Assembly: GCA_020055645.1 (NCBI GenBank)
Contig: CM034546.1
Location: 70,742,001-70,806,000 of the forward strand
DNA from: Tomocerus qinae
Taxonomy: Eukaryota; Arthropoda; Collembola; Entomobryomorpha; Tomoceridae
Direction: 5' to 3'
DNA length: 64,000 nt
Shown here: piece by piece, positions 1 to 64,000 of the stretch
How the letters are laid out: every line of letters starts with the position of its first letter
Position numbering within the stretch: position 1 is the stretch's first letter
The notes under the pieces: model-generated
Seen by the model: the letters and a program-made list of their open reading frames with translations, nothing else
Told to the model about the DNA's origin: nothing
The model's database searches: none
Program-made: the position numbers and the translations under genes

Positions 1-245
1 ACACTTCCCCGAGAAGAAAGACTGGAAAGAAAAATATAATGATTAAGTATGCGTTTATTTGCGTTGTTCCAAATATTTATACCGCTAAACAAAGATAACT
101 GGTAAATACAAATTCAACCTATTAGCTATTAAGCTGCTAACTAATATTATCTCTTATATTATAAACACAGAAAAGAGATAAAGCAATAAATTTACCAATC
201 TATCTATGTATGTATGTCTGGTAGGAGAGCTTAGGAAACTTGCAT

Positions 246-1230
246 ACATTACGTAATGCAAAACCCCCTCCCCAACTTATAACGCAAGTGCTGACTGTAA
301 CACTTTTGGATTCCACCTCCTCCTCCCCCAACAACTACACACGTAATATATGCAGGTTCCTTTAAACCAAAATACGCATGCTCACTTCCTCTAAACCACC
401 GAAATGAGTTGTTCCGTAAATTATTATGACATCAAAACAATAGTTAAAAATTGATTATTGCTGATTGAATGGTAATGATTAGCGAACGGGGACATTTTGT
501 AATGATCGTAATGTGTGTATTAATTAGCATTTCAAAACTTCTAATGCAAATTAGTTCTGCTAAATCGACAAATTATTTTATATTTTTAGCATTTTTTAGT
601 AGAGTTGCTGTTACTTTTTAATGCCCCATTGATTTCTTTCTGCCAGTTTGCACACCTTTTTTGTATAATTAAATAAAAATATGTAGTACCGGTTAACATA
701 AAAACCTTAGTGAAGTACCGATGATTTTTGGAATTGTTTTTGTTACTGTGATGGGTGGCCTAAAGAAATTCACTTGTGGGCTAGGTTCAACCCCCTTCCA
801 CCCGTAAAACCCCCTCTCTCAAGTATAGCGCAAGTGCTAGCTGTAACTCTTTTGGACATCGCTTCTTCCCATCAACTATCAACGTAATATATGCATGTTC
901 CTTGAGAGCACAAAAGTAAAATGCGCATGTCCCTCCCTCTAAACCAACGAATTGAGTTGTTTCATATTATTATAACATCAGAACAATAATACGAATTCAC
1001 ATAAGATGATTATTGGTGATTGAATGGAAATAATTAGCTAAAGAAGACAATTCGTTTTCCAAAATCCCGGGATCATATTTTTTTGATTTTAAAGAAGAAA
1101 ATTCTGGGGTGCTTAATAAAAATAATCTTTTATTATTCCCCATTTGAACCGGAATGTTTTTATTACTGTGATGGGTTGCCTGCTTAATTTCTCTTGAGTG
1201 CCAGGTTCGCCCCTTCGCTGGGTTCATCTA
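246..1230. repeat. Direct (tandem) duplication, about 555-bp period
   Basis: The stretch 246-485 recurs, diverged, at 800-1038: shared C-rich start, a shared run around ACGTAATATATGCA, and a shared AT-rich tail with GATTATTG and TGATTGAATGG. The piece at 729-790 (TTACTGTGATGGGT) recurs at 1158-1220. This is about one and three quarter copies of a 555-bp unit, with no coding potential that I can see. Bases 1-245 hold nothing recognisable. Confidence 0.6.
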
Positions 1231-1511
1231 GTAGCATATAAACAGCATCTTCCTGTTTAGAATTGAACTCTAGACCTTGCTCACTCTAAATGCCTACAGA
1301 TTAACTTGCTTACTAATAAATTTGAGCTGTTTATTACACCAAATCGTAGTACAAATAGAGCAATAAAATACAAGTGTAAGATTACAATTATATCTAAATG
1401 TATGCTTAACCTGGAAGTGAAATAACCGTTCAGTTTAAAATTACATCATACGCTACACAGTTTTAAAGGCTATACCTAGTTTTCTTACGACCAAGACTCA
1501 GTCACAAAAAG
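1231..1511. other. 3' flank of the EB-module gene
   Basis: Noncoding. On the minus strand an AATAAA hexamer lies about 180 bases past the stop of the EB-module gene and is a plausible polyadenylation signal. Nothing else is recognised. Confidence 0.3.
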
Positions 1512-3209
1512 TCAAAGATATTTTTCTGAATTTGGTATAGCTGTGTGAAAAAATTGCAACTTGACATTCGTAATAGATTCACAAGTAAAATTTTCGGTTT
1601 CTTTATAAAAGTCTCTGCATTTGCACCTGCCAGGCAATTCTAACTCACTGTACAATTCAGAGCACTCAGCATTATCGATGCAGGATTTTTTTCCTTGGCA
1701 GACAGCCCCGACTAATCCGACACATTTTCTCTGGGTAGCTGAAAATGTGTACATTATTTCATCTTCACAAGAACATTTTCCATCAACACAAACCAAACCT
1801 GATGCTCTGTCACATGTAATGATATCTCCCATGTAGTCGCAAGCTATTCCAGGTCCTCCTTCACATTCTCCATCCTTATTGTCCAGATATCCATCGCTGC
1901 AGTGACAATGCCCAATTGTAGTGTTGGTAATTATATTGCAGAATGAATTGAAGATACAGTCTGAATTCATGGAGCAGGGACCTCCGACTTTTGAATGGCA
2001 GTAGTCTAAATCGCTATTCAATTTTTGGTGACGTGCAGATGGGCATTTACATTTTGACTTGTAGCAGACCAAGTTGTTCACACATTCTTCGTTTTTTGAG
2101 CATCTTTCTTGTTGATTTATGCTATATCCGTCTCCACTCATCCATATTTTTCCACATCTGGTTTTATCTTTATACGGTATCAAATATTCTTCATCGCATT
2201 CACATTTGGCTTCCGTTGTGAATAATGTATGTAAATCAGTAGAGACCGTATCTGAATATTTCAGTAAATCTAGATTCAAGTCAGAAAGTTTACATGTTGA
2301 TTGGGTAACACAGTAGCGATCAGGACAAGAACTACCAACTAGAGGAGCACATAATTCTACAAATGGCCCCGTTACAGAATGATTGAAAGAATTTTCGACT
2401 GTACGGCGATCACTATAGTAGTAATCATCGCGTCTCTGAGTAATTCGAGTAACAATATAATTACTTCTTTGGACTTTTGAGTATTTAAATCCCTCCTCAC
2501 AATCGCATTTTCCACCTGTACATTTCAATTTAATTAAATCTTTATAAATACATTCAGAATTGTCACTGCACTTTTCATTTACTCCTTTTCTAACCATGCA
2601 GGTATTTGTTGAAGTATCTCCATAGTGGTCAATATCGCAGACACAAATTCCATTTTTGCACTCTCCTCCGTCCAAACATTTTCTATCGATACAAGTTTGA
2701 TTTAGAGCCCCTACACATTTACCTTCTCTCATTGAATACGTTGAAATCCCTTCTTTGCAATCACAAGTTCCATTGATACAGTGCAAGTCCAAGAATTTCG
2801 AGCATTTATCTTCATTCGAGCAGGTGTCGCCAAATAATTTGGACAATTCACATGTTCCGTTGAAAACTTCGTGGTAATCACTGTCACAAATGCAAATCCC
2901 GTCCTTCTTTCCACACCTAGAATGATCTACACAGTCAGTTATCTCAAACAGAGAACCTTCCCCGTCAAGATCTCGTCCATAAATGCACCTCTCCCCAGAT
3001 TTTGTTACACATTTCCCCTTGGCTTCGTCGTAAAACATTTCCTCTTTCTTAGAACAATCACAAATTCCATCGTAGCAGTAGAGCCAGGCTTTTCTATCGC
3101 ATTTACGAGTATTGCTGCATTCTTCTCCAAATAAACTGCGGGTCGATGCTGAAGTTTCTGATTGGAAACATATTATTGCAAAAAGAAGAAATTTTGATTT
3201 CATTCTCAT
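1512..3209 (-). CDS. Secreted cysteine-rich EB-module protein
   Basis: The protein is about 565 residues from the ATG at 3209 (a second ATG is at 3203). The open frame continues upstream to 3311 but without another ATG. I chose 3209 because a hydrophobic signal peptide (KSKFLLFAIICF) follows directly. The rest is a chain of roughly nine or ten EB modules (Pfam EB family), each with spaced cysteines and the recurring pattern C-x-x-G-x-C-x-C, for example CINGTCDC, CKNGICVC and CTGGKCDC. No transmembrane segment follows, so the product is probably extracellular. Proteins of this type are common in arthropods and nematodes, often named 'prion-like Q/N-rich protein 25' by transfer; their function is mostly unknown. 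The gene is intronless over 1.7 kb and stands alone. Family call is confident; a specific role cannot be given. Confidence 0.8.
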   Translation of the reverse strand: MRMKSKFLLFAIICFQSETSASTRSLFGEECSNTRKCDRKAWLYCYDGICDCSKKEEMFYDEAKGKCVTKSGERCIYGRDLDGEGSLFEITDCVDHSRCGKKDGICICDSDYHEVFNGTCELSKLFGDTCSNEDKCSKFLDLHCINGTCDCKEGISTYSMREGKCVGALNQTCIDRKCLDGGECKNGICVCDIDHYGDTSTNTCMVRKGVNEKCSDNSECIYKDLIKLKCTGGKCDCEEGFKYSKVQRSNYIVTRITQRRDDYYYSDRRTVENSFNHSVTGPFVELCAPLVGSSCPDRYCVTQSTCKLSDLNLDLLKYSDTVSTDLHTLFTTEAKCECDEEYLIPYKDKTRCGKIWMSGDGYSINQQERCSKNEECVNNLVCYKSKCKCPSARHQKLNSDLDYCHSKVGGPCSMNSDCIFNSFCNIITNTTIGHCHCSDGYLDNKDGECEGGPGIACDYMGDIITCDRASGLVCVDGKCSCEDEIMYTFSATQRKCVGLVGAVCQGKKSCIDNAECSELYSELELPGRCKCRDFYKETENFTCESITNVKLQFFHTAIPNSEKYL

Positions 3210-4566
3210 ATTTCCTACAATCCAAACATAATTAGAATTTACGTATTCTATTTTCGGTTTTATGTTGCAAATATAAAATGATAACTCTAAGGAAGATATT
3301 TTTTCTTTCAAAAGTTAAATAGAGAGTTATTATTACCTTTACAGTGGGTTCTATGTAATAAGGAACAGATAGCTTTGATAGTTTCAATTGCCAAGGTTGG
3401 AATGTGACATGAAGAAAAATAGTTTGCTTGCTTATATAGAAACTAGCCAGTTACAGGGCCCAAACCCGGTACTAAACAAAGCTAGTGAGTTTAAGAAAAA
3501 CAATACTATTTACTGCTTTCCAGTACACCATGTAGGCTGTATTTATAAGGCTCTAAAATTTCCTTGGTCTACAAAATAGATATTTTAAAAGTAATTGATA
3601 GCTACAATGCTTAGCATAATATGTGTATTTAACTGTAGGTCTTGTTGTATGATAAACTTTGACACTTTATCTATGTCGAATATATGAATATGACAAAATT
3701 AATGGTGCATTAAATCCATAGCCCAATGGCCATCCGATAATTTTGAAGAGCTTCGACATGGACCCGGAGTGCGGAGATGAATTTGTTCCTTGTCAATAGC
3801 CAGCTACGAGATAAAATAGGGGTACTACAAACAATGAAACAATTTATCTTGTGATAAGAAATTATCACTACCAGGCTGCTTTACGTCAAGATATAATATT
3901 ACGACGTTTTGGAAGATCTACTGTCTGTTCGTATGAAAATATATAATCATTAAACCATCCTATAATTTTGTCGCGAGTCAATGAATCATCTTGAAGATTT
4001 GACATTGTTTGGTTCGTTTTTATTAGTTCCATTAACTGCACCAAACAAAATTGGATTTTATATGCATTTATTATACTCAGTCTGAAAGTGGCTATAAGGC
4101 ATTTTCTATTCTTGAAGGACGATATGTGCAAAGTGCATGTGTGTCAACACAATATGGAGGAATATTATTTTACTTCAACGATGATAAAAATTGACAAGAA
4201 GAAGAGAAAGGAAACGAAACATGTTTATCACCAACAAAAACAAAACATCAGTCAGAGAATAAATAATTCGTATAAATCCAATATTGGTAGTTTGACGAAT
4301 TCCGAGCCCACAGGATGGGAAATAATAATACGTAGTATACTAGAAAAGTAAGCAATTGATTGAATAATTATCATCAAGCAAACTGTTGCATCAGAAAGAG
4401 CCACTGGGTAGATAGCACAAAAAATGCAAAATAAAATTAGGACAACTGCGCAATTTAGAACGAAGTGAGATAATTCGTTCTTGAATACGCATATTGTGAA
4501 GGTCAAACCAAGGTCATGCAAAGAACTGAAATATTTTGTAATTTTGTTAAATAGGTATTTAGTACA
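3210..4566. other. Intergenic; possible decayed membrane-protein exons on minus strand
   Basis: Minus-strand frames at 3886-4131 and about 4252-4560 stay open for 80 to 100 codons. The second holds two hydrophobic stretches (around NCAVVLILFCIFCAIYP and MIIIQSIAYFSSIL), as in an exon of a multi-pass membrane protein. There is no start context, no convincing splice site and no recognised family signature, so they may be chance frames or relics of a chemoreceptor. The rest of the interval is AT-rich with nothing recognised. Confidence 0.2.
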
Positions 4567-4574
4567 ACTATGCC

Positions 4575-4797
4575 CAAGGTACTTTAAATAAATACCATGA
4601 CGACCTAACAAGGTATGCTTATAGTTTTTAAAAAAAATCTCTCAGAACCACTAATGGGGATCAAGGAGAAGGAGCCATAGAGCATTACTCAATGGCATAG
4701 GGACGCCTGTACGTTCCCCCGTAAGTGGTTCTGGGTGAATTTCAATCCCCACTATCAGCATACCTTGTTAGGTCGCCATGGTGTTTAAAGTACCTTG
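4575..4797. mobile_element. hAT-type MITE, 223 bp, 8-bp target duplication
   Basis: Terminal inverted repeats start CAAGGTACTTTAAA and can be followed, with small indels, for about 85 bases (to CAGAACCACT on each arm). The element is flanked on both sides by ACTATGCC (4567-4574 and 4798-4805), an 8-bp target-site duplication as made by hAT transposases. It carries no coding capacity. Confidence 0.85.
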
Positions 4798-4805
4798 ACT
4801 ATGCC

Positions 4806-5160
4806 AGTGATACATTTTTTACTAACTTGATATCAAACTACTAATCACAGCAACTAACATAATATATTATATAACCTAAACAAAAACTGTCATCATCGAG
4901 TATAATGAATGACTGAAAATGATAGCAACTTTATGGGAATAGAGTTGCAGGTCAGGACGATTTTAAATGAAAATATAAAAAATTGTAACACTAGGTATAC
5001 AGGAACAATAAATAAAACGCAGTTTTGAGTTACAATTTTGTAGTGTCACATGTTAGAATGGTCGTCGTAATCGTGACCTTTGTTATTTTACTAACCTTAT
5101 TTCTTAAATTAATTTGAATTAATTTAAATGTCACAATTCTAGTTATACACTGAAAATGAG
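4806..5160. other. Upstream region of the DUF3472 gene
   Basis: AT-rich noncoding DNA between the MITE and the TATA box of the next gene; no element or conserved motif is recognised. Confidence 0.3.
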
Positions 5161-5200
5161 TATATAAGGAACTGCAAATGCATTGTAAATCTATCAGAAT
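5161..5200 (+). promoter_or_regulatory. TATA box and likely start region of the DUF3472 gene
   Basis: TATATAAGGA begins at 5161, 66 bases before the ATG at 5227. A start site about 30 bases on would fall near ATCAGAAT (5192-5199), which resembles the arthropod initiator TCAGT. It is inferred from spacing only. Confidence 0.5.
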
Positions 5201-5226
5201 ACATTTTAAATTTAAAGGAAGATAAT

Positions 5227-6474
5227 ATGGCAGGAGTGACAGGTACCTGGACAGTTCCGTTAGGCGGGAACGCTTTTGTTACTCCGTGGCCAAATGGTCA
5301 CTCACATACAGCTGTGGTCACTGGCGACGGATTAAAGAATTGGATTTCGGAAAAGACAACTTGTAGCATTTTCTTCTACGTGACAAATCCTGGTAAAGTC
5401 AATTTATCTTTGAGACTAAAAGTTCCTGGTCATGGCAAGAGTGTAATGAAGGTGACACTCAAGGACAGCGGTTTTACGACATCCCTTGACATCAAAGGAA
5501 GCAGTGATCAAATAGTTCCTATCGGACCATTGAATATTGACAAGAAAGGATATGCCAATTTGGAATTGCAAGGAGTGTCAAAAACTGGTGACTATTTTGC
5601 AGAAGTTTCTTCACTACTGATTTCCTGCAAAGACGAAATACGGTGCGTGGCTGACGATTTCTATTTCGGAAGAAGGGGTCCTTCTGTACATTTCAATTAT
5701 AATTTACCTGCAGACAAAAGGATAAAATATTTCTACAATGAAGTTACTGTCCCAGAGGGTCAGGATGCAATCGGAGCTTATTTTTGTTCAACTGCTTTCC
5801 ACGCCGGATATTTTGGTATGCAAGTAAATAGTGAAAAGGAGAGAAGAATTTTATTTTCTATTTGGTCCTCCTTCCATTCTGATGACCCAGCTGAAATACC
5901 CGAAGATTTCAGAGTCCGCTTGGTTAGAAAAGGAGAAAATGTCCATGTGGGTCAATTTGGCAGTGAGGGATCTGGGGGACAATCTTATTTGAAATATAAC
6001 TGGAAAGCAGGGTCGACCTATAAATTCCTCGTTTATGGAGAACCCTTGCAATCAAACTCCATAAACAAAGATGAGCTGAATTCACAGTTTTCAGCTTGGT
6101 TTTGGACTCCGGAAGAAAACAAATGGGTTTTTATAGCTACCTTCATAAGACCTAAAGAGAGGGTCTACTTGAAAAATATTTATTCGTTTTCCGAAAACTT
6201 TCTACCAGAAACAGGCTATATTGAACGAAGAGCTTTATTCTGCAATCAGTGGATTAATGACACAGAAGAGCGATGGCATGAAGTTACAACGGCTCAATTT
6301 ACCGGTGATGATACATCAAAAAAGAATAGACTCGATTTTGCTGGAGGAATTGAACAAGGCGGTTTCTTTTTGAAAAATTGTGGATTTTTTGATGATAAAG
6401 TGGCCACTGGACAGTTTTTTACGAGACCCGCTAAAGGCGTTGCACCCATAATTGATTTTGGCAATTTGCCTTAA
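5227..6474 (+). CDS. DUF5077-DUF3472 domain protein, intronless
   Basis: This is a 415-residue protein beginning MAGVTGTWTVPLGGNAF. Residues about 5-140 look like the DUF5077 beta-sandwich that usually precedes DUF3472; residues about 150-400 match DUF3472, with GPSVHFNY, AYFCSTAFHAGYFGMQ, the repeated polar/aromatic beta strands, and the late FAGGIEQGGFFLKNCGFF. No signal peptide is evident. Its biochemical function is unknown; the family is best known in bacteria and may bind carbohydrate. A TATA box (5161) lies upstream and an AATAAA (6592-6597) downstream, so it is wired as a eukaryotic gene. It has no intron and no neighbours of similar function. A bacterial origin by horizontal transfer is possible but is inference from the family's distribution. 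Confidence 0.8.
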   Translation: MAGVTGTWTVPLGGNAFVTPWPNGHSHTAVVTGDGLKNWISEKTTCSIFFYVTNPGKVNLSLRLKVPGHGKSVMKVTLKDSGFTTSLDIKGSSDQIVPIGPLNIDKKGYANLELQGVSKTGDYFAEVSSLLISCKDEIRCVADDFYFGRRGPSVHFNYNLPADKRIKYFYNEVTVPEGQDAIGAYFCSTAFHAGYFGMQVNSEKERRILFSIWSSFHSDDPAEIPEDFRVRLVRKGENVHVGQFGSEGSGGQSYLKYNWKAGSTYKFLVYGEPLQSNSINKDELNSQFSAWFWTPEENKWVFIATFIRPKERVYLKNIYSFSENFLPETGYIERRALFCNQWINDTEERWHEVTTAQFTGDDTSKKNRLDFAGGIEQGGFFLKNCGFFDDKVATGQFFTRPAKGVAPIIDFGNLP

Positions 6475-7257
6475 ATTATCCTATTTTAAGTATTCACAAA
6501 ATGTCACATTTAATAGAATTTCTCGAATGAAATATGAAATCTAGCTCAGTTCCATTACGTAACTTTACTAGCCCTATATACCCATATGCTTAATAAAACC
6601 ATAACATTCACTGCATACTATTATCAGTATCTCTACAAAATTTTCTATTATATTTCCAGCGGATGCTTGCAAATGCAAAATTTTTTATACATACTATTTT
6701 CAAAAAAAATTTACTTACAACAATCTGCTTGTTAAATAATCTTACAAAAACATATTATAGCAAACTATATAAGAAATGTTTTACAATTGATTTCCTCAAA
6801 ACACAAGGCTTTTTTTAAATATAAACGACATTTTTGATTTATAGGGCCAAATTAATACGTTTTTCATACACCAAAGTGCATTTTAGTTGCTCTAGGATAG
6901 GACAACTGTCATGTAAATTATGAAAATGCAAAATACATTTTAAATACATTTTTTACTTATGTTTTATATCTTGAGAACCAACTGAGTAGAGTAGGAATCA
7001 ACTTAACCAACAAAATTCAGCAAACATCATATAATATTATGTAGCAATGATCATAAGAAACAGAAAGGTACAAATTATAAGATAAAATTACAACAACGAA
7101 CATTAATTTATTAAAGCGGGTAGAGAGAGAGCATTTATTTGCTACTGACCTTAATATGTAAGGCTTGCCACGAGACACAGTAATAAGATTTCAATATGTA
7201 TCAGAACAATGATTTGATTAAATTAAAGAATAATAGAATACAACAAATTAAAATTTT
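6475..7257. other. 3' flank of DUF3472 gene, intergenic
   Basis: AATAAA at 6592-6597 is a good polyadenylation signal for the upstream gene. The remaining 650 bases are AT-rich and show no gene or recognisable repeat. Confidence 0.4.
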
Positions 7258-7857
7258 TCAATACGGAGAGAATAAATGATTATGGAGAATCATCGAAGAG
7301 CTCCTAATCACTGAAAGCACAATATCCTTAGTTAGCTCTTTTGATAGGGAAAACCTTTTACGAAAATTTTCAAAAAATGAAGGAATAGTTCCACGAGATC
7401 CAATCATGAGACCAATTACTTCAACATTTCGCAGGTTATAATTATCTCTAAAATACTTAATACAAGGATCATATATTGCTTTCTTTTCAATATCAACTTC
7501 CTCAGGTTGTCCTTCCTTTGATTCAATGCGAATTGTTGGATCAATAATATATCCATTCGTCCCTTCAATGGCTAAAATGTCTATTCTTCTATTTGATCCA
7601 GACTCCGAATTACAATGAATTTCTTCATAAACAGTATAATTTCTTTGTCTAAGGGCATCAGCTATCAAAGTTCGTACTTTGTGATGACGGTTATTACGTA
7701 GTAATTCCGTTTTTCGGCAAAAACCTAATACATGGCCAAGAGTTTCAATCTCGCTACACGTCGGATAACGGCAGCGGTTTGTATTAAAGTTTCTTCCCGG
7801 AACGGCATTAACTGCAACAACTGATCCATTCATTTTAATAGCTGTTAAACTTGGCAT
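7258..7857 (-). CDS. C-terminal part of an R2/NeSL-type non-LTR retrotransposon (zinc knuckle + restriction-like endonuclease)
   Basis: An open frame of 199 codons with its own ATG. Residues 29-47 form a CCHC knuckle (C29, C34, H42, C47), followed by RNNRHHKVR, the usual spacing in R2-like reverse transcriptases. Then comes the restriction-like endonuclease core: D93 and D106, twelve residues apart, in IDILAIEGTNGYIIDP, with E112 close behind. The reverse transcriptase domain that should precede it is absent in the flanking kilobase, so this is either a 5'-truncated insertion or a separate gene made from the tail. No stop or frameshift breaks it, which is notable for a dead fragment. No poly(A) tail or target duplication was found. 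Family assignment is fairly sure; activity is doubtful. Confidence 0.65.
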   Translation of the reverse strand: MPSLTAIKMNGSVVAVNAVPGRNFNTNRCRYPTCSEIETLGHVLGFCRKTELLRNNRHHKVRTLIADALRQRNYTVYEEIHCNSESGSNRRIDILAIEGTNGYIIDPTIRIESKEGQPEEVDIEKKAIYDPCIKYFRDNYNLRNVEVIGLMIGSRGTIPSFFENFRKRFSLSKELTKDIVLSVIRSSSMILHNHLFSPY

Positions 7858-8421
7858 TTTGTCACATAGTCACATTACATAATAATCAATATTTGTACAC
7901 GATACGCATATCAATAACTTAAAATTCATCAATATTGTTTTATAGAGTTATTTTTTAAATCTAATATCTATCTAAGTTTATTTACCAGACAATCAGACAA
8001 TGACAAGACAAAATGAACACTTTTATTACTCAGCTAACCTATAATTTAATATTGTTATATTGCGTAGGAGCGTCTATATAGTATAAATAGTTTTATATAA
8101 TATAACTGGATAACTAAAGACCAATAATCGCAAAAATATTCATACAAAAATGTTATACGCCGTAATATGATATAAATAATAAATAAATTGTACTGCAAAA
8201 ACAAAAATTCATTAACGATAGGCTATAAGATAATTTAGGTTATTATATAATATTAGCAAAAGATAATTATCATAGAACATTAATGTAATTATTATAAGAT
8301 ATTCAATACACGATTAATTTTAATAGTACATCTTCCTTACCTAATAATTTCTAGATCGATTATAGCATTAAGTTTAAAAATGAAATTCCCATTCTGGCCT
8401 GGTGATAAGCAAGGTATCTAT
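7858..8421. other. Intergenic, AT-rich
   Basis: Very AT-rich spacer between the retrotransposon relic and the last exon of the SIAH-like gene. No gene or repeat boundary is recognised. Confidence 0.3.
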
Positions 8422-9868
8422 TTACGTAGTATCTTTTGGGGTATTTTTGTTTTCAATGGTGCATACAAATGGCAACAACTTTGAATGTTTTTCCAGGTAG
8501 GGCGGTATCGCGAAGTTTGGTAATTCAGCACATGATGAATGTAGGGCAGAGCAGAATTCCGTCTGAGGAGTGTAGACAGGAAGGATAGTTGTGTTTTCTA
8601 TAGTCTGGAATAATTCAACCAAAGCGTTAGCCCTTCATAATCGCAGTGTCAATTATTATGAAATGGATAATGTATTAAATACAAACTTACAGAATCTCTG
8701 GTGGTAAAAACAATTCTGGCGTTGTAGCACTGATTTAGATGGTTATTGCCCAGTAAAGTCACCCAGACATAGAGACACTCATCTTGGAAGATCGAGTAAA
8801 CCAAAAACTGCTTTTGATCGAACACAATGTAGCGAATTTGGGCATCGTTACCTGTAAATTAATTATAATTCAATATATTATGTCATTTATATTACTGGTT
8901 CTGAATTACTATAAATTGCCAGCCCTTAAGGGTTAAAAATTATCAACAATCTACTATAATTTATCGTAAATTATCATTTCCTTCGATCTACTTAGTTAAT
9001 ATAGATTATTTCTGCTTACAGCTTTTGTGTCTATAAAAACTCAATATAAATATAACTTACGTTCAGGATTGACAAAAATCCGAAGAGAAGCCCTATCTTC
9101 AGTTTCCATAGTTACACCTTCGGTGTGGTGGTTTTGCTTCAAATGATGCAAGTACCATCTCGTGTGTATTGGAAAATTTGTGCACGGTTCGTGTGTCTTG
9201 ATATTGCAAATAATAGGCCTGGAAAAATAATTCATAATTCACAAATTTTATTAAGAATAATGTAAAGCACCTTTTCAAAAGTCACAAAAAAATTTCCACA
9301 CCTTTCCTTTTAAATGGAGAAAGCGAGTGAAAGTCGAGAGTCAGAAAAATTAAAATTCATGTCTTCATGTCTTGAAAAAATTATATATTCTGTTCATAAA
9401 ATGACTAATTTATTAGATGTGCTACGTTCCTATTTAAAAAATTTACTTTTACCAATCGTATAGTTTGAAATAAAATGACATGTAAGTGAAAATGTAAAAT
9501 ATAAATAGTTTACAACTTAAAATTAAATAAGCTTGTCATTAAACACTTTCTAACCTGTATTGGCATATCATCAAATGCAAATGATACAGTTCTCCTTTAA
9601 TAATCATCGGACAGCCTTCATAGTCGTATTTGCAATAGAAAAAAGTAGACTCCAGAATTTTTTCTCCAAAGAAACATCTTTTGTCTGTCCAGGGGCTTGG
9701 ACATTGGCACAAGTCGTAATTTACATTTTTGCAGTCCTCGCAGATAATATGCTTTCCCTCACGACATTCAAATAGCTTTACAGGCGGAATGGGCACTGAT
9801 GAGCAGATTGAGCATTCCAGAATCTTGGTGATATCCTTCGCTGGAGCAAGTTGTCGAATTTTGTCCAT
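8422..9868 (-). CDS. SIAH-like E3 ubiquitin ligase, four coding exons
   Basis: Exons (minus strand) 9555-9868, 9061-9218, 8691-8851 and 8422-8604 join in frame to a 271-residue protein with GT-AG introns; the total of 816 bases is divisible by three. The N-terminus is a RING finger (C19, C22, C35, H40, C43, C46, C54, C56). The first splice creates ICQYRPIICN, which completes a SIAH-type zinc finger (CKYDYEGCP, then H-x-x-x-C-x-YRP), a strong check on the model. The remainder fits the beta-rich substrate-binding half of Seven-in-absentia proteins but is divergent. Such ligases act in the cytoplasm with E2 enzymes to ubiquitinate targets. The last acceptor (TTATTCCAG) is weaker than the others. 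Substrate unknown; it could equally be called a SINA-like protein. Confidence 0.75.
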
Positions 9869-10330
9869 GATTCTGTAATTTAACTAACTATAACAAAAAT
9901 TGGTTTTAATAATTTTAAAGTATATTTAAAAGCGATGGTTTTTGGAAATAATTATATTACCTGTGTACCTGATAAAGATCCAGAACGCTTCTCACTTAAA
10001 ATTTACGTTTCAGATAGATTTGAAGAAATAACAATTTGAGTGTTGACTTATCGATGGTCGAATTCGAAATGGGATGTTTTATGAAATGTTCCATGCCTTC
10101 ACAGGATTCCTTTGTGTTCGTAGCAGGTGGGGATGTCTTTGATGGAAGGTCCAGCCCCCAGGCACACATGACAATGGGCTTTGCTTTCCACACAAAGGAC
10201 GATAAGGGCAAGCTGAAGAAAAAATAACTAAAGAGTGCACAGGTACTTAATACATTAAATTTTTTAGTAATAAATGTACATGTTTCATAAATACTTACGA
10301 CAGCCATTTTGTTTTGATAGCTCACAACTC
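9869..10330 (-). CDS. Upstream exons: short secreted peptide or uORF before the SIAH-like gene
   Basis: ATG at 10307, nine coding bases, then a donor (GTAAGT) and an acceptor (TTTTTTCTTCAG) leading to 10099-10212; the frame closes after 40 residues. The peptide begins MAVLALIVLCVESKAHCHVC, a signal-peptide-like start followed by cysteines, reminiscent of the opening of a Ly6 domain, but it ends too early for one. The same exon runs on to a donor after ACACAG (near 9961), and an acceptor lies just before the SIAH-like ATG at 9868. These bases could therefore be the 5' leader of that gene with an upstream ORF. Both readings are inference from splice signals. Confidence 0.35.
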
Positions 10331-10799
10331 AAAGGTCACAAACGAATAACGATATCAAAATGGAGGAATCTCTTCTAATTTTCGTAATAAAAATTTACTT
10401 TTTACTTTTAGTATATTCAGTAATGGCAAAATTTTTCGATAATATTGTACAGTGACCAATTTTGCAAAACATATATCACGATGCTTCTCGGCTCTCATTA
10501 TGCACAGTCCATTCAGGTTGGTTAAAAATTCGCTTCCCACATATCCCTTTTGAAACAAAATATAATCGAATAAAAATACATAAATTACAAATTACAAAAA
10601 TAGTTGAAAAATTTATTTTTGAATAATTATTCATTATAATAATTAATGGGGCTCACCGTTGGAAACTGATAAATCCCACAATTGAAAAAGAACAATTATC
10701 AACTGATCAATATGAGGCATCTCACTAACAAATTATTTTGCTCAACAAAAAATTTTTAGCAAAAATAACTAAAATTCTGTTGGTGTTTTTGGCTTGAAT
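10331..10799. other. Intergenic between two minus-strand genes
   Basis: A 67-codon minus-strand frame at 10355-10558 has no recognisable domain and may be chance. The rest is AT-rich; it should contain the 3' end of the zinc-finger gene and the promoter of the SIAH-like gene. Confidence 0.25.
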
Positions 10800-12697
10800 T
10801 TAAGAAGAGTGAGTTGTCATATGGGATATAAAATGTCGGGATTTTGAGAATTTCTGACTGCAAATTTGGCAAGAGTATGATCCATTTTGTTTATGGACTT
10901 TTCTTAAATGTGACTTCAGACTTCTAAAATGATTTTGGCAAATCGGACATTGCTCCTTGTCTTGACTGTGAGCTGACTTCATATGTGTAGTTAAACCACA
11001 TGCTTGGAAAAATGTTTTGCTGCAGATATGGCAACAATAAGGTTTGTCCCCCAAATGAGTTTTTGAATGATAGTTAAGGGCGCTTGAATAAAAAAATTTT
11101 TTGGCACAGATTTTGCAGGAATATCGTTTTCCCTCAGTGTGGGTGCTTTTATGCAATTTCAGTGTAGATGACCAAGTAAATGTTTTCCCACAAATGTCAC
11201 ATACATAGGGATTTTCTCCAGCGTGTTTTCGTGCATGTTCTTTCAGACTAACGGGCATCGAAAAAGATTTTTCGCAGACATTGCAAGAATATTTTTTTGC
11301 GGCGGTGTGGATTTTTAAATGGGTTTTTAAACCTTTCTTTGAGAATTTTTTCCCACAAATGTCACATTCGTGTGCTTTCTCTCTATGGGTCTTCATGTGA
11401 TTTCCCAAAAGGAATTTATTTGCAAACAGTTTGTCGCACTTTTGACATTTTACCTCTTTCGAATGAGTTTTTGAATGGTTAAAGAATAAAGTTGAAGTGG
11501 GGAAGGATTGTCCACAGATGTCACAATTTTTGGGATAGATGGCATTTTTATTCCGATTTCTACTTGGTTGGCCAGCGTGAATCTTTTTATGGTGGTATAA
11601 AGAACTGGAATGTAAAATTTTTCCGCAAATTTCGCATGGACTTCGTTCTTCGTTGTCCATGTTAATTTTTGCTTGGATTTTTGTCTTGTCAGGTAGAGAA
11701 AAACATGGTCGACTTTCAGTAGACTTATCTTTAAGTTTTAAATTTTCTTCCAAGTTGGCATTAGCAAATGTTTGTGGGATTTCTCCATGTATTATTTGCT
11801 TGTGCCGTTTTAATTCTTTGGATATTGTAAATTTCTTGCCGCATTTTTCACAGGTATATGGCGTGTTTCCCAATTGAAGTTGTTTTTGATGTTTCAAAGA
11901 ATTGGACTTGCTCAATCCTTGATTCTTCTTCTTCTTTTGACTAGAATTTTGTACTACAGATATGTGTATCCGTTCGTGACATTGAAGCATGATCCTCTTC
12001 GGAAATTTTTTATCGCACACTGTGCAGGTAAATGGAAGAGGTCTGCCGACAGTTTTTGGAATGCTGCTTAATGAGACTGGCAAAGGGTTGATCAAGTCTC
12101 CCTCTGCAATATAAATAAAATGAACTGACATTAACATTTAAATTATTAAATTTTGTCTTTCTTAACAATTTTAAACGTGAAATAATTGGATTCTTTTATA
12201 GTACATGTTAATGTAGTACTAAATACTAAAACTAAAAATATTTTTGCAAAAACAAAAGCATGTACCTACTGAACTGCTACAATTCCAATAGTTTACTATT
12301 TTTTCTCGATCTTGGGTGTGTAAAAAGTTAAACGGTTGATCTCAAAATGCAATAATTTTAACCATGCCATTTTTGTCTAAAAACCACTAAATTTCTAATT
12401 CTTCTAACCAGACTGGTATGAAATAAAGATTTATTGTCGCAATATTACAATTTTTTCCTTTTCCAAGGACCACTGGAATCTTTCGCCATAAAACTACTTT
12501 ATACCTTAATTCTAGATTCTAAATTTTATAATAATAAGTAATATTGCATTGCATATGAAATGACATCAGGTTTAACTTAATATAATATGCTGTTAATGTT
12601 CCATTACAATAACAATACCTGCTACGGTGGCACCTGTTTCGTCAATCTTAATTTCGTCGTCTTTCTCCATTGAATTCAAATCCATCATAATTTCCAT
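10800..12697 (-). CDS. C2H2 zinc-finger protein with twelve fingers, two exons
   Basis: Exon 1 is 12619-12697 (start MEIMMDLNSMEKDDEIKIDE) and exon 2 is 10800-12103. The donor GCAG/GTATTG and acceptor TATTGCAG/AGGG split one GAG codon, giving a 460-residue protein. The open frame at 12104-12137 ahead of exon 2 reads through the intron end and is not coding. Exon 2 encodes twelve C2H2 fingers (C-x2-C-x12-H-x3-5-H) from about residue 48 to the C-terminus, several joined by short TGEKP-like linkers; the eleventh is shorter. A short acidic N-terminus precedes them. It is probably a nuclear DNA-binding transcription factor of the large lineage-specific arthropod class; no KRAB or ZAD domain is visible and targets cannot be predicted. 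Confidence 0.85.
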
Positions 12698-14640
12698 CTT
12701 ATAAGTTTACCTCCTTGTGAAAGGTGTATCAATCAACGATAAAAGAGCGAATCTTGTACTGATTTGGAACTATAAACAACAAAGTAAATTATGGGCTTAT
12801 AGAGTGAAAATATCATCAATTATTGAGTGTACATTTAAACTTACAAACTTACTTTTACATTACAGGAAACCCCGACCGATGAAAGACCATTGCATGATTG
12901 CATCAAAATAAATTATACAGGTAGACTCAATCTAACTTGCTTCCCCACTCTAGTTCTTTTCCTAATAAATGTTCATTTTCAAATCGTCTCCAAACTGTAT
13001 CCTGAAATAAAAAATATCCAATAATTTTTTTACAAAAACTGAAAAATGCAACTAGATTTGGAACTTAGAGGGACCCATATGTTGTACGTTGAAACCAGGT
13101 ACAGCAACAGCATAACAACTCACCTAGTTTGTAATTATTGATAGCCCGGTGTTTCAATGCCTAATCTGTGTATTATATAATCATTATTCTGATGATTAAA
13201 GCTAAAATTTACTCTTCGACAGTTGCAATTTTTTACATTTTCTAAATTTTCTTGGCCTTTTTGAAATGGAGATGTTCAACCGCCTCCAGAATGTCGCCGC
13301 TACAACCATTATATAGCTTTGAGACAGCCGCATTTACCTTTGCCCCATAGCTTTTATAACTATGTAGAAAACGGAGAGCAAATAATCAACTCAATTTTTA
13401 CAAAAAAGAAAATCTACTTTAATACTATTTCCACACCATCTTCATCCACTTTGACATATTTTTGCCATCAACTGTTTGCCATAACATAAATAAGTAGAAA
13501 AACGGGCGAATATAGTAGACGTGACACGTAGCATGAAATATAATAAATTCTACTAATTTAATTATAATAAATACAACCTGAAAACCTTCGATAGGCAACC
13601 TCAAAGTAAGTTTTTAGGTTCCATTCAGTTTCAGTGATCATAATATTATTATCTAATTATGCACCCTTGTAATTATTTCTATTTTCAACTTGGAATACTT
13701 ATTAAAACCTTTTTAAAAATCGAGTTTTTTGATTTTGGAGAATTTCTTCACTTTCAAGCTCATCTCACCCCATATTAGTCAAATGTTATGGATAATATGC
13801 TCCGGCTCCACTCCTCTATCATATTTTATTATTATGATCTGTTTTTTTAATATTTTATTTTACCATAATTATGTACACAATATTATATGGATAGATAGAT
13901 AGATATTTTATTGCGTTTTCAGCGGGCCCATCACACTAATGTATAAAATATGTTATATTGTTTTGCCGTAAACAAATGCGTCTCTTCATTTAAACATGAA
14001 AACTGCATACTGGTTCGATTATGCATAAAAATATAATATAATACATGGTAATTACCTATATCACTATAGCTACCTATATTGGTTTAAAATATGCACCTAC
14101 TCACAGGACATTAACCAAAGAAATTGATATACTATATTGTACTCATGCAAGTATTGGGCCGTTTTAGTTTCACATTAAAGAGTTTAATTCTGTTATATAC
14201 TCATAGCCAAAAAAGCCGGTCTTGATTTACAGCAAACTGGGCAAACTCATCCATATTGACAATAATCACGAAAGTACTTCAACTTAGCTTTCGATTCAAG
14301 GTTTTTGCCAAGGCTTTTAGTGGTTGGGAAATAATAATGATAGATATTTGTAGACAATGACTATACACTTATATGCTTCCCTTCTAGTTATTACTTATTA
14401 CATTTATACCTTTATTCTGTTTTTACAATCGTGCTCTTCATTCTATACACATAATATCCTTTATAGCTTTTTTACTTGAAGTATATGCAAATGTGACTCC
14501 TCCAGTATACAGTACATAACATACAAATACATGATGCATGCATGTATAATATCCTCAGCCAACGAAGTTTGAGTTTAGTGAGACAGAATAGTAAATGTAC
14601 GAATACATGATAAACATTCGAGTTTCGGTATTATGTATGT
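12698..14640. other. Intergenic; contains a retroelement 3' tail
   Basis: Mostly AT-rich and unrecognised. Around 13886-13955, read on the minus strand, are GATGGGCCCGCTG, then CGCAATAAA, then an ATCT microsatellite (GATA on the plus strand). The same layout recurs at 50212-50271 with a TAC microsatellite, so this is probably the 3' end of a non-LTR retrotransposon or SINE family with a microsatellite tail. Confidence 0.35.
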
Positions 14641-15567
14641 AAGAGTTCGGTCGGGAAATCAGCTGTGTTTACAACCTCTCCCTCCTTGTTCCATTACTGA
14701 AAGGTAAGTGTAAAATATTACAATTACTAACTAGTCGCTTAATTGTCAATGAAATAAATTATTTTCCTATTTTTTGTTTGATTAGACTTATCTGTACACC
14801 AGTGTGGGTGTATTGCAGGTGCTGGAGACTTGACTGACACTTGAGTCTTACATACATCCGTAGTTCAATACAAAATATACAGTCAATAGTATATAGTCTC
14901 AGTTTCATCTGTTGCCGTTTCCTTGTCTCATATTTTCTGGTATGTATATACTATACGATCTTAACTCTACAATAGAAAATAATAGTATAAACTGGTAAGT
15001 AATAATTAATAGTGGTGCAACGTGCAACTTCAAATCGATTAAATTATAAAAAAACAAATAGCCATTATACTTATAAAAATCCGTTTAATACTGGAACTAG
15101 GCTGATGGTACTTATCGAATAGCGTGTAAGCCAAAATCAAAAATAAATCAATATTAAAACAAAATGTTGACAAAGTTGGGAGTGTTAGAGTTAAAGTCTC
15201 AGATGCCACATTTTTTGTAACTAAATCCAATAATCCAGCGCCTCAGGGAAAATTTTAAGTATTTCAGACTTTTAAATTCTCAAGAGAAATTTCAAGAGTT
15301 TTTTCAGCTCATACTATGTATTTTTACATCTACATATTTTTTCGGAATTTTGCAATATAGTCCCACTAACTTAGGATACTTAACTTAACTATTAATACAA
15401 TTTGATTTTGATGTAGAATTGTAGATTAATTAACTGTTTTAACAACCAACTTATTTATTAAGCTTATAATTTTATTATAAATGGTATACCTATAATATTT
15501 GAAACAAATAAGCTAATTTGAGCATTTTTAATTCAAGTTCAGAGTTTAGCAGATTACCCTTTCGAAG
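14641..15567 (+). promoter_or_regulatory. Possible noncoding first exon and intron of the HTATIP2-like gene
   Basis: A strong donor (CTGAAAG/GTAAGTG, intron from 14704) and an acceptor ending TTTAGCAG at 15552, 15 bases before the ATG, would give an 850-base intron in the 5' leader. A second donor-like GTATGT lies near 14940. No TATA box is obvious. Confidence 0.3.
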
Positions 15568-16293
15568 ATGTCAGCAAAAATAAAGCCTCTGAGTGCCTTT
15601 GTGATGGGATCAACGGGAACTGTTGGAAAAGCCATTGTTAAAGCTCTTATTGACAACCCTGGATTTAGTAAGGTGACACTTATCGGTCGTCGTCAGCTTG
15701 AGCTGCCGACGGATTCGGAAAAGCCTGGCTATGCTAAAATCGATCAGAAAGTAATTGACTTTGATGACGAGTCGAGTTACGCGGATTGTTTTCAAGGCTA
15801 CGACGTTGGATTCTGTGCTCTGGGAATATCCAGCGTTGGACTGACCAACGAGGAGTACTACAAAATCACTCATGATTATGTCGTTGGACCTGCCAAATTG
15901 GCCCAGGCTGGAGGCTGTCGACATTTTCACTTTGTATCTGGAAAATCAACATCCAAGACTTCGGTGTTCAACTGGGCCAGGGTGAAGGCGGAAGTGGAAG
16001 AAGAACTTTCTCAAATGGGATTCGAGAAACTGTCCTGCTACAGACCAGCTGGGATCATCAAAGACAAAAACGAAGTTACAACAACCAAAGAAAAAGCTGG
16101 GATATGTGCTTTCAAAATACTCGACCCTTTTCAACTCATGAGCGTCGATTCCCTTGTTCTAGGGAAAATGATTGTGGACAACACATTCTTTGGGTCTGGC
16201 GAAAAGGTTGAAATCCTAGAGAATTGTGCCATACAGCACTTGGCTAAGGAATTCAATAAAAATCAAAGCCCTTGTATGAGAGGCTCTGAATAA
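15568..16293 (+). CDS. HTATIP2 (TIP30/CC3)-like atypical short-chain dehydrogenase
   Basis: The 241-residue length is typical of HTATIP2. The N-terminus has the Rossmann NAD(P)-binding loop GSTGTVG (14-20), then VTLIGRR (36-42). CALGISSVG, HFHFVSGKS and the C-terminal VEILENCAIQHLAKEF all match the family. In vertebrates HTATIP2 is a cytosolic/nuclear envelope NADP-binding protein linked to nuclear import and apoptosis; a metabolic substrate is not established. The position of the catalytic tyrosine of the YxxxK motif reads WARVK (W136, K140), so classical dehydrogenase chemistry may be absent. Coding sequence is a single exon; a 5' noncoding exon is possible. The neighbouring genes give no functional hint. 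Confidence 0.85.
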   Translation: MSAKIKPLSAFVMGSTGTVGKAIVKALIDNPGFSKVTLIGRRQLELPTDSEKPGYAKIDQKVIDFDDESSYADCFQGYDVGFCALGISSVGLTNEEYYKITHDYVVGPAKLAQAGGCRHFHFVSGKSTSKTSVFNWARVKAEVEEELSQMGFEKLSCYRPAGIIKDKNEVTTTKEKAGICAFKILDPFQLMSVDSLVLGKMIVDNTFFGSGEKVEILENCAIQHLAKEFNKNQSPCMRGSE

Positions 16294-17275
16294 TTCTTGC
16301 ACTCAAATTAAGTAAATCAGTATTTTATTTTCACTTCCGTTTTTGTGTACACAAATACTTATATTAGAAATATGTAATTACCGATTGTGTATTATTTATA
16401 ATTGTGGAACTGAAACTATGGGCATAGTTAAAAGTTAACTTCAATAATTTCTTGCATTAATAATTTTTAAAAAATAAATATGTACTTAATTATTAGCTTT
16501 AAATGAAAACCCCACTTAACGTTTTGATTTTAATTATTAATGTACACTGATACAACAAGGTTAGGTTTAGGTAATCGCTTCCTAAACTTAAAATAACGCC
16601 ATCCTTTCCAATATTCAATATGTGCAATGTGCAAATAGTACAATAACTATGTACCACTTCTAGACAGTAGACAACGTTTTGTCTTTGTCTTACCCAAGTT
16701 AGCTAGCAGAGTTTTGAAAATAACTATTGAGTGTCACATTCTACAACTATATATTAAATATCCATTATTTGTGGTTTTTTAATGTAAATCTAGTACTATC
16801 TACGTTATCTACTTAATAATATTAATTAATATTATAAATGTTGTGATGAAGATGGTCGTGTGATGCTAAATTAAATGTTTAATAAAGTGTGGTTAGGTTA
16901 CTAAACAAAATTATAGTATAATATTATTTTTCATATAAAGGTCATAATAACACACAAAAGTACTTTTTCGCTACTGGACACAACCCTTACATAGCTGTAG
17001 GGAGAGAACCACACCACTATCTTGCACAGAGCTTACCTACATTTCCGGTTCTTATTCCAAATGAACTCGAAATAAACCATTTTAAGGCGTCATTTATTAA
17101 AAAATAAGCAGACAAAAAATATACATAATATTGTTATCTAAAAGGTGAAGTACTTTTTAGACGATATTCCACTTCATTCCCGTTTTAGATTCTCCAACAA
17201 ACATCTAGAAAATTTTTTGTCTCTTTAATTTTCTAATTACGCTAATAGTTCAAAAGCCCTTGAAAATTGAAAATT
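16294..17275. other. 3' flank and intergenic
   Basis: An AATAAA lies near 16474, about 180 bases after the HTATIP2-like stop. The rest is AT-rich with no recognised gene; the repeat mosaic starts at about 17276. Confidence 0.3.
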
Positions 17276-18485
17276 ATCGCAATTTCAATGTAAATGGCCA
17301 AATTATAAATATAATGAAATAATGAAATCCTTGAGCGCACTGAAACCCTGAAAAATTTGCATACAAAATGTAGATTTGCTTCTGTTATGAAATGAATAAT
17401 AAGAAGTCGTAGCCACTACACTGAGTGCACAATGCACAATGTATATTTTTTGATGCGCACTGGCATGGCATGGCAAAAAGTTATTCTGCTTCGGACGTGT
17501 TGGAAGTTGGAATTTGCCACATTATGGGCGTTATTGTAAGTATGATTTAATTGCATTAGATTGTCCCTGGCTGCATTTTAGAATTGGGGCAAATAAACAC
17601 ACAGAAGTACAAACAAACCTACGGAATTAGACTTTAGCCGTTTATTTATAAGGATAGGATTATTGAATTACTAGCCGGACACAGGACCTAGGCCCTGTTA
17701 TAAATAATGCTATTCCGGGGGCAATATTGTACCACGAGAAGAAAGTGGGTCGGTGTCGGAGGATTTAAAAACAAACATACCTACGGAATTGTTAATACAT
17801 GCCTAATCATTTTGAAATTCAGCATTAGTACTGGGAGCCTAGTCATGTCTATAATATAAACGTAATCGGAATGTTTGTGTGTACGGATGTTTGTATGTAC
17901 GCCATATATATAAAAACTACAATATAAATAATCTATATACAGCATTGTCTGTACCGTCAATGTTAAAAAGTTATCGTTCTTGTGATTGGAGGCAGTCATG
18001 AGCGGAGTCCTTTTCCGCAATCTTTTAAACTGAACTGCAATATATTTACATACAGTGACTAAAACTCCATCTTCATATGAGCATTTAAATTTTTTAGCCA
18101 TGTCATATGATTTTGATGGTAGTTTTCTCAATGCTTCATATAGATTATTTAAATAGTTTATCCTTATAAATAAACGGCTTAAGTCTAATTCCGTAGGTTT
18201 GTTTGTACTCCCGTGTGTTGATTTGCCGTAATTCTAAAACGCAGCCAAGCACATAATAACGTACATAACGAAGCAAATTCCAACACGTCCAAAGGAGAAC
18301 AATTTGGAGGCAGTACGGAATTATGCACAGCACGGTATATAGTCTCCCACGGCTTACAAGGCACAAAAAATTTCATAACAGGAACAATGCATGCATTCTG
18401 TATGAAAATTTTTCCAGCTTTCAGTGCGCTCAAGGTTTCTATTACTTCATGTGCGGGGAAATTTAATTTGGCCATTTACATTGAT
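17276..18485. repeat. Inverted pair of a repeat that recurs at 59,225
   Basis: About 360 bases at 17276-17660 (plus) recur inverted at 18131-18485 and again in plus orientation at 59222-59563. Shared landmarks are AATGGCCAAATT, CCTTGAGCGCACTGAAA, GGACGTGTTGGAA and GGCAAAT-AACACACG-AGTACAAAC. The copy at 18185-18475 (minus) keeps a 96-codon frame beginning MAKLNFPAHEVIETLSALKA; the other two copies have lost it. The frame could be a transposon exon; no family was recognised. Confidence 0.55.
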
Positions 18486-19337
18486 GTTTTGAATTTTGAA
18501 TTGGTTTAATAAAAGTTAGATTCCCAAAAATGTAAATTCTGTAAAGCTAATTTTGCACCGTTTAAATAAGGCAGTGGTGCAGATTTCAAAAGACTGTTTT
18601 TGCCACAAATAGGGACGCTGCTAGGTAACGAGCAAAAATTATCATAGAAGGTGAATGGGAATGGCGAAAATTCGTACTTTTTTGGGAAAGTCCTAATAGA
18701 TCTGAGATTACTGATCCTACACCCATGTATAGTAAGTGTAAAAAAGATTCTTCAAAACTTATTCTAGAGGTTATACTTTAAAAAACTTCACATTTTTGTC
18801 TCTGGCTTGAAGATATGATCGTTTGAAACTTGAAATTGATACATAACCCTGTATTTGCATTTTGTGATCCGTGTATCTTCCAATCAAAGACAAAATTATG
18901 AAATTTTAAAAATATAACCTCTAGAATAAGTTCCGATGAATCTTTATTGAATTTACTTTATGGGTGTTGGATCAGTAGTCTCGGATCCTTTAGCACTTTC
19001 CCAAAAAAAGTTAATGAGGAATATGAGAGATTAGTCAAGAGCGATCATTTACGTTTGTATGCACCAGGACTTCAAGCTCGCGGTACCTCAGATTTGGAAA
19101 TGTCTGATGATCATCAACATACATGTAAAAATTGTGTGCAACTCTTGGAATTCTGTCTAAAGTTCTTACCCGATTTTTCTTGTGTGGTACATTTTTGGAA
19201 TCCTGAATATAATGTCGACCATCACAATGTATAAAATATACGATATACATTAATGGTATATAATAGTATGCTCAATGAGTTCCTCCAATAGTCAAAAAAT
19301 ATTCTAAAATTTCATCTTACTACTACCTACGGTAAGT

Positions 19338-19512
19338 AGGCATCGAAAAAATTTCAATTTCCAGTGTAACAAGCCCCGCCCACTGGCTAATTTCATCACT
19401 TTAGCTCCGCCAATTAGCCGCGCCCCCGAATGGATCTTGACATTCTATTCGCTGAGAACAAGTAACCTCCTCCTACTTTGGGGGGCGGGGCGAGGGCCGA
19501 TTTTCGATGCCT
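19338..19512. mobile_element. Short MITE with GC-rich core (left-arm copy)
   Basis: Inverted ends AGGCATCGAAAA and TTTTCGATGCCT enclose a GC-rich core with CCGCCC boxes, unusual in this AT-rich region. The right-arm copy at 58051-58223 keeps a nearly perfect 8-bp target duplication (ATTGACTC and ATTGACCC), which fixes the element ends. Confidence 0.6.
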
Positions 19513-19889
19513 GAGTCAATATTTTTGTATTAAAATGGCATACTGGCGATCGGTAACATACTCTGGCCACCCACTAGGGTCACATTCTTAACCTGGTGTA
19601 TAAGGTAATACGTTATTTTGAGAGGGGCGCTGCACTCCTTTTCCCACTGTTCACGTCCAAGCACGCACTCACGTTCAAATTTTACTCTTTTTCGAGTACA
19701 GAAGTAGAGAACAAAACCTACAGCAAGCCGTAACAGAAGCTCGCCCGAGTAAAGGCGCCCATATGCACATTTTTGGTAGAATAATAGTAGAAATAGGTCT
19801 ATTTTGATTAACAAGCACGTATCCAGTAGAGGGTGGAGGGGGGCGCAGCGCCGCCCTAAAAAGAGGATTTTTCCAAAAAAGGCCAAAAA

Positions 19890-20261
19890 TTGAAAAAAAG
19901 TTCCACTCCTGGAAACTTTGAAACTAATAAAGGTGATAATTCAAAGCCACCCTCTATGAGTGTAGTCTGCAGTTGGATCGTTGAAGCCTGGTATTCCTTA
20001 ACAGCAGACGTTGTTAAAAAATCCTTCTTCTCTTGTGGAATTCTAAATGCCACGGATGGAAGCCAGGACAATTTAATAACGGCCTTCAAACCAGGCAAGG
20101 ATTGTAATAAAGGGCGAGAAATGCTACAGCGGCAGTACATGCAAATAGAACAACCCTTAATTCATGAGGACGATATTTTATTGTCTTCGAACGAAGAAGA
20201 CATGGACCTCGATTTAATCGTTCGGATAAATATATCCCTGTCTTCAGATGATGACCTCTAA
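19890..20261 (+). pseudogene. Fragment of a pogo/Tigger-like transposase C-terminus
   Basis: The frame encodes SMSVVCSWIVEAWYSLTADV followed by VKKSFFSCGILNATDGSQDN and an acidic tail ending SSDDDL. The pattern W-x-x-x-W then V-x-KSF-x-x-CGI-x-NA-x-DG-x-x-D is the usual end of pogo/Tigger (CENP-B-like) transposases. The DDE catalytic core is missing upstream, so it is an insertion relic. It is absent from the right inverted arm. Confidence 0.6.
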
Positions 20262-20445
20262 ATAATTTTTTATAATACATTTTATCCCATGTATTGAAAA
20301 TAAAATAAATATTGACTTAATGAAAAATAATTCCGCGTTCCGATATTTTTGGCCTTTTCAGGAATTTTTTAATGTGCTTGAAACAATAATTCCGCGCGGA
20401 ATTATTTCGATTATTACGGTATCTGAAAGACTACCTATCGTACAA

Positions 20446-20661
20446 TATTGCCCCGGAATACACACTAGCTTTATTTATAACAGGACTTGGGTCCTGTGAC
20501 CGGTACATTATATTAGTGATGAACTCAATTGAATGCCGGTGCAATAGGCCTACTAAAAACCATAATTCTTACAAAATTGTTTGTAGATGCACTAGCCCCA
20601 TGTACTACAGGACCTGGGTCCTGTGACCGCCTAGTAATATATAAAAGCATAATAAATAAGA
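20446..20661. repeat. Repeat with two hairpin-forming ACAGGACC-GGTCCTGT motifs
   Basis: Contains ACAGGACTTGGGTCCTGT and ACAGGACCTGGGTCCTGT, each able to fold on itself, about 120 bases apart. The whole block recurs inverted at 56610-56815, and a partial copy lies at 17671-17745. It forms the outer end of both long inverted arms. Confidence 0.55.
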
Positions 20662-20681
20662 TATAAGTCCTAAACATACAA

Positions 20682-21098
20682 ATTTGAGACGAGTGACCAG
20701 ACTACCACATATATATGTCCAGTAGATGATTTGGAAAGGACCTTAAAAATATGTAATTGAGGCTGGTACACATAATTGTTCACTAAAACGGAAAGGAAAG
20801 CTGCAACAAAATTTCAACAAAACAACAAACCTATAATCATTAATTAAAACACACACATGCATTTCTTTGAAATTTGTGCAGTGCATTGTTTAAGAAAGAT
20901 GTAGCCGTGGGAGATTATAAAAAAAGTTTTATCTATACCATAATTATATCCACTAATCTCTTGTTTGTATTACATTATAAATACAAATGCACTTTCCGAC
21001 AGCTATTTAGTTCATCGTTATTCATTATACATAGTTCTACCATAGATTACAATCTCAAAAGGCATACCGTCTCAATTGAAATAAATAGATTTTTCAAG
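20682..21098 (+). repeat. 5' leader of the CFA gene, part of a segmental duplication (copy A)
   Basis: From ACAAATTTGAGACGAGTGAC on, this matches 46078-46509 almost base for base, including the ATG-rich leader. In copy A a 4-base deletion (ATTTGTGC against ATTACATTGTGC in copy B) closes an upstream frame that in copy B is open from the ATG at 46264. The leader is therefore probably not coding in copy A. Confidence 0.6.
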
Positions 21099-22705
21099 AT
21101 GTTTTTCTTTTCTTCAACATTTTTCATTGTATATCAATTCATTGAAGCATTTTATCTACAGGTCAAATATCATATTTACAGATTCTTTCCTCCTGTAGTA
21201 GAATACGTTGTCAAAAGACGATTGGCAAGAATTAATACACTAAACGTGCTAGATAAAGAAAATCCATGGGGCCTAGAAATTTTTGACAAGAGTAAAGTTT
21301 TTGCAAGAATCGGTGCTTTTTCCTCGCTGGGAGTGGGAGAGGCATATATGGATAAGATCCTCGATTGCAAAGATCTGGTGGGACTTGTTGTGCAGTTTTC
21401 CACTGGCGATAACTATAAGCTATTTAATGGGTCTGGTTTCAGCCTACAGAAATATTTCAACTTACAAACAAAGAACCGAGCATGGGAAGTTGGGAAAAAG
21501 CATTACGATCTCGGTATGTGCAGTAAATATGTTCTGTTCTCTATGAGAAACTGAAGCGACTGTTTGATTATCATTGAGTTATGCCTTTCAACAGGGATGG
21601 CAGAAACAGTCAAACTTACATTTCTAGGAAACTTCCAAAAACTTGCCTATATATTAGTCAATGGTGGGTACTTGAGGTACGGAGAACGGGCGTGCCTTTG
21701 GATTTATCTGACCCATTAGCGAGATCTGCTTATTTCAAAATAAACTTATTGCTCTAAGCTTATTGCTTATTAAATAAGCTTATTGCTTCTAAGATAATAA
21801 TCTTAGAAGCAATAACTTTTTGCGCAGGAACCGCCATGAAGCAAAATTAGCCTCAACCATTTTTAAAAGCTCAGACTAAGAAATAACTGCCTTAAAGTAC
21901 TCTTCTATTTTATTCAGGTAACGACTTATTCGAGGCGATGTTGGATCCTTGGATGCAATACACTTGCGGGTACTGGAGAGATGCGACCAATTTACAAGAA
22001 GCACAAATTGCCAAAATGGATTTGATTGCAAGGAAACTGATGTTGAAGCCGGGAATGAAGATTCTTGATATTGGGTGCGGCTATGGCAGTTTGGCCAAAT
22101 ATTTAGCTGAAAAGTATAACGTACGAGTAGTTGGTGTCACAATTTCTGAAGAACAGGTCAAATATGCCAAAAAACATTTTGTACATCCTGACGTGGATAT
22201 CCTCCTAATGGACTACAGGGACGTGAATGAAGTATTTGACAGAGTTGTGTCAGTGGGAATGTTTGAACATGTTGGCCATGCCAATTATTCAACATTTTTT
22301 AAAACGGTACGCAAATGTCTAAAAGATAATGGAATATTTCTTTTGCACACTATAGGCATTTGTGACAGAGATCTGATTAATATCGAACCTTTTACACATA
22401 AATACATTTTCCCAAACGGTATATTGCCCCGACAAAACGAAATCGTTAACTACTTTCACGGTCATTTTTACCTTGAAGATTGGCATAACTTTGGTTATGA
22501 CTACAGCAAGACTCTTAAGGCATGGGAGAGTAATTTTCGAGAGGCGTGGCCCCGACTTCAATCTGCTTACGATGAAAGAATTTTTAGAATGTGGATATTT
22601 TATCTTTGCTCGGCAAATGCTTTTTTCATAACAAGAAAATTTAATTTGTATCAAATTGTTTTAACAAAAAAAGGTATGAAAGGAGGATACACATTTGTTC
22701 GATAA
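21099..22705 (+). CDS. Cyclopropane-fatty-acyl-phospholipid (CFA) synthase, two exons
   Basis: Exons 21099-21513 and 21918-22705 join (CTCG/GTATGT and TTTATTCAG/GTAA) in HYDLGNDLFEAMLDPWMQYT, giving 400 residues against 382 in E. coli Cfa. The enzyme transfers a methylene from S-adenosylmethionine to the double bond of an unsaturated phospholipid acyl chain. Motif I ILDIGCGYG is at 187-195; residues matching the bacterial active site are present: C155 (YTCGYW), E255 (GMFEHVG), H282 (LLHTIG) and Y334 (FGYDY). N-terminal residues 3-20 are hydrophobic and could anchor it in a membrane, unlike the bacterial form. All signature residues are intact, so activity is likely. The phase-1 intron excludes bacterial contamination. 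CFA synthases are rare in animals; horizontal origin is inferred. A broken copy lies at 46510. Confidence 0.85.
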
Positions 22706-22927
22706 AATAATTTGGGAAGTAATGCCCAGCAGCCTGTCATTATCATTATGTGAATTTTATGGAACAATCGCTAATTGTCATAATATTGCATTTTTTGTTG
22801 GACTGCGACCCGCTTGAAAATACTGGAAATGAAACGTAATATATGCTCTAAAAGCTGATATTTAAATAAAGAATCCCTAATACTAATAACCTAGTAAATA
22901 TAGCCAATGGTCAAAGATATATATATA

Positions 22928-23072
22928 GCGTCTGCTTAATATTACAACGTAACAAGCCATTTTATCATGGCTGCGACAATAACAAACATATCTCTTGATA
23001 CAATTGTTTGTTACATTGTCTCAGCTTAGCCATGATAAAATGGCTTGTTACGTTGTAATATTAAGCAGACGA
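22928..23072. mobile_element. Tc1/mariner-type MITE, 145 bp (copy 1)
   Basis: About 44-base near-perfect terminal inverted repeats (CGTCTGCTTAATATTACAAC inward) with a flanking TA on each side, plus an inner inverted repeat around GACAATGTAACAAAC. A close copy lies at 29845-29987. The element is absent after the paralogous CFA copy near 48220. Confidence 0.8.
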
Positions 23073-23079
23073 TAGATAG

Positions 23080-25895
23080 TTAATTGACTTTTAATTTCAA
23101 ACTACAATTAAAAACTAAGAGAATACCACATAGTAGTCAAGAATTGAGTTTTAAAAACTAAGCGATTGGGTATTTATATTAACTAAATGAAAAACAACTT
23201 AGTATACAACTAGGTCTTTAGTACTGCTATTGAATTTCAAATTGTGCGTCAATATTTGATCTAATTGCAAAACATTCTTATCCCAATAATCCCAAATGTA
23301 GTTCATTATTTTATTTATTGGAGAATATATAATTATATATATTATATTGATAATATGATTGTGTATGCGAAGAAACGAACAATAAAATACTACTACTACT
23401 ACCATTCGCTATATTTTCAAATTCTTCGCAGCTCAATCATTTTTAGAGTATATGGTTAAATTTAAATACCAATTTAATGTGCTGCCAAAAAGGAGGTCAA
23501 CACAACATAATAGATTTGATCCATATCCCGCAATAATTTACAAATGGGATTTGAAATCATTGGACTATCGAGTTTGAGTTTGCATCACCGTATTGAAAAA
23601 AAGTTTAGCTTCCTTTGGACTATATTATATTAGACAGAGTTTAAAAACGAAAAAAGCCTAGCTAGAAAATGATGCCAATTGAAAGTACGAATAAATAAAT
23701 ATATAATGCATCATTGCTTCTACCACATCGATCGAATATAGCAAGCAAACCTATTGAGGTTTCATGCTTCATGAATTTAGCATAAGAATATGTTAAGACT
23801 TTATATATACTAACTGCTGTTGAAACAGCACTATTTACCAGAGGTGGGCGCCATCCCTACTTTAACCATCCAAATATGACCCATATTCATACCCATCCCC
23901 TACTTTTATTTGATTTTAGGGATGGGATGGGAAGGGTAGTTACTTTTAAACCAAGTACGGGATGGGTACGGTATCTTCAGGTTTACATTATATTCAGAAG
24001 TATGCAGTGGGGATGGAAAGTCTTAATGTCAAGTAAGTAGGGGCCAGTACGGTATGACTTGAGCTGAGCTTTATGTGGTAGGGATGGGTAAGGTATGGCT
24101 TGAACCCAGCTTAAGTAGTAGGGATGAATACGGGAAGGATGACAGGAACCGTACACTCAACCTACTTACTTATTCGATTGTCTATAATATATTACCACTT
24201 ACGCACGTGGTATTCCAAGAAAAACAATATTACCACGAGCTTTATTACTATAAGGTCGAAACCAACAGCTCTATTTCTGATTGTTAGTAATTATATCTAT
24301 AAGTCTTCCACTGCGCACTTATTGACTACCAAAAAATTGTCTTTACATAATTAACAATAAATATTATTCAAGCTTTGTATACTTGAAGCATTTATGGGGT
24401 AGTTCATAATATATAGTGGCTATAGTTTTTAAGCGTATCTGTTCACTTCTCCTAAGTAAACAGTCCAATTCTGGGAACAAATTGTATTAATAGAAAGGTT
24501 ACAGCCATTTCCTTAGGGAATTGGTTTGTTTTCTGCTTTTACAACTTTGAATTATACAAAAAATTAACTTTACGTAAAGCAACACAATTTATTACATTGA
24601 TCTTGGCTTTTGACCCTTACATTAGGGATGGAGTACGGTAGGGTAAGGTATGGTTCCTTGTATCACAAGCTGAGTAGGGTAGGGTACGGTAAGACTGCTT
24701 ACTTTACTGGATGAGTACGGTAGGTTACGGTATGCTTTAGAATCCGACGGAGTGATATTTGGTAGGTAGGGTATGTTTCCTTACTATACCAGTTGGGTAG
24801 GGTAGGGTACGGTAAGACTCCTTACTTTACTGGTTGAGTACTGTAGGGTACGGTATGGTTCCTTACTTTACGAGTTTAGTATGGTAAGGTAAGGTATGCA
24901 AGTACGATCAAGCCCACCTCTGCTATTTACACTGTTGTCGCCAATTTGTCGGCTAGACTCATGGTCATAACTCTAGAAAGGTGAAACCAAGTTCGGTTTG
25001 CAGACAGTATTAGACTTGTGTTCTTTAGAACACAGAAAATCAAACATTAAACAAACGATGATATTTTATAGTTCTAATATTTAAGTTGACGTAAACAAGT
25101 TCAAAGTTGAAGCATGCATGCAATGACAATTATTTCGGCTGATATTGAAAAGCACAAAGTAGACCTCTGAATTGCCTATTGAACATCTTTCCGTTCGTGA
25201 GATTCTATTTTATAGTTAATGTGTTCTTCTAATACACAAATATAACGGACATCGCTTGTACAACATCATATCGGACAAGTACGTTGTGTTGTTTTTCAGT
25301 CCAAATTATTTACACAATCGTCGCCAATTTGTCGGCTAGAACTCCTTATTTCGCAGCAGTGAGTTAAAACAATATGTTTCAAATAGTTGGCCTATGTCCA
25401 TTTGAATACATGTAATGAACCATTAAACAAACACTATCAGCACGAAAACGTTAATACAAACAAGCATGCATGCAATGTGAGTATTACTTTCTTCCTGCTC
25501 TGACCTTAAGACGAGGCGAGGAAAAATCTATATTTTGTTTGTACTAAAATGAATATTAGTAACGTCCTTATTCTATTAAGCGTTTAGACTATTCTGTACG
25601 TAGTTCTCTCTAACAATTTAATTTTTTGGATAATTTTCTAAAAAAATATATAGAAAGATATAAGATAAGCTTTTTGTATTATCCAGGGAGTACGTCAATA
25701 TTAATATATATCACCTATATACTTTCACGAATAGTAATTAAATATTATAATATTGCTATACTGACGTTCCAAAATAACAAAACTATTTAAATACTTATTT
25801 TAACTTGTTTCTACAGGAAAATAATTTCAGGGTATCAAATTATTTAATTCAACATTTTTGAAAAATATTTAATAGTCAACATTTACTATCCTGAA
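23080..25895 (+). repeat. 5' flank of IR1 (segmental duplication unit A)
   Basis: The flank matches 48240-50987, 30000-31479 and 34935-36573, allowing for transposon insertions. It contains two copies of GTCGCCAATTTGTCGGCTAGA, near 24937 and 25320, a pair found ahead of every IR gene here. A short TACTACTACTAC run at 23388-23402 follows AATAAA, as in a SINE-like tail. A 1,084-bp transposon interrupts it. Confidence 0.65.
23839..24922. mobile_element. hAT-type non-autonomous element with internal GGTACGGTA repeats, 1,084 bp
   Basis: Ends are CAGAGGTGGGC and GCCCACCTCTG, the classic hAT form, flanked by CTATTTAC on both sides (23831-23838, 24923-24930). Inside are many imperfect copies of GTAGGGTACGGTA and GGGATGGGTA, at 23860-24130 and 24620-24900. 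The element is missing at the equivalent sites 30480, 35440 and 49015, so it inserted after the duplications. No transposase is visible. Confidence 0.85.
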
Positions 25896-28364
25896 ATGTT
25901 GGCACATTTGGCGTTAATATTTTTGTTGACTGAAATGGGTTTGGGCTGGAAATTGAAGGAGGTTTTGGAAATTGAAAAAGTTTGTCACATCAGTCTTCTA
26001 TTGCAGGATAGTGTCTTTACTGAAGCATTTGAGGAATCATTGCAAGAAGTAGATATCCCTTTTGCATTTACAAGACTGAAATTTCATGAGGAATTCTCTA
26101 GTTGTTCAATATCTTCAGCAGTTAACACCCCTTATGGAATTCCAGAATGCATTGTAAGAATAAACAAAATGGACCTTAATATTTCCTCCCCTCGCCCCTT
26201 GAGCCGTTTTGTTTGTGTGGCGCATATTTTGGTCAATTTCAATTCTATTAAAATTAGTGAAATATTTGTAACTAATTACATTAGTGAAAGATTTTCCAAA
26301 GTGTCAGAATATGAACGCAAAACGGGAGTGAATTGGCTAAACTGGTACAATTACGAAGAATATACTTCGGTTTACGTGATTGTCGAGCGGCAGTTTCTAG
26401 AGCTGGCAGAGGCAGGTCATATTATCTTTATTGATGACAACAAAATAGATCTTGAGGGTTGGGGTAGCAGTATAATATATCGTATATTCTATCGTAAATC
26501 ATGGTTTATACTGTCTTTGGAAGATGAAGACGATTTCTTGTATTCTATTTGTCCACATGATGCATTTTATTATTTTACAAGATTTACACTCACAATAATT
26601 CCTATATGTTCAGGAAACTATTGCCTCATTCAACAGTTACGTCAATTGGCGATCAGAAACTTCATCACAAAAAGTAATATTCCAAATTTAGCATATTTAC
26701 AAATTAATAACGGTGGTGTTTGGGAACGAATTTATAAAAAACATTACTGTGGACGGCAGCTTCAGAAAACATCTTTCACAAACACGTTTCTGAACGAAGA
26801 GCTTGGACCTTCAATTCCAATTTCTTCAATCATTTTCCAAAATTTCCCAAATGTGTCTGTTGGATTTATTTCTTGCGGTTATCATGTTCATTATTTAGAA
26901 TTAGATTTTCAACAAGAATCAGATTGGGACTACCATGGACCTCACTACATAGTAATTCCAACAATGGAGGATTCTATCAATTTTATTTCCTGCGTCGTTT
27001 TAGAAGATGAGAGTCTCTCTTTTTATGGATACATTAAACCTTTTGAACTCGAAGCATGGATAGGGTTTTTAATTACGATTATTATTTTAACTTCTTTTGT
27101 CTACGGAGTAATGTCTTACAAAAGTTATAGTAGTTTTCCGTTTGCTTTATTTTTCTGGGCAAATGTGTTAGATATCGATTATCCGTTATCAACGCAAACC
27201 AATAAAATTGTTTGGATCAAACTGATAATCGGTCCGTAGCTGCTCATGCTTATTGTACTGACAAACGCGTACAAGGGAATTGTAACTACTGATTTAGTGG
27301 AACCCCGTCCAGTAAAACAAATTGAATCGATGGAACATTTGGCTAATTTAACTGATTTTATAGCTCTTGGAGAATTTAAAGATAGCACTGAGTTCAATCC
27401 TTTCAATTTCAATCTACATAAGAGTGACCCATTAAGGCATTTAATACATGTTGAGAGCAACAATTGTCGGAAGTATTATTATTCACTTAAGACGAGAAGA
27501 GAAAAACAGTGTGATAAGTTAAGCAATTTAACTGCCGCTTTTTCGATGAAAAATGCATACGATGAAGACAACGATAGAATTATTAAATTTTTTAACTATT
27601 TCGAATCAATGCAAATTGGTGTTTTCAAGTTATTACATTTTTTGAATGCATACCTTCCAAAGCACAATAAGACTCTCAGTTTAAAAACATTGAATTCCGC
27701 CAATGCAATTGTGAAAACTTTACGCATTCCGCCTGAATTCTATTCTAAAAGTCCCTCAGAATGGATATCCCAGTGCAACAATTCTGTATTCATTATCAGA
27801 AGTTCTCGTCTGCATCGAACTCTGGACGATTCTCACTGGAATCCAGAAAGGGGAGGAGTTCGACCACTTAAGCAATTATATCAAGGAAATGAAGAAAATC
27901 CATTTATGCCTATGTCTGTACACACATCTTTTAGAAATCCATATATTCCCATGTTCACCACATTTTTGAGAGAGAAATTGCGTTCTGTGACACATTCGGG
28001 ACTTTACCAAAGATGGATTGATCATTTTAAGGAACGTAATTATACGAGGTGCAGTACTTGTTGGGACAGAGTTCCCCCAAGACCTTTAAACTTTTATAAC
28101 TCTAACATCGGCACAATATTTCCTATTTTTTCTTTCATCTTAGTTATATTTGCACTAGTCTTTACATGGGAAAAAAGGGCAAGATATAAACAATTTATCT
28201 ATTCCATCGCATTAGGTAGAGTTTTTAATTCTGTAAAAACTATTTATCATACCACTTTGCATTTCATTCGCTACCTAATAGCAAAGAAACGAACTCCAAT
28301 CCAATCGTTTGATTATCACTCTGGAAAAACTACAATGCAAAATAATAATAATTCACCTCGATGA
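25896..28364 (+). pseudogene. Divergent ionotropic receptor IR1, interrupted by one TAG codon
   Basis: The frame runs 822 codons from an ATG matching IR2-IR4, broken only by TAG at 27237-27239, where all three paralogues have TTG (Leu) inside the second membrane segment. Domain order as in ionotropic glutamate-receptor relatives: signal peptide (LALIFLLTEMGLGW), extracellular N-domain, segment 1 (EAWIGFLITIIILTSFVYGV), pore region, segment 2 (LLMLIVLTNAYKGIVTTDLV), ligand-binding lobe, segment 3 (IGTIFPIFSFILVIFALVF). The 372 codons after the stop are intact. It may be a very young pseudogene, a strain-specific null allele, or expressed by stop-codon readthrough, which is known for a fly IR (Ir75a of Drosophila sechellia). 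Without readthrough the product would lack segment 3 and half the ligand-binding site. Confidence 0.75.
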
Positions 28365-29844
28365 CTCATTCACAAACTGTTATGAAGGAAAACCTTCTCC
28401 CAAATTCCAAATGCACAGTAATGATAAATAATTTGCATAATTAGCCTATTATTTACAGAATACTGTTATCACAACACAAATTGCTCAGGTCAGGCTATTT
28501 TATTCTTATTATTATATTATTATTATATTATATCATGGATGGTACGAAATCGTAGGTTTTCACCTACAAACACAAAAAAGTTTATGCAATTTCTCTTAAT
28601 TTGCTAACCAATAAATACCAATCTCGTTTTTAAACATCAGACAACATGATTAAAACAAATCTTTTGCTTTCCCTTCAATTTTTGAAGCGAAAGCTTTAAA
28701 GTTTGTAAATAAAAATCGAAGGGAAAGATTTAGCTACTGCCTGGATCCAAGTCAAAAACAAAAGCTGCCGTAGCTATGACTTCAGCTCCGATTCGAAGCA
28801 AACGTTTTATTTCGCCATGAATGAAACCAAAGTGAAAGCTTCTTCTTCTTCATAGCTAACGCTACGAAAATGAGGATCACCTCAGGAAGTGGATCCGACT
28901 ATGTTAAAGAGTAGGAATATTTTGAAAGTTCAATAGCAATACATACTGTCCAGTTTAGTAACCACGACCATCAACTACCAATTGTCTGACGAGAGGAAGG
29001 GTAGATTAGCAGACTTGAAAAAATGTCAAGTTGCAGAGGGCTCTGATTGGTGGAACCATAGTAACTAATTTGTGAACAGAAAAAATGCTAAAATTGCGAA
29101 GCAATGCTTCGTAGCAAAAGTTTTTGCTTATTCATACGATTTGAAGCAAACACTCTCTCTAGGAGCTTTGACTCATCTTTGACTACGTAGCTAAAACCTT
29201 TAGCTTTGACTTCTAACTTCGAGCTTTCACTTCGTTTTAATCATATTTCTCATTGTAGTATTTAATAACTTTTTACTCCGTAAAGGTACCTTTTTCTCTA
29301 AAATACACTTTAGGATTTGCTTTAATGCTTTTAGTACCTTACCCTATGCAATACTCGTAAAGTAAGAGACCGTACAATACCGTACTCAACTCTTACAGTA
29401 GGGAATCATACTGTAACCTACCATATTCAACCCGTCAGATTGTAACTAACGCACATTACCGTATTTATACTCAACTTGTGAAGTAAGGTATCATATCGTA
29501 AAGTGAAGCGGAAAAAACATGTCAATAAATCAATTGTATTTTTCGTAGAGTTGAGATAAGAAACAAAATGATTGCCCACCTTGTCTTTACTAACTGCTTT
29601 TGTATATAGCAATTGGTTGACAATGTATGTCTGTTTTTGGCTTTTTTACAGTTTCAATTTCTAAATAATTAATAAGACATTGGCAAAGGACAAAAACTTT
29701 TAATAATTTATAGCATAATATAATAATCGATTTTGTATTTTGTCTAATAAGTATGGAGAAGCAAAACAGACAAATGTTATGAACAAAGAGTTTTGTTAGA
29801 AGTAATCATGTTCTATATCTAAGCATTATTTTTCACAAGACATA
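28365..29844. other. IR1-IR2 spacer, contains an insertion absent from IR2's flank
   Basis: This is the 3' flank shared with the IR2 flank (33934-34930), including a minus-oriented block of TACCGTAA/ACCCTA repeats (29330-29510) that recurs at 34430-34600. It is interrupted by the 28638-29250 insertion. No gene is seen. Confidence 0.5.
28638..29250. mobile_element. 613-bp insertion with inverted ends, probable non-autonomous transposon
   Basis: Comparison with the IR2 flank (AAACATTGTAGT near 34347) shows 613 extra bases between CAT (28635-28637) and CAT (29251-29253). Both ends contain ATGATTAAAAC in opposite orientation. The interior repeats GAAGC/GCTTT-type words. It could have a 3-bp target duplication; the class is uncertain. 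Confidence 0.55.
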
Positions 29845-29987
29845 TCGTCTGCTTAATATTACAATGTAACAAGCCATTTTATCATGGCTGAGACAATGTA
29901 ACAAACCACTATATAAGGAGATGTGGTTTGTTACAATGTCGCAGCCATGATAAAATGGCTTGTTACGTTGTAATATTAAGCAGACGA
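29845..29987. mobile_element. Tc1/mariner-type MITE, 143 bp (copy 2)
   Basis: Same family as 22928-23072: inverted ends TCGTCTGCTTAATATTACAA, TA on both sides, nearly perfect stem. The IR3 flank near 34940 lacks it. Confidence 0.85.
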
Positions 29988-31479
29988 TATGCAATATATT
30001 ATGGAACAATTAAGGTGTATAGATATTCTTTACTCTTGGCTATTGCTCATTCGCTATATTCTCAAATTCTTCGCAGCTCAATCATTTTTAGAGTATATGG
30101 TTAAATTTAAATACGAATCTAATGTACGGCCAAAAAGGAGGTCAATAACAGAATAGATTTGATCCATATCTAGCAATAATTTACACATGGGGTTTCAAAT
30201 CATTATAAACTATCGAGCTTGAGTTTGCATCACCGTATTGAAAAAAAGTTTAGCTTCCTTTTGTTTTTAATATATTAGACAGAGTTTAAAGACGAAAAAC
30301 CGCCTAACTAGAAAATGATGCCAATTCAAAGTACGAATAAATAAATACATAATGCAGCATTGCTTCTACCACATCGAATATGACAAGCACACCTATTGAG
30401 GTTTCATGCTACTTGAATTTAGCATAAGAATAGGCTAAGACATTACATACTAATATTGTTTCTTGGAACAACACAATTTACCAAGTTGTCGCCAATTTGT
30501 CGGCTAGACTCATGGTTATATCTCTAGAAAGGTGAAACCAAGTTCGGTTTGTAGACAGTATTAAACTTGTGTCCTTTAGAACACAGAAAATCAAACATTA
30601 AATAAACTATGAGATATTATAGCCCTAATATTTAAGCTAAGGACAACAAGTTTGCATGTAATGAGGGTTATTTTGGCTGATATTGAAAAGCACAAGGTAA
30701 AACTACTAAATTATCTAATGGGTCCACGTGTACAATCATATCAATAGTGGTTTCATATTATACGAGTATGCATTTAGCAAAGACTGAGTCATTACATACA
30801 ATTAATCCTAAGTCCTAATGGTAATGTTAAATGTTTTTCGAACCACCAAATTATTTACAGTCGTTGCCAACCTGTAAGCTAGGTCCTTACAAGTTAAACG
30901 AAATGTATTTCAAATGGTTTGTCCGTGTCCATTTTAATGCCTGTAATCGATACCCGATACACACTGTCAAGACGAATAGGTTAATGCAAACAAATGTGAG
31001 TATTACTTTTTTCCTGCTATGACTGTAAGACAACGAGAGGCAAAAAGCTATTTAGTTTGTAAAATGGATATTAGTAGCGTTCCTATTCTTTTAAGCATTT
31101 AAACTATCCTGCAGATAGTTCTCTAAAAACCTATTTTTTTGGGCAATTTTCCCAAGCTATTGTATTATCCAGAGAATACTTTCATATCATTAACATGTTA
31201 TATTATATATTATTATAATATATCCACAGACATTGCAAAATAACATTATATAATAATGAAATTATTTTAACTTGCTTGTACAAGGCAAATCAACTTTAGA
31301 GTATCACTTTTAGGTCAACATAAAATTATACTGCAAATTCATATTGGATTTAGGTCTACCAGTCTGCCATTATAAATACATGGTACAAGCATTGTAAAAA
31401 ATTATTACCTGTTTATTTTGTGCTAAAGTGTATTAAATGTTTTGAAAAATATTGGTCAGGCATCATTTCCTATCCTGAA
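29988..31479 (+). repeat. 5' flank of IR2 (duplication unit B)
   Basis: Matches the flanks of IR3 and IR4 at high identity. Two copies of the GTCGCCAATTTGTCGGCTAG-type motif occur, near 30486 and 30852 (the second diverged). No gene is seen; the promoter of IR2 should lie here. Confidence 0.6.
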
Positions 31480-33933
31480 ATGTTGGCACATTTCGCGTTA
31501 ATAATTTTGCTGACTAAAATGGGTTTGGGCTGGAAATTGAAGGAGGTTTTGGACATTGAAAAAGATTGCCACGTCAGTCTTCTATTCCAGGATAGTGTCT
31601 TTACTCAAGCATTTGAGGAATCACTGCAAGAAATAGATATCCCTTTTGCATTTACAAGACTGAAATTTCTTGAGGAGTTTTTTAGTTGTTCAATACATTC
31701 AGCAGTTGACATTTATTATGACACACCAGACTGCATTTTTAGATTAAACAAAATGAACCTTAATATTTCATCCCCTCGGCCCCTGACCCGCTTTGTTTGT
31801 GTTGCGCACATTTTGATCAATTTCAATTCTATTAAAGTTAGTGAAGTATTTTTAACCAATTACATTAGTGAAAGATTTTCCAAAGTGTCAGAATATGAAC
31901 ACAAAACGGGAGTGAATTGGCTAAACTGGTACAATTACGAAGAATATACTTCTATATACTTGATTGTCGAGAGGAACTTTCTAGAGTTGGCAAAGTCAGG
32001 TCACAACTTCTTTATGGATGACAAAATATTATATACTTATAGGGGCTACAGTGCGACAAATATATATCGTCTATTCTATCGTAAATCATGGTTTATATTG
32101 TCTGTGGAGGATGAAGACAATTCCTTCTTGTATTTTATTTGTCCACAGTCAGCAAATGATTATTTTAGCGTATTTACATTCACAATAATTCCTATATGCT
32201 TCGGAAACTATTGCCTTGGTCAACCGTTACGTCAAATGGGGATCAGAAACTTCATCACAAAAAGTGATATTCCAAACTTAGTATTTTTAGGAATTCATGA
32301 TGGTGATGCTTGGGAAAGATATGATAAAACCCAATACTGTGGACGACAGCTTCAGAAAACTTCTTTTACAAAAACGTTTTTAAATGAAGAGTTTGGACCT
32401 TCGATTCCAATTTCTTCTATTATTTTCGAAAGTTTCCCAAATTTGACTTCAGGATTCATAGATTGTAGTTATAGAGGTAGTATTATAGATTTAGATTTTC
32501 AACAAGAATCTGATTGGGATTATTATAGACCGCACTACATAGTAATTCCAACAATGGAGGATTCTATCAATTTTATTTCCTGCGTCGTTTTGGAAGATGA
32601 GAGCCTCTCTTTCTATGGATACATTAAACCTTTTGAACTCGAAGCATGGATAGGATTCCTCATTTCAGTTATTATTGTAACTGCTTTCGTCTACGGAGTA
32701 ATTTCTTACAAAAGTTATAGTAGTTTTCCGTTTGTTGTAATTTTCTTGGCATATATGTTGGAAGTCAGTTATCCGTTATCCACGCTGGCCAGGAAAAAGA
32801 TTTGGTTCAAACTGATAATCGGTCCTTTGCTGCTCATGCTTATTGTACTGACAAACGAGTACAAGGGAATTGTAACTACTGATTTAGTGGAACCCCGTCC
32901 AGTTAAGAAAATTAAATCGATGGAACATTTGTCTAGATTAACAGATTTTATAGCTCTTGGAGAATTTAAGGATAGCACTGAGTTCAATCCTTTCAATTTT
33001 AACCTAAATAAAAACGACCCACTAAGGAAACTAATAAAGGATTTTATCAACCATTGTCCCCAAGGTGATACTAAAGACTTGTGTGATAATTTAGGGATTT
33101 TAACTGCCAATTTTTCACTGAAAAATGCATACGATGAAGATGACGATAGAGTTATTGAATTTTTTAACAGTTTTGAAACACTAAAAAATGATGTTTTTAA
33201 GTTAATACATTTTTTGAATTCCTACCTCTCAAAGCATAAAAAGACTCTCAGTTTAAAAACATTGAATTCTGCCAATGCAATTATCAAAACGTTTCGTATT
33301 CCACCAGAATTCTATACAAAAAGTCCTTCAGAATGGATATCCCAGTTCAACAATTCTGTATTCATTATCAGAAGTTCTCGCCTGCATCGAACCCTGGACG
33401 ATTCTCACTGGAATCCAGAAAGGGGAGGAGTTCGACCACTTAAGCAGTTATACCAAGGAAATGGAGAAAATCCGTTCATGCCTATGTCTGTACACACATC
33501 TTTTAGAAATCTATATATTCCCATGTTCACCACATTTCTGAGAGAAAAATTACGTTCTGTGACTCATTCTGGACTTTACCAAAGATGGATAGAGCATTTT
33601 AAGGAACGTAATTACACAAGATGCAAAACTTGTTGGGACAGAGTTCCCCCAAGACCTTTAAACTTTTATAACTCTAATATCGGCACAATATTTCCTATTT
33701 TTTCTTTCTTCTTAGTTATATTTGCAGTAGTGTTTACATGGGAGTACAGGGCAAGATATAAAAAAATTATCTATTTCCTCGCATCAGGTGGATTTTTTAA
33801 TTGTGTAAGAAATAAATGTCGTACTGTTTGGCATTTAATTTACCAACTGACACCAAAGAATCAAACTCCAGTCCAAACGTTTGATTATCACTCTGAAAAT
33901 ACAATACGAAATAATATTAAGTCACCTCGATGA
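31480..33933 (+). CDS. Divergent ionotropic receptor IR2, intact
   Basis: This is an 817-residue protein from ATG 31480; the frame extends upstream to 31420 without an ATG. It has a signal peptide (FALIILLTKMGLGW), a long extracellular part with scattered cysteines, membrane segment 1 at about 388-411 (EAWIGFLISVIIVTAFVYGV), a pore-like stretch ending YPLST, segment 2 at about 441-465 running into TNEYKGIVTTDLVEPRP, the position of the conserved SYTANL-type motif of glutamate receptors, then the second ligand-binding lobe and segment 3 at about 733-755. Arthropod IRs are ligand-gated cation channels on chemosensory neurons, usually working with co-receptors. Single exon, as is usual for divergent IRs. 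It is one of four tandem paralogues. The ligand cannot be predicted. Confidence 0.75.
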   Translation: MLAHFALIILLTKMGLGWKLKEVLDIEKDCHVSLLFQDSVFTQAFEESLQEIDIPFAFTRLKFLEEFFSCSIHSAVDIYYDTPDCIFRLNKMNLNISSPRPLTRFVCVAHILINFNSIKVSEVFLTNYISERFSKVSEYEHKTGVNWLNWYNYEEYTSIYLIVERNFLELAKSGHNFFMDDKILYTYRGYSATNIYRLFYRKSWFILSVEDEDNSFLYFICPQSANDYFSVFTFTIIPICFGNYCLGQPLRQMGIRNFITKSDIPNLVFLGIHDGDAWERYDKTQYCGRQLQKTSFTKTFLNEEFGPSIPISSIIFESFPNLTSGFIDCSYRGSIIDLDFQQESDWDYYRPHYIVIPTMEDSINFISCVVLEDESLSFYGYIKPFELEAWIGFLISVIIVTAFVYGVISYKSYSSFPFVVIFLAYMLEVSYPLSTLARKKIWFKLIIGPLLLMLIVLTNEYKGIVTTDLVEPRPVKKIKSMEHLSRLTDFIALGEFKDSTEFNPFNFNLNKNDPLRKLIKDFINHCPQGDTKDLCDNLGILTANFSLKNAYDEDDDRVIEFFNSFETLKNDVFKLIHFLNSYLSKHKKTLSLKTLNSANAIIKTFRIPPEFYTKSPSEWISQFNNSVFIIRSSRLHRTLDDSHWNPERGGVRPLKQLYQGNGENPFMPMSVHTSFRNLYIPMFTTFLREKLRSVTHSGLYQRWIEHFKERNYTRCKTCWDRVPPRPLNFYNSNIGTIFPIFSFFLVIFAVVFTWEYRARYKKIIYFLASGGFFNCVRNKCRTVWHLIYQLTPKNQTPVQTFDYHSENTIRNNIKSPR

Positions 33934-36573
33934 CTCATTTACAAACTGTAATGAAGGAAAACCTTCCCTGAATTCCAAATGCATAGTATTGATGACTAAT
34001 TTGCATTATTACAAATACCAAATTCCTAAAAGATTAGGTATTTCTGTTCATGCAGGATACGAAGTTATATTATTCCATAACCACAGCCACATAGACATTT
34101 TGTTTATCTACCTGGTTACAATGTTAAGATTTTTATGATGCATAAAATATACTTTTAATAGGTCTACTATTTACAGAATCCTGTTATCACAATACAAATT
34201 GCTTAGGTCTGGCTATTTTATTTCTATTATTATAATATGTATCAATGGTATGATATTTGTAGGTTTTCATTTCACCTACAAGCACAAAAGTGTTTATGTG
34301 ATTTCTCTTAATTTGCTAACCAATAAATTCCACTCTCGTTTTTAAACATTGTAGTATTTATTAATTAACTTTTTACGCCGTAAAAGTACCTTTTGCTCTA
34401 AAATACACTTTAGGATCTGCTTTAATGCTTTTTAGTACCTTACCCTACAATACTCAACCCTTACAGTAGGGAATCATACCGTAACCTACCATATTCAACC
34501 CGTCAGATTGTAAAACCTAACGCGCATTATCATATTTATACTCAATTTGTAAAGTAAGGAATCATATCGTTACCTATGGTACTACATCCGTAAAGTAAAG
34601 GCAAAAAAACATGTCGTTAATCAATTGTATTTTTGTTGTAGTGTTGATTAAGGTAAGAAACGAAATGATTGCCCAAATAGTCTTTACTAACTGCTATTGT
34701 ATACAGCAATCGGTTAACGATCTATGTCTGTTGCTAGCTTCTTTACACAGTTTCAATTTCTATATAATTAATAAGACATTTGTAAAGGACTAAAACTTTT
34801 AATAATTCCTAGCATAAAATAATTGATTTTGTATTTTGTCTAAAAGTATGCAGAAGCAAAACAGACAAATGTTATGAACAAAGAGTTTTGTTCGAAGTAA
34901 TCATGTTCTATATTTTCGCATTATTTTTCACAAGACATAATAATATGTAATATATGGAACAATTAAGGTGTATAGGTATTCTTTACTCTTGGGTATTGAT
35001 CATTCGCTATATTTTTTAAATTCTTCGCAGCTCAATCATTTTCAGAATATACAGTTAAATTCAAATACGAATCTAATGTACTGTCAAGGAGGTCAATACA
35101 ACAGAATAGATTTGGGCCATATCACGCAATAATTTACACATTGGGTTTTAAATCATTGAACTATCGAGTTTGAGTTTGCATCACCGTATTGAAAAAAGGT
35201 TTAGCTTCCTTTTGTCTACATATTGTATGTAGACAGAGTTTAAAGACGAAAAAATCCTAGCTAGAAAATGATGCCAATTCAAAGTGCGAATAAATAAATA
35301 TAATATATGCAGCATTGCTTCTATGACATCAAATATGACCCTCTCATATAATATCGAGGTTTCATGCTACTAGAATTTAGCATAAAAATAGGCTAAGACA
35401 TTGCACATTAATATTGCTTTTAAGAAACCACACTATTTACACTGTTGACGCCAATTTGCCGGGTAGACTCATGGTCATATTTCTAGAAAGGTGAAACCAA
35501 GTTCGGTTTGCAGACAGCATTAGACTTACGTGTCCTTTAGAATACAGAAAATAAAACATAAAATAAACTATGATATCCTGTAGCTCTAATATTTAGTTGA
35601 CATAAACAAGTTGCATGCAATGAGGTTTATTTTGGCTGATATTGAAAAGCACAAGGTGGAACTACTAAATTATAGATTGGGCATCATTAGGTTCATGAGA
35701 ATCTACTTGTAGATTCTATGTGCCTCGAATACATAAATATAATACAGCATATCTTGTACAACCAAACCTCATATAAGTATATCAATAGTGGTTTCATATT
35801 ATACGAGTATGCATTTAGCAAAGACTGAGTCATTACATTCAATTAGTCCTAAGTCCTAATATGGTAATGTTTTTCAAACCACTAAATTATTTACAGTCGT
35901 CGCCAATTTGTCAGCTAGAAGTCCTTATATTATAGTTTGCAGCAGTAAGTTAAACTAATGTATTTCAAATGGTTGGACCGTGTCCTTTTAATACCTGTAA
36001 TCAATACTCAATATACACTATCAATACAAATAGGTTAATGCAAACAATTGAAAACATGCCTGAGATGCCTGCAATATGAGTATTACTTATTCCTTCCTGC
36101 TATGACTGTAAGACAACGCGAAGCAAAAAGCAATTTAATGTGTAAAATGGATATTAGTAGCGTTCTTATTCTTTTAGTATTTAAACTATCATTCAGGTAG
36201 TTGCAACCTAATTTTTTGGAAAATTTTTCCAAGCTTTTAGTATTATCCATAGGGAATACTTTCATAGCAATAATATGTCACATCATATTATTATTATATT
36301 ATAATATATCCACTGACGTTGCAAAACAACATTACTAATGAAATTAATTTAACTTGCTTGTACAAGGTAAATTAACTGTAGAGTATCACATTTAGGTCAA
36401 CATAAAATTATTACAAATTCATTTTGGATTTAGGTCTACCAGTCTGCTATTATAGATACATTGTATGTACAAGCATTGCAAAAATTATTACCTGTTTATT
36501 TTGTGCTAAGGTGTGTTAAAACTTTTGAAAAATATTGACCATCATCAATATCAGCATCATTTACTATCCAAAA
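33934..36573 (+). repeat. IR2-IR3 spacer (end of unit B, 5' flank of unit C)
   Basis: 33934-34930 repeats the IR1 3' flank without its insertion; 34935-36573 repeats the IR2 5' flank. IR2 and IR3 start codons are 5,094 bases apart, one repeat unit. The paired GCCAATTTG motif is near 35448 and 35897. No separate gene is seen. Confidence 0.6.
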
Positions 36574-39033
36574 ATGTCTGCATATTTGGCTTTAATATTT
36601 CTGTTGACTGAAATGAGTTTGGGCTGGAAATTGAAGGAGGTTTTGGAAATTGAAAAAAATTGCCACGTCAGTCTTCTATTCCAGGATAGTGTCTTTACTC
36701 AAGCATTTGAGGAATCATTGCAAGAAGTAGATATCCCATTTGCATTTACAAGACTGAAATTTGTTGAGGAGTTTTCTAGTTGTTCAATATTTTCAGCAGT
36801 TGATATTTATTATAACATACCAGCATGCATTACTAGAATAAACAAAATGAATCTTAATATTTCCTCCCCTCAGCCCCTGAGCCGTTTTGTTTGTGTGGCG
36901 CACATTTTGGTAAATTTCAATTCTATTAAACTTAGTGAAGTATTTGTAACCAATTACATCAGTGAAAGATTTTCCAAAGTGTCAGAATATGAACGCAAAA
37001 CGGGAGTGAATTGGCTAAACTGGTACAATTTTGAAGAATATACTTCTATATACTTGATTGTCGAGCGGAACTTTCTAGAGTTGGCAAAATCAGGTCACAT
37101 CTTTATTGATGACAATAAATTAATTACTTATAGGGACTACAGTGCGACACACATATATCGTATATTCTACCGTAAACCATGGTTTATATTGTCTTTGGAG
37201 GATGAAGACAATTCCTTCTTGTATTTTATTTGTCCACAGTCAGCAATTGAAAATTTTAGCGTATTTACATTCACAATAATTCCTATATGCTTCGGAAACT
37301 ATTGCCCCGGTCAACCGTTACGTCAATTGGCAATTAAAAACTTCATCACAAAAAGTAATATTCCAAACTTAGCATATTTAAAAATTCATGATGGTGACGT
37401 TTGGGAAAGATATAATAAAGCCAATTACTGTGGACGACAGCTTCAGGAAACATCTTTCACAAAAACGTTTTTAAATGAAGAGTTCGGACCTTCGATTCCA
37501 ATATCTTCTATCATTTTCCAAAATCTTCCAAATTTGACTTCAGGATTTATAGATTGTAGTTATCAAATTAATATTGTAGATTTTGATTTTCAACAAGAAT
37601 CTGATTGGGATTATGTTGGACCTCACTACATAGTAATTCCAACAATGGAAGATTCTATCAATTTTATTTCCTGCGTCGTTTTAGAAAATGAGAGTCTCTC
37701 TTTTTATGGATACATTAAACCTTTTGATCTCGAAGCATGGATAGGGTTTTTGATTACAATTATTGTTGTAACTGCTTTTGTCTACGGAGTAATGTTTTAC
37801 AAAAATGATAGTAGTTTTCCGTTTGCTTTGCTTTTATTGGCAAATGTGTTGGATATCGATTATCCGTTATCAACGCAGACTTATAAAATTGTTTGGATCA
37901 AAGTGACAATCGGTCCGTTGCTGCTCATGCTTATTGTACTGACAAACGCGTACAAAGGAATTGTAACTACTGATTTAGTGGAACCCCGTCCAGTAAAACA
38001 AATTGAATCGATGGAACATTTGGCTACTTTAACAGATTTTATAGCTCTTGGTGAATTTAAAGATAGCACTGAGTTCAATCCTTTCAATTTCAATCTAAAT
38101 AAAAGTGACCCATTAAGGGGATTAATACACTATAAAAGTCGCCGTTGTCAAAGGGGCTATAATGAACATAATACTAAAGGCACGTGTGATAATTTACGGA
38201 ATTTAACTGCCAATTTTTCGATGAAAAGTGCATATGATGAAGATGACGATAGAATTATTGAATTCTTTAACAGTTTTGAGACACTAAAAAATGATATTTT
38301 TAAGTTATTACATTTTTTGAATTCATACCTCTCAAAGCACATTAAGACTCTCAGTTTAAAAACATTGAATTCTGCCAATGCAGTTATCAAAATTATTCGT
38401 ATTCCGCCTGAATTCTATTCTAAAAGTCCCACAGAATGGATATCCCAGTGCAACAATTCTGTATTCATTATCAGAAGTTCTCGTCTGCATCGAACTCTCG
38501 ACGATTCTCATTGGAATCCAGAGAAGAGAGGATTTACACCACTTAAGCAATTATATCAAGGAAAGGAAGAAATTCCGTTTATGCCTATGTCTGTCCATAC
38601 ATCTTTTAGAAATCCACTTATTCCCATGTTCACCACATTTCTGCGAGAGAAATTACGTTCTGTGACTCATTCGGGACTTTACCAGAGATGGATAGAGCAT
38701 TTTAAGGAACGTAATTATACGAGGTGCAAAACTTGTTGGGACAGAGTTCCCCCAAGACCTTTAAACTTTTATAACTCTAATATCGGCACAATATTTCCTA
38801 TTTTTTCTTTATTTTTAGTCATTTTTGTAGTAGCATTTACATGGGAGAACAGGGCAAATTATAAACAATTTATCTATTTCCTCGCATCAGGTGGATTTTT
38901 TAATTATGCAAAAACTAAATGTCGTACTGCTTTGCTTTTAATTCACCATCTAATACCAAAGAATGAAACTCCAGTCCAAGCGTTTGAATATCACTGTGAA
39001 AATACAATACGAAATAATAAGTCACCTCAATGA
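36574..39033 (+). CDS. Divergent ionotropic receptor IR3, intact
   Basis: An 819-residue paralogue of IR2 with the same plan: signal peptide (YLALIFLLTEMSLGW), extracellular N-domain, segment 1 (EAWIGFLITIIVVTAFVYGV), segment 2 (LLLMLIVLTNAYKGIVTTDL), ligand-binding lobe with LHRTLDDSHWNPEKR, and segment 3 (IFPIFSLFLVIFVVAFTWEN). Start chosen at ATG 36574; the frame opens earlier at 36535 without ATG. Between segments 1 and 2 it resembles IR1 (VLDIDYPLSTQ), whereas its C-terminus is nearly identical to IR4 (HHLIPKNETPVQ), a sign of exchange between paralogues. A chemosensory channel is inferred from family; ligand unknown. Confidence 0.75.
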   Translation: MSAYLALIFLLTEMSLGWKLKEVLEIEKNCHVSLLFQDSVFTQAFEESLQEVDIPFAFTRLKFVEEFSSCSIFSAVDIYYNIPACITRINKMNLNISSPQPLSRFVCVAHILVNFNSIKLSEVFVTNYISERFSKVSEYERKTGVNWLNWYNFEEYTSIYLIVERNFLELAKSGHIFIDDNKLITYRDYSATHIYRIFYRKPWFILSLEDEDNSFLYFICPQSAIENFSVFTFTIIPICFGNYCPGQPLRQLAIKNFITKSNIPNLAYLKIHDGDVWERYNKANYCGRQLQETSFTKTFLNEEFGPSIPISSIIFQNLPNLTSGFIDCSYQINIVDFDFQQESDWDYVGPHYIVIPTMEDSINFISCVVLENESLSFYGYIKPFDLEAWIGFLITIIVVTAFVYGVMFYKNDSSFPFALLLLANVLDIDYPLSTQTYKIVWIKVTIGPLLLMLIVLTNAYKGIVTTDLVEPRPVKQIESMEHLATLTDFIALGEFKDSTEFNPFNFNLNKSDPLRGLIHYKSRRCQRGYNEHNTKGTCDNLRNLTANFSMKSAYDEDDDRIIEFFNSFETLKNDIFKLLHFLNSYLSKHIKTLSLKTLNSANAVIKIIRIPPEFYSKSPTEWISQCNNSVFIIRSSRLHRTLDDSHWNPEKRGFTPLKQLYQGKEEIPFMPMSVHTSFRNPLIPMFTTFLREKLRSVTHSGLYQRWIEHFKERNYTRCKTCWDRVPPRPLNFYNSNIGTIFPIFSLFLVIFVVAFTWENRANYKQFIYFLASGGFFNYAKTKCRTALLLIHHLIPKNETPVQAFEYHCENTIRNNKSPQ

Positions 39034-39640
39034 TTTATTTAAAAACTACAAGAAAAACCTGCCCCAAATTTCAAATGCACAGTATTGGATTTCTATAATA
39101 AATACCAAATTTCTGACAAACCTACAAGCACAAAAGTGTGTATGCAATTCTCTTAATATGCAAACCAATAAATTCCACTCTCATTTTAAAACATTGTAGA
39201 TTTTATTAACCTTTTACGTTGTAAAGACACACTAAAATACATTTTACTAACTACTTTAATGCTTAAGTATTTATCAGAATATTAAATCTTATTACCCATA
39301 TATACTTATATTGAAGTAATAAAACCGAATAATTCTGGTTATATTCGTTAATTGGTGGTTAGGGTTGGTTAATTATCATTTTGTGTTACAAAAAGATAAT
39401 CTTTCCGTATCTGGAGTTGTCACTTACTTTTATTAAATTGGATATCGCGACACAACTGTAGATTAACACTGTACACAGTTAAGATGAGAAAAGGAAAGGG
39501 TTTCAGCCTCTTGCATATTTTTCAAAAAAGGTTAACAGTCTATATAGTATTTAGCTATGGCAGAAGGGAAGTAGACAATTATGAAAAGTACTCCGCCTTC
39601 ATTATAATCAGTAAAATTGTTCATTATTTTCCATATCCTC
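39034..39640. other. 3' flank of IR3
   Basis: Matches 53698-54290 (3' flank of IR4) almost throughout, so both duplication blocks share this end. No gene is seen. Confidence 0.5.
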
Positions 39641-39960
39641 CGCCGCCGTAACCGTCCAACCAAAATAAACAATTTGGATTACTAACTTGCCATTGCCTTT
39701 AATAATGTTAAATTCATTCAATAAGGTGTCAATAAAAATAAGATTTTTTTTGTAAAAAATGTGTCAAGTAGGAAAGGTCTTTGCCATTTGCATGCAAACT
39801 GATTGTTGTGGTTAATAATTTTGTATTTTCTAATAAGAATAAGGTAAATAATATTTTAATACTAAAGAGATACGTACTGTTTCCTTCTTTACTTCAGACG
39901 TAGCCACAGAAATAAATGGGACCTCGGACACCTCCACAAGCTCCAGGTCCGCCTGCTCCA
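39641..39960 (-). pseudogene. Decayed glycine-rich peptide exons (copy in block 1)
   Basis: Homologous to exons at 54293-54330 and 54619-54723. The Gly-rich exon (about 39890-39960, minus) keeps GPIYFCGY, but some glycines are changed and a stop follows Val after CGY. The acceptor before the last exon reads GGTTGG where the other copy has TGTTAG, destroying the AG. The signal-peptide exons are absent nearby. Confidence 0.6.
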
Positions 39961-40395
39961 TACCCACCACTGCCAAGGCATGAAAAAGGTTGCCTGTTTG
40001 CTAGCAAAAAGCCACCTTTTTGTGCTTTTTTCCTTTTTGGAGTAGCCGTCGCCACCTATGAAACTTCATTGAAGCTAACTTTTGTAGACTGTGTCGTCCT
40101 ACGCATTTAAATATTCAGGCAATATGCAGATACTAATTGGTTTTTTGATTATTATGCTATTTATTACTAATACTACACAATATAAAATGAACTATATTGT
40201 ATTTGTGACTAACCGTATAATAAAAAATGAGGCAGGTCGAACATCTTCGTATTTTGTACAATATTGTATGAGATATATCAACTCAACCAAAACATCCAGT
40301 ATTTGACTGTTACTGGTTAGCACATCCTTAGGTTCTTGCCTTCCCAGCCTTGGTTCTGATTTTGCTAGGCTAGGATAATTTCAGTACTGAAGATA
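39961..40395. other. Boundary between duplication block 1 and unrelated DNA
   Basis: Similarity to the second block stops close to 39980. The bases after that, to the decayed ORF, show no gene or repeat I recognise. Confidence 0.3.
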
Positions 40396-42014
40396 GGCCT
40401 GCTCCTAGTCTTACAATTCTGAATGACAATCAGAATTATGTACCTTCAATTACAGCCACATCTAATGCTAAACCTTCTACACATTCAGTAATTTCCAATC
40501 AGACAGAACAATCTAATTCATCACACATTCGTTCTGGTACAACTGCGTCCAACAAATCAGTTAGTAATCCGAGTACCGTTTCCAATGTAGGAAGTAACAG
40601 CAACGTGCATTCTTCTAAAAGCTCTTCTGAAGTTTCTATATCTTCACAATCATCTAATCCCACAATGCATTCACTTCCACATAACGATTCTGAGTTAGGA
40701 AATTCCAAATGCACAACCTAGACCACCATCCACCTCCAGAAATTCTACACTTGTAGTTATGGATCCTTTATCAGACGAAGTTATCTCTTCTGGTAGTGAC
40801 AATCATTCATCTACTAACAATACACCAATTGAACCAATTCCTTCTACTTCTAAATCACCTTGGAATTTAAGAGTTAGGAAACAATTTAATAGATATTCCC
40901 CACCTGTAACCGCTCGTAAAGTGGCTAATCCAGCTCGTAAAAGCTTAAAATCGCAGGTCACTAAAACAAACACTTCTGGCTCTTTCCAATCTTGTTCTGA
41001 AACCGAAGCAGAAGTAGCACAACAGGTTCAGCCAACACTGCGCAGTAGTAGTAGGACAACCATCCCAATTAAACGATACGTAGGTTCGGATTACGATCCC
41101 AAGGCACTGGCCAAAATACTACAATCTGCAAAAAATTCCACCCAACAGGAAATGGATCACCGTGACATCATCGATTTGACTGATGGAGTCGCCGAATTGT
41201 CTCTACACGATGACGAGCTTCAAATTATTGCCCCAGAAAACATAGATGAAAATTTACTCGGATCACTGGTTTCCCAGCGCGAAAGACCCACGACTTCACG
41301 CACGGTATCTCGAATTGTAGGCATGGTTACTCCTTTTCCACCCCTAGCAGTCTCTAACCGAAGAACGCCACCTACGATGACCCAACGTCTATTAGCAGAA
41401 AATAATCAAAGTCATCCAGCTTCAATTCCAGCTACTCAATCGAGGAATAGACCCCCAACCCCACGTAGAACAGGCCCACGCCTCAAAAAACATTCTCTAT
41501 TCCCCCGAATTACTTCAGATTCGCCCAAGCCCTTGATGACAGCCAATTTCAACGCCCAAATAGACCCAAACCGCAAACCACACGCAAAATAATACCCATC
41601 GTGAGGCAGTTCAGACATAAAAGAAAATTTTCACGCTTGCATGCCAGAATTGATCATCTTAGACATCTCAGAAACTTACCTACACCAGAAAGAATCATTC
41701 AAGAAATAATGGAATTGACGCATTTGTTAAGAAGTCTCCAAATACCTCACGACCCAGAAGCCGTTCGTTTTGTTCCCAATCCCAACTTTCGAAAACCCAC
41801 TCAAAATCCCACTTTCAATCGCCCAAACCTACGAATGCGTATTCTAAATCCTCGCAAAGTAAAACCCATCCCGGCGTTAATGAATATCTATTTTTCCCCA
41901 GGTGAGTCACAAAACTTGTTACGACTTCACCATTTATTTGTATCTTCAAACTCAGCAATAGCAGTAACGGATCAATCAATTTACCCACCCCATAACTCTT
42001 GCAACTCTAAATAA
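40396..42014 (+). pseudogene. Decayed Ser/Asn- and Pro-rich ORF, possibly a retroelement gag/ORF1
   Basis: Three adjoining open stretches on the plus strand read as one ancestral protein broken by two frameshifts. The first (about 40396-40721) is Ser/Asn-rich. The second runs from just upstream of ATG 40759 to about 41592. The third takes over near 41510 and continues to 42014, passing through RKIIPIVRQFRHKRKFSRLH and ending in a basic, proline-rich part. Codon-like composition continues across both breaks, which is the evidence for one gene. No zinc knuckle, protease or reverse transcriptase follows. A disordered N-terminus followed by a basic region would suit a retroelement gag or ORF1; a decayed host gene is also possible. 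Confidence 0.4.
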
Positions 42015-43401
42015 ATATTAAATTATTGTAAATAGCAGGCTACTTGCCAAATACTCATCTTTTCGTCAAAAACTTGAATATTATACATCTAATCATCATT
42101 TCACTTATCTATCCCAGTACACTTTGTTAAATTCTATTTGATAGCTCTATTTAGACGTAATTACTTACCATATTAAATACTGTTGTTAAATGTACTCTCC
42201 ATCCCTTCCCAGAACATATTTTTCAATTTAATTGTTATATTCTACAGTATTTCACGAACACATGATTCTTCTACGTACCCAATTTTTCTATATCATTAAT
42301 TGTTAATTTTCTAAACCCTTTTTCTGTCAAAGCAGACTATAGGCATCAAAACCGCATTAAAATCGGCAAAACGGGAACGGGAGCCGATGGGATGTTACCG
42401 TGAAATAACTTATTCCCACATCCACCCTTGGTATAGGCGTAAGCCTATAATTCCATCTAAAACATCGCTAACATTCGTTCACCTCGAACTTCGATAGCTT
42501 ATTTCCCAATTATCATAATATACAGAATCAAATAAGAATGTATGCTTTGGATAAGCTGGAGAAGAAGGAAAATGCTAGAAGTCCGGACTCGGACTGCGAA
42601 GCTGACCACGTCAAGACCTAAAACTGATAACGTCTTCCTTATCTTTTAGTCAGCCATTTTCTAGATTCCCAAAAGTTGTATTTATTTCCCTTTAAATTGA
42701 AATAATCAATCTCAACTTGCCAATTCTTATTTACTTGAAATATCTGTAATCTTGTGTTTTGCTAATTCAGTCCTTCAAACATCTCTTGTAAAATAATACA
42801 AACCTAAATCTTAACATAATTCTTGTGCAATAATATAACTCCCATTCCACTAAATTGTAAACATTTAACTTGAATCACATCTCAAAGATTGTTATATTAT
42901 ACAATACACCTCGATCAATAGTGTAATTCCAACAGATTCAAAGTGTCAAACAATATCTTCTTTCTCGTAATTTCCTTTTCACTGGTTTTCTTACCCAGAG
43001 GGTTTCCGGTGCTTAATAGTAAAATCATTCTATCAAAGTAACATTTTTCATCATCTCGTGAAATAAAAATTTCCTGTTCGGTTCTTGCAATCCAACAAAA
43101 CACCTGTGTACTAATTGTGATTTGACTTACCATAACTTACTATCTCCAATATAGTGACATTTAATCAAGGAATTGCATAAACAGTAATCTATGGCCGTTA
43201 TACTATAGTTCCTGATACTATTCTTATACCGCACTTACAGTGCGTAGTCACTGTAGCCCTTTAAACACGGAGAAGCACGAATGGATAATTGAATTTTCTA
43301 AATTCATTTAAAAACCGTAGAATCAAAATATCAAAAATCCACCTCAATATTGGTCCTTAGAAGCTGCAAAAAAAATTTGATAATGATTGGTTGAAAACTG
43401 T
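42015..43401. other. Intergenic, unrecognised
   Basis: 1.4 kb of AT-rich DNA after the decayed ORF. No terminal repeats were found that would define an element. A 72-codon minus frame at 42915-43133 has no recognisable feature. Confidence 0.25.
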
Positions 43402-43738
43402 ATGAGGAGTAGTGGTGATTAACGGACCCTTGTAGGACTTTTATAGGACGGACTTCTTATCGGACGGACTCTTAACGGACGCGGACCCTTAACGGACGGA
43501 CCCTTATCGGACGCGGACTCTTATCGGACCGACACCTAACGGACGGACCTTAACGATACAGTCCGCTATGAGTCCGCCAGACTCAACCTCATGCACAGTG
43601 GCAGAAAACATCAAACATGCGGCCAATACTAAAGCTTGCACCGAAATTACAATCTGTGGGGGATTTCAGTGCTATTGTTGCCGACCAACTAGGTCGGATG
43701 GAATTTATTATGTTTAAGATATTAACCGACTGTTTTTA

Positions 43739-44335
43739 AGTATTTTCGAATATTTTCAAATGGTTTCGAATATTTTCGAATGGTTTCGAATATTTTCGAA
43801 TGGTTTCGAATATTTTCGAATGGTTTCGAATATTTTCGAATGGTTTCGAATATTTTCGAATGGTTTCGAATATTTTCTAATGGTTTCGAATATTTTCGAA
43901 TGGTTTCGAATATTTTCGAATGGTTTCGAATATTTTCGAATGGTTTCGAATATTTTCGAATGGTTTCGAATATTTTCGAATGGTTTCGAATATTTTCGAA
44001 TGGTTTCGAATATTTTCGAATGGTTTCGAATATTTTCGAATGGTTTCGAATATTTTCTAATGGTTTCGAATATTTTCGAATGGTTTCGAATATTTTCGAA
44101 TGGTTTCGAATATTTTCGAATGGTTTCGAATATTTTCGAATGGTTTCGAATATTTTCGAATGGTTTCGAATATTTTCGAATGGTTTCGAATATTTTCGAA
44201 TGGTTTCGAATATTTTCGATCGGTTTCGAATATTTTTGATCGGTTTCGAATATTTTCGATCGGTTTCGAATATTTTCGATCAGTTTCGAATATTTTCGAT
44301 CGGTTTCGAATATTTTCGATCGGTTTCGAATATTT
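43739..44335 (+). repeat. 20-bp tandem repeat array, left arm
   Basis: About thirty head-to-tail copies of TGGTTTCGAATATTTTCGAA. Variant units with TTCTAA occur at 43876 and 44056, exactly 180 bases (nine units) apart, suggesting a higher-order duplication. Near the centre the units change to GATCGGTTTCGAATATTTTC. Because 20 is not a multiple of three and the unit has no stop codon, all three frames are open; the long frames here are not genes. Confidence 0.9.
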
Positions 44336-44639
44336 TTGTATCTTTTCGAACGGTTTCGAGTATTTTCGAATAGATTCGAATTTCTTCGAAAAATTTCGAA
44401 ACTATTTGAAAATATTCGTAACTATTCAAAAGAAACTAGTTGAAAGTATTAAATACTAGTCGAAAATATTCTAAACTGTTTGATAAGATTCAAATATATT
44501 CGACACTATTCAAAAATATTTGAAACAATTCGAAAATATTGGAATTTATTTGAAAATGTTCGAAAATATACGAAAATATTCGAAACCATTTCGAAAATAT
44601 TCGAAACCATTCGTAAATATACGAAACCATTCGTAAATA

Positions 44640-45107
44640 TTCGAAACCATTCGAAAATATTCGAAACCATTCGAATATATTCGAAACCATTCGAAAATAT
44701 TCGAAACCATTCGAAAATATTCGAAACCATTCGAAAATATTCGAAACCGATCGAAAATATTCGAAACCGATCGAAAATATTCGAAACCGATCGAATATAT
44801 TCGAAACCATTCGAAAATATTCGAAACCGATCAAAAATATTCGAAACCATTCGAAAATATTCGAAACCATTCGAAAATATTCGAAACCATTCGAAAATAT
44901 TCGAAACCATTCGAAAATATTCGAAACCATTCGAAAATATTCGAAACCATTCGAAAATATTCGAAACCATTCGAAAATATTCGAAACCATTCGAAAATAT
45001 TCGAAACCATTCGAAAATATTCGAAACCATTCGAAAATATTCGAAACCATTCGAAAATATTCGAAACCATTCGAAAATATTCGAAACCATTCGAAAATAT
45101 TCGAAAA
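44640..45107 (-). repeat. 20-bp tandem repeat array, right arm
   Basis: About 23 copies of the same unit in opposite orientation (TCGAAACCATTCGAAAATAT). GATCGG-type variants again sit toward the centre (44750-44830), but their order is not a perfect mirror of the left arm, so the two arrays have changed independently. Open frames on the minus strand are by-products of the repeat. Confidence 0.9.
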
Positions 45108-45448
45108 TACTTAAAAACAGTCGGTTAATATCTTAAACATAATAAATTCCATCCGACCTAGTTGGTCGGCAACAATAGCACTGAAATCCCCCACAGATTG
45201 TAATTTCGGTGCAAGCTTTAGTATTGGCCGCATGTTTGATGTTTTCTGCCACTGTGCATGAGGTTGAGTCTGGCGGACTCATAGCGGACTGTATCGTTAA
45301 GGTCCGTCCGTTAGGTGTCGGTCCGATAAGAGTCCGCGTCCGATAAGAGTCCGTCCGTTAAGGGTCCGCGTCCGTTAAGAGTCCGTCCGATAAGAAGTCC
45401 GTCCTATAAAAGTCCTACAAGGGTCCGTTAATCACCACTAATGAGGAG

Positions 45449-46077
45449 ATAGGTTTTGCAAATTGAGTTTTTCCCTATCCCTCCTATGGTAAGATTTGAA
45501 TTTCAAAATATCAGAAAACGATTTCTATGAAACCGATCGTTATGAAAATGATCATTTACGGTTACCTGATATAGGTAACATGATCTTTTATCGCTTTACG
45601 AAGTCCTCGGTTGCCAAAATAGGTATTATTTGGCAGCAACCATAACTTTAGCTTGAACGACACCTTGCTTGGGCATTTTTCGACGAAAAATAACATTTGA
45701 CCTCTGCATTCTCGTAGAGGTCAACAATTTTGAAATATTTTTCCCCTGTAAACCATAACTCTATAAGGGCTTTATTTTTATACGAGCAGAATTGTGATGA
45801 AACAATCCCTTAAATGAAAAACTGCCTATTTTGAAATTTATTTCGTAATTTTAAAAGGGAAGAAATTCGAATTTTTCATAGTCATTACTATAGTCATGAT
45901 GACGGTAACATTATATATTATCATCATCATGACATAATAATACATATAAAATCATAATAATATTATAGATATAAGTTTTACAAGTTTGCGATTTACATTA
46001 ATTCACATAAAAACTCGATAGCCGTCCATCGCTGTATATGCCCACAATGCAATGCCTAGTATAATCTGGTCCTAACC
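45449..46077. other. Intergenic before the second CFA block
   Basis: AT-rich single-copy-looking DNA with no gene recognised. Similarity to the first CFA block begins at about 46078. Confidence 0.3.
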
Positions 46078-46509
46078 ATACAAATTTGAGACGAGTGACC
46101 AGACCAGACTACCACATATATATGTCCAGTAGATGATTTGGAAAGGACCTTAAAAATATGTAATTGAGGCTGGTACACATAATTGTTCACTAAAACGGAA
46201 AGGAAAGCTGCAACAAAATTTCAACAAAACAACAAACCTATAATCATTAATTAAAACACACACATGCATTTCTTTGAAATTACATTGTGCAGTGCATTGT
46301 TTAAGAAAGATGTAGCCGTGGGAGATTATAAAAAAAGTTTTATCTATACCATAATTATATCCACTAATCTCTTGTTTGTATTACATTATAAATACAAATG
46401 CACTTTCCGACAGCTATTTAGTTCATCGTTATTCATTATACATAGTTCTACCATAGATTACAATCTCAAAAGGCATACCGTCTCAATTGAAATAAATAGA
46501 TTTTTCAAG

Positions 46510-48187
46510 ATGTTTTTCTTTTCTTCAACATTTTTCATTGTATATCAATTCATTGAAGCATTTTATCTACAGGTCAAATATCATATTTACAGATTCTTTC
46601 CTCATGTAGTAGAATACATTGTCAAAAGACGATTGGGAATTAATATTGGGAGTTGGAGAGGCATATATGGATAAGATCCTCGATTGCAAAGATCTGGTGG
46701 GACTTGTTGTGCAGTTTTCCGCTGGCGATAACTATAAGCTATTTAATGGGTCTGGTTTCAGCCTACAGAAATATTTCAACTTACAAACAAAGAACCGAGC
46801 ATGGGAAGTTGGGAAAAAGCACTACGATCTCGGTAAGTACAGTAAATATTATGTTCTCTCTAAAAAACTGAAGCGACCGCTTGATTATCATTGAGTTAAA
46901 CCTTTCAACAGGGATGGCAGTCAAACTTACATTTCTAGGAAACTTCCAAAAACTTGCCTATTAGTCAATGGTGGGTACTATAGGGACGAGTGGGGAACGG
47001 AGTGTGTGCCAATGTTTGGGTTTATCTGACGCATTGGCGAGATCTGCTACTTATGCGTTTATTTCAAAATAAACTATCTTAGAAGCAATAACATTTTGCG
47101 CAGAGGAGCCACCATAAAGCAAAATTAGCTTCAACCATTTTTAAAAATTCAGACTAAGAAATAATTGCCTTAAATTCTAAATGATCCAGGTAACGACTTA
47201 TTCGAGGCGATGTTGGATCCTTGGATGCAATACACTTGTGGGTACTGGAGAAATGCGACCAATTTACAACAAGCACAAATTGCCAAAATGGATTTAATCC
47301 CAAGGAAACTGAGGTTGAAGCCGGGAATGAAGATTCTTGATATTGGATGCGGCTATGGCAAATTGGCCAAATATTTAGCCGAAAAGTATAACGTGCGAGT
47401 AGTTGGTGTCACAATTTCTGAAGAACAGGTCAAATATGCCAAAAAACATTTTGTACAACCTGACGTGGATATCGATCGTCCCTTAAGGAACCAAATAGCC
47501 TATCTCCACTTTTCGTTTTGTCTGCGAAATAACCTAAATCCATTTTTCGTTTTGTGGACGAAATAGCCTATCTCCATTTTTCGTTTTGTGGACGAAATAG
47601 CCTATCTCCATTTTTCGTTTTGTGGACGAAATAGCCGAAATAGGCTATTTGATATTTGGTTCCTTAAGGGACGATATCCTCCTGATGGACTACAGGGACG
47701 TGAATGAAGTATTTGACAGAGTTGTGTCGGTGGGAATGTTTGAGCATGTTGGCCATGCCAATTATTCCACATTTTTTAAAACGGTACGCAAATGTCTAAA
47801 AGATAATGGAATATTTCTTTTGCACACTATAGACATTTGTGACAGAGATGTGATTAATATCGAACCTTTTATGCATAAATACATTTTCCCAAACTATGTA
47901 TTGCCCCGACAAAACGAAATCGTTAATTACTTTCACGGCCATTTTTACCTTGAAGATATGGCATAACTTTGGTTATGACTACAGCAAAACTCTTAAGGCA
48001 TGGGAGAGTAACATTCGAGAGGCGTGGCCTCCCACTGCTTCAATCTGCTTACGATGAAAGATTTTTTAGAATGTGGATATTTTATCTTTGCTCGGCAAAT
48101 GCTTTTTTCATAACAAGAAAAATTAATTTGTATCAAATTGTTTTAACAAAAAATGGCATGAAAGGAGGATACACATCTGTTCGATAA
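46510..48187 (+). pseudogene. Broken duplicate of the CFA synthase gene
   Basis: A close copy of 21099-22705 with several lesions. About 91 bases are missing in exon 1 at 46640 (the segment just before GVGEAYMD), a frameshift. A 200-bp MITE sits in exon 2 at 47474-47673, splitting the methyltransferase domain after motif I. One extra base near 47957 (GAAGATATGG for GAAGATTGG) and a small indel near 48030 break the end. Much of exon 2 remains nearly identical, including MFEHVG and LLHTI, so the loss is recent. A GT donor and AG acceptor are still present (CTCG/GTAAGT; CCAG/GTAACG at 47190) but the pyrimidine tract is weak. Its leader from 46078 matches copy A. Confidence 0.9.
47474..47673. mobile_element. 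200-bp MITE inside the CFA pseudogene, with internal tandem repeats
   Basis: Inverted ends CGTCCCTTAAGGAACCAAAT and complement; ATATC (or GATATC) on both sides looks like the target duplication, since copy A has a single GATATCC here. The interior holds about two and a half copies of a 34-base unit containing CGTTTTGTGGACGAAATAGC. Class not determined (5-6-bp duplication). Confidence 0.8.
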
Positions 48188-48239
48188 GTTAATTTGAGAG
48201 TTAATGCCCACCAGCCTGTCATTATCATCAATAATATTG

Positions 48240-50987
48240 TAATATACTTAATTGACTTTTAATTTTAAACTACAATTAAAAACTAAGAGGAGACCACATA
48301 GTATTCAAGAATTGAGTTTTAAAAACTAAACGATTGAATTTATATCTACTAAATAAAAAACAACTTAATATTATTCAACTAGGCTTTTAGTACTGCTATT
48401 GAATTACAAAATATTTGTGCGTCAATATTTGATCTAATTGCAAAACATTCTTATCCCAATAATCCCAAATGTAGTTTATTATTTTATATATTGGAGAATA
48501 TATAATAATATATACTATATTGATATGATTGTGATTGTGTATGCGAAGAAACGAACAATAAATACTACTACTACCATTCGACATATTCTCAAATTCTTCG
48601 CTGCTCAATCGCTTTTAGAGTATAATATGGTCAAATTTAAATACGAATCTAATGTACTGACAATTAGGAGGTCAATACAACAGGATAGATTTGATCCATT
48701 TCACGCAATAATTTACACATTGGGTTTCAAATCATTGGACTATCGAGCTTGAGTTTGCATTACCGTATTGAAAAACAGTATAGCTTACTTTTGACTATTT
48801 TATATTAGACAGAGTTTAAAGACGAAAAAAGCCTAGCTAGAAAATGATGCCAATTAAAAGTAAGAATAAATAAATATATAATGCAGCATTGCTTCTGCCA
48901 CATCGAATACGACAAGCACACCTATTTAGGTTTCATGCTACTTGAATTTAGCATAAGAATTTAAGAATAGACTAAGACACTACATACTAATATTGTTTCT
49001 TAGAACAACACAATTTACCAAGTTGTCGCCAATTTGTCGGCTAGACTCATGTTTATATCTCTAGAAAGGTGAAACCAAGTTTGGTTTGTAGACAGTATTA
49101 AACTTGCGTCCTTTAGAATACAGAAAATCAAGCATTAAATAAACTATGAAATATTATAGCCCTAATATTAAAGTTAAGGAAAACAAGTTTGCATGTAATA
49201 ATGGCTGAAGGTTATTTTTTGGCTGATATTGAAAAGCACAAGGTGAAACTACTAAATTATCTATTGGGTCCACGTGTACAATCATATCAATAGTGATTTC
49301 ATACGAGTATGCATAAAGACTTTACAAGAGTCATTACAAAGTTAGTCCTAAGTCCTAATATGGTAATGTTAAATGTTTTTGAAACCACCAAATTATTTAC
49401 AGTCGTTGCCAATTTGTAAGCTAGAAGTCCTTATATTATAGTCTGCAGCAGCAAGTTAAACGAAATGTATTTCAAATGGTTAGCCCGGGTCCATTTTAAT
49501 GCCTGTAATCGATACTCAATACCAAGACGAATAGGTTAATGCAAACAAATGAAAGTTCGCATGCAATGTGAGTATTACTTCCTTCCTGCTATCAAGGGCG
49601 TATCTAGAAATTGGATCTAGGGGGTGCTAATTTCTAAAAATGAGTATTACATAAATCAAGCAATTAGAACCGTCATTACAAGCACGTATACAGAACTGAG
49701 TTTCGAAAGGGGCTTATTCCAATAGATATGTTAATGATATTTACTCGCGCGTAGCGCGAAAATTTTTAGACTTTTTTGACGGAAATGTGTCAAAAAAGGC
49801 CTAAAAAAGGAAATAATCGCGCGGAGCGCGAAATTTTTTGTGATTTTGAGAAAAAATGCCTCTTTTCGTTGATTTTGGTAAAGCCCATCCCTTAATACAT
49901 CCTTGCATCATTATATCAGTAAAAAAGAAGAAATATACGCGCGAAGCGCGAAAAAAATTATGATTTTTAATCTTTGTCAAAAAAATCCACTTTATATCAA
50001 GATTAAGGGGCTGGGGGCCTTTTAAATATGTGATTTATCTGTCATCACCCACCCAGTTCGACCGATTTAGTTTCAGATGCTTTAAACAGAAAATCTCATT
50101 TCAGAAGTGGTCAATTGCTAAGCACATTTCCATTTTGTAACAATATAATATAAAGTAATCTTGGCATTTTATTCTGAATATTTGTAACATGTATTATTTT
50201 ATTTTGTGTGATGGGCGACAGCCCGCTGGAAGCGCAAATAAAACCCTACTACTACTACTACTACTACTACATATAAAGTAATCTCAGATCCTAAGGTTCA
50301 ATACAGGAAAAAAAGGATTCGAAAATGTTCAAACATATTCGAAAATGCTCGAAAATAAAATATATGTTATTGTGTCATATGAAAAAGAAAATATGTTTCC
50401 TCCAATTTGGAATTAAATACTTGAATATTACATAAGCGGTGAAAACGCGATAACACCTATATAGTGTGCTTTCAAAATATTTAGGGGGTGCTTAAGCACC
50501 CTAGCACCCCCCCTAAATACGTCCTTGCCTGCTATGACTGTAAGACAACGAGAGGCAAAAAGCTATTTAGTTTGCAAAATGGATATTAGTAGCGTTCTTA
50601 TTCTTTTAAATATTTAAACTATCCTGCAGATAGTTCTCTAAAAACCTATTTTTTTGGACAATTTTCCCAAGCTTTTGTATTATCCAGGGAATACTTTCAT
50701 ATCATTAACATGTTATATTATATATTATTATAATACATCCACAGACATTGCAATATAACATTAATAATGAAATTATTTTAATTTGCTTGTACAAGGTAAA
50801 TTAATTTAGAGTATCACATTTAGGTCAACATAAAATTACTACAAATTCATATTGGATTTAGGTCTACCAGTCTGCCATTTTAAGTACATGGTACAAGCAT
50901 TCACAAAAATTATTACCTGTTTATTTTGTGCTAAAGTGCATTAAATGTTTTAAAAAATATTGGTCAGGCATCATTTTCTATCCTGAA
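48240..50987 (+). repeat. 5' flank of IR4 (duplication unit D)
   Basis: Matches the region after the intact CFA gene (23080 on) and the 5' flanks of IR1-IR3, so the order CFA-flank-IR was copied as a block. The paired GCCAATTTGT motif is near 49024 and 49407. The flank is interrupted by the 935-bp element at 49593. Confidence 0.65.
49593..50527. mobile_element. hAT-type non-autonomous element, 935 bp, 8-bp target duplication
   Basis: Ends CAAGGGCGTATCTAG and complement of CAAGGACGTATTTAG, flanked by CCTGCTAT (49585-49592, 50528-50535); the IR2 flank has one uninterrupted copy of that word near 31012. Both ends carry a G/C-run GGGGGTGCT. Inside are three CGCGCG-N-AGCGCG palindromes (49746, 49817, 49938) and, at 50212-50271, a retroelement-type tail (GATGGGCGACAGCCCGCTGG, AATAAA, then TAC repeats), a nested insertion. 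Confidence 0.85.
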
Positions 50988-53697
50988 ATGTTGGCAAATT
51001 TGGCGTTAATATTTTTGTTGACTAAAATGGGTTTGGGATGGAAATTGAAGGAGATTTTGGAAATTGAAAAATATTGCCACGTCAGTCTTCTATTCCAGGA
51101 TAGTGTCTTTACTCAAGCATTTGAGGAATCATTGCAAGAAGTAGACATTCCTTTTGCGTTTACAAGACTGAAATTTGTTGAGGAGTTGTTTAGTTGTTCA
51201 ATATCTTCAGCAGTTGACACCGATTATGACACACCATACTGCATTTTTAGATTAAACAAAATGAACCTTAATATTTCCTCCCCTCGGCCCCTGACCCGTT
51301 TTGTTTGTGTGACGCACATTTTGGTCAATTTCAATTCTATTAAAGTTAGTGAAGCATTTTTAATCAATTACATCAGTGAAAGATTTTCCAAAGTCTCAGA
51401 ATATGAACGCAAAATAGGAGTGAATTGGCTAAACTGGTACAATTTTGAAGAATATACTTCGGTTTACTTGATTGTCGAGCGGAACTTTCTAGAGTTGGCA
51501 AAATCAGGTCACAACATCTTTATGGATGACAAAATATTATATACTAATGGTGACTACACTGCGACACACATATATCGTCTATTCTATCGCAAATCATGGA
51601 TTATATTGTCTTTGGAGAATGAAGACAATAATTCCTTCCTGTATTTTATTTGTCCACAGTCAGCAATTGATAATTTTAATGTATTTACATTCACAATAAT
51701 TCCTATATGCTTCAGAAACTATTGTCTTGGTCAACCGCTACGTCAATTGGGGATTAGAAACTTCATTACAAAAAGTAATATTCCAAACTTAGCATATTTA
51801 AGAATTCATGACGGTGATGCTTGGGAAGGATTTGTTAACAAACACTACTGTGGACGACAGCTTCAGGAAACTTCGTTTACAAAAACGTTTTTAAATGAAG
51901 AGTTTGGACCTTCGATTCCAATTTCTTCAATCATTTTCCAAAATTTCCCAAATTTGACTGTTGGATTTATTTCTTGCGGTAATAGTTATCATTATTTAGA
52001 TTTAGATTTTCAACAAGAATCTGATTGGGATTATTATAGACCTCACTACATAGTAATTCCAACAATGGAAGATTCTATCAATTTTATTTCCTGTGTCGTT
52101 TTAGAAGATGAAAGTCTCTCTTTCTATGGATACATTAAGCCTTTTGAACTCGAAGCATGGATAGGATTCCTCATTTCAGTTATTATTGTAACTGCTTTTG
52201 TCTACGGAGTAATGTTTTACAAAAGTTATAGTAGTTTTCCGTTTGCTGTAATTTTCTTGGCATATATGTTGGAAGTCAGTTATCCGATATCCACGCTTGC
52301 TAGGAAAAACTTTTGGTTCAAACTGATAATCGGTCCTTTGCTGCTCATGCTTATTGTACTGACAAACGCGTACAAAGGAATTGTAACAAACAACTGATTT
52401 AGTGGAACCCCGTCCAGTTAAGAAAATTGAATCGATGGAACATTTATCTAGTTTAACAGATTTTATAGCTCTTGGTGAATTTAAAGATAGCACTGAGTTC
52501 AATCCTTTCAATATTGATCCAAATAAAAGAGACCCATTAAGGCAACTAATAAACCTTTTTATAGATTATTGTCAAGGGGAAACCAAAGACTTTTGTGATA
52601 ATTTAAGGATTTTAACTGCCAATTTTTCACTGAAAAATGCATACAAAGAAGATGACGATAGAATTATTGATGTTTTTAACAGTTTTGAAGTACTAAAAAT
52701 ATTAAATTTTAAGTTATTACATTTTTTGAATTCATACCTCTCAAAGCACAATAAGACTCTCAGTTTAAAAACATGGAATTCTGCCAATGCAATTATCAAA
52801 ACTTTTCGTATTCCACCAGAATTCTATTCAAAAAGTCCCTCAGAATGGATATCCCAGTGCAATAATTCTGTATTCATTATCAGAAGTTCTCGCCTGCATC
52901 GAACTCTGGACGATTCTCATTGGAATCCAGAAAGGGGAGGAGTTCGACCACTTAAGCAATTATATCAAGGAAAGGAAGAAATTCCGTTCATGCCTATGTC
53001 TGTACACACATCTTTTAGAAATCCATATATTCCCATGTTCACCACATTTCTGCGAGAGAAATTACGTTCTGTGACTCATTCTGGACTTTACCAAAGATGG
53101 ATAGATCATTTTAGGGAACGTAATCAGAGTTCAGTTTTAGCCGGCTAAAACTACATTTGCCCACCCACCCGGGTAAAAGGGGCAAAGTGGGTAGTGGGCA
53201 AAAGGGGCAAAAGTACCTAATATTCAAAATTTGGCGCCAATTTTTACATCCTTTAGTGTATCTATTAGCCCCATTTTGGCTTTTGCCCACTTTTGCCCCT
53301 TTTGCCCACTAGCCACCTATCAATTTAACCGCCCACTAGCCACTTTTGCCCCCTAGCCACCTAGCCACTACCCACCGGCTAGTTGAACTCTGAACGTAAT
53401 TATACAAGGTGCAAAACTTGTTGGGACAGAGTTCCCCCAAGACCTTTAAACTTTTATAACTCTAATATCGGCACAATATTTCCTATTTTTTCTTTATTTT
53501 TAGTCATTTTTGTAGTAGCATTTACATGGGAGAACAGGGAAAATTATAAACAATTTATCTACTTCCTCGCATCAGGTGGATTTTTTAATTATGCAAAAAC
53601 TAAATGTCGTACTGCTTTGCTTTTAATTCACCATCTAATACCAAAGAATGAAACTCCAGTCCAAACGTTTGAATATCACTGTGAAAATACAATATGA
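50988..53697 (+). pseudogene. Divergent ionotropic receptor IR4, disrupted
   Basis: A fourth paralogue of the IR family, starting at ATG 50988. It is intact through segments 1 and 2 until four extra bases near 52386 (GTAACAAACAACTGATT against GTAACTACTGATT) shift the frame and stop it at 52397. The coding frame resumes (52400-53124) and is then cut by a 268-bp MITE; the last part (53401-53697) follows it. The gene resembles IR2 up to about 52920 and IR3 afterwards. No chemoreceptor can be made from it without both lesions being bypassed. Confidence 0.85.
53125..53392. mobile_element. hAT-type MITE inside IR4, 268 bp
   Basis: Ends CAGAGTTCAGTTTTAGCCGG and complement of CAGAGTTCAACTAGCCGG, with AACGTAAT on both sides (53117-53124, 53393-53400). 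The interior is rich in GCCCACT/GGGCAAAAG words. The 8-bp duplication and CAG ends indicate hAT mobilisation. Confidence 0.9.
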
Positions 53698-54292
53698 AAT
53701 AAGAAGTCACCTCGATGATTTATTTGCAAACTACAATGAAGAAAAAAACCTGCCCCAAATTTTAAATGCACAGTATTGGATAATTTCTATAGTAAATGCC
53801 AAATTTCTGACAAACCTACAAGTACAAAAGTGTTTATGCAATTCTGTTATATGCAAACCAATAAATTCCACTCTCGTTTTAAAACATTGTAGTTTTTATT
53901 AACTTTTTAGGTTGTAAAGACACACTTCGCATTAAATACATTTTACTAACTACTTTAATGCTTAAGTATTTATTAGAATCTTATTACCCATACATACTTA
54001 TATTCAAGTAATAAAACTGAATAATTCTGGTTATTTTCGTTTTATCATTTTGTGTTACAAAAAGATAATCTTTCCGTATCTGAAGTTGTCATTTACTTTT
54101 ATTAAATTGGATATCGCGAAACAAATGTAGATTAACACTGTATACAGTAAAGATGAGAAAAGGAAAGGGTTTCAGCCTCTTGCATATTTTTCAAAAAAGG
54201 TTAACAGTCTATATAGTACTTAGCTATGGCAGAAGGGAAGTAGACAGTTATGAAAAGTACTCCACCTTCATCATAATCAGTAATTTTGTTTA

Positions 54293-55454
54293 CTATTTTC
54301 CATATCCTCCGCCGCCGCCGCCGTAACCGTCTAACAAAAGGAAACAATTTGGATTACTAACTTGCCACTGCCATTAATAATGTTAAAACGATTCAATAAA
54401 GTGTCACAATAAAAATAAGATTCAATGTTTTTGTAAAAATGTGTCAAGTAAGAAGGGTCTTTGCTATTTACATGCAAACCAATGGTTCTAGTTAATACTT
54501 TCGTATTTTCAAACTTAATATCTACTAATAAGTGTTTATCTACTGCTACGAATTCTGCACTTCTACTTTTGTAAATAACGAACTGTAAATAATATTTTAA
54601 TAGTAAAGAGATACGTACTGTTTCCTTCTTTACTTCCGACGTAGCCACAGAAATAAATGGGACCTCGGGCACCTCCACCAGCTCCAGGTCCGCCTCCTCC
54701 TCCTCCTCCATACCCACCACCGCCTAATTGTAATTTTATTAAATGTCATATTTCAGGCTACATACGAAGATTATCATTGTTTGGAGTCGCCCAAGCTAAC
54801 GCAAAGGAAATATTATGCAAATAAGGAAAACGAAAAGTGGTCAATTTCTCAAACAAAATCCAATTTATTTTCATGAAAATTACAGATAATAAAAACAGTG
54901 TTCAAAAATTGAATATTTTGAGAAATGGCACACAATTCTTTTTTCTTACTACACTACTATTTTTGAAATTTGTGTGCTAATGGTGCTGGTAGTATCCCTG
55001 ATCTTCCAACTGGTCCTGAAGGCGGAGCAAATCTTCGTAGAAATGCTCCATGTCAAATCCTTCATTATGGAGCGAGGCTTTCAAATTCAGTCAAAATTAG
55101 TTGACGTCATTCAACTAAAAATATCTAATTTTACCAAAATTTTTTAGTATTCTTACCTCCTCCACGTCCACCTCCACCACCACCGTAGCCTCCTCCTCTT
55201 TTCACTCGTTCGCCAGATGAGTCACCGGCTGTGCTTAGACAAACACATGCCACAAGAAGGACAAACAAGACGCAAATCTGCAAATAAATTACAATAAAGT
55301 AAAATTAATATATTTAACATTAAATACTTTAAAATTGAAACAAATAGTTTTATATATTTGAAATTAATTGAAATGGAGATAAATTTTAAAACTGCTTATT
55401 TTACGTCATTTTTGGTGACGATAATAAATCTCCACTTACCATTTTGTTGGTCAT
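54293..55454 (-). CDS. Small secreted glycine-rich peptide gene with alternative 3' ends
   Basis: Common exons: 55440-55454 (MTNKM) and 55157-55277. They encode a signal peptide (MICVLFVLLVACVCLSTA), a Lys-Arg site (RVKR) and a glycine run. From there two in-frame endings exist. Ending 1 uses 54977-55077 (78 residues in all; acidic/hydrophobic tail FDMEHFYEDLLRLQDQLE). Ending 2 uses 54619-54723 and 54293-54330 (92 residues; Gly-rich, GPIYFCGYVGS, then a GYGGGGGGYGK end). All junctions are GT-AG and phase 1. A TATA box lies at 55563-55569. The protein is secreted; proteolysis after KR may free the tail. Antimicrobial or cuticular roles are guesses. Paralogues lie at 60643 and 63065. Confidence 0.65.
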
Positions 55455-55562
55455 TGTAATATAGTTTATGGAATAAAAGTGTTGAGAAGACGAAAATATG
55501 TTAGTAGTGATAAACTGAATCGGAAGGAATTAACTGATGATTAGTTAACTATTTCCTTTGGC

Positions 55563-55569
55563 TTTTATA
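55563..55569 (-). promoter_or_regulatory. TATA box of the 55.4-kb glycine-rich peptide gene
   Basis: CATATAAAAG on the minus strand, about 110 bases before the ATG. CATCAGTTAA, an initiator-like word, follows about 25-30 bases downstream (55531-55540). Confidence 0.5.
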
Positions 55570-55579
55570 TGAACTGCAC

Positions 55580-56609
55580 CTCTTCCTTCTCACTTCCGCT
55601 CCCTAAATAGTGTTAACAAAGATTCAACAAAAGCTGAAACAATTCATTTCCCTTTTCTTCAAAACATTACATACACGAGCCTGTTGTTCTTCAGTTTTAA
55701 TTGTTTTCGGTGGAGTTGCAGACACGGATGAATGTTTTAACTGAGAAGGTTCTGAGAAATAAGGGAAACGATTTGTATATAGGTACCTATAGGCAAGAAG
55801 AGAAATTTCTTAGAAATTCAGCAGGTAAGAAAGTAAGAATTGTTAGCTTAAGTAGCTGTGCCTATTGTAGTCAGATGCAATACATACACATTCTTTGTCA
55901 TTCAAGTGTGGCCGAATGACAATACGCACACAAACCTTATGCATGCATACTCCCAACCATGAGAGCGAAACTATTGTGCGTTAGAGAAAAGACTGAGACT
56001 AAAAAGATCACTTTTAGAAGAGTGCCAATAAACACATTGTTTTTTAACACCTAGAACATTATTTTATTTGTCTACATTATGTAAATATAGGTACTGGATA
56101 CCCTAGACTTTAATTATTTAGTGTTACCTAAATAGCCATGCTGTAATCCGTGATCACCATTTAATACTTCGTAATTGAAGCTATTCACTATTATGTAGTT
56201 ATATAACCAAATTGAATGAATTTTCTCTAATATTCTCACTACTGAATTTTTAAAATTGTCAGGAGAAACCGCTTAGACTGACTTACAATTAGCCTTCATT
56301 ATCTCAATAATGGTGTTTTTATCGTATTTAATGACTTTTATATGAAAGTTCCTATTCATCTGCACATGAACTTTATGCATTAAGTATATCTATATTATAA
56401 AGCCAAAGTGCAATATTAGTTTCACAATATACATCAATATGCTTGAATCTTATCTTATGAAATTTAGTAACTCATGCTGGGGTCTACTATTAATGGATAA
56501 ATAAATAATTTGTGCTAAATTTATTCGGTTTTTGAGTAACTCCTCCGAGAAAAATGTTACTCATTTAATTAAATGGTTAATTTTAAGACTAAAGAACTAT
56601 TTATTAAAT
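55580..56609. other. Intergenic
   Basis: No gene recognised. A 72-codon plus frame (55701-55919) lacks features. The right inverted arm begins at about 56610. Confidence 0.3.
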
Positions 56610-58050
56610 ACTAGGCGGTCACAGGACCCAGGTCCTGTAGTACATGGGGCTAGTGCATCTACAAACAATTTTGTAAGAATTATGGTTTCTGGTAGGCCAA
56701 TTTCACCGGCATTAAATTGTTTTCATCACTAATATAATGTACCGGTCACATGACCCAAGTCCTGTTATAAATAAAGCTAGTGTGTATTCCGGGGCAATAT
56801 TGTACGATGGGTAGAATGTATTTCAGATACATAGATTTTTATGTTAATTCCAATTGACCTTTTCATGCTTTCTCATTAGGTGGGCCAGGGCCAGAGGTAC
56901 AGATTTTACGTTACATTGATATAGTCAAAATATATTCCAAATCTTCGCCTTAGTACGGCCTAGGGTCAACCTTTTGTTAGAAAGAGAATTTGGCTATTGA
57001 CAAATTACTCCGGTTATCCACCACATTTTTGACTCGGATACTTTTAATCACCATTATACATACTGCCATCACTGGACAATGGACTACTTTAAGGCCGAGT
57101 TAGCCTTAATTAGCAATGTAGTGTCAAGCGATTAATTAGAAAATTGAGTGTTTTTTATTGTAATTTTAGCTCATCGCCTGAGGAAGCGAGCTTATAGAAC
57201 CGCAGTCTCTCCGTACGTCCGTCCATCTGTCCCCACGATAACGTTCAAATGCAAAGACGGATATTGACCAAACTTGGCAAAAACGATGCCTATAGGGACC
57301 ACTGACGATCCCTATTGATTTTGGGACAAATCGGTCCATTGGTTGCTGGGATACCGCGCGCTCACTTTGTTTCATTTTGATAGTCAAAATAGAAGATGGG
57401 TGTTAAAAAGTTCAGTTGCGTTTCCTATAAATTGTTTGCGGAAAATATTTCACTCCGCTTCTACCAAATTTAAGATTTATTTTGATAGTCAAATATAACT
57501 TATTTAAAAAAATTTTGATTTTGATAGTCAATTATGATCAATATTGATTAAATTTGAATTACTGTAGACTTTAGTAATCAACAGATACGTATATCTAGAA
57601 ATTTGGTCAAGGGGGGGAGCGCAACCAAAAATGATGCTAAAACTAATAAAATAAGACATATTCGAGCGAAAATTTTTTTCAATTTTTGGAAAAATCCCTC
57701 TTTTCCTCAGATTTAGGGGGGCGCTGCGTCCCCCTCCACCCCCTACTGGATACGTACTTGGTAATCAATTCTATTTCTACTATCATTCTACCAAAAATGT
57801 GCACATATGCGCCTTTACTTAGGCGAGCTTCTGTTGCGGCTTGCTTTAGGTTTTGTTCTCTACTCCTGTACTCGAAAAAGAGTAAAATTTGAACGTTAGT
57901 GCGTGCTTAGACGTATCCAGTGGGGAAGGGGTGTAGCGCCCTCTCAAAGTAACGTTACCTTATACCCCAGGTTAAAAATGTGACCCTAGTGGGTGGCCAG
58001 AGTATGTTACAGATCGCCATTATGCTATTTTAATACAAACATATTGACTC

Positions 58051-58223
58051 AGGCACCGGAAATCGACCCTCGCCCCGCCCCCAAAGTAGGAGGAGCTTAC
58101 GTGTTCTTAGCTAATAGAATGTCACGATCCATTCTGGGGCGTGGCTAATTGGCGGAGCTCAAGTGTGGAAATTGGCCAGTGGCGGGGCCTGTTACATTGG
58201 AAATTAAAATTTTTTCGATGCCT
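58051..58223. mobile_element. Short MITE with GC-rich core (right-arm copy)
   Basis: Flanked by ATTGACTC (58043-58050) and ATTGACCC (58224-58231). Inverted copy of 19338-19512. Confidence 0.65.
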
Positions 58224-58530
58224 ATTGACCCTAGGTAGTAGTAAGATGAAATTTTGGAATATTTTTTGACTATTGGAGTAACTCATTGAGCATACTATTT
58301 TTACCATTAATGTATATCGTATATTTTATACATTGTGATTGGGATGGTCGACATTATATTCAGGATTCCAAAAATGTACCACACAAGAAAATCGGGTAAG
58401 AATTTTAGACATAATTCCAAGAGTTGTTAAGCAATTTTTACATGTATTTTGATGATCATCAGAGATTTCCAAATCTGAGGTACCGGGAGCTTAAAGTCCT
58501 GGTGCATACAAACGTAAATGATCTCTTGAC

Positions 58531-58741
58531 GGTATTCGGAGATTTCGTCAATATAATTTCGACAATTGACAATGGTGGTTCCTTCCGATAATGTTAAATA
58601 GGAGATATCGATAATGTTAATGGGGAATTCGACAATGAATAGGAATTCGACAATCCTTTACCATTGTCGATATTAAACTTTTTCTTGTCGAAATCTCCTT
58701 TGTCAATTGTCGAAACTGTATTGACGAATTCTCCTACAACC
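58531..58741. mobile_element. 211-bp MITE with 8-bp target duplication
   Basis: CTCTTGAC flanks both sides (58523-58530, 58742-58749). Inverted ends share AGATTTCGTCAATA/AGAATTCGTCAATA and then TTTCGACAATTGACAA. The left inverted arm has the empty site (GCTCTTGACTAATC on the minus strand near 19037), which dates insertion after the arms were formed. Confidence 0.85.
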
Positions 58742-59563
58742 CTCTTGACTATCATATTCCTCATTAACTATTTTTGGGAAAGTGTTAAAGGATCCGAGAT
58801 TACTGATCCAACACCCATAAAGTGAATTCAATAAATATTTATCGGATCTTATTCTAGAGGTTATATTTTAAAAATTTCACAATTTTGTCTTTGATTGGAA
58901 GATACACGGATCACAAAATGCAAATACAGAAATATGTATCAATTTCAAGTTTCAAACGATGATATCTTCAAGCCAGAGACAAAAATGTGAAGTTTTTCAA
59001 AGTATAACCTTTAGAATAAATTTCCCAAAAAAGTACGAATTTTCTCGATTCCCATTCATCCTCTATGATAATTTTTGCTGGTTACCTAACAGTGTTCCCA
59101 TTTGTGGCAAAAACAGTCTTTTGAAATCTGCAGCACTGCCTTAAACGGTGCAAAATTTGCCTTACAGAAACGAAAATTGACACTTTTTTGGGTATCTAAC
59201 TTTTATTAAACCAATTCAAAATTCCAAACATCAATGTAAATGGCCAAATTGAATTTTCCCGCACATGAAGTAATAGAAACCTTGAGCGCACTGAAAGCTG
59301 GAATTTTTTTTATACAGAATGCATGCATTGTTCCTATTATGAAATTTTTTGTACCTTGTAAGTGGTAGGGGACTATAGACCGCGCAGTGCATAATTGTGT
59401 ACTGCCACCACCAATTGTTCTGCTTTGGACGTGTTGGAATTTTCCCCGTTATGTGCGTTATTATGTGCTTGGCTGCGTTTTAGAATTACGGCAAATCAAC
59501 ACACGGAAGTACAAACATACAAACGGAATTGTCACGTGACTGACTTTTGCCGTTTATCTAATA

Positions 59564-60642
59564 GTAGTGATGAATACAAAATATATTTAGAAAACAGGAA
59601 TTGAACAACCTTCTAAAATATTTCGTTGGTACTTTAACTCTCATTAGATTATTTTGATATTTTGAACGAAAACAATGTTTGAAATGTCATGCATGCTCTT
59701 TAAACTGAAATTATGAAATTCAATCAGCTTTTTTATAGTTTTATCAACATTCTTTTCATCATAAAAGACTTACATTTGAATTTTTGTACATGTTATAATA
59801 TGATAGTAGTCAACTTAATACAATTTTTGCTTCAACCTACCTTGGAGAAAAGTAATTTTTTCTAAATCAATACCAAACAATTGGACATATTATTTATTGC
59901 TAATTATTATGAAAAACAAAATTCTGTGAAACTTACGTTTATATATGACCAGGTTTATTTTTTATTTTGTAATGTATACAGATAGTATGTACAAAGTGGT
60001 AGCACATTTATTAGTAAGATTATAAACAAAAAATTAAAACAAATTAAAAAACACAAAACATGAAATTGTACATAATTGATAATACATAATATTAATATGG
60101 TTAAGGTTCATCTTATTTTTAGAATTTTTACTATTATTATGCAAATAAACTTTTAATATTTTTAAATATTAATCCTTCGGCCGCTTTATAAGTTTACACG
60201 CTATTTTCAGTATATTATTATATGATTGACATCATAAAGGGTAGTCAATTTTCAGGATGATAACAAAATATAAGAAAATAATCAATTGCACATAAATCTC
60301 ATTAAAATGAGAAACACAACCCAAAAAATCGTACTTAGAATGCAATAAAATTATGTTGTTTGTACCAGAGTGTAAAACACAGAATAATCTTTCTTGGGGT
60401 TATAACCAAGCGAGATAGATTTTTAGGATTTTATTATAATCAAATAAACATTTTAAGACTCGTAATTTAGATTTAGGTAATAATATTAAGCTCGTTGAAT
60501 ACAAATACTTTTTAATAGTAGTAAAAGTAAATTATAATATTACTTATTGCAGAGATTCAAAGTAATGTAACGATAATTGACTGGTAGCTTTCATTCTGAT
60601 GCTGGTCTCTTGTATTGATATTTGAAACGCAGACGACAGTAC
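59564..60642. other. Intergenic, very AT-rich
   Basis: No gene seen. It should include the 3' end of the minus-strand gene that stops at 60643. Confidence 0.3.
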
Positions 60643-61717
60643 TCAGTAGTAACCTAAAGACAAAAATAATAAAATTTTATAAAAATTGAATTAATTTGAA
60701 TTGCCGAGGAAATAAGTATAAAATTTAATAATATATAAGGACTTACTATCCCTTTCAAACATAATGGGCTGTCCACCCATTCCTCCTAACCATCCACAAA
60801 TGTAAACAGGTCCCAATGCTCCTCCACCTGCTCCAGGTCCGTCTGAAATCAGAAATAAGAATTCTATAACAAATTATACTCATGACTATGATCTATTTCG
60901 AAAAGTATCTTACCAGGGTAACCGTTGCCATAGCCGCGTGCTGAGGGACTAGAGGAGGGTGAGTGGAGGACCCCTTGAGGAACATGGTTGGCAGAAGCCA
61001 GAGCCACAAGTCCGCTTCCCATAATACTTGTATCGTTATCTATGGTGATGGCCATTCGATTTGTCAGCAGCTGCTGGATGTGAAAGAAAGCGTCTGCCTT
61101 TTCCTCGTCGAAACCCGTTTCCTCCCATGAGTAAGTTAATAATTGTCTCTTCACTTTGACTGTAGAAGATTTATTGGCAGAGTCAACATAAGCTAATGCC
61201 AATGCACACAAGCCTGAAACGAAGCCCAGGACAACCAACCAAATCTGCAATTCATAGAAAAATCTTATTATCTCGATATTATCTCGAAATATTTCGAAAT
61301 TGCCTTACAAAAATTCAATAAGAAACAAAATACAAAATCTGCATACAATGGACAACAAATTTTTTATCTTCACTGAAATTTACAAAACAAAGTTGCCAGT
61401 AAAATTTTCAGTACTAGACTTATTCCCTGACTTGATTTTTTACCCATTGGCTTAGAATTTTTAAAGAGAATACTGCCAGGTGTTAAATTTCCCATTTTTA
61501 TGATTTTCACTAAAAATTATTCAATCGACTCTGCATAATGTCATGTCAGCAAAGACAACATGCTTTGTTCTTTTTACAACTTAAACTATTCATTTAGCAT
61601 TATGATATGTGTATACTTATTAGACACCTTTACGATTTTTAATAATTACAAATGAGCAATATTCTTAGTGTGGTTATGTTAATGAATTAAGTAATCTGTG
61701 CGCACCTGTTTCTCCAT
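60643..61717 (-). CDS. Secreted peptide with glycine-rich CGW domain, four exons
   Basis: Model: 61706-61717 (MEKQ), 60914-61244, 60747-60842 and 60643-60653, totalling 150 codons with all junctions in frame (149 residues). A signal peptide (IWLVVLGFVSGLCALALA) begins exon 2, a Lys-Arg site (KVKRQ) follows, then about 75 residues with no known domain, then GPGAGGGALGPVYICGWLGG, clearly related to the glycine-rich exon of the 54.3-kb gene, and a short SYY end. The layout of tiny first exon, signal-peptide exon, glycine exon and tiny last exon is the same as in the other family members. The first exon is the weakest part: its donor is GTGCGC. Function unknown. Confidence 0.55.
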
Positions 61718-62955
61718 TTAGAAAAATGTATTGTACTGGCCAAGCAATGATGGGAAATTTCATTCACATTCCTCTCCAAAATGTCACTAAAGATGTCTGG
61801 ATCCCTGTAAGCTTGTTTTATAATGCGGAAATGATTTGTCAGCTTGTCAATTAAAATAAGTGCCTTATAGTAGCAAAGTATACAGCTCCGTAATCGATCA
61901 CCCCACTTCTCCTACACAGATACAATGTGAAAGTTTCATCTTATGTACTAAATCATCTTCACTTCATCGTCAAACGTACATCTCCCAGTATTAGTATGCA
62001 TAGCAAGTATCATCAAAATATGCAGGCTATATAATTGTAACATATTTTACAGATCCCTATATACTATGCTGATTACAAATTTTAAGAATCCCCGTTAATA
62101 ACATCTCTTTAAGATAATGAGGCAAATTTTGTCCGGAAAAATTCCATTTTAATGTTTTCGCATTTTTCCTTAAAATGTCAGTAACATGGCAGTAAATAAC
62201 ATTACAAAAATTCTGCCATTCGATTTAATTGAGACGGTTCCCCTCTGGACTGTATATTCTTGGTTTATGCAAGAATTAATATTGGTTCTCTGCATGGGAT
62301 GAAGGATTGAGAGTGTAAAAGACATCTAAATTTAATTTTTTAACAAAATAAATAGTAAAAACCTCGGGGTTATTTATTATACAAGGGAATGAATGGAATA
62401 AGTTAAACGATAAGTTATAGTAACTGCAATGGAGAATAAAGTTTGTACTACTTTCTCTAGCACCACACACACTAAGGCTGGTATTGTTATCTAGATGCAA
62501 GATGCAGCATCATGAAATGAATAGGTACCTATAAAGATTTCTCCCTAGGATTCCAAGAGTTGTTTCTTATTGAAAACAAAGAAACATTTAGAATCGGCAC
62601 TGCACTCTTTTCACGTGTCATTCTATCTAAAAGGATTCCTTCTCAGTTTCAATGCGTATTGTGAATTGTTCACAGTTGAAAGAGCGAGGGTTATATAGGT
62701 ACCTATAGCTCAGTGGCTGGTGGTGTCTATTAGGTACTTGTATCATCCCGTTTCTGTGCAAAAATCTAAATACCTATTACTCTACTTGATAATGTACATA
62801 TTGTTCCAGTCAAACTCCGTCAAAGGCTCTTTGAAGTATTCTTGTTTGTTTTAATCCTTGTTATGCAAGCACAATAGGAAGGAAATGAAAATTGGACTAC
62901 CTGACTCTACATGGGGTGTTCCACTTGTAGGCGGAAATGGTAATTAAATGGAACT
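61718..62955. other. Intergenic; possible retroelement scrap
   Basis: Minus frame 62276-62500 contains VCGARESSTNFILHC, spaced like the zinc-finger end of non-LTR reverse transcriptases, but is too short to be sure. At 62888-62950 (plus) a 20-codon frame encodes STWGVPLVGGNG, faintly like the start of the DUF5077 protein at 5227. Nothing else is recognised. Confidence 0.25.
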
Positions 62956-62961
62956 ACAATT

Positions 62962-62970
62962 TATATAAAA
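62962..62970 (+). promoter_or_regulatory. TATA box of the 63-kb peptide gene
   Basis: TATATAAAAGG, about 100 bases before ATG 63065, the same distance class as in the paralogue at 55.4 kb. Confidence 0.55.
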
Positions 62971-63064
62971 GGCTTAATCACCGGTTAATTATTTACAAAT
63001 CTGCTTTATACAGCTAACTAATATTTTGTCTCGCATATCCAAAGAATCCAAAAAAAAATTCAAA

Positions 63065-63598
63065 ATGACTACTAAAATGGTACGGTTTGGTATAAATTTT
63101 TCTCCCTAAACATTTCATCAAAATTTTACTAAATTATAACTTCTGTCTTTTTACCGACAGATTTTTGTCCTTTTTGTCCTTGTGGCTTGCATTTGTTTGA
63201 CAACTTGGGCTGGCGAATCCTCAGGAAACCGAGTGAAGAGAGGCGGTGGATACGGTGGTGGTGGCGGTGGTAAATATTAATTTTTATTAATTACACTAAA
63301 AAATTCAGCAAACTTTTTGAAAAACAGTTTTTGTTTTCCGAACTTGCTTTCATGCAGTATCTAAAAAAATTAAAATGCTAAAAAGTTAGAATCTCATTTA
63401 AATAATAATTATTTACTACAAAATGGAATTTTCAAGAATATTGAATACGCATACAATAATGGTCAGTCTTTTCCATTGATTAATTGAATTTTATTAAATT
63501 TGCAAGCCTCTGCAAATGAGGGATTAAACATGGAGCATTTCTACGAAGATTTGCTCCGCCTCCAAGACCAGTTGGAACACCAGGGACACTATCACTAA
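63065..63598 (+). CDS. Small secreted glycine-rich peptide, three exons (71 residues)
   Basis: Exons 63065-63079, 63161-63269 and 63507-63598 join in frame. The start is MTTKM, then a signal peptide (IFVLFVLVACICLTTWAG), a Lys-Arg site (NRVKRGGGYGGGGG) and the tail ANEGLNMEHFYEDLLRLQDQ ending HYH. It is the direct paralogue of ending 1 of the 54.3-55.5-kb gene on the opposite strand, with the same intron phases. The strongest conservation between the two is in the signal peptide, RVKRGGGYGGGG and MEHFYEDLLRLQDQLE, so the acidic tail is under constraint and may be the active part. Function unknown. No second, glycine-rich ending was found before the window ends. Confidence 0.7.
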
Positions 63599-64000
63599 CG
63601 GAATCGTGTGTCATTTCTCAAAGCATTCAAGTTTTTAACAATATTATCTGGAAATGTTATCGAAATAAATTGGAATTTGTTTGAGAAAATGACCACTTTT
63701 CCTTTTTAATTCTTTGGCATATATTCATAATAAGATCAATCAAGCTTTTTTGGTTTATCAAGTAGGAATACAGGAGTATAGATTTTGCCATGTTTCCAAA
63801 TATCCCTTTTAGAACGATTTCCTCAGAAAGGGTTCCTGAAAGAAGGGTTGTTATAAAAATTAATTTTTTCAGTTTGGTAGCACGAAATTTTCTATGAAAC
63901 AAAATGTTTGTTTTCCTAGAAAATATAATTGAATTTTTGAATTTATCTACAATAGCAAGTTTACTACAAAGTTATAATTTTACTACAAAGTTATACTTTT
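63599..64000. other. Window end, noncoding
   Basis: 3' flank of the peptide gene. An 81-codon minus frame at 63657-63902 has no recognisable domain. Confidence 0.3.

Follow-up and report, generated by a model that had tools for sequence, protein, structure and literature searches.

Bacterial-type cyclopropane fatty acid synthase genes form an expanded, intron-bearing family in the genome of the springtail Tomocerus qinae

Judged from its predicted proteins and gene structures, the cyclopropane fatty acid (CFA) synthase family of the springtail Tomocerus qinae is real and well supported as a family of bacterial-type animal genes that has expanded and is under selection. Its origin is likely to lie in gene transfer, and its likely function is in cyclopropane lipid synthesis. 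The explanation that best accounts for the whole, and that we hold with considerable confidence, is an old transfer of a bacterial cfa gene followed by gain of an intron and of a hydrophobic N-terminus, growth to at least 21 loci and recruitment to cyclopropane lipids. The analysis centres on a stretch of 64,000 nucleotides (here 'the window', C1:70742001-70806000) in an assembly of 334,443,149 bases in 115 contigs, of which C1 measures 140 Mb and C2 72 Mb. The window contains one intact gene (gene A) and one broken copy (gene B), both on the + strand.

As far as its predicted product can tell, gene A is intact and belongs, as an animal representative, to the cyclopropane fatty acid synthases of E. 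coli type. Joining positions 21099-21513 and 21918-22705 yields a spliced open reading frame of 400 amino acids plus stop. Exon 1 (21099..21513) codes for residues 1-138 and ends one base into the Gly139 codon, beginning at an ATG whose place matches the start in most paralogs when spliced models are compared; exon 2 (21918..22705, stop included) encodes the SAM-binding and catalytic domain PF02353 with C155, E255, H282, I284 and Y334. Between them lies a phase-1 GT-AG intron of 404 nt (21514..21917) that starts with GTATGT, ends with TTCAG and interrupts the Gly codon of HYDLG|ND; read without splicing, it has stops throughout. An AATAAA at 22865..22870 (+), of low information alone, is a possible polyadenylation signal. 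The 1200 nt of coding sequence align without gaps to those of the paralog L040 at 93.8% identity, as compared with 58.5% for the intron. Since the coding sequence is conserved and the intron diverged, and since all 21 loci are broken at the same codon and in the same phase, the intron is independently supported, and the GT-AG intron proposed in the preliminary description is borne out by the in-frame join, the splice-site sequences and the shared position.

The gene A protein matches the NCBIfam model NF008686 (PRK11705) with E=2.2e-140 and 468.1 bits, the equivalog cut-off being 400, and the alignment runs from residue 51 to 399 of the protein and from 31 to 382 of the 383 model positions. 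The Pfam model PF02353 gives 300.7 bits, and the best solved relative, top of 63 distinct PDB sequences, is E. coli Cfa (6BQC; 358.7 bits, E=4.2e-106). In the alignment to 6BQC, whose chain numbering is one above that used in the preliminary description, C155, E255, H282 and Y334 of gene A are the residues named there as C139, E239, H266 and Y317, and all are kept. Also conserved is I284, the equivalent of I268, which we take to be the fifth active-site position of E. coli Cfa, and the SAM-binding motif reads LDIGCGYG. The earlier claim that the active-site residues and the SAM motif are all present therefore stands, and at the level of sequence the protein keeps the parts needed for E. coli-type cyclopropanation. 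The five positions are retained in 17 of the 21 loci, broken loci counted in. The remaining four carry substitutions: E to A in L037; E to V in L044; C to N and H to Q in L047; and H to Q, I to S and Y to F in L048. Among the bacterial rows of our alignment 21 of 22 keep all five, the one deviating row (L018) having H to Q; this change thus occurs in bacteria as well. The altered active sites of the four paralogs suggest that these may serve side functions.

Ahead of the conserved core, gene A has a hydrophobic extension of about 50 amino acids (21099..21248, +), which hydropathy marks as a possible membrane anchor. The usual transmembrane cut-off is a mean hydropathy of about 1.6. Residues 1-50 are indeed hydrophobic, and the best 19-residue window averages 1.39, which falls below that level, so that of the anchor suggested in the preliminary description the hydrophobic character holds and the anchor itself is plausible only. 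Across the family the best value ranges from 0.79, obtained for L041 on a doubtful 5' model, to 2.08 (19 of the 21 animal rows, those with at least 19 residues before the core). The bacterial rows range from -0.66 to 1.85 (21 of 22 measurable), and their upper values, such as the 1.85 of L018, may include untranslated sequence, since the rows were not trimmed to start codons. A membrane-bound helix is a fair and plausible reading of this N-terminus.

A PF02353 profile search of the genome returned 26 pieces that resolve into at least 21 loci. Two clusters of six lie on C1, at 22.26-22.32 Mb and at 70.56-70.79 Mb, the latter including the two copies in the window; eight further C1 loci are dispersed (50.9, 64.0, 105.16, 105.18, 120.9, 122.1, 124.9 and 126.9 Mb), and C2 carries one. 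The 19 loci outside the window, in 18 stretches, were modelled with a purpose-written spliced protein aligner that had been checked on the window gene. In these sequence models the phase-1 intron sits at the same codon in 21 of 21 loci. A second intron, of phase 2 and at residue 186, is common to L045, L047 and L048; L046 has an additional intron at 297, and L034 uses a GC donor. Seventeen of the 21 models are free of stops and frame breaks; the broken or incomplete ones are window copy B, L032b, L033 and L035. L041 and L044 have uncertain 5' ends, and the one of L031 was completed by eye; a 5' intron that the aligner placed in L041 was discarded as a probable artefact, exon 1 being open there. 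Identity to gene A spans 37-95% over the 21 loci and 37-65% for the dispersed paralogs. Beside L044, the most divergent paralog, fatty acyl-CoA reductase-like exons were recognised by eye in head-to-head orientation (L044 5892-7472; C1:64.04 Mb), with a METTL7-like frame, likewise by eye, on the other side. Fatty acyl-CoA reductases as a class serve the making of hydrocarbons and waxes; the pairing is a hint only, because L044 has lost the active-site E.

The intact copies are under purifying selection. We compared 17 pairs, of which 11 join intact-looking copies; one of these 11 was saturated, and dN/dS in the other ten is 0.117-0.310, while the six pairs that include a broken copy give 0.147-0.330. 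When five pairs were split by exon, dN/dS was higher in exon 1 than in exon 2 in four (for example 0.381 and 0.143 for gene A against L040), the exception being genes A and B (0.255 in exon 1 and 0.276 in exon 2). In four close pairs the coding sequences are 93.0-94.2% identical, as compared with 58.5-88.5% for the introns and 50.0-69.5% for the first 300 nt after the stop.

Gene B (46510..48187, +), located by a protein search of the window and by DNA alignment, is a damaged sister of gene A. Its exon 1 has suffered a deletion and its exon 2 an insertion, other small breaks interrupt the frame, and the intron is retained at 46833-47189, in the same place as in gene A. The insertion (47468..47672, +; about 205 nt) is MITE-like: its ends are inverted and it includes a tandem repeat of 34 nt (47493-47636). 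The two genes are identical across about 300 bases that run from upstream sequence into the beginning of exon 1, and their aligned DNA blocks are 88.6-97.4% identical overall. Self-comparison of the window delimits a duplicated block holding gene A and its downstream sequence (20667..23789), matched piecewise by 46069-48960 around gene B. The region upstream of gene A (18187-20645) has an inverted copy at 56600-59530 with 89-94% identity in pieces. The window further contains a 20-bp satellite array of about 1.3 kb (43744-45106) whose orientation switches at around 44390, with short repeats related to it on either side (43435-43555 and 45298-45415).

Four genes for multi-pass proteins that resemble ionotropic receptors (IR-like, an identity assigned by eye only) form a tandem array on the + strand: gene 1 at 25848..28364 (two frames split by a stop), gene 2 at 31354..33933 (an 859-aa frame), gene 3 at 36529..39033 (an 834-aa frame) and gene 4 at 50862..53148 (two frames). 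Gene 1 lies downstream of gene A and gene 4 downstream of gene B; because genes A and B hold the same position before them, the CFA gene and its neighbour seem to have been duplicated together. The preliminary description had placed the CFA gene next to chemoreceptors, which we could not confirm: gene 3, the sole one of the four that was searched, has no Pfam match and a single chance PDB hit at E=1, and a structure model built from three of the IR-like proteins was uninformative (pLDDT 27). The CFA cluster at 22.3 Mb has a relative of these proteins next to it (34% identity; L036 128-904), and L046 is adjoined by an IR-like C-terminus, recognised by eye (L046 1-471). Elsewhere in the window, a single-exon gene at 5143-6474 encodes DUF5077 and DUF3472 (Pfam E 3.9e-34 and 6.1e-97). 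Both domains are known mainly from bacteria, and this gene is perhaps a further transfer.

A scan of genome contigs returned 22 relatives, whose best segments are 34 to 48% identical. Core identity between each animal locus and the nearest of 22 bacterial rows is 39-56%, and 49.9% for gene A. In a first tree of 40 rows (18 animal, 22 bacterial; three broken copies left out) the animal sequences form one clade with support 100/98. A second, made by a quick method from 81 rows (18 animal, 63 bacterial; L010, L021, L022 and the three broken copies left out), has all animal sequences on one side of a branch with support 100 and length 0.36. The third comprises 45 rows, 17 animal (L044 omitted as a long branch) and 28 bacterial, the latter hand-chosen from 65 and including two distant outgroup rows; here the animals again form one clade (100/99), within a polytomy of bacterial lines, in a tree whose bootstrap is unsettled and whose outgroup branches are long. 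A link of the animal clade to Kaiserbacteria in the first tree (97/88) vanished with more bacteria in the second and third and was dropped. For a donor we sampled 369 Gammaproteobacteria, 296 Bacteroidota and 286 Patescibacteria genomes, of which 304, 211 and 155, respectively, had a match. The best hits of the paralog L046 in the three samples are 53-54% identical and close together in score (435-447 bits); therefore no single donor group stands out among them, and we name none. A search for a viral carrier, one IMG/VR scan with the gene A protein that reaches close relatives only, gave one pattern match and no relative.

Because the intron is shared by 21 loci, the animal sequences form one clade, identity within the family (37-95%) stands against 39-56% to bacteria, and dN/dS is 0.12-0.31, the family appears to be old, naturalised and expanded. 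The preliminary description had spoken of a transferred and naturalised gene. The intron, the chromosomal linkage, the co-duplication with IR-like genes, the host-like composition and the purifying selection agree with that description; what has to be revised is the picture of a lone gene, gene A being one of at least 21 loci with a broken sister in the same window. That a bacterial-type CFA gene has been made part of an animal genome is supported by these predicted structures. Contamination of the assembly by bacteria or by DNA of a symbiont would explain a protein of bacterial type, but it fits neither a spliceosomal-type intron in all 21 loci nor their spread over contigs of 140 and 72 Mb together with co-duplicated neighbour genes, and the exon GC (0.37) and GC3 (0.36) of gene A are near the window's 0.31-0.40; on introns, linkage and composition we reject it, with a residual probability that is practically negligible. 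It is also very unlikely that the loci are a decaying family without function. The four broken or incomplete loci, and four others with changed active sites, are what such decay would leave, but dN/dS well below 1 among the intact copies, and a coding sequence conserved over intron and flank, are not.

Two further readings, both unlikely, carry more weight. Of the two, the less improbable is that the family is an old eukaryotic one, kept in some invertebrates and lost elsewhere, with no lineage-specific bacterial transfer. The low identity to bacteria (39-56% to the best of 22 rows, 53-54% for the best hits of L046), the long stem of 0.36 in the second tree and the mere 37-65% identity between gene A and its dispersed paralogs all indicate great age for the family; against it, with two distant CFA/CMAS rows as root the CFA clade falls within the bacterial diversity of PRK11705 type, in trees with long-branch roots that hold animal and prokaryote rows only. 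The other, which we rate slightly lower still, is that the CFA fold is used here for methyl-branched chains and not for cyclopropanes. Some mycobacterial relatives of CFA synthases do make methyl-branched chains. The altered active sites of four of the 21 paralogs could be taken in this sense, and methyl-branched long chains are reported from Orchesella cincta and Tomocerus vulgaris (PMC11321324). However, the five cyclopropane-synthase positions are intact in gene A and in 17 of 21 loci, and arthropod methyl branches have another usual source: those of arthropod hydrocarbons normally derive from methylmalonyl-CoA.

Under the explanation that we prefer, an old transfer with later expansion, a bacterial cfa gene, from a donor that we infer to have been bacterial, would have entered the ancestry of the springtail at an early date; there it would have acquired a hydrophobic N-terminus and, at HYDLG|ND, an intron, and tandem and dispersed duplication would have multiplied it to at least 21 loci. 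E. coli Cfa transfers the methyl group of SAM to the cis double bond of a phospholipid acyl chain, the ring then being closed. The springtail enzyme, sitting on a lipid membrane or droplet, would likewise move the methyl of S-adenosylmethionine onto the cis double bond of an acyl chain and close a cyclopropane ring, and its products would include cuticular or membrane lipids resembling the cis-cyclopropane hydrocarbon of Vertagopus sarekensis. That compound, sarekensane, is reported as a dicyclopropane cuticular hydrocarbon of this springtail arising from the fatty acid pathway, its structure, cis,cis-3,4,13,14-bismethylene-24-methyldotriacontane, having been proved by synthesis (PMC10825826). 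Its authors remark that cis-cyclopropanes usually arise via S-adenosylmethionine methylation of a double bond, and caution that in GC-MS a cyclopropane closely resembles an alkene (PMC10825826). In a 23-species springtail survey, as far as its accessible part goes, a cyclopropane hydrocarbon is reported only from V. sarekensis. The statement in the preliminary description that cyclopropane lipids are not a normal animal product was accordingly too strong: besides sarekensane there is the cis-9,10-methyleneoctadecanoic acid of a millipede (PMC10825826), and cfa genes are described from Formica ants (PMC13320244).

A bolder proposal, which we put forward tentatively and consider somewhat more doubtful than probable, is that springtails own an ancient, expanded bacterial-type synthase family with which they make their own cyclopropane waxes and membrane lipids, that some springtail 'alkenes' are really cyclopropanes, and that the paralogs with altered sites have moved to other SAM-dependent lipid chemistry. 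If true, cyclopropane hydrocarbons would be a home-made product of a basal hexapod class. The family provides candidate genes for the cyclopropane chemistry reported from springtail skin in 2023 and could explain the cyclopropane wax; its 17 intact-looking genes and two tandem clusters make a direct test possible. The heptacosadiene, heptacosene and nonacosene of Tomocerus vulgaris, which were deduced from mass spectra (PMC11321324), deserve a second look.

Other features of the same genome may be recorded here. A long nuclear mitochondrial copy with a full-length cox1 lies at C1:36.67 Mb (L053/L054). From ARAGORN tRNAs and open frames, with atp8 outside the reading, its order is I, -Q, M, nd2, W, -C, -Y, cox1, L2, cox2, K, D, atp6, cox3, G, nd3, A, R, N, S1, -E, -F. 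A trnL(UUR) between cox1 and cox2 marks Pancrustacea, and the copy follows the pancrustacean pattern except for an inverted trnE, which had no match among the springtail mitochondrial orders compared from the accessible literature. At least four stop-free open frames of 2375-2456 aa (parts of 1449-1455 residues were read) carry NRPS condensation domains (L056-L059; C1:108.42, 41.02, 39.01 and 41.17 Mb); among arthropods, animal NRPS genes are reported from a spider mite and springtails (PMC10531068). Taken together, the mitochondrial pattern and the NRPS genes point most probably to Collembola, the class of T. qinae, although the inverted trnE speaks mildly against a routine collembolan order. 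A single-exon gene, L066 1697-2734 (C1:120.03 Mb), encodes a dioxygenase whose nearest solved relative is a 2-oxoglutarate-dependent ethylene/succinate-forming enzyme (9OVH, 489 bits), and is possibly another transferred gene. This gene was the best PF14226 hit when beta-lactam genes were sought as a marker of Collembola, and by the same match it is an ethylene-forming-enzyme-like dioxygenase and not isopenicillin N synthase; a second PF14226 frame, L067, received no NCBIfam name (two of 19 PF14226 hits were examined).

Compared with known systems, the springtail family is like E. coli Cfa (PRK11705/NF008686; 6BQC) in family membership, near full-length alignment, SAM motif and active-site residues, and differs from it in the added hydrophobic N-terminus, the introns and the presence of at least 21 loci in one genome. 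The sarekensane system presents the product of the chemistry expected of such an enzyme, in the same animal class but in another species, V. sarekensis, and the available text of PMC10825826 names no gene or enzyme. Plant, fungal and Leishmania CFA synthases, named in PMC13320244, are likewise eukaryotic uses of a bacterial-type enzyme. Among the papers listed by our search of the open-access literature, none reports CFA synthase genes in springtails. That an arthropod should have a CFA synthase is not without precedent, because Formica and Iberoformica ants possess bacterial cfa of Sodalis-like origin, acquired in one transfer about 33 million years ago (PMC13320244). Like the springtail family, the ant case is one of a bacterial cfa gene duplicated in an arthropod genome; the ants have fragments and full-length expressed copies, with 87 cfa transfers and 20 full-length expressed genes in eight species, the clade-specific transfers averaging about 75% identity to the bacterial reference (PMC13320244). 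The springtail loci differ in that they reach at most 56% to the bacteria sampled, with 49.9% for gene A (best of 22 rows) and 53-54% for L046, well short of the roughly 75% of a Formica-type transfer, and in that no donor is visible, the intron is family-wide and the N-terminus is hydrophobic; introns go unmentioned for the ant genes in the accessible text of PMC13320244. By its sequence divergence, the springtail family would have been acquired from bacteria earlier than the lipid enzyme of the ants, and what it adds to the ant precedent is this divergence, the shared intron, the N-terminus, the number of loci within a single genome and the connection with a product known from an animal.
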